Source: a virus. Taken from it: a stretch of DNA of 34,958 nt. The stretch spans positions 1-34,958 of IMG/VR virus record IMGVR_UViG_3300009068_000097. One strand, given 5' to 3'. Below are positions 1 to 34,958 of the stretch, in pieces. Made by a program: the position numbers and the translations under genes. The notes under the pieces were generated by a model, which was not told the DNA's origin, did no database searches, and saw only the letters and a list, made by a program, of their open reading frames with translations. Position 1 is the stretch's first letter. The number at the start of each line of letters is the position of its first letter.

Positions 1-522
1 ATCGTAAATCGAATCGATGCATGAAATAATCAAATCGAGAATTTTCGTTTCATCTGTATAATCAAATTCTCCAAACATGTTTAGCTTTGGATATTTCATC
101 ACCATACCCAATTGATCATTAATGGTGATTCTATTCGAATGATTTTCATCAACCTTAGGTTGAATCTTTAGAATATCCAAATCAAACTTAATGATGTTAC
201 TGCATTTATGTTTGTCTTCACCTTCTTCAATTTCATTGGCACACTTATAGTTCAGTGTTGAGACTTCTCCAATGGATCTTGCTCTCAAGTTAAGAAAAAG
301 ATATTCAATATCAAATAATGGAATGTCTTCAACATCTATTTCAGATAGTATGCAATTTGTAATAATCTGTTTTACAGTATTAAGAATCGCATTCTTTTCA
401 TTCGATTCTTGAGTCATCATTAACAGCTTCTGTTCTTTTACAAGGAATGGTCTGAATCGTACAGGTTCCTTTTGCGAAATCAACTTCAATTCATATATGG
501 GCACATCAACTTTAGGTAACAT
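1..522 (-). CDS. 26: Baseplate hub protein, gp26-like (3' end outside window)
   Basis: The reading frame starts at ATG 522 and stays open to base 1, giving 174 codons, so the C-terminus lies beyond the window. The N-terminus (MLPKVDVPIYELKL, then VRFRPFLVKEQKLLMM) is the signature of the T4 gp26-type baseplate hub family. T4 gp26 is about 208 aa, so roughly 30-40 residues are probably missing here. Two cysteines about 15 residues apart (near residues 93 and 108) follow an NLRARSIGE segment. A strong GGAGG lies just upstream of the ATG, which fixes the start. The gene follows the tube-initiator-like gene by 16 bp in a leftward operon. In T4 this protein belongs to the central hub around which the wedges assemble. 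The family assignment is from recognition and no search was run. Confidence 0.75.
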   Translation of the reverse strand, partial: MLPKVDVPIYELKLISQKEPVRFRPFLVKEQKLLMMTQESNEKNAILNTVKQIITNCILSEIDVEDIPLFDIEYLFLNLRARSIGEVSTLNYKCANEIEEGEDKHKCSNIIKFDLDILKIQPKVDENHSNRITINDQLGMVMKYPKLNMFGEFDYTDETKILDLIISCIDSIYD

Positions 523-538
523 TTTTCCTCCAAAATAA

Positions 539-1294
539 TTACGACGTTAAAATAGAATTTCGAAAATCACCGAGAAAACGATCAAATACAGTACCAAGCC
601 CAGATGCAACTGCTTGCCCAATATTGTAGCTTCCCTTGTAAATTGTTTCATATCTCTGATACGCAAAAGATACAGTGAGTTTATGAAATCCATCGTCACT
701 CCAAGATACTTGCATTGGAGCTATCGATGTGGGAAATGCATCTATTATTTTTACCGCATAAATTTGCTTAACGAACTCGTCAAATTGTACGATTGTAATA
801 TCAGTCAAATATTTGGTTTGATCTCCTTTTGGAAATCTCATGTTGTTTGTATCGCCAGGCATAATCGCTTCAATCCAACGATCAAATAACTTCCTTTCAT
901 AAAAATCATTTGTGCAAATGAACGTCAAATTCAAATCGTTGTATTGCTTTTGATATGGAAGTTTATATGTTGGTCCATAAATTTTAACATCTTGCGTCAT
1001 CAATGATATTCCAGGAAGTTCTGCACTTTCGCATTGTAACCCTAGATATCGAGTTATCTGAGCATCAGAATATGATTTATCACTAGACTGCTGATTGCTA
1101 AAAAGTCCATTGATAAAGTTTTCAGTTAAATCTTGAATCGTTCCTGATATATCAAGAATCTGCTGTAAAGCAGACATTGAGATGAAATTTCCAATATAAG
1201 CAGGTATTGGAAGAATAACTTGAAATCGATTTGTTTTTGCAGGACCATCGTGTTTCTGCAAATTTGAAAGAAAAAGTTGAGGAGAAAATGTCAT
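539..1294 (-). CDS. 54: Tail-tube-fold baseplate protein, gp54-like tube initiator
   Basis: This 251-aa protein has the layout of the tail-tube fold: a segment SAELPGISL, then a KLPYQKQYNDLNLTFICTNDFYERKLFDRWIEAI-type region (residues about 110-145), and a closing strand SWSDDGFHKLTVSFAYQRYE. T4 gp54 and gp19 share this pattern of a preferred-orientation strand, a displaced helix with a W and a final SFAY strand. At 251 aa it is longer than gp19 (163 aa) and shorter than gp54 (320 aa). The hub context and the separate gp48-like cap favour the baseplate-tube initiator over the major tube protein. Its ATG overlaps the preceding stop (ATGA), and a GAGGG lies about 10 nt upstream. The alternative reading is a divergent gp19-family tube protein. 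Confidence 0.6.
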   Translation of the reverse strand: MTFSPQLFLSNLQKHDGPAKTNRFQVILPIPAYIGNFISMSALQQILDISGTIQDLTENFINGLFSNQQSSDKSYSDAQITRYLGLQCESAELPGISLMTQDVKIYGPTYKLPYQKQYNDLNLTFICTNDFYERKLFDRWIEAIMPGDTNNMRFPKGDQTKYLTDITIVQFDEFVKQIYAVKIIDAFPTSIAPMQVSWSDDGFHKLTVSFAYQRYETIYKGSYNIGQAVASGLGTVFDRFLGDFRNSILTS

Positions 1295-1869
1295 TGATAT
1301 TGTTCCCTCGATTTATTAAATACTTTTGTTTTGGGCAATTTCTTAAATGCTTCAAATGGCAGCATAGCTGCAAGATACCATTCATCTGCACTTATCAAAA
1401 CGAATCTTGATGCAATATGCGAAGTCAAATATCGTTTTATACAAGGTCTCATAAAACGCGATTTTGCAATTGATGTGATGATGTTATAGTTTACCTTCAT
1501 TCGTGTAGTATCATCCATCTTCGTATTTGAAGCTGTTTTATGCAATACGTCTAAGATTTGCATTCTTATTTTAGGAGCGACGTAGTGAAGATTCAGCCCC
1601 AAAAATCCATCATTGTATCTTTCCAACGGAATCACCAAAGGAAATGTATCGTAATATGGAAGTTTTTCTTTTGTTTTTGGATCATAAAAGAAAAAATACA
1701 TTTTTCCAATATATGCAATTTTACGCAATCTATCATGATCCGTTAACAAAGTTCTTTGCTTAATATTGAGTTCTTTTATCTTTTTTCTGAGCCAAGTTCC
1801 CGCTTCTCTTGAAGAGAGATCTGTTCCTTTTTTGACAAGCTCTGATTGTATTTTTTGTATGATGCTCAT
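1291..1869 (-). CDS. Conserved T4-superfamily structural protein, possibly gp2 DNA end protector
   Basis: With the ATG at 1869 the protein is 192 aa, beginning MSIIQKIQSELVKKG. An upstream in-frame ATG at 1905 lies inside the gp4-like gene with no ribosome site, so 1869 is preferred. The central part (IGKMYFFFYDPKTKEKLPYY, DTFPLVIPLE, GFLGLNLHYV) is a conserved block I associate with proteins annotated as DNA end protector gp2 in distant T4-like phages. In T4, gene 2 lies next to gene 4, as this gene does here, but upstream of it rather than downstream. gp2 binds the packaged DNA end and protects it from host RecBCD. The name is tentative. The C-terminus ends KTKVFNKSREQYQ and overlaps the next ATG. 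A late-promoter-like CATAAATA sits 5 nt before the ATG and no Shine-Dalgarno is visible. Confidence 0.5.
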   Translation of the reverse strand: MSIIQKIQSELVKKGTDLSSREAGTWLRKKIKELNIKQRTLLTDHDRLRKIAYIGKMYFFFYDPKTKEKLPYYDTFPLVIPLERYNDGFLGLNLHYVAPKIRMQILDVLHKTASNTKMDDTTRMKVNYNIITSIAKSRFMRPCIKRYLTSHIASRFVLISADEWYLAAMLPFEAFKKLPKTKVFNKSREQYQ

Positions 1870-1873
1870 TATT

Positions 1874-2320
1874 CTATTTATGAGACTTTTTAATACCAAG
1901 CTCATATTCAGTCAGAATGATAAATTTCCAACCATTTTTTTGACAGAAAATGTCGGCTGCTCTCCACTTTGCTTGATTTACTGTATATGTGATAGATTCT
2001 CTTAAAAATCTTGCAGTCTTTCTTTTTTGAGTTGGTTTTTGAGTTTGAACGGAAGGTTTAACTTCTATCAAATAAGTCTCAATCAAATCATCTTTCTTTT
2101 TGACTTGAATTAGAAAATCTGGAAAATATCGATGCTGTTTATTATCCACAGGCGAATGATATGGAATGAACAATTCTTCTGATGACCAATTCAGAACATT
2201 TTTGTTCATGTCAAAATATTTCATCGCTTTCAATTCCCAAGACGATCTATAAATAATGTTGGTAGGATCTCCAACATATTTTTGGGGATTAGTCGGCTTA
2301 AATTTTCCTTTATAACTCAT
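1874..2320 (-). CDS. 4: Head completion protein gp4 (PD-(D/E)XK nuclease-like fold)
   Basis: This 148-aa protein matches T4 gp4 (150 aa) in length and layout: an N-terminus MSYKGKF, GDPTNIIYRSSWELK around residues 18-31, RYFPDF at 64-69, LIEVKPS at 84-90, and an AKWRAADIFCQKNGWKFIILTE-type C-terminal segment. E29, D68 and the E86-x-K88 pair are placed as in PD-(D/E)XK nuclease folds. gp4 acts in the last step of T4 head maturation, preparing DNA-filled heads for tail joining. It is the first gene of the leftward operon and is divergent from the gp48-like gene across a 37-bp spacer. No Shine-Dalgarno is visible upstream of its ATG. The nuclease activity is inferred from the motif only. Confidence 0.9.
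   Translation of the reverse strand: MSYKGKFKPTNPQKYVGDPTNIIYRSSWELKAMKYFDMNKNVLNWSSEELFIPYHSPVDNKQHRYFPDFLIQVKKKDDLIETYLIEVKPSVQTQKPTQKRKTARFLRESITYTVNQAKWRAADIFCQKNGWKFIILTEYELGIKKSHK
1875..1882 (-). promoter_or_regulatory. Late promoter-like CATAAATA before the gp2-like gene
   Basis: On the minus strand the sequence reads CATAAATA, then GAATA, then ATG. It differs from the T4 late consensus TATAAATA at the first base. It overlaps the stop codon of the gp4-like gene. With T4 spacing (+1 about 6 nt after the element) transcription would begin at or beside the ATG at 1869. Confidence 0.5.
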
Positions 2321-2327
2321 ATAAATA
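2320..2327 (+). promoter_or_regulatory. Perfect T4-type late promoter TATAAATA for the rightward baseplate operon
   Basis: TATAAATA on the plus strand is identical to the T4 late promoter -10 consensus recognised by the gp55-type late sigma factor. It lies in the divergent spacer between gp4 and gp48 and its first base is the last base of the gp4 start codon. The predicted start site near 2333 leaves a leader of about 25 nt before the gp48 ATG at 2358. I see no equally good element for the leftward gp4 gene. Confidence 0.7.
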
Positions 2328-2357
2328 CTATATATTCATCTATTTTGGATCTCAAAA

Positions 2358-3647
2358 ATGTCAATTTTCACGCTCAATGAAGTTCAATTTCTCACTGAAA
2401 ATCATCGTGATGTGGTAGCAGATAATAGTGTTATAAACAAATATGGTAATGCAGGAACGGGTTCGTCGTATAGATATCCAATAGATTTGGGAACCTTGCC
2501 ATATAATCACTATATTAATTTTCAAGTCTATGTTCGCGAAAAAATCAATAGCGAATTTGGTGTAAAAACTGATGATGGAGATCCTGTCGCTTACATGATA
2601 CGAAATGCATTGATTTCATCTAGAGGACAATCATTAACAGAAGGATTAAAAAGTATTGGTGAAGGACTTGATGCAATAAAATCTTCGGTGGGAGGGGCGA
2701 TATCAGATAAAATATCTTCCAATGCAATACTAGATGAAAGTTTAAATTCTATAAATTCTTTTTTTGGCGCCGGTGTATCAGCGCGAAGTTCTGGAACATC
2801 AGAAAATGCAGAAATAACATCGTTATCTTCATATTTTAAACCAGAAGTAACAAATAGAAATTATTTTATTGAACAAGCGGCTAAAGCAATAAAACAAGAA
2901 GCTCAAAGCGCATTCAATACTCTAAAAAGAGCAAAAGAATCAATCTCTCTTTATATGCCAGATCAATTGAATTTCGATTATTCTCACCAATATGAAGATG
3001 CGGGGCTCAGTTCAAACAAGTTTATAAAAACTGCACAAATCGCTTCAGCAGGGTTTGGGGCTGGTTCTTTTGGAAAAGCAGCTAAAAACCTCACTCCATT
3101 TTTATATGAAGCTCTTGATAATAAAGTGGGAGCAGGTGGGGTTATATTAGGCGGAGCTTTTGGTTATGCAGTAAATCCTCAATATGAGGTGTTATATAGT
3201 TCAACGGCATTAAGGCAATTTCAGTTCGATTTTCTATTCACGCCAAGAAGTGAAAAGGAAGCTGAACAAGTATATAACATAATTGAATCATTCAAGTTTC
3301 ATTCATCTCCAGAAATTTTATCCGGCACATCTGGAAGATTTTTACTTGCTCCTTCAGCTTTTGATATTGGATTTTATTACAATGGAACAAGAAATCCAAA
3401 TATACCATTAATATCAACATGTGTTTGTGAAAATGTTTCTGTCGATTATGCGCCTCAAGGATTCTCTGCATACGAAACAACTGATAATAAACCCGGAGTT
3501 GGAAAAACTGGAACTCCCGTCGCGACAAGATTGTCTTTGAGATTTAAAGAAATTACATTGGTCACAAAAGAATTGATAAGAGGTCAAACTCTTAGTGAAG
3601 CAGGCATTTCAAATGACAGAAAGTCTAGTTCAAGAGGTTCTTTCTAA
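2358..3647 (+). CDS. 48: Baseplate tail-tube cap protein gp48
   Basis: The 429-aa product is longer than T4 gp48 (364 aa). Its N-terminus contains RYPIDLGTLPYNHYINFQVY, typical of the family. The C-terminal half carries NPQYEVLYSSTALRQFQFDF (about residues 274-293), FTPRSEKEAEQVYNII and FHSSPEI, the hallmark block of T4-like tube cap proteins. A low-complexity Ser/Ala/Gly-rich segment (about 100-165) separates the two parts. gp48 binds the top of the hub and, with gp54, starts tube and sheath polymerisation. It is the first gene of the rightward operon, with only a weak TTGGA upstream. It ends RGSF and its stop overlaps the gp53 ATG (TAATG). Confidence 0.88.
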   Translation: MSIFTLNEVQFLTENHRDVVADNSVINKYGNAGTGSSYRYPIDLGTLPYNHYINFQVYVREKINSEFGVKTDDGDPVAYMIRNALISSRGQSLTEGLKSIGEGLDAIKSSVGGAISDKISSNAILDESLNSINSFFGAGVSARSSGTSENAEITSLSSYFKPEVTNRNYFIEQAAKAIKQEAQSAFNTLKRAKESISLYMPDQLNFDYSHQYEDAGLSSNKFIKTAQIASAGFGAGSFGKAAKNLTPFLYEALDNKVGAGGVILGGAFGYAVNPQYEVLYSSTALRQFQFDFLFTPRSEKEAEQVYNIIESFKFHSSPEILSGTSGRFLLAPSAFDIGFYYNGTRNPNIPLISTCVCENVSVDYAPQGFSAYETTDNKPGVGKTGTPVATRLSLRFKEITLVTKELIRGQTLSEAGISNDRKSSSRGSF

Positions 3648-4279
3648 TGGCAAACTTCTTCAATTACTTTCCAAAAACTGCATATATTTCCAACGAAAAA
3701 TCTTCGCTGACATTAGTCACTAATATTTTGACTCGCGTCAAATTTCTCGATGCCATCAAGAATAATGTTTCTGCGTATTATCTTTATAGCGTAAAAGATG
3801 GAGAAACACCAGAAAATTTAGCATTCAGATTTTACGGCTCAATGGAAAGACATTGGATAATTCTTCTTTTGAATGATATTCGAGATCCGCAATTTGATTG
3901 GTGCATGAATTATGAAACATTTAACAAATATATCAGTGAAAAATATGGGTTGACTTATGCTCAATCTACAGTTAAAAAATATTTGATTGATGAGACAAGA
4001 TCTATCTCCTCTTTACGTTCTAGTGTAACAGAAACCCGAGAAACTGATTATGATACATGGAATTCTTTTGCTACATCTTCAACTATATTAACACTCACCA
4101 ATTCATTAAACTATACGATGACAAAAACAACTTCAAAAAGAACGCAGACGATATATGATTATGAATTAGAGTTAAACGAAGCGAAACGCTCAATAAAAGT
4201 TCTGAAAAAAGAGTATGTCGATTTGGTAGAAAAAGAACTTAAGAATATTGGAAACATAACTCCAGTTTCGGCTGTCTAA
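3647..4279 (+). CDS. 53: Baseplate wedge protein gp53 (LysM-like core)
   Basis: This 210-aa protein matches T4 gp53 (196 aa). The core YYLYSVKDGETPENLAFRFYG, followed by MERHWIILLLNDIRDPQFDW, is the family signature: a LysM-like segment and then the W-x-I-L-L-x-N motif. The N-terminus (FFNYFPKTAYI) is also typical. The C-terminal part (about 155-200) is charged and probably helical. In T4, gp53 joins neighbouring wedges and locks six of them around the hub. The start overlaps the gp48 stop, which suggests translational coupling. The next gene begins 2 bp after its stop. Confidence 0.88.
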   Translation: MANFFNYFPKTAYISNEKSSLTLVTNILTRVKFLDAIKNNVSAYYLYSVKDGETPENLAFRFYGSMERHWIILLLNDIRDPQFDWCMNYETFNKYISEKYGLTYAQSTVKKYLIDETRSISSLRSSVTETRETDYDTWNSFATSSTILTLTNSLNYTMTKTTSKRTQTIYDYELELNEAKRSIKVLKKEYVDLVEKELKNIGNITPVSAV

Positions 4280-4280
4280 A

Positions 4281-5564
4281 ATGGCATCAGTAAATTTTGA
4301 ACTAAATGCGATATCGATAAATGAGTTGTCGATAATTGTTCCCACCGATAAAGGGAATGAAAAATTGCCCATTCGAGGAATAATGGAGCAAATTGATATC
4401 TATGAAAACATTGTTTCTCCAGTAATCATGGGGTCTATAGTCGTTATCGATACGATTGGAATATCAAAAGCATTAAGCACAGGTTCATGCTACCTTTACA
4501 TGAATCTTTCCAAAGACGATAAGAATAAAAATCTCCTGAAATATGAAAAGACGTTTAGAATATACAAGCAGGAAAAACGTCAGTCTAAAGCAGCCAGATC
4601 TGAGGCATATATATTTTACTTTTGCTCCGACGAATTAATATCATCCGAACAAACAAGAGTGAGCAAATCATATGACGATACATATTCGAGTGTTGCTGAA
4701 AATATTTTGAAGAAATACCTTAAGGTAAATAATGATAAAATCTCAGTTTCAAAATCAAAAGGAATCAAACATATAGTCGTGCCTTCACTAAAGCCACTTG
4801 ATGCATTAGTATGGTGCGCTCATCGAGCAGTCAATGATAAAAACATTCCAGATTTTCTGTTTTTTGAAAATAAGTTTGGATTCAATTTTGCTAGTCTGAG
4901 TTCTCTTTTCAAAACAACGCCTGTTGATTTGCATTTCTCGGTCAAAAATATTGCAGAAGGCAGCAATGATCCTCAAAATTTATTTGGCGTTAAAACTAGC
5001 GAAGTAGTTTCTCAATTCAATCTACTTGAGTCCGTCAAAAAAGGAACTTATGCAAGCTCAATTTATGGATTTGATTTGATCACACGCTCATTCTTCAAAA
5101 AGAATGTGAACAATTCATATTATGATAAAACGGAAATGCTAAACAAGAATAAATCAGTTCCAGTTTCTCAAAATGGAATTGACACTTCTAAAGCTAATGA
5201 TTCTAAAAGAACTCTATTGGTCACAGATTCTCTATATAATCAAAGCAACTATGCAAAAGAGAATGCTCCAAATTCAAATCTACATAGCCCAGAATATTCA
5301 TTAGCACATAAGACAGCAGTGCTTTCGTTTCTTTCAAACAAAAAAATGAAAGTTCTTTTACCAGGAAACTTCAATTTGACAGTTGGAATGATCGCAAATC
5401 TCAAGTATCCCAAAAAAGGAAACTTAGAAAAGGGTAAAGAATTAGACTATTCATTTTCGGGTAAGCATATGATTTTTGCAGTTAGACATTTAATTACACC
5501 ACAAGTACATGAAACGATTTTAGAAGTGACTGCAAATTCTGATGCGGGTGAGAGTGACGTATGA
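4281..5564 (+). CDS. 27: Baseplate hub protein, gp27-like
   Basis: This is a 427-aa protein (T4 gp27 is 391 aa). The first 80 residues resemble the hub-ring domain of gp27/gpD/VgrG proteins: a beta-rich stretch with GIMEQIDIYENIVSPVIMGS and then VVIDTIGISKAL. A middle region has SVAENILKKYLKV, VPSLKPLDALVWCAHRAV and FLFFENKFGFNF, the pattern seen in gp27-type hubs. The C-terminus ends in a strand-rich domain with LPGNFNLTVGMIANL and GKHMIFAVRHLI. The next gene encodes the spike, as expected because gp27 and gp5 form a complex. The stop overlaps that gene's ATG (ATGA). The call rests on these motifs plus position. Confidence 0.7.
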   Translation: MASVNFELNAISINELSIIVPTDKGNEKLPIRGIMEQIDIYENIVSPVIMGSIVVIDTIGISKALSTGSCYLYMNLSKDDKNKNLLKYEKTFRIYKQEKRQSKAARSEAYIFYFCSDELISSEQTRVSKSYDDTYSSVAENILKKYLKVNNDKISVSKSKGIKHIVVPSLKPLDALVWCAHRAVNDKNIPDFLFFENKFGFNFASLSSLFKTTPVDLHFSVKNIAEGSNDPQNLFGVKTSEVVSQFNLLESVKKGTYASSIYGFDLITRSFFKKNVNNSYYDKTEMLNKNKSVPVSQNGIDTSKANDSKRTLLVTDSLYNQSNYAKENAPNSNLHSPEYSLAHKTAVLSFLSNKKMKVLLPGNFNLTVGMIANLKYPKKGNLEKGKELDYSFSGKHMIFAVRHLITPQVHETILEVTANSDAGESDV

Positions 5565-6556
5565 CGGAAAGTTTTCAATTTTTATGGTGGATTGGAGTCG
5601 TTGAAGATCGAAAAGATCCTTTGAAACTTGGTCGATGCCGAGTAAGAATATTTGGGCATCACTCTGAAAAGAAGACTGAAGTTCCTACGAATAAACTTCC
5701 TTGGGCACATCCTGTTTTACCGCTCAATAATTCAAACCCATATGCACCAAAAGAAGGTGAAACTGTCGTTGGATTTTATATGGATGGAGAAGATCGTCAA
5801 TTTCCAGTGATGATGGGAATTACTCCTGGCATACCTATTAAAAGAGAAAACGACACTTTTGGGTTTACAGATCCGAGATCATCGAGCGAACTAGCATCAG
5901 CCCCATCAAAGCCTGATATTTTTGGTGAATCTAAAGAAAGATATCCAAGAACGCTTGATGAGCCTACTACGCCTAGAGCAGCAAGAAATGAAAATACCAA
6001 CAAATCTCAGTATCAAGATAAATTGAATAAGTTGATAGAATCTAAATCAGACTACGATTTAGTTGAAGTTCCTAAAACTGTGTATCCATATAACAATGTG
6101 TATGAATCTGAATCTGGGCATTTGATGGAATTTGATGATACTCCAGGAGCAGAAAGAGTTCATCTGTATCATCGTTCAGGAACGTATCAAGAATTTTTCT
6201 CTAATGGAGATGCCGCACAAAAAGTTGAAAATGATAAGAGAGAAGTTGTCCGAAATAACTATAAACTCTATGTTGGAAAAGATGGTGATATTCTTGTTGT
6301 GGGAGATGCGAAAATTCGAGTTGGAGGAAATTGTCAATTAAGTGTTGGAAAGAAATTGACAATTTCTGCACAATCTATCGATATAAGCTCAGAAAGCACA
6401 ATTGGAGTCCAAGCTCCTGGTGGAATAATTGTCACTGAAGGCAATATGACGATAGCTGGCGCATTTGTTTCTGAAGTTGGAGTTATAGGCACCATTAGTT
6501 CTCCAAGCGGAGAAAGTTTAGAGGCAATGTCAGGAATGATTACATCAATTGGATAA
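5561..6556 (+). CDS. 5: Central spike protein, gp5-like, without lysozyme domain
   Basis: The 331-aa product has two of the three gp5 parts. Residues 1 to about 95 are an OB-fold typical of gp5/gpV/VgrG (WWIGVVEDRKDP, LGRCRVRIFGHH, PVLPLNNSNPYAPKEGETVVGFYMDG, FPVMMGITPG). A Pro/Ser/Lys-rich linker follows (about 100-165). Then YPYNNVYESESGH and FDDTPGAERVHLYHRSGTY lead into a triple-beta-helix-like tail with short repeats (GDILVVGDAKIRVGGN, LTISAQSIDISS). T4 gp5 is 575 aa with a lysozyme domain between OB-fold and helix. Nothing resembling it fits in this protein. The spike should pierce the outer membrane but not digest peptidoglycan. It lies directly after the gp27-like partner. Confidence 0.85.
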   Translation: MTESFQFLWWIGVVEDRKDPLKLGRCRVRIFGHHSEKKTEVPTNKLPWAHPVLPLNNSNPYAPKEGETVVGFYMDGEDRQFPVMMGITPGIPIKRENDTFGFTDPRSSSELASAPSKPDIFGESKERYPRTLDEPTTPRAARNENTNKSQYQDKLNKLIESKSDYDLVEVPKTVYPYNNVYESESGHLMEFDDTPGAERVHLYHRSGTYQEFFSNGDAAQKVENDKREVVRNNYKLYVGKDGDILVVGDAKIRVGGNCQLSVGKKLTISAQSIDISSESTIGVQAPGGIIVTEGNMTIAGAFVSEVGVIGTISSPSGESLEAMSGMITSIG

Positions 6557-6574
6557 AACGATAGGGAGATTATC

Positions 6575-7177
6575 ATGTCGATATTACAAGGTATAGGTGA
6601 CGTAAATACTGATCACTTAGATAAGCTGATAGGTCAGATTTCGCACTTAGAAAATGCATCTTGCGCTCAAATTAATTTGGTCGTCAATACTGCATTAGGC
6701 TCAGTCAAAGGATTGATATCTGGAATGATTAAAGAAATTGCATCATTAACTCCTCTAACAAGTCTAATGAATTTACCTTTTCCTGATCCAGTATCGATAG
6801 TCAAATGGTTAGCAGATTTAGTCACAGGTTTAATTGGTACTCAATTACAAGCATTAATTAAATATGCTAAAAAATTGATTACTCTTTCAATAAAATTGGG
6901 AGAATTAGCGGCCGCTATTGAAGGAATATTGCCGGCTATTGCTGCATGTGCTGTAAATTCATTGGATCCAAGTACCATATTAAACGATTTAAGAGCTGAA
7001 GTTGATAGTTCAATCGCAGCATCTTTTGAAGGAATAAATAAATTGACAACAAGTCTGTCAACAGTTTCTACTGTATTTACCACTTCATTTGATACCTCTA
7101 GCCCAGAGGCTTTTCTGGCTACAGTTGACGAAAAATATGAAACCATTTCCACACAATTGAAATCATATTCTGGCTAA
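6575..7177 (+). CDS. Unknown 200-aa helical protein between spike and gp25
   Basis: I do not recognise a family. A good Shine-Dalgarno (AGGGAG) precedes the ATG. The protein is rich in Leu, Ile, Ala, Ser and Thr. Several apolar segments (LGSVKGLISGMIKEIASL, SIVKWLADLVTGLIG, LGELAAAIEGILPAIAACAV, about residues 45-130) are probably amphipathic or weakly hydrophobic helices, and the C-terminal part is Ser/Thr-rich. No signal peptide or clear long transmembrane span is evident. Position between the spike and the first wedge gene suggests a hub or tape-measure-associated component, or a product acting at the host membrane during injection, but that is inference only. Confidence 0.75.
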   Translation: MSILQGIGDVNTDHLDKLIGQISHLENASCAQINLVVNTALGSVKGLISGMIKEIASLTPLTSLMNLPFPDPVSIVKWLADLVTGLIGTQLQALIKYAKKLITLSIKLGELAAAIEGILPAIAACAVNSLDPSTILNDLRAEVDSSIAASFEGINKLTTSLSTVSTVFTTSFDTSSPEAFLATVDEKYETISTQLKSYSG

Positions 7178-7184
7178 AATAGCG

Positions 7185-7192
7185 CATAAATA
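7185..7192 (+). promoter_or_regulatory. Late promoter-like CATAAATA before gp25
   Basis: CATAAATA is followed by CTTCA and the gp25 ATG at 7198. The region has no Shine-Dalgarno. T4 late-promoter spacing would place +1 at the A of the ATG. Confidence 0.5.
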
Positions 7193-7197
7193 CTTCA

Positions 7198-7608
7198 ATG
7201 GCAACAGAAACGACATATAGTAACGTCACCAGGTCATATAAAGATCTGGATTTAAACTTTGCTATTCATCCCATAAAAAAGGATATCAATAAAGTCATTG
7301 GCGAAAATGCTGTAATAGCTTCTTTAAGAAATTTACTTCTAACGGCACAATTCGAAAGACCTTTTCAGCCTTATCTTGGTGGAAATATTAAGGCTCTATT
7401 ATTCGAACCATTAGATGTTATTACAGCAAAAAATTTAGAAGTTCAAATAAAAACTACGGTTGATAATTTTGAGCCAAGAGTAATAGTTCAAAGTGTGCTT
7501 GTAAAGCCCGATTTCGACAATAATGGGTTTATTGTTAATTTGACGTTTAGATTAGTTAACCAGCTCAATCCAATACAAATAACCTTCTTCCTTGAAAGAG
7601 TTCGATAA
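7198..7608 (+). CDS. 25: Baseplate wedge protein gp25
   Basis: At 136 aa this closely matches T4 gp25 (132 aa). The signature is clear: LDLNFAIHPIKKDI (about 17-30), LLLTAQFERPFQPYLGG (46-62), LFEPLD (68-73), and the EPR motif at residues 92-94 inside DNFEPRVIV, ending in a LVNQLNPIQITFFLERVR-type strand. gp25 is the most conserved wedge protein of contractile injection systems and links sheath to baseplate through its sheath-like handshake fold. It starts the wedge series 25, 6, 7, 8. The stop lies directly before the gp6 ATG (TAAATG). No Shine-Dalgarno is visible upstream. Confidence 0.95.
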   Translation: MATETTYSNVTRSYKDLDLNFAIHPIKKDINKVIGENAVIASLRNLLLTAQFERPFQPYLGGNIKALLFEPLDVITAKNLEVQIKTTVDNFEPRVIVQSVLVKPDFDNNGFIVNLTFRLVNQLNPIQITFFLERVR

Positions 7609-9648
7609 ATGGCAGCAAGACTACAAATAACAGATTTAGATTTTGATACAATCAAAAGCAATTTGATTCAATTCTTGAATCAGCAAAGCGAATTCTCGGA
7701 TTACAATTTTCAAGGATCTGCGCTGAGTGTTTTGATTGATCTTCTCGCATATAACACACATTACAATGCGTATTATCTAAACATGATTGCTAACGAATCT
7801 TTTCTAGATACTGCATTGCTTCGAGATTCCGTAGTCTCTCATGCAAAATTAATGAGCTATCTTCCCGCTTCAAGAAATGCTCCTATCGCTACAGTCAACA
7901 TCACTGTCGATTCTGGAAGCACAACGATAGATACTTTAATTATTCCTCGCGGAACGGTTTTTAGTTCCGAAATTATCGATGATTATCCATATAATTTCGT
8001 TACTATTGAAAATCACACCGTAACAAAATCAAATACGAAATATTTGTTTGAGAATATCGATCTTTATGAAGGAATACTGAATTCATATACATTCACGCAA
8101 GATAATAATTCAAATCCAAAGCAGATCTTTACACTACCGGACACTAACATTGATACAAGAACATTGAAAGTTTCTGTCAATGAAAATCCAGGCTCAAATT
8201 CGAATTATACGACATATCAGTCATCAACTAACATATTGGATCTAAACTCATCATCTGAAGCATATTTCTTACAAGAAGGAAGAGACCAGAAGTTTGAAAT
8301 TTACTTTGGCGACGATTACATCTCTAAAAAGATAGCAGATGGTTCTAAAGTCATAGCATCATATGTTATAACAAATGGAACAGCAGCAAATAAAGCCAAT
8401 ACTTTTATTCCAACTGGACCAATTGGCGGATATTCTGATATAACAATCACTTCCATTACAGCAGCCGCTGGTGGTAATGAAAGAGAATCTGTCGATTCGA
8501 TTAAATTCTCTGCAACCAAAAAGTATTCAACACAAAATAGATTAGTGACAGCTAAGGATTATGCTGCATATATCAAGTCAAATTATCCCGGAGTTCAATC
8601 GATTTCTGTTTGGGGTGGAGAAGAACAAACTCCAATCGTCTACAATAAAACCTTCATCGCACTTAAATTAAAAGATGGGTATTATCTATCTGAAACCGAA
8701 AAGAAAAGAATAATTGATGAAATCGTTACACCAAAAGCTGTTATAGCAACAGCAGCAGAAATTGTTGATCCTAATTACCTCTACATTTTGGTTGAAGGAA
8801 CTATTAATTATGACTCTGAAAAGACAAACCTTTCCTCAAAAGATTTAAAGACAAAAGCGATAAATGCAATAAGAAATTACAATACGACATATCTAGAAAC
8901 ATTTGATTCAAGATATGTTCAATCCAGATTGCAGGATGATATCGACAATGCTGATTCATCTTTTGTGGGTAGTGTGATTAGAACAAAAGTTCAGAGAAGA
9001 CCTGATGTTAAATTAAACGAATATTCACAATATACCATCGATTACGGAATCGAATTAAACCGAGGAAGTCTAAATGATAGATTGGTTTCCAGCTATTTTG
9101 ACATTTTTGATTTTCAAGGCATTAGAAGAACTGCTAGAATTGAGGAAATTTCATATTCGTTTACGGGCATTGATTCGATAGAAATCATCAATTCAGGATT
9201 CAATTTCAAAACGATACCAACCATCACTATAAGTGGTGATGGATATGGAGCTGAAGCTGTAGCTACAATTAGTAACGGCAAATTGACTGCAATCACGCTC
9301 ACAAATAGGGGCATCAATTATACCAGAGCTTTTGTCACAATTACAGGTGATGGAGTTTCTGCTTCTGCTATTGCAAATCTACAGGGAAATATTGGAAAGC
9401 TCAGAGTTGTTTATTACAATGAACTATCAGAAGCAAAAGAAATCCTATCTGATGCAGGAACGATATACTATAACACAGGCATAGTTCAAACGAATGCAAT
9501 AAAAATTCTATCAATTGGTCCAGAAGATGGAATCTTTAGAGTCACTGCTTATGCAAAAGATTCCGTCATAAAATCTGATAGAGATACGATAGTTTCTATT
9601 GATAAGGACAGTGCGGATTCGATATTGATTAGTGTGGAGCCAGTATGA
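7609..9648 (+). CDS. 6: Baseplate wedge protein gp6
   Basis: The 679-aa product matches T4 gp6 (660 aa). The N-terminus has the conserved block FQGSALSVLIDLLAYNTHYN, then AYYLNMIANESFLDTALLRD and LMSYLPASRNAPIA. The middle contains the gpJ-like core (VTAKDYAAYIKSNYPGVQSI, VWGGEE). gp6 dimers form the iris-like ring that links wedges in the baseplate. A beta-module with two GDG-type repeats (about 523-595: SGFNFKTIPTITISGDGYGA, then NRGINYTRAFVTITGDG) is not something I know from T4 gp6 and recurs in the next three proteins. The stop overlaps the next gene start (ATGA). Confidence 0.93.
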   Translation: MAARLQITDLDFDTIKSNLIQFLNQQSEFSDYNFQGSALSVLIDLLAYNTHYNAYYLNMIANESFLDTALLRDSVVSHAKLMSYLPASRNAPIATVNITVDSGSTTIDTLIIPRGTVFSSEIIDDYPYNFVTIENHTVTKSNTKYLFENIDLYEGILNSYTFTQDNNSNPKQIFTLPDTNIDTRTLKVSVNENPGSNSNYTTYQSSTNILDLNSSSEAYFLQEGRDQKFEIYFGDDYISKKIADGSKVIASYVITNGTAANKANTFIPTGPIGGYSDITITSITAAAGGNERESVDSIKFSATKKYSTQNRLVTAKDYAAYIKSNYPGVQSISVWGGEEQTPIVYNKTFIALKLKDGYYLSETEKKRIIDEIVTPKAVIATAAEIVDPNYLYILVEGTINYDSEKTNLSSKDLKTKAINAIRNYNTTYLETFDSRYVQSRLQDDIDNADSSFVGSVIRTKVQRRPDVKLNEYSQYTIDYGIELNRGSLNDRLVSSYFDIFDFQGIRRTARIEEISYSFTGIDSIEIINSGFNFKTIPTITISGDGYGAEAVATISNGKLTAITLTNRGINYTRAFVTITGDGVSASAIANLQGNIGKLRVVYYNELSEAKEILSDAGTIYYNTGIVQTNAIKILSIGPEDGIFRVTAYAKDSVIKSDRDTIVSIDKDSADSILISVEPV

Positions 9649-12600
9649 GTTTGATTGATAATAAAGTTTCGCTTTTAGTACAGGGGCAATTACCAGAGTT
9701 TATTCGAGAAGATTATCAGACTTTTGTTCGATTCATAGAAGCGTATTATGAATTTTTGGAAAATAAACAGACTGGTAAAAACAATGATCTTTATACAAGA
9801 GCGAAGGAGCTTGTTGACATAAAAGATGTTGATGTTTCATTGGATGAATTTGAAGATCAATTTTTTGACACTTTTCTTGAATTATTTCCAAAAGATACTC
9901 TCGCATCAAAGAGTCTTTTAATCAAAAATGCAGTTCCATTTTATCTCTCAAAAGGAAATGAGAAGTCCTTTAGATACTTTTTTCGTGCGCTGTTCAATGA
10001 AGAAATTGACATAGAAATTCCAAGAAATGATGTTCTGATCGCATCTGGTGGTAATTGGAAAATTATTAGAGTATTGAGAGCGCAGAATTCTAACATAAAA
10101 AGTCTATATGAAATAAAATCTAGTGACGATTTAAATTCTAAAAAGTTTTATCTTCCGTTTGAAGTTGGCGTTGATGATATACAATTGTCACTCACAGATC
10201 CCTCAGACAACTTTATAATAGATCTAACATTTGCTGGAGAAAGCAATATCGATTATTGGAATTATTCTGCTGGTAGGACTTTTTATATTGATTCACCGGT
10301 TGGTCCTACTGATGACAATGGAAATAATCCATATGTCAATATATTTCCGGGAATCTATTATGGTTTTATTTACTCAGGCGATGTAATGGGAATTAATTTG
10401 GACGTTACCGGGCAATATCTATATTTTTCTATTACGAATAGGTTCGCTCCGGTACCTGGGTATCTTAATAAAATACAATGCATTAGAAAATATAAACTTA
10501 ATACTCCATTATACCTTTTTGATGGATACACTAATGTACAAGATTATGATTTATCATTTTTATATGTTGCAGATATATACGGAAATTCAATTAGAAGACC
10601 TTACGCCGTTTTTATTTCTCCAGATCAAAAAAATGCATATTTTTTACAAGTGCAAGACGATACTGGAAAAACTAAAATTCTACAATATAGTTTTGGAGTA
10701 GCTGGAGATTTAACTACCTTAACAAATACAGCAAAAACTCTCGACGTTTCAATTTCGATCACTACATCATTTCAAACAGCATTAACTTTTAGTGATGATG
10801 GAACTAAAATATATCTGGCAGATCATACTGGCGAACAGTACATAAAACAATATAACCTATCGACAGCTTGGGATTTATCAACATATACAACATCAAAAAC
10901 ATCGGCAAATTCGATTGAGCAAATTATTTTTACGGGTGGAGGAGATATATCTGCTCCCACACAAAAATACATAATATCAATTAAATTGAGACCTGATGGT
11001 AAAAAATTATATTGTCTGACTTCAAACAATGGAAAATTTATTGAATTTGGATTGGAAACTCCTTGGGATATATCCAATTTAACTTATATATCGGGACAAA
11101 ATTTTAATGGATTGGGTTCTGGCTCATATGGAGGAGATAAATGTTTTACGATTTCTTCAGATGGTAGCACTATTTTTGCATATACTCAAAAGGGTTCGGA
11201 TGTTGTTACCGGCGCCATATCTGGTTCGCCAGAAACAAGAACTTGTGTAATTTATCAATGGCGAGTCAACAACACCACTCTAGCAACTCCAGGAAATGTT
11301 CTTTTACAGAAAGAGTATAAAAAATTATCAATAGACCAAAATTCTATCTATAATTATAGACTTCCATATGATTCAGTATATCTAAATGTTACCTACAACA
11401 ATTTTGATTCCTCGATTCTATATAATCGAAAAATAACAGGCGACACATCTGGAGCTTCAGGTCTAATCGAATCGATATCAAATTATTCTAATTTTGAAAC
11501 TGATATTTTTGAATTCGAAATTAATCCAAAAACTATCGAAGGCGAGTTCATAAAAGGCGAAAACTTTACGACCGATGTTTTGGACGAAAACGAAGATGCT
11601 ATCACTATAAAATTAAATTCAGCATCAAAACTGACCAAAATCAATTTGACTGATGGTGGATATTCTTATAATGTCGGTGATGCAGTTTCAATATATGCTG
11701 GAGATCCGATAACTCCAGCAACAGCAATTATCTCCGAAATATATTCAGGAGTATACAATAAAATAGCAGTATCATATGGTGGGGCAGGATTTACAGCTTT
11801 AGCACCAATTGTTACATCGAATGTTTATCCATATTCAATGAATGCGATTGTTGCTGTAGTTGATACTTCTGGAAGTGTTAGCGCGAACACGATAAAAATC
11901 AACAATAATCTAATACTTGACGTTTCAAATGTATCAATAAACACAGCGAATTATAAAGCAAATAGCATTTTCCTTTCTTCATCTTTATCATTAGTGAATG
12001 CAAATTCGCGAATGATTGATGCGTTTAGCTACACGACAGTTACATCTGTTGGTCCCGTGAGTGAAGTTTATGTGTTCGATTCTAATATTCCTCAAGCTAA
12101 TGCATTAACATTAAATGCAACGGGAGCAAAAGTCTCAGTATCAAATACGAGCGGGATATTTACTACAAATGCAGCAATTAAGACAATTGGTTGTATTGGT
12201 AGAGTAGATATACTTGCAGAAGGATCTGGTTATTCAGTTGGTGATAAATTGGTGTTTACTCCAATTGAAGGAAGAACTTTGGGATATGGAGCAGCAGGAG
12301 CTGTTACAGCAGTTGATGGATCTGGAGCAATAACAAAAGTAGAATTGCAACCATTTACATATTCTTCTAATGCAAATTATAGCGTAAGTGTTGTTGTAAA
12401 TGCGACAGATTCTTCAAATGTTGCAGGCAATAATACTAATTTTCAAGTTGATTTTAAGCCTGGTTATCAAATTATGGTTTTCAACCAAGCAAGAATTATC
12501 AACGGAATTACATCAAATACATCAATGAATGTCACTTCGCCGTTCACTACCACTAAATCCGCAACTGACATTGGATTATATGATCTATATCCTATAGGTG

Positions 12601-14798
12601 GGCAGGGATATACAGCAGATGCATTGCCATTAGTTACAGTATCATCATCTACTGGAACTGGAGCAAAATTAGTCGCTAATTGTATAATGGGTTCTGGAGA
12701 TTCATTGATTGCATCAGGAACTAATAAGCAAGGTGAAATAAAGACGATAACAATAGTCAGCCCTGGGCTTGGTTATAAAGCAGCGCCAATCATCGATTTA
12801 ACTACTAAAGGATCTGGAACGGCAAAAGCCACATCGGAAATACAAGAATCATATTACCTTTACGATGGAAAATATGTAGGAACTCAGGGTCAACTTTCTG
12901 GCGATAAAAAAATTCAAGATAGTGCATTTTATAACACTGGATCATATGTTTTAAAAACGAAGCAACAATTTTCAAGATTCAAATCTTCATTATTAAAACT
13001 CTTGCATCCATCAGGTTCTGTCGCATATGCTCAATACACTCCAGAAGAAAAATCGATATATCCTGGCGGAGTAACTTTGGTTTCATCTACAACGCAGAAA
13101 ACGGTTTCTACTCCAGTTCTTGATTTGGATTTTACTTTAGAAACTTTGAATACTTCTTTCACTACATCTGGTTCATATAACATCTATACATCCAATGCTT
13201 CCTCAAATACATCAATTGTTTCATTTATTCGTTCATCAAATGCGACATATGTTGGAAGTGATGGTTACATAAAAACCGCTGGAATCAATCAGCCAAGATT
13301 TAATTATAATGCAGTCACGAAACAAAATAAGGGGCTTTTACTTGAAACAGGTATTACAAATCTCGCTGCAAATTCAGGAAATTTAGCAACGAATTCTTGG
13401 GATTCTCGCGGAATTATACTTAAATCAGTTGTTCCAAATGCAGCATTAGGTCCTGATGGAACTCAATCGATGACTTATGTAAAAGTACCTAGCACAGCAA
13501 GAAGTTTATATGCGAATTCTTTCGCGTCGGCGACAAATATAATTTTTGTTCAAAATCAAGGAATATCTCCAATCATCCTCTCAGTAGAACCAACATTTTC
13601 TTATTATTGGAATGTTTCTGGGCAAGGGATAGCTACTGGCACATATGTCGTTTCTGCAAATAATTCAAATAATTTCTTATTGTTATCGACGAATACTACC
13701 GCTGCGGGAGGTAATGGAACAAATGATACTTCAAATACGGCAAATACATTAACATTTACTTTCTCTTCAGTACAAGCAATTTATGGAAATCATCCTTCTG
13801 GAATAACATTATCCAACAACACGACATATACAGTATCTGCATTTTTCAAATTAACAAATCCTATAGAAATATCTACAATTAATTTTGGTCTTTTAGGACA
13901 GTCATATGATGGACCATTTGGATATGCATTTAGTCGATTTGATTTAGCCAATAATACTGTAACTAATGCGGGATTTGGTGGAAGTAATACATCAGGAACA
14001 ATTACAGATTATGGAAATCAAATATATCGATTAGCAGTTAGAGCTACTACAAATACAACATCTGGAGCAGCTGCAACTACGACAAATTATCCTGGTATTC
14101 AATTGTTAAATGGTACTAATAATTTTTATAGTCCAGAAGCAGCTGGTCTAGTAGGAAAAGGTTTATATGTATGGGGTATGCAAGTAGAACAGCGCGATGC
14201 TCCGTCAAGTTATATACCGACAACAACTGCTGCGGCGACTAGATCCGATGATAGATTTACAATCGGTGGATCTAATTTTACGAATTGGTTTAATCAAACT
14301 GAGGGAACTTTCAATTTATCAATGAGAATTAATCATGCGATAAGAATTGTTAGTACAGGATTTCCATTCATTGTCAATAAATTGTCTACGTCATACGCCG
14401 ATAGTTATCAACTTAGAGCAATTGGAGCTAATGTGGGTGGTGATCCTGCAGTTTATGGTGCGTTCGATTTGTTAGTTCTCAAGGACGGCACGTTGCGTAT
14501 GGACACTAACGGATTTCAAGGTTGGGGTCCTTCTTCAGCGGGCATAAATAATTCACCAATTCCAATTACATTCTCTTTTGGTTATAAAGCCAACAATTTT
14601 GGAAGTACAGTAAATGGTCAAACAATTGAAATTTCTAATGTTCCATCAAGCAATATTCCTAATGGGCTTGACAATTTAATATTAGGTTTTCCTGGTAATC
14701 AGTTATCTATGGATGTAAACCGATTAACTTACTATCCATATAGATTATCAAACAATGCGATTCAATATATCACCGGAAATACATCAATTTCATTATAA
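9645..14798 (+). CDS. 7: Giant gp7-like baseplate wedge protein with propeller and lectin-like insertions
   Basis: The gene after gp6 encodes 1717 aa (T4 gp7 is 1032 aa). Residues 1-145 (LPEFIREDYQTFVRFIEAYY, LFPKDTLASKSLLIKNAVPF, GNEKSFRYFFRALFNEE) are the conserved N-terminus seen in this position in T4-like cyanophages. From about 245 to 540 several blades of the form F-S-x-D-G-T-K-I-Y and QYNLSTAWDLSTYT suggest an inserted beta-propeller. Residues about 580-1140 hold TSGA, GSGY and DFKPG modules. From about 1155 a domain with VSFIRSSNATYVGSDGYIK, KGLLLETGITNL and YVWGMQVEQRDAPSSYIPTT resembles lectin/carbohydrate-binding regions of phage tail proteins. The wedge role is from position and N-terminus. 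The extra domains point to surface or glycan contact. Confidence 0.65.
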   Translation: MSLIDNKVSLLVQGQLPEFIREDYQTFVRFIEAYYEFLENKQTGKNNDLYTRAKELVDIKDVDVSLDEFEDQFFDTFLELFPKDTLASKSLLIKNAVPFYLSKGNEKSFRYFFRALFNEEIDIEIPRNDVLIASGGNWKIIRVLRAQNSNIKSLYEIKSSDDLNSKKFYLPFEVGVDDIQLSLTDPSDNFIIDLTFAGESNIDYWNYSAGRTFYIDSPVGPTDDNGNNPYVNIFPGIYYGFIYSGDVMGINLDVTGQYLYFSITNRFAPVPGYLNKIQCIRKYKLNTPLYLFDGYTNVQDYDLSFLYVADIYGNSIRRPYAVFISPDQKNAYFLQVQDDTGKTKILQYSFGVAGDLTTLTNTAKTLDVSISITTSFQTALTFSDDGTKIYLADHTGEQYIKQYNLSTAWDLSTYTTSKTSANSIEQIIFTGGGDISAPTQKYIISIKLRPDGKKLYCLTSNNGKFIEFGLETPWDISNLTYISGQNFNGLGSGSYGGDKCFTISSDGSTIFAYTQKGSDVVTGAISGSPETRTCVIYQWRVNNTTLATPGNVLLQKEYKKLSIDQNSIYNYRLPYDSVYLNVTYNNFDSSILYNRKITGDTSGASGLIESISNYSNFETDIFEFEINPKTIEGEFIKGENFTTDVLDENEDAITIKLNSASKLTKINLTDGGYSYNVGDAVSIYAGDPITPATAIISEIYSGVYNKIAVSYGGAGFTALAPIVTSNVYPYSMNAIVAVVDTSGSVSANTIKINNNLILDVSNVSINTANYKANSIFLSSSLSLVNANSRMIDAFSYTTVTSVGPVSEVYVFDSNIPQANALTLNATGAKVSVSNTSGIFTTNAAIKTIGCIGRVDILAEGSGYSVGDKLVFTPIEGRTLGYGAAGAVTAVDGSGAITKVELQPFTYSSNANYSVSVVVNATDSSNVAGNNTNFQVDFKPGYQIMVFNQARIINGITSNTSMNVTSPFTTTKSATDIGLYDLYPIGGQGYTADALPLVTVSSSTGTGAKLVANCIMGSGDSLIASGTNKQGEIKTITIVSPGLGYKAAPIIDLTTKGSGTAKATSEIQESYYLYDGKYVGTQGQLSGDKKIQDSAFYNTGSYVLKTKQQFSRFKSSLLKLLHPSGSVAYAQYTPEEKSIYPGGVTLVSSTTQKTVSTPVLDLDFTLETLNTSFTTSGSYNIYTSNASSNTSIVSFIRSSNATYVGSDGYIKTAGINQPRFNYNAVTKQNKGLLLETGITNLAANSGNLATNSWDSRGIILKSVVPNAALGPDGTQSMTYVKVPSTARSLYANSFASATNIIFVQNQGISPIILSVEPTFSYYWNVSGQGIATGTYVVSANNSNNFLLLSTNTTAAGGNGTNDTSNTANTLTFTFSSVQAIYGNHPSGITLSNNTTYTVSAFFKLTNPIEISTINFGLLGQSYDGPFGYAFSRFDLANNTVTNAGFGGSNTSGTITDYGNQIYRLAVRATTNTTSGAAATTTNYPGIQLLNGTNNFYSPEAAGLVGKGLYVWGMQVEQRDAPSSYIPTTTAAATRSDDRFTIGGSNFTNWFNQTEGTFNLSMRINHAIRIVSTGFPFIVNKLSTSYADSYQLRAIGANVGGDPAVYGAFDLLVLKDGTLRMDTNGFQGWGPSSAGINNSPIPITFSFGYKANNFGSTVNGQTIEISNVPSSNIPNGLDNLILGFPGNQLSMDVNRLTYYPYRLSNNAIQYITGNTSISL

Positions 14799-14801
14799 AT
14801 A
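14794..14801 (+). promoter_or_regulatory. Perfect TATAAATA late promoter before gp8
   Basis: The element overlaps the gp7-like stop codon and ends 6 nt before the gp8 ATG at 14808. There is no Shine-Dalgarno. The expected +1 falls within a base or so of the ATG. Confidence 0.6.
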
Positions 14802-14807
14802 ACATTT

Positions 14808-16340
14808 ATGGCAACAGACTACATCTCTAAAAAATTATCTTTGCATGTTGCAGAGCAATTCAACGAAAGTTTTTCGGAACCAGAACCAACATCAATTGGT
14901 TATGTTTTCATTGGAAATCATGTTCCTTACTCTGACGAAAATACAGTTCCTACAATAGCTGAAACAAATTATACCGAAAGACAAGTGTGGGATAATATCT
15001 TTGCTGCTAAGAGAATTTCTAGCACTGATATGAATCTTGTGATACCAAAAAAACTTTGGGCAATTTCATCAGTTTATTCACAATATGACGATCAAGTTCT
15101 TTATACAGGATCTGATAATTTTTACGTTGTTACGAGTCAAAATAAAGTATACAAGTGTCTCTATAACAATAATGGCGGACCAACTTCTACAGATGCCAGT
15201 CAAGAACCTTCAGTTGATTACTCACTCAATAATGGCATACAAAAAACGTCTGATGGATATATTTGGAAATATATGTATGCATTCGATTCCACAAATAAAT
15301 TTGTGGGAGATTCTTATGTTCCTGTTCCCACATCAGTTTCATCGTCCGGATATTACATGAGTTCTAGTGCTGCTATTGATGGTGCGATTTACGCAATTAA
15401 AGTTACAAATGCAGGTTCAGGATATTCAACAAACACAAAAACTTCCGTTTCGTTTTCTAATAATGTGAACAAAATTCAATTAGCGTCCATTTCTGGCGTA
15501 GCGAATAATATGTATGTTTCGGGAACGGGCATTGTTGATGGAACATATGTCACATTTGCAGACGCTATCACATCAAATGTGACAATTTCAAAAAACACAT
15601 CGACAACAGTTACTGGCGGAACTTTAAGTTTTAGCGCCAGAGCAGTTATTACTGGCGATGGCATGGATGCAACAGCGGATGTAATTTTATCTGCGTCTAA
15701 TACAATTAGCGCAATTCAAATGACAAACTATGGTTCTGGATATTCATATGCAAATATATCAGTGTATGGTTCCGGTTCGGGATTTTCAGGCAGAGTAATT
15801 GTACCTCCAAAATTTGGGCACGGAAAATATCCCGCAAAAGAATTATCAGCAAATTCAGTTATGATTTCGTCAAAAATTGGATTGGTAGATACAACAGAAG
15901 GCGGAACAATTTCCTCATCGACTTCAATACGACAATATGGATTTTTAAGAGATCCGTATCTTTATGGAGATACATCTCCAGTAAATTCTTTTACTGCACC
16001 TTCTTCTGTATCACATCTATATACAGTTAAGGTAGTAACAGGAAGCAATTATACTCAAGATGAGTTTGTCTATCAAGGCGCATATGCAAATCCAACTTTT
16101 TCTGGATACGTCAATCAGCAAGATACGACAACAGTGAGCCTATCCAAAAAATTTGGAACATTAACAATAGGAAATGCCTTGATAGGTAATACATCAGGAA
16201 CGATTAGAACGGTTTTATCGACATATTCAAATACAACTTTTCAGCCATATACTGGTGATATTTTGTATGTTGAGAACATTTCAAAACTTCAAAGAATCTC
16301 TGGGCAAACAGAAAACTTTAAATTTGTAATAAGTTTCTAA
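14808..16340 (+). CDS. 8: Baseplate wedge protein gp8 with added beta modules
   Basis: The product is 510 aa against 334 aa for T4 gp8. The N-terminal 140 residues hold the family signature: MATDYISKKLSLHVAEQFNE, YVFIGNHVPYSDENTVPTI, RQVWDNIFAAKRI and YVVTSQNKVYKCLYNNNGGPST, followed by KTSDGYIWKYMYAF. Two GSGY-type modules (about 197-240 and 300-330) and a YQG...NTSG module (about 419-470) account for the extra length. The C-terminus (GDILYVENISKLQRISGQTENFKFVISF) is typical of the family. gp8 dimers bind gp7 and gp10 in the wedge. It begins beside a TATAAATA element without a Shine-Dalgarno. Confidence 0.88.
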   Translation: MATDYISKKLSLHVAEQFNESFSEPEPTSIGYVFIGNHVPYSDENTVPTIAETNYTERQVWDNIFAAKRISSTDMNLVIPKKLWAISSVYSQYDDQVLYTGSDNFYVVTSQNKVYKCLYNNNGGPTSTDASQEPSVDYSLNNGIQKTSDGYIWKYMYAFDSTNKFVGDSYVPVPTSVSSSGYYMSSSAAIDGAIYAIKVTNAGSGYSTNTKTSVSFSNNVNKIQLASISGVANNMYVSGTGIVDGTYVTFADAITSNVTISKNTSTTVTGGTLSFSARAVITGDGMDATADVILSASNTISAIQMTNYGSGYSYANISVYGSGSGFSGRVIVPPKFGHGKYPAKELSANSVMISSKIGLVDTTEGGTISSSTSIRQYGFLRDPYLYGDTSPVNSFTAPSSVSHLYTVKVVTGSNYTQDEFVYQGAYANPTFSGYVNQQDTTTVSLSKKFGTLTIGNALIGNTSGTIRTVLSTYSNTTFQPYTGDILYVENISKLQRISGQTENFKFVISF

Positions 16341-16349
16341 GGAAAAATC

Positions 16350-19300
16350 ATGCCATTAAATAGCAATTTTAACACCAATCCATATTATGACGATTATTCT
16401 GAAGACAAGAAATTTTTAAGAATTCTCTTCAAGCCAGGATATGCTGTTCAAGCTAGAGAACTGACTCAGCTTCAAACAATTCTTCAGAATCAAATTGAAC
16501 GATTTGGTAACAATATTTTTATCAATGGCGCAAAAATTTTGGGCGGCAAATCACATGCTCAAAATTGCATTTCAATTCAGTTAGATCCTACATATAATGG
16601 TTCTTCAGTTGATTATTCAAAATTTTCTGGCAAAACGATTTATAATTCTACAAGAACAAAAAGAGCAGAAGTAATTGTTGCAACACCAATAGATACGACA
16701 ATTGGTGATCCAATAGTGCTTTTAGTGAAGCAAATGTTTGGTGATGCATTTGCTCTAGGTGATGTTCTTGTAACTGACGAACCAACTCCATATTATGCAT
16801 CAATTCCTACATCTGGTTCTCCTATTGGAGTTGGTCAGTCATTTTCTATTGATGAAGGCGTGTTTTATTTTGGTGGGTTCTTCATTAAAAATGATGCACA
16901 ATCAATTGCGATTAGTAAATATTCAACCACATCAGCTTCAGTGAAAGTTGGTTTTGAAATAAACGAATACTTCGTCACCTCCGCAGATGATTCTACATTG
17001 GTCGATCCGGCGCAGCAAGCAACGAATTATCAAGCTCCTGGCGCAGATCGTTATTCCGTAGACTTGAATTTGACAACTAGATCATTAGACTCGGAAGATC
17101 TCAGCACATTTTTTGAAATCGCTAGATTTCAATCCGGAACTTTACAGTCATCAAATAAACCTAGCGTTTACAACAAAATAGGCGATGAAATTGCAAAACG
17201 CACATTTGATGAATCTGGTAATTATATTGTTAATCCATTCAGTTTAATTGCAGAATCAAATGCCGCGAACACGTCCCTAATAGATTTAACGGTTGGAGCA
17301 GGAAAAGCATATGTTCATGGTTATGAAATTGATATGGCTTTTCCACAAAAGATAACGACAACTGTATCCAGAAATACTACTAATATTTCGTCAAGAATTA
17401 AAGGTAATTTTGGTAATTACTATTACACAACAAATCATGCAAACACATTTAATATCGATCAATTAGTGACAGTCGATTTGCATTGTGTAAGATCAGCGCA
17501 AGTAAATACAACAAATGCAACTTATATTTCCAATACTAAAATTGGAACAGCACAAGTTAAATCGATTGATTTTGTTACTGCATCAAATACACAAAATCAA
17601 ACTACATACACCTATGCAGTATCAGTTTTCAATCTAAACGTAGGCAACGTGTCTTCACTTGTTCAAACTGGCGGCGATACATCCAATGTTAAATTGACAG
17701 CAAATGCTTCGAATATAAATCAAGCATATACAGGAGCATATCTAAGAATATTGAGCGGACCAGGAAATAGCGAAACATCTAAGCTAGTCATATCTTATGA
17801 TGGAACTACAAAAAATGCTACAGTTTTTCCAGCATTTACTACAGCGCCTACTAGCGCAAGCACATATTCATTAGAGTTTAACTCTCAGCATGTCGCATCA
17901 CTTTTATCTTTAAACGGAACTGCGATTGCAAACTCAGCAGATATTTCATCAACATATGGCATCGATCCAACTACAATAAATTCAAATGACCAGAAAGCGA
18001 TTCTTTTTGAAAATAGGGCTGAAGAACTTCTATTCAATCTTCCAACAACATTTCCAAAAACAAACACGCTTTCAAATGTAACATATAACTACACTAAAGT
18101 TTATAATGGAACGGCAAATGGTACAGGCTCAATTGTTGGATTAAGTCCAGATGCTGGACATTCATCGGATACATTTGGATCAGCATCGACAGATACGGAA
18201 AAAGCAACAAATTATATTCTCGCATGTGTATCTCCAGGAAGTTCTCCATACACTGCTGGTCAAATAATTCCTGCAACTTTATATTCAGTTTCTGGGGCAG
18301 GAACTTCAGGACCAGTAATTAATATAACTAATGGGTCTTCGATGACATATTCTTTATATGCTACATTAACTGCATCAACTTCAGCTACATATCAGAAAAC
18401 TAAAACATATTATGCAGCCAATACCTCATTTATTGCATCAGGATTAACTTCAGTAATAACAGGAAGAGTTTCAGCTAATGCATTGATGGGTCAAGTTCAT
18501 ATTCAGGCTAATACTATTGTTAGAACTCCAGATACAGAACAGTCTTTATACATAAACGATTGTGTTAATTTAGTTAAAGTTTTAGATTTTGCAAATAATG
18601 CAATCAATGACACTAACGCATTAACTGCAATTGATGTAACATCTAGATATTATCTAGATACGGGGCAAAGAGATAGTTTTTATGATCACTCATCAATTCG
18701 TTTAAGAAGCGGGCAAACTCCTCCTATAGGACCAATAGTCGTTTATGTCAATAAATTTGCACATTATCCAGGAACATCATCTGCTCCAGAAGCTCCTGGA
18801 TTTTTTAGCGCAAGCTCATATGATAGCAGTCTATATGAATCTATTCCGCCTTACACAACATCATCAGGAAAATATTATGAACTTAGAGATTGTTTAGATT
18901 TTAGATTTTCTGTTACAGATCTTACCACATCTAAAGCATATAATTTGGATTCTGCAAAAGGTGCAAATTTAATTAAACGCGGAAGTGATATAACACTTAC
19001 TTACGACTATTATTTACCAAGAATTGATAAATTGACTTTATCAGCAGATGGAAGATTTAATCTTCTTGAAGGAGAATCGACACCAACTCCAAAGGCGCCT
19101 AAAAATAATAATGATTCGATTGCTCTCTTTCAAATCATTTATCCTCCATATACCAATGATCCAACCAAGATAAATTTCCAAACTATTGAAAATAGAAGAT
19201 ACACAATGCAAGACATTGGTATTTTAGAAAAGAGAATTAAAAACCTAGAGTATTATACTTCTCTTTCTCTATTAGAGAACAATGCAGTATCTAAGACTGA

Positions 19301-22300
19301 CGCATCATTATATGGAAGAGCAAAAAACGGCATCATAACAGATAGCTTTGTTGACTTTGGTGTTGTCGATATTAATTCGAATGACTTTACAGCAGGTATC
19401 GATACTTCTGTCGGTGAATTAAAAACATCAACCAAAATCAATTCAATTCAACTTGTTTTAGATGATGCTAATTCAACAAACTATACTAAATCAGGAAGTT
19501 TGGTTTATCTAACTTCAAATTCTGCAATTTTCGCAGAACAAACATATGCCACATCACATATTTCAATCAATCCATTTAATGTTGCTTTATATGTTGGAAA
19601 TTTAAGAATGATTCCAAGCTCAGACGTTTGGGTTGACATTACAACATTACCCGATTTATTAGTCACAGATCCTGCAAATGCTCAAATGATACAAACAATT
19701 AATCAAATGAATAATTGGGCAGAAGTAACTTGGGGATCTTGGAGAACTACATCAACGGGAACAGTAGTCACTGGAACAGAAACTCGCGAATGGGAAAATG
19801 ACAAATATATACATTGGGATACTTACGAAGAAAGAAGAACTACAACTCGACAAGTAAGATCGGGAACTATAGAACATTATACACCGACAACTGTAAAAAA
19901 ATCTTTAGGTGACAGGATTATTGATACAAATGTTATTCCTTTCATCAGAAATAAAAATGTAGTCTTTAAAGCGTCTGCGATTGCTCCTGTTAAAGTAGTA
20001 TATCCATTTTTTGACAACACCAACATTTCAAATTATGTATCTTCACATAACTATTTCAAATTCAATATCAATAATCTGAGCTATAATTTAAGGTCTTCAA
20101 GAGATTCATTAATTGGAGAAAAACTTCAAATAAAGAGTGGAGCTACAATTTTAGGAAATGCGATTGCAACACTGGCATCAAATAATGTGCTATATGTGAC
20201 TAACGTATCAATCAATCAGCCCGTGAATTGGAGTTCTGGTTCTATTAATGTTTTTGGTGTTACATCAAATACTTCGTTAACATTATCAACATCAAATGGA
20301 TATAGCTATGTAACTGGTAAAATAAATGCATCTGTAGCACCAACATCTACAACATTCAAACTATCAGATGATGCAAATAACGCAACACTCAATATTGTTA
20401 CCGGCACCACCCCTCTTAGAATAGTATATGGCACAGGTAATAATCAAAGCACGATTATTACTGGATATAGCGCAATAACAAGAACAGTTACTGTTAGTCC
20501 AGCGCTTTCTGTCGTTCCTGATGGAACATCAATTGTTCAAATTGGAAATTTAAGCGCAGATTTTTATGGAAGACTTGCAGGAACATATTATATACCCAAT
20601 GGAAAATTCAGAACTGGAGAAAGACTTTTCAGATTAACTGATGATATTAATGGAAATTTTGAATCTTCTACATCGAGAGCAGATTGTTCATATTTCGCTC
20701 AAGGAACATTAGAGACTCATCAAGAAACCATTTTATCAACTACTATACCTCAAAAAAATATTAAAAATGTTACAGATAATAGAACTCTAGTAACATATTC
20801 TGAAAGATTTTTATATGAAAGAGTCGAAGAAAAAGATCCTATAGCACAAACATTTTTTGTAAATAAAGTTCAACATCCAGATGGCGTTTTCATTTCTAAA
20901 ATGAGATTTTGCTTTAGTTTAGCAGATGGCGCATTACCCGTAACATTACAAATTCGCCCAACAGTCAATGGATATCCTTCAGCCACTCAGATATATCCAT
21001 TTTCTACAGTTTCGTTAACTCCAGATCAAGTAAATACTACAGATTTACCAGATTTAGATGATGCAACGAAATATACTGAGTTCGTGTTTGAGTCTCCAGT
21101 ACATTTAATGCCAGGAGAGCATTCATTCGTGTTGCTTTCAAATTCTAACAAATATGAAGTTTGGATTGCGACTAAAGACCAAAATGATGTGGTTAAAAAA
21201 ACAGTCAATGGCACTCCTCAAAAAGTTTCAAGTCAGCCTTCTATTGGTTCATTCTTCAAATCACAAAATGGTTCTACATGGACAGCAGACCAAGAATCTG
21301 ATATGATGTTTAGAATCTATTACAATCAATTTGATACGACTGTTACTGGTTCTATTGTTTGTCAACTAGACTCCGATATGATGCCAACTACTGGCGCAAA
21401 TGTTGATTTGATGATTCTTCAAACTCAAGATATTGCGTTTGCACGCACAAGTTTGAATTATTCATTCGATTCTGAAACTGCTTCAGGAACAACTGGATAT
21501 GTTCCTATTACTCCTAATGAAGATTTCTTCATGACTGATAATTATGGAAGAAGATTCATTAAGACTGCTACAGGACCTTCTACAATGAAGGTAAAAGCAA
21601 CAATTTCCACCAACAACCCTGATGTAACTCCAATCATTGATTTAGAAAGACATTCAATTCTTGCCATAGAGCAAGTGATGAATACACTTTCGCTTTCGAA
21701 TGCAGTTATGGTAGTTTCTAATACAGGATATTATGGAAATACTAATGTGTCGGTATCGATTTCTGGAGGTGGCGGAAATGGAGCAACAGCAATCGCGAAT
21801 GTTTATTACAATAGCGCATTAGCAGCTAATGTCGTTGATAAAATCATTATCACAAACGGAGGCACTGGATATAAAACTTCACCGACAGTGACACTCAGTG
21901 GAGGTTCTCCAGTTACATATTCAGCAATTGCTTCAGTGAATGGTGAAGATACTATCAGAGGTGGAAACTCTCTAGCTCGATATGTAACTAAAAGAATTAC
22001 ATTGGCTGATGGATTTAATTCTGGAGATTTAAGAGTTTATATTGCTGCACATAAACCGGCCGGTTCATCAATCGACGTTTACTATAAAATTCTAGCTGGT
22101 GGAGATAGAGAACTTTGGCAAGATAAGAAATGGCAATTGATGACTCAGATTGATAATGCAAATTACTACTCAGAAACTTGGGACGATTATGCTGAATTGA
22201 CATTTGCTCCAGGCACAAATGGTGTTCCCAGCAATGCCATCTCATATAATTCTGGATTATCTGGGCAATTCAATGATTTCAATTCATTTGCAATCAAGGT

Positions 22301-22382
22301 TGTTTTGTCTGGAACTAATACAGTTGATATTCCAAGAATTCGAGATTTTAGAGCAATTGCAGTGCCAGCATCATTCTCATAA
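16350..22382 (+). CDS. 2010-aa DUF4815-type baseplate/tail structural protein (gp10 position)
   Basis: The N-terminus NPYYDDYSEDKKFLRILFKP, then GYAVQARELTQLQTILQNQI and ERFGNNIFINGAKILGG, is the DUF4815 signature found in very large virion proteins of T4-like cyanophages and relatives. Other landmarks are a helical segment MQDIGILEKRIKNLEYYTSL (about 950-972), the motif KDPIAQTFFV (about 1490), a paired GTGY module (about 1790-1855), and the closing DIPRIRDFRAIAVP. Position after gp8 corresponds to T4 gene 10 (wedge and tail-pin), but gp10 is only 602 aa and equivalence is not shown. An AAGGAAA ribosome site precedes the ATG. It is the longest gene in the window and probably a peripheral wedge or fibre-anchoring component. 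Confidence 0.75.
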   Translation: MPLNSNFNTNPYYDDYSEDKKFLRILFKPGYAVQARELTQLQTILQNQIERFGNNIFINGAKILGGKSHAQNCISIQLDPTYNGSSVDYSKFSGKTIYNSTRTKRAEVIVATPIDTTIGDPIVLLVKQMFGDAFALGDVLVTDEPTPYYASIPTSGSPIGVGQSFSIDEGVFYFGGFFIKNDAQSIAISKYSTTSASVKVGFEINEYFVTSADDSTLVDPAQQATNYQAPGADRYSVDLNLTTRSLDSEDLSTFFEIARFQSGTLQSSNKPSVYNKIGDEIAKRTFDESGNYIVNPFSLIAESNAANTSLIDLTVGAGKAYVHGYEIDMAFPQKITTTVSRNTTNISSRIKGNFGNYYYTTNHANTFNIDQLVTVDLHCVRSAQVNTTNATYISNTKIGTAQVKSIDFVTASNTQNQTTYTYAVSVFNLNVGNVSSLVQTGGDTSNVKLTANASNINQAYTGAYLRILSGPGNSETSKLVISYDGTTKNATVFPAFTTAPTSASTYSLEFNSQHVASLLSLNGTAIANSADISSTYGIDPTTINSNDQKAILFENRAEELLFNLPTTFPKTNTLSNVTYNYTKVYNGTANGTGSIVGLSPDAGHSSDTFGSASTDTEKATNYILACVSPGSSPYTAGQIIPATLYSVSGAGTSGPVINITNGSSMTYSLYATLTASTSATYQKTKTYYAANTSFIASGLTSVITGRVSANALMGQVHIQANTIVRTPDTEQSLYINDCVNLVKVLDFANNAINDTNALTAIDVTSRYYLDTGQRDSFYDHSSIRLRSGQTPPIGPIVVYVNKFAHYPGTSSAPEAPGFFSASSYDSSLYESIPPYTTSSGKYYELRDCLDFRFSVTDLTTSKAYNLDSAKGANLIKRGSDITLTYDYYLPRIDKLTLSADGRFNLLEGESTPTPKAPKNNNDSIALFQIIYPPYTNDPTKINFQTIENRRYTMQDIGILEKRIKNLEYYTSLSLLENNAVSKTDASLYGRAKNGIITDSFVDFGVVDINSNDFTAGIDTSVGELKTSTKINSIQLVLDDANSTNYTKSGSLVYLTSNSAIFAEQTYATSHISINPFNVALYVGNLRMIPSSDVWVDITTLPDLLVTDPANAQMIQTINQMNNWAEVTWGSWRTTSTGTVVTGTETREWENDKYIHWDTYEERRTTTRQVRSGTIEHYTPTTVKKSLGDRIIDTNVIPFIRNKNVVFKASAIAPVKVVYPFFDNTNISNYVSSHNYFKFNINNLSYNLRSSRDSLIGEKLQIKSGATILGNAIATLASNNVLYVTNVSINQPVNWSSGSINVFGVTSNTSLTLSTSNGYSYVTGKINASVAPTSTTFKLSDDANNATLNIVTGTTPLRIVYGTGNNQSTIITGYSAITRTVTVSPALSVVPDGTSIVQIGNLSADFYGRLAGTYYIPNGKFRTGERLFRLTDDINGNFESSTSRADCSYFAQGTLETHQETILSTTIPQKNIKNVTDNRTLVTYSERFLYERVEEKDPIAQTFFVNKVQHPDGVFISKMRFCFSLADGALPVTLQIRPTVNGYPSATQIYPFSTVSLTPDQVNTTDLPDLDDATKYTEFVFESPVHLMPGEHSFVLLSNSNKYEVWIATKDQNDVVKKTVNGTPQKVSSQPSIGSFFKSQNGSTWTADQESDMMFRIYYNQFDTTVTGSIVCQLDSDMMPTTGANVDLMILQTQDIAFARTSLNYSFDSETASGTTGYVPITPNEDFFMTDNYGRRFIKTATGPSTMKVKATISTNNPDVTPIIDLERHSILAIEQVMNTLSLSNAVMVVSNTGYYGNTNVSVSISGGGGNGATAIANVYYNSALAANVVDKIIITNGGTGYKTSPTVTLSGGSPVTYSAIASVNGEDTIRGGNSLARYVTKRITLADGFNSGDLRVYIAAHKPAGSSIDVYYKILAGGDRELWQDKKWQLMTQIDNANYYSETWDDYAELTFAPGTNGVPSNAISYNSGLSGQFNDFNSFAIKVVLSGTNTVDIPRIRDFRAIAVPASFS

Positions 22383-22385
22383 ATC

Positions 22386-22634
22386 ATGAATAATTTACCT
22401 AAATATATACCTGTGAGTGGAACAAAATTTGTTCGAGATACCGAAACGGGAGCCATTCTGAATACTGATATGAACGAAATGATAAATTATCAGATTCAGA
22501 AAGATGCAAAGATTAGAGAGAGAATGGAAAAAGAATCAACTCAGCAAAAATTTTGTCAGATAGAAAATGACATTAGAGAGATAAAAGACATGATTTTTCA
22601 ATTAGCTAAAATGAGAGATACCAATGGCAATTAA
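22386..22634 (+). CDS. Small coiled-coil protein between gp10-like and fibre genes
   Basis: This 82-aa protein (MNNLPKYIPVSGTKFVRDTE, TGAILNTDMNEM, then a charged helix with EKESTQQKFCQIENDIREIK) resembles small proteins that occur at this place in T4-like cyanophages. The N-terminal part (KFVRDTETGAILNTD) looks like a short folded motif, and residues about 40-75 form a heptad-like coiled coil. It starts 3 bp after the preceding stop, and its end overlaps the start of the next gene by 11 bp. No function is known to me. A trimeric linker or fibre-attachment role is only a guess. Confidence 0.75.
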   Translation: MNNLPKYIPVSGTKFVRDTETGAILNTDMNEMINYQIQKDAKIRERMEKESTQQKFCQIENDIREIKDMIFQLAKMRDTNGN

Positions 22635-24846
22635 TCAAATATCAACATCAAATACATTTGGTGAATGGGTTGCTGCAACGACAAATCTCATTACAATAAG
22701 CAATAATTTGACAGATAATGTTCTATCTAGTAATGCAAAAATCACTTTAACGCGCCCAGGATTTTCGTTAAATGTAACAAATTCGGCATTCATAAATTCA
22801 CTCACAGCAAACACGATTACGATTCCAACCACAGGAAATCTGATAGTATCTGGTAATACTACTTTAACTTACGCAAACGTAAATCAGACTCTTACAGTCA
22901 ATAACTTTGTTGTGTTAGGAAACTATTCATTAGGCACAGCTAGTTATACTAGCATCGACGCATCAGGTTATGTTAATGCTGCCAGTTATTTGAAATCTAC
23001 AAACTATCTTTCTGTTGGCACATTTATCAATCAATCTGGCGCAAATAATACATTCGCTGGGCAGACTGCATTTACTAACGCAAGAACATCAATTACTACA
23101 TTAGGAAATGTCTCTTTTGGAAAAAATGCAACAATAACAGAAAATTTAACTGTCACTAAAGATTTAAGCGTATCTGGAAACACATATCTCACTAAAAATC
23201 TAGGTGTAGGAACATCATCTCCTGCTTATAAAATGGTTGTTCAAGACACTGCTGGTGGAGCTGCTGTAGTTCAACAACTTTATAATACAGCTTCAGCATC
23301 AGGTTCTCAAGCGATTTTTCAATTAAATGTTGGTGGTACTAAGTATATTAATTTAATTAATGATTATACTGGAAACTCTTTCAATATTGTTGGTTCTAGC
23401 ATTACAACAAAATATGAAGATTTTGATACTCAGTATTGGAGAAATAATGCAGGGACAGAATTGCTCAAACTTACAGCAGCAAGTTTGAATGTCAGTTCAA
23501 ATTTGAATGTTACTGGTAGTGCTAATATTTCTGGTAATTTATCGGTCAGTAAAGAGACTACAATATCTGGCAATCTATCGGTAACTAAAAACGCAACTGT
23601 AACAGGAATACTAGCTGTAACAGGAAATACAAATTTATCTGGAAATTTATCGGTAACTAAAAACGCAACTGTAACAGGAATACTAGCTGTAACAGGAAAT
23701 ACAAATTTATCTGGAAATTTATCAGTTGTTGGTAGTATAACGTCTAATGGAAGTCAAGTAATAACGGTAAATACTTTATCTACGCAAAACAAAATTATCA
23801 ATGGTGGTATGACGATTGACCAAAGGTATGAGTTTTTGTCTAGTAATGTGCCAACCAACGGCAAATATATGATAGATAGATGGGTTTATCAAGGTAACGG
23901 AGTTGGATCTTTATCACTTGCAGGACCGAATGATGTTTCATTTTCATCATTCCTGTATGGACCTCCTGCGAATAATATAACTAACGCATTAGTTCTTGAA
24001 ATTAATGCTGCTGATAATAGCTTGACTGGTCAAGATTACTATGCTTTTGGACAGAAAATTGAAGGCTACAATACTTTAGAACTAATTGATCAAACTTTTA
24101 CGTTAGGATTTTGGGTTTGGTCTAATGTAACAGGAACCTATTATATATCCTTTAGAAATAATGCCCTTACAGCATCTTATGTTACACCATATACTATAAA
24201 TGCTATTAATACATGGGAATATAAAACAATAACTGTAAGAGGGGGATTAAATCCTTCATATGCTTGGGAAAAAGGTAACTTGATGGGCGTTTCTGTATTG
24301 TGGTTATTAGGTCTTTCTTCAACCGCAACATATACAACTGCTTCTACAAACACTTGGTTAGCAGGTAATTTTATAGGAACATCATCTCAAACAAATTTTA
24401 TGGCAACCGTTGGGAATGTTTTTTTAATTACCGGTGTACAATTACAGTCAGGAAGCATTTTACCAAGATGGGAATCTCGACCTTATTCAGAAGAATTAGC
24501 ATTATGCCAGCGTTACTATCAAAAATCTTATTCCCCCGGCACTCCTGTCGGTACATCGTTTTCCTCCATCGGCTCAGCGCTTTCTCGATATCCGGCAGCT
24601 ACTAGCGTAAGACATGATATAAGAACTGCATTACGAGTTACAATGAGAGCTGCGCCCACAATGTCTTGGTATTCAACATCCTCTGGCGCCAGTGCTAACA
24701 TATATAATAGCACGACCTCGACGGATGCTAAGGTTGACACCATAAATTATAATAATCATAATAGCACTGGATATGTAAATTTAAGCGCGGCAGCTGCAAT
24801 TAATGATATTCTTACAGGGCATTGGACAGCGGAGGCAGAACTATAA
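22624..24846 (+). CDS. Tail fibre protein with GNLSV repeats and receptor-binding-like C-terminus
   Basis: The 740-aa product begins MAINQISTSNTFGEWVAATT, an N-terminus common to fibre proteins of T4-like cyanophages. Residues about 65-375 are beta-rich with repeats of the type NLSVTKNATVTG and NTNLSG, expected for a trimeric fibre shaft. Two 24-residue copies are identical at DNA level. From about residue 387 a globular C-terminal domain starts with NKIINGGMTIDQRYE, YMIDRWVYQG, and includes LQSGSILPRWESRPYSEELA and LCQRYYQKSY. This layout is common in receptor-binding tail proteins of phages and prophages of Alphaproteobacteria. The TAATG overlap with a 50-aa gene fits a fibre plus small accessory protein pair. 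A role in host recognition is likely but the receptor is unknown. Confidence 0.8.
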   Translation: MAINQISTSNTFGEWVAATTNLITISNNLTDNVLSSNAKITLTRPGFSLNVTNSAFINSLTANTITIPTTGNLIVSGNTTLTYANVNQTLTVNNFVVLGNYSLGTASYTSIDASGYVNAASYLKSTNYLSVGTFINQSGANNTFAGQTAFTNARTSITTLGNVSFGKNATITENLTVTKDLSVSGNTYLTKNLGVGTSSPAYKMVVQDTAGGAAVVQQLYNTASASGSQAIFQLNVGGTKYINLINDYTGNSFNIVGSSITTKYEDFDTQYWRNNAGTELLKLTAASLNVSSNLNVTGSANISGNLSVSKETTISGNLSVTKNATVTGILAVTGNTNLSGNLSVTKNATVTGILAVTGNTNLSGNLSVVGSITSNGSQVITVNTLSTQNKIINGGMTIDQRYEFLSSNVPTNGKYMIDRWVYQGNGVGSLSLAGPNDVSFSSFLYGPPANNITNALVLEINAADNSLTGQDYYAFGQKIEGYNTLELIDQTFTLGFWVWSNVTGTYYISFRNNALTASYVTPYTINAINTWEYKTITVRGGLNPSYAWEKGNLMGVSVLWLLGLSSTATYTTASTNTWLAGNFIGTSSQTNFMATVGNVFLITGVQLQSGSILPRWESRPYSEELALCQRYYQKSYSPGTPVGTSFSSIGSALSRYPAATSVRHDIRTALRVTMRAAPTMSWYSTSSGASANIYNSTTSTDAKVDTINYNNHNSTGYVNLSAAAAINDILTGHWTAEAEL
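23576..23723 (+). repeat. Perfect 72-bp tandem duplication in the fibre shaft
   Basis: Two consecutive copies of a 72-bp unit (24 codons, including GTAACTAAAAACGCAACTGT) are identical over 148 bp. The flanking, related GNLSV units have diverged. The reading frame is kept. This indicates recent duplication by slippage or recombination within the shaft-coding region. Confidence 0.95.
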
Positions 24847-24998
24847 TGTATAAAATTAATCCATATGGCGGCGTAATATGGAATCAAATCAAATTTATAC
24901 CTGAAGATCCTGCAAATACAGATTGGGTCGCGTATCAAGCATGGTTAGCGGAAGGAAATACGCCAATTCCAGCAGATCCTCTCGTACCAGAAAAATAG
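24846..24998 (+). CDS. 50-aa fibre-associated small protein
   Basis: A 50-codon frame begins at an ATG overlapping the fibre stop (TAATG) and ends with TAG at 24998. The product starts MYKINPYGGVIW and contains DWVAYQAWLAEGNTPIPADP. The W-x2-YQAWLAEGN-x-P motif is common at the C-termini of small proteins encoded directly after phage tail fibre genes, some of which are fibre assembly chaperones. The protein lacks the long N-terminal part of classical chaperones, so it may be a cut-down or different class. Coupled translation with the fibre is likely from the overlap. The coding call rests on the intact frame, the recognisable motif and the context. Confidence 0.7.
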   Translation: MYKINPYGGVIWNQIKFIPEDPANTDWVAYQAWLAEGNTPIPADPLVPEK

Positions 24999-25097
24999 TT
25001 TTTATTTAAAGTAACATGAGTAGATATATCCTTGATTCTTCGATAAAAGGAAAAGCATAAATACTCCTAGATTCGTAACGAAAATAGGAAGAAAAAA
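24999..25097 (+). promoter_or_regulatory. 99-bp non-coding gap with late promoter-like CATAAATA and leader
   Basis: CATAAATA is at 25056-25063. The expected +1 is near 25069, giving a leader of about 29 nt that ends in AGGAAG, 5'-proximal to the ATG at 25098. A small interrupted hairpin is possible: 25066-25069 CCTA with 25085-25088 TAGG, and TTCG 25072-25075 with CGAA 25079-25082. It would cover part of the ribosome site. No convincing terminator is visible in the gap. Confidence 0.5.
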
Positions 25098-25430
25098 ATG
25101 GCAGGTTTCGTAGAACTTATCATCGAGCAAGGAACGACATACTCGACCTATGTTACGGTAAAAGATGCCAATGGATTGGTTTCGGATTTGACAGGATACA
25201 CTGCGAGCGCCCAGATCAGAAAATCATATTACTCGTCTAGCTATACTCCTTTTACCGTAACGATACCTTCTCCGGCAACTGGAAATATTTCTATGGCTAT
25301 GTCTGCATCCACAACAGCAAATATAGCTCCAGGCAGATACGTTTTTGACTTAAAAATGGAAAGCCCAAGCAATACAGTCACAAGAGTGGTTGAAGGTGTA
25401 ATATCAGTTACTCCTGGAGTTTCTAGGTAA
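25098..25430 (+). CDS. Small beta-sandwich virion protein (Ig/BppU-N-like)
   Basis: This 110-aa protein reads MAGFVELIIEQGTTYSTYVT, VKDANGLVSDLTGYTASAQI, ... APGRYVFDLKMESPSNTVTR VVEGVISVTPGVSR. The order of strands (an opening EQGTT segment, D-L-T-G-Y-x-A-x-A-x-I-R, a Ser/Thr-rich middle, a Y-x-F-D-L strand and a final V-x-G-x-I-x-V-x-P strand) resembles Ig-like N-terminal domains of phage baseplate and receptor-binding proteins such as BppU. It opens a transcription unit with its own late promoter and a good ribosome site, ahead of fibre-region genes. A docking or adaptor role is inferred. Enzymatic motifs are absent. Confidence 0.75.
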   Translation: MAGFVELIIEQGTTYSTYVTVKDANGLVSDLTGYTASAQIRKSYYSSSYTPFTVTIPSPATGNISMAMSASTTANIAPGRYVFDLKMESPSNTVTRVVEGVISVTPGVSR

Positions 25431-25436
25431 ACTAAA

Positions 25437-25670
25437 ATGCCAATAACAGCAATAGTCAATACCAATCAATCAACAACGGTTGAGTTACGAACGAATAAGA
25501 CAACGGTTTCGATGTTGCCTATTTCGACAACAGCAGATATTGCAAGTCTTTCACAGATACAAGATGTTGACGCGAGTGATCCAGATAATAATGAGGTACT
25601 TGTATATGATCAAACTCAGAATAAATATGTAATCAAAACACTTCCTGTAGTTCAAGGGGGCACTTTCTAA
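25437..25670 (+). CDS. Small protein ending in GGTF, fibre region
   Basis: A 77-aa product beginning MPITAIVNTNQSTTVELRTN. The second half contains SLSQIQDVDASDPDNNEVLVYDQTQNKYVIKTLP, a pattern seen in phage fibre proteins where a D-x-D-x-N-E-V-L-x-Y-D-x-x-x-x-K-Y motif precedes a beta shaft. It ends VVQGGTF. The stop abuts the next ATG (TAAATG). It may be a separate N-terminal or adaptor piece of a split fibre. I know no function. Confidence 0.7.
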   Translation: MPITAIVNTNQSTTVELRTNKTTVSMLPISTTADIASLSQIQDVDASDPDNNEVLVYDQTQNKYVIKTLPVVQGGTF

Positions 25671-26843
25671 ATGGCTAATACAGTAATTCAAATAAAATAT
25701 TCTACTACAACAGCAGCCCCCACTACACTAAACGTAGGTGAATTAGCATATTCATATGCAAGCGCAAATCTTTTTATAGGGAATACAACCAGCACAGGTG
25801 TAATTCAACTTCCTATAGGTAATACTGGAGTAACTGCAACTACATATGGTGGAGCTTCAATAGTTCCGGTGTTTACCGTAGATGCTAAAGGTCGAATAAC
25901 TTCAGCGACTAATGTCTCTATTTCTTCGGCAGCAACAATAACTGCAGGAAGCAATGGCAGTGGTGGAACATTTACCAATACATTAAACGTAAAGAGCGGT
26001 AGCGCAGGTCTATCAACAAATTTCGTTGACGCTGAAGACACATTTTATATCACAGCAGACAATTCTTTCATTCGAAATACTGGAACTCAATCAATAACAG
26101 GCGATTTAAGTGTTATTGGCAACCTTACCGTTACCGGCACTCAAACTCTAGTTAATACTTCGTCATTATCAATAACAGACTCTCTAATAAAATTAGCAAA
26201 TAATAATACTGTAAGTGACGTTTTAGATATTGGTTTCTATGGTACATCGAATCCTGGTTCGGGTGTAGTATATCACGGCTTACTTCGTCAAGCAACAACA
26301 GGAAACTTTTTCCTATTCAAAAATATAACAGCAGAACCCACAGGAAATGTATTAGCAACAGGTTCTGCTACCGCAGCAAATACAGCTAATCTTCGCGTAA
26401 ATATTGTAGGCGGCACAATCTCTAGTTTAGATTCTGCGATTGCTGTTGGTCAAGGAGGTACTGGTTCAACTACATTTACTAATGGCAATTTAATTACTTT
26501 TAATGGAACGAGTTTAGTTTCACTAGCAAATACAACATCAGCTGGTACCTATGGAAACTCCGCTTATCATCCAGTAATTACTGTAGATTCTTTAGGTAGA
26601 GTCACTGCGGTTACCAATACAGCAATTGCTATTGATACTAGCGCAATCACTACTGGCACATTGTCTGTCGCAAGAGGTGGCACTGGTAATACAGCATTCA
26701 CGACCAATGGTGTTATGATTTCCAATACAACTTCTACAACAGGAGCACTCTCTGTATTGACAAGTGCGACAGAAGGGCATGTATTGCAAATTTCTTCTGT
26801 CGGTCAACCGTCATTTGCTATGTTGCAAGGTGGTACGTTCTAA
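25671..26843 (+). CDS. Tail fibre-like protein with Mtd/HylP-style N-terminus and GGTG repeats
   Basis: This 390-aa protein starts MANTVIQIKYSTTTAAPTTL, NVGELAYSYASANLFIGNT, the pattern of the short N-terminal beta domain of phage fibre proteins (Mtd-like: I-Q-I-K..., then GELA-Y/F, then L-F/Y-I-G). A Ser/Thr/Asn-rich shaft follows, with DLSVIGNLTVTGTQTL and the repeated fibre motif VGQGGTGSTTFTNG / VARGGTGNTAFTTNG (about residues 262 and 340). It ends MLQGGTF. The next coiled-coil gene is 28 bp downstream. The shared N-terminus with the protein at 27436 suggests both dock at the same kind of site. No receptor-binding head is evident. Confidence 0.75.
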   Translation: MANTVIQIKYSTTTAAPTTLNVGELAYSYASANLFIGNTTSTGVIQLPIGNTGVTATTYGGASIVPVFTVDAKGRITSATNVSISSAATITAGSNGSGGTFTNTLNVKSGSAGLSTNFVDAEDTFYITADNSFIRNTGTQSITGDLSVIGNLTVTGTQTLVNTSSLSITDSLIKLANNNTVSDVLDIGFYGTSNPGSGVVYHGLLRQATTGNFFLFKNITAEPTGNVLATGSATAANTANLRVNIVGGTISSLDSAIAVGQGGTGSTTFTNGNLITFNGTSLVSLANTTSAGTYGNSAYHPVITVDSLGRVTAVTNTAIAIDTSAITTGTLSVARGGTGNTAFTTNGVMISNTTSTTGALSVLTSATEGHVLQISSVGQPSFAMLQGGTF

Positions 26844-26871
26844 ATATTATCTTTAAGAGAGGATTATAATT

Positions 26872-27429
26872 ATGCAATTTGAAAATGGAACTGATGTTCA
26901 CTTTATGAATGAATATGTTCAAGTGGTTTCTCAGAATCTTGATGTAATCATGAAGAATAGCTTTTTGCTTCAAGCGAAATACAATGTTTTAGAAAAAGCA
27001 TTGAACCAAAGAATTGGAAATGATGGTCAAGTATCCGAACAAATCTCTGAATTACAGAGACAAATTTCATCTCTTGCTGAAGAGAAAAATCATTTGATTA
27101 ATAGAGAACAAGATGTTTCTGGAGAGAGACATAGAATTCAAAATTTATTTAATCAAGAAATGCGAGATCATGCTCAATTAAAATTGAATTATTCAGCTTT
27201 AGAGATTGAAAAAGCTGAGTTGTTGAAAAATTTAAAAGATGCGCTTGATAACAATCAAATTCTAAACGAAAAGATTTTAGAGTTACAAAAACCAGTTGAA
27301 GTAAAGGCTGTCAAATTTGAAAAAACTTCAGAAGAAGTTAATCCTGTAAAGAAAGAACAAAAGACCTTAAAGAAAGATCTTCTGAATAAGTCTTCAAAAA
27401 TAGAAGTGAAATCTGGCGGAACATTTTAA
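26872..27429 (+). CDS. Coiled-coil structural protein ending in GGTF
   Basis: The 185-aa product is almost entirely helical. It opens with MQFENGTDVHFMNEYVQVVS, QNLDVIMKNSF, an N-terminus I recognise from coiled-coil proteins in the same region of T4-like cyanophages. A long heptad-rich stretch follows (about 45-140: SELQRQISSLAEEKNHLINR ... IEKAELLKNLKDAL), then a Lys/Glu-rich tail ending KSGGTF. A strong ribosome site (AGAGAGG) precedes the ATG. It may be a trimeric whisker-like or fibre-linker protein, comparable in style to T4 fibritin (wac, in the equivalent region), but no sequence match to wac is claimed. Confidence 0.7.
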   Translation: MQFENGTDVHFMNEYVQVVSQNLDVIMKNSFLLQAKYNVLEKALNQRIGNDGQVSEQISELQRQISSLAEEKNHLINREQDVSGERHRIQNLFNQEMRDHAQLKLNYSALEIEKAELLKNLKDALDNNQILNEKILELQKPVEVKAVKFEKTSEEVNPVKKEQKTLKKDLLNKSSKIEVKSGGTF

Positions 27430-27435
27430 GAAAAA

Positions 27436-28923
27436 ATGGCAAATACAACGATTCAAATAAAAAGTTCTGGATCTGCTGGAGTCGTTCCAAGCGGATTAGC
27501 TAATGGTGAGCTTGCGCTCAATTTTGCTGATGGAAAATTATATTTCAAAAATTCTAGTAGTGGCACAAGTTATTTTTCTACGACTGGTGGCCCAGCAGGA
27601 CCAGGAGGAAATAATAAAGAAGTACAATTTAATGATGCTGGAACTTTGACAGGAAATTCATCTTTTACTTTTGATAAAGCTAACACGACATTAACTGTCG
27701 GTTTACCCAGCAGCAATGCGAATTCGATTATTCAACCATCATTGATTGCTTCTGGTAGATTCATAAAATCGCCATATCAAATAGCAGCTCCTACATCTAT
27801 TGTTAATAAAGGTTCTGGAATATTAAGCGATAATGGAACAATATCTTCTCAAGGTATTGCTCCTATCGGTTTAGCGATAGATCCTACAGGCAAGTATGTT
27901 TATGTATCTAATTATAGCAGCGCAAATATAAGTCAATATAGCATCGATCAAACCACAGGAAATTTGACTAGCATTGGAACAATAACTGCCAATACCGGAC
28001 CTTGGAAAGTACAAGTAGATCCTACTGGTAGATTTGTATACGCAGCTAGTTCTGGTCAGAGTGTCGTATCCCAATATATTATTAATCAATCTAATGGCAC
28101 TTTATCTTATATTTCTTCTATTGGAGTAGGAGCAACTATTTGTAAAGGTCTAGCAGTAGATCCTACAGGTAGATTTCTTTTTGCTGCTGGGCAGAATCCT
28201 GAGTCTGTCGTTAGCGCATATAATATTAATCAAAGTAATGGTTATTTAAGTCTTATTGCTACATCTCCAACTGGTTCGTCATCTTTTGATCTAGCAGTAT
28301 ATCCTACCGGTAGATTTCTTTATGTAACTGATGCGTCGTCCGCATTTTTGTATGCATTTTCAATCAATCAAAGTACAGGAGCATTAATAGATAATATTGG
28401 CGGTGCTGCTTCAGGTGATGCGACTGAAGGTATAGCAGTAGATCCTACTGGTAGATTTGTATATGTGAATAACTATACATCAAATCTTATCAGAAATTAT
28501 AACATAAATCAGACAACTGGAGCATTAACTCTTATTGGTTCAATATCTACAGGAACTACACCGGAATATATTTCAATAGATCCTACGGGTAAATATCTTT
28601 ATATCAGCAATTATGGTAGCTCAAATGTAGGGCATTATAGCATCAATCAAACCACAGGAAATTTGACTAGCATTGGAACGATAAGTTCAGGTTCTTCACC
28701 AAGAGGATTGGCGGTTGATCCTACAGGCAAATTTCTTTATGTGAGTAATTATGGTTCGAATACAGTAAGTCAATATGTAATAAATAATTTTTCTGCCGGA
28801 AGCGCAAATATCGCAGGAACAATTACAGCAAAAACATATTCATTTCAAGATGGAACACAACAAACCACAGCATCAACACTAGGTCGAATTCATGCGCTTT
28901 CGGCTGGTTATGTGATTTTTTAA
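27436..28923 (+). CDS. Fibre protein carrying a seven-bladed YVTN/lactonase-type beta-propeller
   Basis: The 495-aa protein has three parts. Residues 1-65 (MANTTIQIKSSGSAGVVPSG, LANGELALNFADGKLYFKN) are the short fibre N-terminal domain also present in the product at 25671. Residues about 110-460 contain seven copies of a unit with core [I/V]DPTG[K/R][F/Y][L/V][Y/F] (one copy has YPTG), each followed by QY-x-I-N-Q-x-T/N-G-x-L. This is the YVTN/lactonase-type propeller pattern. The C-terminus (SFQDGTQQTTASTLGRIHAL) is a typical fibre ending. Propellers of this type usually bind ligands or proteins, and no lactonase active-site claim can be made. Receptor or glycan binding is inferred. Confidence 0.85.
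   Translation: MANTTIQIKSSGSAGVVPSGLANGELALNFADGKLYFKNSSSGTSYFSTTGGPAGPGGNNKEVQFNDAGTLTGNSSFTFDKANTTLTVGLPSSNANSIIQPSLIASGRFIKSPYQIAAPTSIVNKGSGILSDNGTISSQGIAPIGLAIDPTGKYVYVSNYSSANISQYSIDQTTGNLTSIGTITANTGPWKVQVDPTGRFVYAASSGQSVVSQYIINQSNGTLSYISSIGVGATICKGLAVDPTGRFLFAAGQNPESVVSAYNINQSNGYLSLIATSPTGSSSFDLAVYPTGRFLYVTDASSAFLYAFSINQSTGALIDNIGGAASGDATEGIAVDPTGRFVYVNNYTSNLIRNYNINQTTGALTLIGSISTGTTPEYISIDPTGKYLYISNYGSSNVGHYSINQTTGNLTSIGTISSGSSPRGLAVDPTGKFLYVSNYGSNTVSQYVINNFSAGSANIAGTITAKTYSFQDGTQQTTASTLGRIHALSAGYVIF
27937..27985 (+). repeat. Near-identical 49-bp segment shared by propeller blades 1 and 6
   Basis: This segment matches 28636-28684, 699 bp downstream, with two mismatches. It includes CACAGGAAATTTGACTAGCA in both copies. 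The other blades are much more diverged at DNA level, so blades 1 and 6 were recently duplicated or homogenised. Confidence 0.9.
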
Positions 28924-28938
28924 TTAGGAGAAAATAGA

Positions 28939-29706
28939 ATGCCAGGTAATATTAGCCCAATTTATTCAAGAATAGGTGACATTGAAGGTGGCGTTATTCT
29001 CATCAACGCAGCTGGTGATTTTAACGGACAAAACGCAAACAATAAACTTGTATTTCAAGCAAATACTGAAAATGGTGGATTTGTTCAGCGCCTAAGATTC
29101 AAAGCTATTGGAACAAACGTAGCCACTGTCGCAAGAATATACATCAATGAAGGCTCTACTAATATAGCCAACACAATTTCAGCTCCAGGCACGCCTACTG
29201 GAACAGCGGGCACATTAAACGGTTCACTTCTAAACGGAACTTTTTTTGCTAAAGTTCAGTCAGTAGATCAATGGGGAGCATATTCTCCCCTGTCAGCAGA
29301 ATCTTCTGGCGTGTCCGTAACAGGTCCTACGGGAAACGTAACTTGGTCATGGGCTGGTGTTGCGGGTGCTCAATACTATAGACTTTTTGTTGGTGGAGCT
29401 ACTAATTCTCAAGTTATTTACTTTAACACAACTGGTAACGTAACCACTTTTGTTCAGAATACTGCAATAGTTAACGCAGCAACAAACATTCCAGCAAGAG
29501 GAAACCCAGAAGACTTTATATCACAGAATTTCTTATATGGCGAACTCTCTTTGCCTGCGACGACTTTTTCTGCAACTTCTGCGACTTCATCTGATATAGA
29601 TTATCCAATCAACATAGCTTTACCTCCTTCATATCACATTGTTGTTGGTTTAGGAACTTCTGTCGCTAATGGTTGGCAAATTACTACTATTGGAGGGCAA
29701 TATTAG
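28939..29706 (+). CDS. Structural protein with an inserted FnIII-like domain
   Basis: The 255-aa product begins MPGNISPIYSRIGDIEGGVI after a clear AGGAG site. Residues about 30-75 (KLVFQANTENGGFVQRLRFK, ATVARIYINEG) and 190-255 (FISQNFLYGELSLPATTFSA ... YHIVVGLGTSVANGWQITTI) appear to be the two halves of one beta-sandwich. Between them (about 81-190) is a fibronectin-III/Ig-like segment: PGTPTG, GTFFAKVQSVDQWGAYSPLS, WSWAGVAGAQYYRLFVGG. FnIII-like inserts are common on exposed phage virion proteins. It is followed by a polyglycine adhesin, which suggests that both belong to one receptor-binding or decoration unit. Confidence 0.75.
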   Translation: MPGNISPIYSRIGDIEGGVILINAAGDFNGQNANNKLVFQANTENGGFVQRLRFKAIGTNVATVARIYINEGSTNIANTISAPGTPTGTAGTLNGSLLNGTFFAKVQSVDQWGAYSPLSAESSGVSVTGPTGNVTWSWAGVAGAQYYRLFVGGATNSQVIYFNTTGNVTTFVQNTAIVNAATNIPARGNPEDFISQNFLYGELSLPATTFSATSATSSDIDYPINIALPPSYHIVVGLGTSVANGWQITTIGGQY

Positions 29707-29708
29707 TC

Positions 29709-30734
29709 ATGTTGGATGTTTTTCATATACCTACTAATCCAAAAGTAGATGTTAAAGTTTTTCCTGCAAATTCAACTACCGCTGGTGGAGCTTGGCAAAC
29801 TTGGAACAAACCAAGAGGCGTAAATTTTGTTCGTATCTTTGCACTTGGAGGTGGAGGTGGAGGCGGTTCTGGTTCAGCAAATACCAACTCATTTTCAGCT
29901 GGAGGTGGCGGCGGAGGATCTTCTGCACAATGTAATTTAATTTATCCAGCAAATTCACTTCCAGAAGTTCTTTTTGTTTCTGTTGGATATGGAGGTGCTG
30001 GTGGAGCTGGTGTTTCTGTCACAGTAGGAAATCCAGGTATAGCAGGAACAAACACAAATATTTCTCTAAGTGCCTTAAATCCAACAACATCGCCAAATTT
30101 AGTCGCTCAAGCAACTGGAGGAGGTCTAGGAGGCGCCGGGTCGGGTGCAAGCCCTGGCGCAGCTGGTGGCGCTGGGTCTGTCAGTGCAGCTTCCGTGGCT
30201 GCTATTGTTGCTGGAATGTCTTTTCCCGGAACGGCAATCGCTGTCGGTAATATAAGTTTAATCGGTCAGGCTGGAATCATAGGTGGTATTGCCGTTGGCG
30301 GAGGTTCCGTAGCTTTACCAACATCAGGATTGAGAGTTACTGGAGGAGCAGCAGGTGGTGGACTTCCGGCCGCGGGCGGCAATCCTACAGTTGGAGGAAA
30401 TATAACTGGACTAGGATTAATTCCAACTTCTAATGGCGGTCAAATCACTGGCCTTACAGCAACTTCAGCAGGAACCGATGGTGCTCCAGGATATGTATGG
30501 CAATTCCAGGGCTCAAACGATAACCAATCAAGCACGCTAGGTCTTCAAGGACTATCATTCTTCTTAGGAGGAGCTGGGGGTTCGAGTGGAGGAGGAACTT
30601 CTGGTGCTGGCGGCAGAGGTGGTAACGGAGCTTTTGGTTGTGGAGGCGGAGGCGGAGGCGGTGCAATACAAGCGTCTGGTTCTGGTGCTGGCGGCAGAGG
30701 TGGCGACGGAATTGTAATAATCACAGCTTGGTAA
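29709..30734 (+). CDS. Glycine-rich adhesin-like protein
   Basis: With ATG 29709 the product is 341 aa, beginning MLDVFHIPTNPKVDVKVFPA. A longer start at 29673 would overlap the preceding gene and lacks a better ribosome site. A GGAGG lies about 12 nt before 29709. After an N-terminal motif (about 20-40: WQTWNKPRGVNFVRIFALGG) the protein becomes extremely Gly-rich, with blocks such as GGGGGGGSGSAN, GGGGGGSSAQ and GAGGRGGNG. It ends GAGGRGGDGIVIITAW, a recurrent ending of phage glycine-rich domain proteins. Polyglycine-II sandwiches form the receptor-binding head of T-even-type gp38 adhesins, for example that of Salmonella phage S16. Homology to gp38 is not claimed, but an analogous tip role is plausible. 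Confidence 0.75.
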   Translation: MLDVFHIPTNPKVDVKVFPANSTTAGGAWQTWNKPRGVNFVRIFALGGGGGGGSGSANTNSFSAGGGGGGSSAQCNLIYPANSLPEVLFVSVGYGGAGGAGVSVTVGNPGIAGTNTNISLSALNPTTSPNLVAQATGGGLGGAGSGASPGAAGGAGSVSAASVAAIVAGMSFPGTAIAVGNISLIGQAGIIGGIAVGGGSVALPTSGLRVTGGAAGGGLPAAGGNPTVGGNITGLGLIPTSNGGQITGLTATSAGTDGAPGYVWQFQGSNDNQSSTLGLQGLSFFLGGAGGSSGGGTSGAGGRGGNGAFGCGGGGGGGAIQASGSGAGGRGGDGIVIITAW

Positions 30735-30736
30735 AG

Positions 30737-30744
30737 CATAAATA
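30737..30744 (+). promoter_or_regulatory. Late promoter-like CATAAATA for the neck/terminase operon
   Basis: The element lies in the 35-bp gap before gp13. The expected +1 near 30750 leaves about 20 nt of leader containing CTAGGAAAT as ribosome site before the ATG at 30770. A short inverted repeat (TAGGTT 30743-30748, AACCTA 30754-30759) overlaps the element. Confidence 0.6.
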
Positions 30745-30769
30745 GGTTAAACCAACCTAGGAAATTTAT

Positions 30770-31723
30770 ATGGCATCACCATCTACTCGCACAGAATTCA
30801 AATCGTACTGCCTTCGCAGATTAGGTTTTCCTGTCATTGATATCAACGTAGATGATGACCAAGTGGAAGATAGAATCGACGACGCTCTTCAGTTTTTTCA
30901 AGACTATCATTTTGATGGCGTTGAAAAAGTAATCATGAAGCATAAAATTCAGCAAATCGATATTGATCGAAGATATATTCCAATTCCAGAACCAATCATT
31001 GGTATCATTTCTATCTTTCCTTTTGATAACTCGAATGCATCAGTCAACATGTTTGATTTGCGTTATCAATTGAGATTGCATGATCTTTACGATTTTACTT
31101 CCGTATCTTATGTTCCATATACAATCACAATGCAGCATCTTGCAACATTGAATCTTTTATTCAGTGGAAAACCAGCATTTAGATTCAATCGCCATTTAGA
31201 TAAACTCTATGTCGATGTTGATTGGACGAGAGACATGATTCTTGGTCAATATATCGTAATTGAATGCTATAGAAAATTGGATCCAGATACTTATACAGGA
31301 ACAGGAACAGCAAATGTTTCTTCTTCAACCACACAAGTCATTGGTAATAGTTCTGCATTTATGAGTGATTTTATTCCAGGTGATGAAATCACTATCAATT
31401 CTCAAACAAAGAGAATCCTTACGATTGATAGTGACGCATCAATGAATGTTGATTCAGCATTTTCTTCAGTCGCGACATATCAAACGATGACTAAAACAGG
31501 AGTCTCTGATGTGTGGAATGATAGATTTTTGAAGCAATATGCCACAGCAATGATCAAGAAGCAATGGGGTGAAAACCTTAAGAAATTTGGAAACGTACCA
31601 ATGCCAGGTGGTGTTGTTCTGAATGGGCAAACGATTTGGGATGAAGCGACTGCTGAAATTCAAAAGATAGAAGATGAAATGCAGTCTTACAACATTCTTC
31701 CAAGCAACATGTTGATTGGGTAA
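30770..31723 (+). CDS. 13: Neck protein gp13 (head completion) with inserted beta module
   Basis: The 317-aa product matches T4 gp13 (309 aa) in family features: RTEFKSYCLRRLGFPVIDIN at residues 7-26, DDDQVEDRIDDALQFFQDYH, ECYRKLDPDTYT (about 165-176), VWNDRFLKQYATAMIKKQWG, ENLKKFGNVPMPGGVVLNG and a final IQKIEDEMQ helix. gp13 and gp14 form the neck that closes the filled head and accepts the tail. Between DPDTYT and SDVWNDRF (about 177-245) lies an extra module (AFMSDFIPGDEITINSQTKR ... SMNVDSAF) that interrupts an otherwise continuous conserved region. The same module type occurs in the gp7-like protein. It is the first gene of the neck/terminase cluster. Confidence 0.93.
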   Translation: MASPSTRTEFKSYCLRRLGFPVIDINVDDDQVEDRIDDALQFFQDYHFDGVEKVIMKHKIQQIDIDRRYIPIPEPIIGIISIFPFDNSNASVNMFDLRYQLRLHDLYDFTSVSYVPYTITMQHLATLNLLFSGKPAFRFNRHLDKLYVDVDWTRDMILGQYIVIECYRKLDPDTYTGTGTANVSSSTTQVIGNSSAFMSDFIPGDEITINSQTKRILTIDSDASMNVDSAFSSVATYQTMTKTGVSDVWNDRFLKQYATAMIKKQWGENLKKFGNVPMPGGVVLNGQTIWDEATAEIQKIEDEMQSYNILPSNMLIG

Positions 31724-31728
31724 TCACT

Positions 31729-32646
31729 TTGGCAACTAATAACTATTTCAATCATTTTCCAGACTACATTACTGGAGAACAACTTCTCATAGAAGATCTT
31801 GTGATCGAATCCATTAAGCAATATGGAATGAACGTCTACTATATTCCTAGAGAATCTAGAGATCAGATCGACTTTCTTTATGGCGAAGAAACCATAAAGA
31901 AATTTACTCATGCATACTTTATTGAAATGTATCTAGAGAATGTTTTAGGTATGGAGGGGCAAGGTGGCGACATGATGTCCAAATTTGGTCTTGATATTCA
32001 AGACGAAGTAACCCTCTTAGTTGCCAGAAAAAGATTCAAAAATACAATTCCTTCTAGTCTAGCAATTAGACCTCGTGAAGGCGATTTAATTTATATACCA
32101 TTAGTTCAAAACTTTTTTGAAATAACATTCGTTGAACACGAAAATGATCAAGCGATGATGTATACATTAGGTAGAGGGCGCGGTGCAAATGTCTATCTTT
32201 TTGCGTTAAAAATGAAACAATTTGTCTTCTCTGAAGAGAAGGTTGATACTGGAATTGAAGAAATTGACGAACAATTATTTGATTCATATAGAAGAACTAC
32301 GCTCACATTAACCAGCGGAACAGGAGATTTTCTACCATTAGAAGTTGTTTATCAAGGAGTGCCCGCAAGCTGTTCATCTCCCGCAATGATGAATTCGACC
32401 GCTGTCGTTTATACATGGGATTCAGCAACAGGCACTCTCACAATCAATCAAACTGTTAACCAATTTATTTCTGGGGGCGGTCAAATTATAGGAAATACGT
32501 CAGGAGCAAATTGGACTCTAGACACAACAAATACACTTAATGATTATGATACTGCATTTGAAGACATTGTGGACAATAACAGAATTCAAGATGAAGCGTT
32601 TGCTATTATCAACTTCTCAGAATTAAATCCTTTTGGTAATCCATAA
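31729..32646 (+). CDS. 14: Neck protein gp14 with TTG start
   Basis: The 305-aa product (T4 gp14: 256 aa) starts with TTG at 31729. The residues after it (ATNNYFNHFPDYITGEQLLI EDLVIESIKQYG) are the conserved gp14 N-terminus, so a later ATG would cut off family sequence. FRNTIP-like and RPREGDLIYIPLVQNFFEIT segments and TLGRGRGANVYLFALKMKQF follow. A region about 190-268 (TLTLTSGTG ... VVYQG ... GGGQIIGNTSGANWTLDTTN) looks like an added module. The end (IQDEAFAIINFSELNPFGNP) is typical. gp14 partners gp13 in the neck. The gene starts 5 bp after the gp13 stop with no strong Shine-Dalgarno, and its own stop overlaps the gp15 ATG. Confidence 0.92.
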   Translation: MATNNYFNHFPDYITGEQLLIEDLVIESIKQYGMNVYYIPRESRDQIDFLYGEETIKKFTHAYFIEMYLENVLGMEGQGGDMMSKFGLDIQDEVTLLVARKRFKNTIPSSLAIRPREGDLIYIPLVQNFFEITFVEHENDQAMMYTLGRGRGANVYLFALKMKQFVFSEEKVDTGIEEIDEQLFDSYRRTTLTLTSGTGDFLPLEVVYQGVPASCSSPAMMNSTAVVYTWDSATGTLTINQTVNQFISGGGQIIGNTSGANWTLDTTNTLNDYDTAFEDIVDNNRIQDEAFAIINFSELNPFGNP

Positions 32647-33683
32647 TGTTTACGCCATTCTATAATAGAACAATTAGAAAAATGGTTGTAGCCTTTGGTA
32701 CGTTATTTAATAACATTACCATGATAAGATATAACAACAATCAACAACAAGAATATGAAAGAATCAAAGTTCCTATTGTTTATGGACCAAAAGAAAAATT
32801 CATAGAACGAATTACATCAGATCCAGATTTAACTCGTTCAATTGCAAATCATTTACCAAGAATGAGCTTTGAGCTTGTTGGAATATCATATGACGCATCA
32901 AGAAAACAAGTAACAACACTTAAGAGTTTTGGCAGTAATTCTTCTGCTGCAAATTCATTAAAAACTCAAAGTGTTGGTGTTCCTTATGATTTCACATTTA
33001 CTCTCAGTCTTTATGTGAGAAACATTGAAGATGGCACTCAAATAGTTGAGCAGATTCTTCCATATTTTACTCCAGATTACATACTATCGATCAATTTAGT
33101 TGATGGAATTCCAGAGACTACAAAAAACATTCCTTTCATTTTAGATTCAGTCGATAGCAATATTGACTACGAAGGCGATTTCACGACAACACGAATGATC
33201 ATTTGGACATTGAATTTTACAGCTAAAGGATATTTCTTTGGACCATTGAGTGACGCAAAAATTATCATGCGTAGAAATGACGGTTCAGGTATTGGTGGAG
33301 CAAACGTGAGATTCTATATTCAAAATAGCGATACGTCATTACAAAAAGTTTATGTCAATTCATTAACTGGATCTGGCACTTTCAAAGATGGTGAATCAAT
33401 TCGAGTTACAGGAAAACAGACAATAGGAACTGTTTATAGTTGGATAGCAAACACAAATATAATCGCAAATACAAGCACACTCATAGCAAAGGATTTAACT
33501 GATCCTTTAAATATAGGCGATGAAGTAAATGGCGACGAAACTAATGCAAGATATATCGTTTCCACATTAGGAGATACATATTATACATTAGCAAGAACCG
33601 AAACATATCAAAATCCTCTCTCAGCTAATGGTGTTGGTGATTTTGGATTCACAACAAATATTTTTGAATTTCCTAACGCATGA
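32646..33683 (+). CDS. 15: Tail completion and sheath stabiliser protein gp15
   Basis: The 345-aa product carries the gp15 signature: FTPFYNRTIRKMVVAFGTLF, NNITMIRYN, ERIKVPIVYGPKEKFIERIT, DPDLTRSIANHLPRMSFELV and GVPYDFTFTLSLYVRNIEDG, with FTTTRMIIWTLNFTAKGYFF closing the conserved core near residue 195. T4 gp15 is 272 aa. The extra C-terminal part (about 213-300: FYIQNSDTSLQ, GTFKDGESIRVTG, IGDEVNGDE) is an added beta-rich region. gp15 forms a hexameric ring on top of the tail and joins it to the neck. The start overlaps the gp14 stop (TAATG). Confidence 0.93.
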   Translation: MFTPFYNRTIRKMVVAFGTLFNNITMIRYNNNQQQEYERIKVPIVYGPKEKFIERITSDPDLTRSIANHLPRMSFELVGISYDASRKQVTTLKSFGSNSSAANSLKTQSVGVPYDFTFTLSLYVRNIEDGTQIVEQILPYFTPDYILSINLVDGIPETTKNIPFILDSVDSNIDYEGDFTTTRMIIWTLNFTAKGYFFGPLSDAKIIMRRNDGSGIGGANVRFYIQNSDTSLQKVYVNSLTGSGTFKDGESIRVTGKQTIGTVYSWIANTNIIANTSTLIAKDLTDPLNIGDEVNGDETNARYIVSTLGDTYYTLARTETYQNPLSANGVGDFGFTTNIFEFPNA

Positions 33684-33695
33684 TGATTCATTATT

Positions 33696-34118
33696 ATGAA
33701 AAATGTAAACGAAAAACTTTCTGAAGTTCTAGAAATAGAACCTATTTCTATCGAGACAGATTCAGTTCAAGAATTAATTCCAGTAGAAGCTGAAAATGAT
33801 ATTCTAGAAAATGACTTTAGTTTTGCTAGAGAAAATTTAAAAAAGCTAATTACTAAAGGCGCTGCTGCAATTGACGACATTCTTTTTGTAGCTAAAGAAT
33901 CCGAACATCCTAGAGCGTATGAAGTAGCATCTGCTTTTCTAAAGAATCTATCAGAGATGAACAAAGATCTTCTTGAATTGCAAAAAGCAAAAAAAGATGT
34001 ACTCAAACAAAATTCTCGCCAAGTAAATGACCCATCTATTACTGTACAAAAAGCAGTGTTTATTGGATCGACTAATGAGCTAAATAAGCTATTAAAAGCA
34101 CAAAAAGAAGAGGAATAA
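33696..34118 (+). CDS. 16: Terminase small subunit gp16
   Basis: The 140-aa product (T4 gp16: 164 aa) has an acidic N-terminus and the family core FSFARENLKKLITKGAAAID, DILFVAKESEHPRAYEVASA and FLKNLSEMNKDLLELQKAKK (about residues 40-105), forming the helical, coiled-coil centre of the oligomeric ring. The C-terminal end (DPSITVQKAVFIGSTNELNK LLKAQ) is also characteristic. gp16 regulates the gp17 motor and recognises the DNA to be packaged. It lies 12 bp after gp15. Unlike in T4, where gene 17 follows at once, a Dps-like gene is inserted 2 bp downstream. Confidence 0.9.
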   Translation: MKNVNEKLSEVLEIEPISIETDSVQELIPVEAENDILENDFSFARENLKKLITKGAAAIDDILFVAKESEHPRAYEVASAFLKNLSEMNKDLLELQKAKKDVLKQNSRQVNDPSITVQKAVFIGSTNELNKLLKAQKEEE

Positions 34119-34120
34119 AA

Positions 34121-34555
34121 ATGGAAGAATTAATCCAACAAATGAAAGTCGTTCTTGCAAATATGTTCGCTTTTTATCTTGAAGCACACTACTTTCATTG
34201 GAATGTAACTGGACCAGATTTTCCACAATTGCACGAATTTTTTGGAAATCTTTATGAATCTGTTCACGATTCTGTTGATGATATCGCAGAACATATTAGA
34301 GCATTGAATGAATACTCTCCCGGCACTTTAAGCAGATTTAAAGAACTAACAGAAATTGAAGAAGAAACTACTATTCTAAAAGATAGACAAATGGTAGCAA
34401 AACTTTTAATTGACAATAAGAAAGTAATCGATTGTTTGAATTCTGCTTTTAAACTTGCAATCAAAGCTGATCAACAAGGGCTTGCAAATTATCTTTCAGA
34501 ACGAGTTGATGCACATATGAAACATCAGTGGATGCTTAGAAGCATTATCAGTTAA
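34121..34555 (+). CDS. Dps/ferritin-like protein inside the terminase operon
   Basis: The 144-aa helical protein has the Dps signature: AHYFHWNVTGPDFPQLHEFF at residues 22-41, SVHDSVDDIAEHIRALNEYS at 47-66, then PGTLSRFKEL. Aligning to the E. coli Dps ferroxidase ligands H51, H63, D67, D78 and E82 gives H26, H38, G42, D53 and E57, so four of five are kept and one aspartate is glycine. The final helix (DQQGLANYLSERVDAHMKHQ WMLRSI) matches the Dps C-terminal helix. Dps proteins form 12-subunit cages that oxidise and store iron and often bind DNA. The Lys-rich N-terminal DNA-binding tail of E. coli Dps is absent. A good ribosome site (AAGAGGA) precedes it, and its stop overlaps the gp17 ATG. The phage role is unknown. 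Confidence 0.88.
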   Translation: MEELIQQMKVVLANMFAFYLEAHYFHWNVTGPDFPQLHEFFGNLYESVHDSVDDIAEHIRALNEYSPGTLSRFKELTEIEEETTILKDRQMVAKLLIDNKKVIDCLNSAFKLAIKADQQGLANYLSERVDAHMKHQWMLRSIIS

Positions 34556-34958
34556 TGACTCAGTTTGATGGTTATTTAGGCAATCCAAACCTAAAACGTG
34601 TTGGCGTAACTCTTAATTTTACTGAAGAACAAGTAAAAGAATATATACTCTGCTCTCAGGATCCAAACTATTTTATTGAGAATTATGTAAAAATCGTCAA
34701 CGTAGATAGAGGTCTTATTCCTTTTGATATGTATGCATTTCAAAGGAAAATGATCAAGACATTTCATGAGAATAGATTTACTATTGCTAAGATGCCTCGT
34801 CAGGTTGGTAAAACCTCAACGACAGTGGCATTTATGTTATGGTCAGTTTTATTTCATGACAACTATAGCATTGCCATTCTTGCAAACAAAGGTTCTCTTG
34901 CAAGAGAAATTCTTTCTAGAATTCAATTAGCATATGAGTATCTTCCTTTGTGGTTGCA
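34555..34958 (+). CDS. 17: Terminase large subunit gp17 (N-terminal part, cut by window end)
   Basis: The frame opens at ATG 34555 (TAATG overlap with the Dps-like gene) and runs to the window end, 134 codons. Residues 55-72 (IPFDMYAFQRKMIKTFHE) are followed by the Walker A motif PRQVGKTSTT at 81-90, with K86 as the ATP-binding lysine, and by IAILANKGSLAREILSRIQL AYEYLPLW, which aligns with the T4 gp17 segment after its Walker A. This is the packaging ATPase; Walker B and the nuclease domain lie outside. In T4 the Walker A lysine is near residue 166, so this protein has a much shorter N-terminal region. A different upstream start is not evident because the Dps-like frame is intact. Confidence 0.93.
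   Translation, partial: MTQFDGYLGNPNLKRVGVTLNFTEEQVKEYILCSQDPNYFIENYVKIVNVDRGLIPFDMYAFQRKMIKTFHENRFTIAKMPRQVGKTSTTVAFMLWSVLFHDNYSIAILANKGSLAREILSRIQLAYEYLPLWL

Follow-up and report, generated by a model that had tools for sequence, protein, structure and literature searches.

The window analyzed here, the whole 34,958-nt stretch of the IMG/VR virus record IMGVR_UViG_3300009068_000097, contains a gene for a Dps-like mini-ferritin between the genes of the small (gp16) and large (gp17) terminase subunits. The data showed that the dps gene in this slot is an old, selected part of an uncultured phage lineage that is sister to the cultured Kyanoviridae. The explanation we favor, and regard as fairly probable, is that it encodes a functional, phage-adapted Dps, which is made late together with the terminase and controls iron and peroxide in the cell by its ferroxidase activity, and that the slot serves as an expression niche.

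The dps open reading frame starts with ATG and encodes 144 amino acids without an internal stop (Table 1). The gp16 gene, whose product scores 35.6 bits against the Pfam DNA_Packaging family (cut-off 25), ends at position 34118, 2 bp before the dps ATG. At the other end, in a TAATG junction, the dps stop codon TAA (34553–34555) shares one base with the ATG of gp17 (34555). An earlier reading of the sequence alone had placed dps tightly inside the terminase operon on account of these two junctions, and the coordinates and the matches of the neighboring genes agree with it. The gp17 gene runs off the window, while in the near-identical contig L002 it is complete and encodes 546 amino acids (2088–3728). 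Because an identical Dps protein is found in the same arrangement in two other metagenome contigs (L002 and L003), the locus is not an assembly artefact. The GC content at third codon positions of dps (0.215) is inside the range of its neighbors (0.17–0.30). A search for T4-type late promoters (TATAAATA) around gp13–gp17 found none, so the late timing of dps rests on analogy, and a scan for terminators gave nothing informative.

Table 1. Features of the dps locus in window coordinates
Feature	Position	Strand	Basis
gp15, tail sheath stabiliser; upstream, in the same gp13–gp17 run	32646..33683	+	PF16724 3e-66
gp16, small terminase subunit (TerS), 140 aa, directly upstream of dps	33696..34118	+	PF11053 1e-8; PHROG 445 5e-36
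Candidate ribosome-binding site GAGGA, a few bp 5′ of the dps ATG, within the end of gp16	34109..34114	+	read from the sequence
dps, Dps-like mini-ferritin, 144 aa (stop codon counted in the position)	34121..34555	+	PF00210 7e-22; PHROG 3636 2e-32; AlphaFold2 pLDDT 97.6; PDB 8ff9 TM 0.96, rmsd 1.0
H26 codon, metal ligand, equivalent to H37 of P. aeruginosa Dps	34196..34198	+	invariant in 165/165 phage Dps; alignment and PMC10002758
H38 codon, equivalent to H49 of P. aeruginosa Dps	34232..34234	+	invariant in 165/165 phage Dps
G42 codon, at the place of D67 of E. coli Dps	34244..34246	+	E/D in 25/30 Pseudomonadota Dps sampled
D53 codon, equivalent to D64 of P. aeruginosa Dps	34277..34279	+	invariant in 165/165 phage Dps
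E57 codon, equivalent to E68 of P. aeruginosa Dps	34289..34291	+	invariant in 165/165 phage Dps
gp17, large terminase subunit (TerL), N-terminal part, runs off the window	34555..34958	+	PHROG 5989 2e-38

Outside this locus, the window carries a module of T4-like tail, baseplate and neck genes. Three consecutive proteins of its tail-fibre region (25437–25670, 25671–26843 and 26872–27429) share the C-terminus -GGTF, which is encoded by differing codons; the back-translated pattern occurred three times in the window and two to three times in the related 169 and 146 kb contigs, versus zero times as a reversed control. A 495-aa protein of the tail region (27436–28923) contains the repeated, beta-propeller-like sequence VDPTGRFVYV.. 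(YVTN/lactonase-like), and its best match is PHROG 19989. The very large tail protein encoded at 9645–14798 (1717 aa) is baseplate-wedge-like at its N-terminus and has a tail-protein domain at its C-terminus, with a long region in between.

The match of the window Dps to the Pfam Ferritin family reached 78.3 bits, well above the cut-off of 24.5, and its structure was predicted by AlphaFold2 using 52 aligned sequences. The model, obtained with very high confidence (Table 1), consists of helices at residues 2–28, 34–61, 88–115 and 119–143, with a short helix (70–76) in the B–C loop, which corresponds to the four-helix ferritin bundle. The top Foldseek matches were all Dps proteins, and the best among PDB structures was Pseudomonas aeruginosa Dps (PA0962; 8ff9), with 36% identity in the structural alignment. 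Hence, the Dps identity that had been proposed from signature residues is borne out by the predicted fold. P. aeruginosa Dps is a 12-mer, which oxidizes Fe2+ with H2O2 and shields cells from H2O2 (PMC10002758), and from the fold match we infer that the window Dps may form a 12-mer as well.

In P. aeruginosa Dps one iron (Fe1) is bound by H37, D64 and E68, and the other (Fe2) by H49 and E68 (PMC10002758), and the alignment showed that all four of these residues have counterparts in the window Dps. An acidic residue, common in Dps proteins at the position of E. coli D67, is replaced by G42 in the window Dps. Because the equivalent of position 42 is not among the iron ligands of P. aeruginosa Dps, an acidic residue there was not taken as defining Dps, and the metal site of the window protein is to be regarded as intact. 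The sequence-only reading had assigned H26, H38, D53, E57 and G42 correctly and counted four of five ferroxidase ligands; the four are present, while the fifth is indeed missing, at a position which is not a ligand in P. aeruginosa Dps. The usual absence of the acidic residue 42 of the cellular relatives could nevertheless mean that the activity is different. The protein begins at helix A, ends with residue 144 and has a net charge of −8; it has no lysine- or arginine-rich tail, in agreement with the absence of a lysine-rich DNA-binding tail reported before.

To learn what the gp16–gp17 slot contains in related phages, IMG/VR was scanned with gp17, and gp15, gp16, gp17 and Dps were mapped onto each locus. 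The scan was repeated with gp17 from another starting point, and the two agreed. Because both gp17 queries came from phages with Dps in the slot, and the best 80 loci per scan were taken, the prevalence given here is valid for the near clade and not for T4-like phages at large; the loci were chosen by gp17 only, hence there was no selection by Dps. The pooled slots from the best 80 loci of each scan contained Dps in 124 cases, were empty in 14, held another gene in 1, had no detectable gp16 in 1, and were cut by the contig end in 3. When these loci were made non-redundant at 99% gp17 identity, Dps was found in 62 of 72 slots and a homing endonuclease in 1, while in 9 of the 72 relatives the slot was empty, with gp16 directly abutting gp17; one further slot was cut. 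The slot was about 430 bp long in most relatives and its Dps was almost without exception 144–145 amino acids long, spaced by −1 to +11 bp from gp16 (−17 in one case) and mostly by −4 to +15 bp from gp17. The copies in the slot are only 38–61% identical to the window Dps, yet they are full length and their active site is invariant. Thus, dps is kept and has not decayed in the slot of the relatives, which was the outcome that the sequence-only reading had put at stake. It had also raised the question of whether G42 is conserved; glycine is common but not fixed at this position (G in 46, N in 17, D in 6, S in 2 and A in 2 of 73 slot copies).

The gene is absent from some relatives with gp16 and gp17 intact (9 empty slots and 1 endonuclease among 72), which matches the cargo of a Kyanoviridae-type gp16–gp17 hot-spot. 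No Dps was found elsewhere in the contigs lacking it in the slot, which are fragments. The homing endonuclease (PHROG 314, 6.5e-25) lies at 3414–3992 of contig L094, from an uncultured relative without Dps, and it is plausible that it acts as an agent of insertion into the slot. A random single insertion of dps was ruled out by the gp17 survey, and a decayed site by the invariant metal ligands.

The history of the slot was examined on a gp17 tree of 81 rows, calculated with IQ-TREE and rooted on cultured phages together with two distant contigs. The lineage with Dps in the slot formed a supported clade of 74 rows, adjoining the cultured Kyanoviridae S-PM2, S-SRM01, Mosig and Melnitz. The branch of the window, with 3 rows, was sister to the other 71 rows, and because Dps is present on both sides of this basal split, it is probably ancestral to the clade, with a few losses. 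On this tree the state of the slot took 5 changes, versus 15.8 in shuffles, and the simplest reading would be a single gain that predates the clade, followed by about four losses. The Dps tree was concordant, with 5 changes between slot and other locations versus 54 in shuffles. A reservation comes from contig L145, in which a slot Dps (1221–1655) placed near the main clade is followed by a very divergent gp17 (1655–3307), far off on the tree, so that gp17 or the whole module has possibly been exchanged at times. The dps gene is under purifying selection, with a median dN/dS of 0.11 and a maximum of 0.29 in 83 closely related pairs. These data bear on the idea that dps is a passive passenger, a recent insertion of a host gene without function. 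Although the slot is known as a hotspot of insertion (PMC2984593, PMC3037559), which would suit such a passenger, the probable ancestry of Dps in the clade, the full-length copies with an invariant active site, and the dN/dS of about 0.1 already contradict this idea, and we consider it hardly credible.

The phage proteins were also compared with cellular Dps. A scan of cellular genomes with a single slot protein gave one distant match, in Sphingomonas, and 200 genomes of its phylum (Pseudomonadota) were sampled, which yielded 30 usable Dps sequences. These cellular proteins have a sizeable extension in front of helix A, which usually opens with a DIGI-like stretch, and they carry T30 in 24, L37 in 27 and E42 in 24 of the 30 sequences. 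The phage proteins lack this N-terminal extension and begin at helix A; in most of them residue 30 is E, residue 37 is Y, and position 42 is occupied by G or N. The window Dps retains T30 and L37. The four metal ligands are invariant in all 73 slot and 92 non-slot phage Dps, W27 and W137 are nearly invariant in the same 165 sequences, and the residue at position 42 of the slot copies is G, N, S or A in 67/73 and D in 6/73. The median net charge of the phage proteins, −8, is the same as that of the window Dps. When the 30 cellular sequences were placed on a tree with the phage sequences, only 2 label changes were needed, so cellular Dps are mostly apart from phage Dps. No report of a phage-specific Dps sequence pattern was found in the open-licence literature.

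With regard to function, dps would be made late in infection on the terminase mRNA, and its product would assemble, probably as a dodecamer, with Fe2+ sites between subunits formed by H26 and H38 of one subunit and D53 and E57 of its partner. At these sites Fe2+ would be oxidized with H2O2 and the ferric iron stored in Dps, which would lessen the damage that Fenton chemistry does to freshly replicated phage DNA and to the dying host. Protection from iron and peroxide by the window Dps is plausible, and we infer ferroxidase activity, late co-transcription and a benefit to the infection. The position between gp16 and gp17 would then reflect an expression niche, a hotspot on a late operon, and not a part in packaging. 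On the other hand, dps resides in one slot more steadily than is usual for a mobile accessory gene, which speaks against this view.

That dps keeps its place between the two terminase genes throughout a broad clade, and is tightly coupled to both, could also be explained if Dps were a packaging accessory, which binds or organizes DNA or the terminase subunits as part of motor assembly. The interaction of P. aeruginosa Dps with DNA, which it cuts in vitro (PMC10002758), would fit such a role. However, the slot is dispensable for packaging, as losses left gp16–gp17 intact in the 9 relatives with an empty slot, and the empty slots of several lineages speak against a packaging accessory. Homologues are located tens of kilobases from gp17 in other T4-like phages, the protein has a net charge of −8 and no lysine-rich tail, and the strict conservation of metal ligands is unexpected for a pure scaffold. 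We therefore regard this role as improbable, and the packaging or DNA-compaction role suggested by the sequence-only reading finds little or no support, given that Dps-less relatives are apparently functional, that the slot can hold other cargo, and that the protein is acidic and tail-less. Because the slot is a hotspot, packaging works without Dps, and Dps is located elsewhere in other phages, a ferroxidase role at the level of the cell is likelier than a part in packaging.

The DNA cleavage by P. aeruginosa Dps, the closest solved relative, was unexpected and required the 12-mer and divalent cations (PMC10002758). By analogy, the window Dps with divalent metals might cut DNA and help to degrade the host chromosome. 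We consider such a nuclease role very improbable, since homology is no predictor of this activity, and late co-expression with packaging would endanger the phage's own DNA.

Another explanation is that Dps is present in or on the virion, either inside the head or serving to store iron, and is made beside the motor in order to be there at assembly, where it would guard DNA or deliver iron. The location of the slot within a head-packaging and neck operon is consistent with this explanation. To look for further signs, N-termini were scored for the motif [FY][ILV]xE within residues 4–14, which is modelled on T4 internal proteins, with the T4 capsid-targeting sequence and its cleavage rule as background. 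Near non-slot Dps such capsid-targeting-like N-termini were found in 69 of 834 genes versus 6.9 expected, with a motif chosen after inspection of the first set, and the enrichment was repeated in a largely separate non-slot set (52 of 487 genes versus 3.5 expected); regions far from Dps in three non-slot genomes gave 1 match in about 170 genes. In BFVD, the Dps fold occurs inside longer proteins of uncultured phages (333–763 aa), three of which, A0A6J7XDU5, A0A6J7WPK9 and A0A6J7WIS1, are named "Prohead protease". Mass spectrometry has also detected a ferritin-like protein in Vi01-like phage preparations (PMC10892097). Against a virion location, both slot and non-slot Dps are without the motif, including the window Dps with its N-terminus MEELIQQMKVVL; slot neighborhoods are nearly devoid of it (1 of 571 and 0 of 67 genes); no fused Dps was present among the IMG/VR loci fetched; and in the single infection test of PMC10892097 no dependence on the uptake of iron by the host was seen. 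Hence, the capsid-targeting-like neighbors and the longer BFVD proteins are leads and not proof of a virion role, which we consider possible though unlikely. The more specific proposal that a phage-specific Dps subfamily is a component of the virion or of head assembly, as an iron-oxidizing cage that guards packaged DNA or carries iron, and that is produced next to the terminase in one lineage and amid capsid-targeted proteins in others, appears doubtful to us; if true, phages would have a head protein of a new kind.

Around Dps in contigs L005, L022, L177, L204, L011 and others, the T4-like capsid-targeting N-termini were joined to varied domains, among them CTP_transf-like, chitinase class I and DUF6267 domains, and these proteins are possibly packaged cargo enzymes.

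The distribution of Dps beyond the clade was examined as well. The sequence-only reading had regarded Dps-like genes in phages as scattered cases only, but they are less scattered than that, as at least 591 IMG/VR stretches match Dps, besides the cases in gut and Lactobacillus phages (PMC8008677, PMC6669764). About 105 of the fetched IMG/VR loci have Dps away from the terminase, and in three large T4-like contigs (57–51% gp17 identity) it lies about 65–85 kb from gp17. In named phages, tblastn with the window Dps gave Dps matches of 24–43% identity; none was in the slot, with either the window Dps or a divergent slot member as the query, and no cultured Kyanoviridae phage was found with Dps between gp16 and gp17. 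The slot of these phages contains a 69-aa ORF in Mosig, an F5/8 C-domain protein in Melnitz, three small ORFs in S-PM2, and four ORFs in S-SRM01, whose own Dps is about 58 kb away; the genomes of S-PM2, Mosig and Melnitz gave no Dps match. In the S-SRM01 record MW015081 the names of the terminase large subunit and the tail sheath (L137 4980–6701 and 6764–8941) are apparently swapped, as the gp17 match falls under "tail sheath protein". The psbA domain PF00124 was absent from 15 related records, including the 169 and 146 kb contigs, which makes the usual psbA-bearing cyanophage identity less likely.

Taken together, a whole lineage of uncultured T4-like phages has the mini-ferritin as a conserved component of its terminase operon, and not as a stray acquisition. 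This makes it testable whether control of iron and peroxide is a general need late in lytic infection, and whether phage particles contain iron-handling proteins, as in the Ferrojan idea. The gene order gp16–dps–gp17 can also be used as a lineage marker in metagenomes.

Several known systems resemble the one described here. P. aeruginosa Dps shares with the window Dps the fold, the four iron ligands and the signature HWNVTGP-x-F-x2-LH, while it differs by its N-terminal extension, by a glutamate at the position of G42, and in being the product of a cellular gene. The members of PHROG 3636 ("DNA binding protein"), such as that of Proteus phage Privateer, and the Dps of Synechococcus phage S-SRM01 belong to a phage-encoded Dps family; in the two members inspected, Privateer and S-SRM01, the gene is located among replication or accessory genes and not between gp16 and gp17. 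Phage Dps has been proposed to act against iron and oxidative stress in gut Gratiaviridae, which have genes for DPS and manganese catalase (PMC8008677), and in Lactobacillus plantarum phages (PMC6669764). These are unrelated groups, for which the available portions of the two sources report no terminase-slot location, and the Lactobacillus gene is near DNA-metabolism genes. The product of gene 217 of the Vi01-like phage Sajous1 has a predicted ferritin fold, is possibly in an operon with a tail completion gene, and was detected by mass spectrometry (PMC10892097), but the fold was a Phyre2 prediction at 22% identity, and the gene is beside a tail gene and not the terminase. A parallel in location is provided by cyanomyoviruses, in which gp16–gp17 and the wider g15–g18 region are a hypervariable hot-spot (PMC2984593; PMC3037559; Millard 2009, as cited in PMC2984593), with host-like genes beside or between gp16 and gp17. 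The published cargo of this hot-spot is variable, including hypothetical and carbon-metabolism genes and similar ones, while here a single gene, dps, is kept across the clade. Both phage Dps and the gp16–gp17 hot-spot are already known, while no report of a lineage in which Dps is fixed between the two terminase genes was found in the open-licence literature; this is what appears to be new here.
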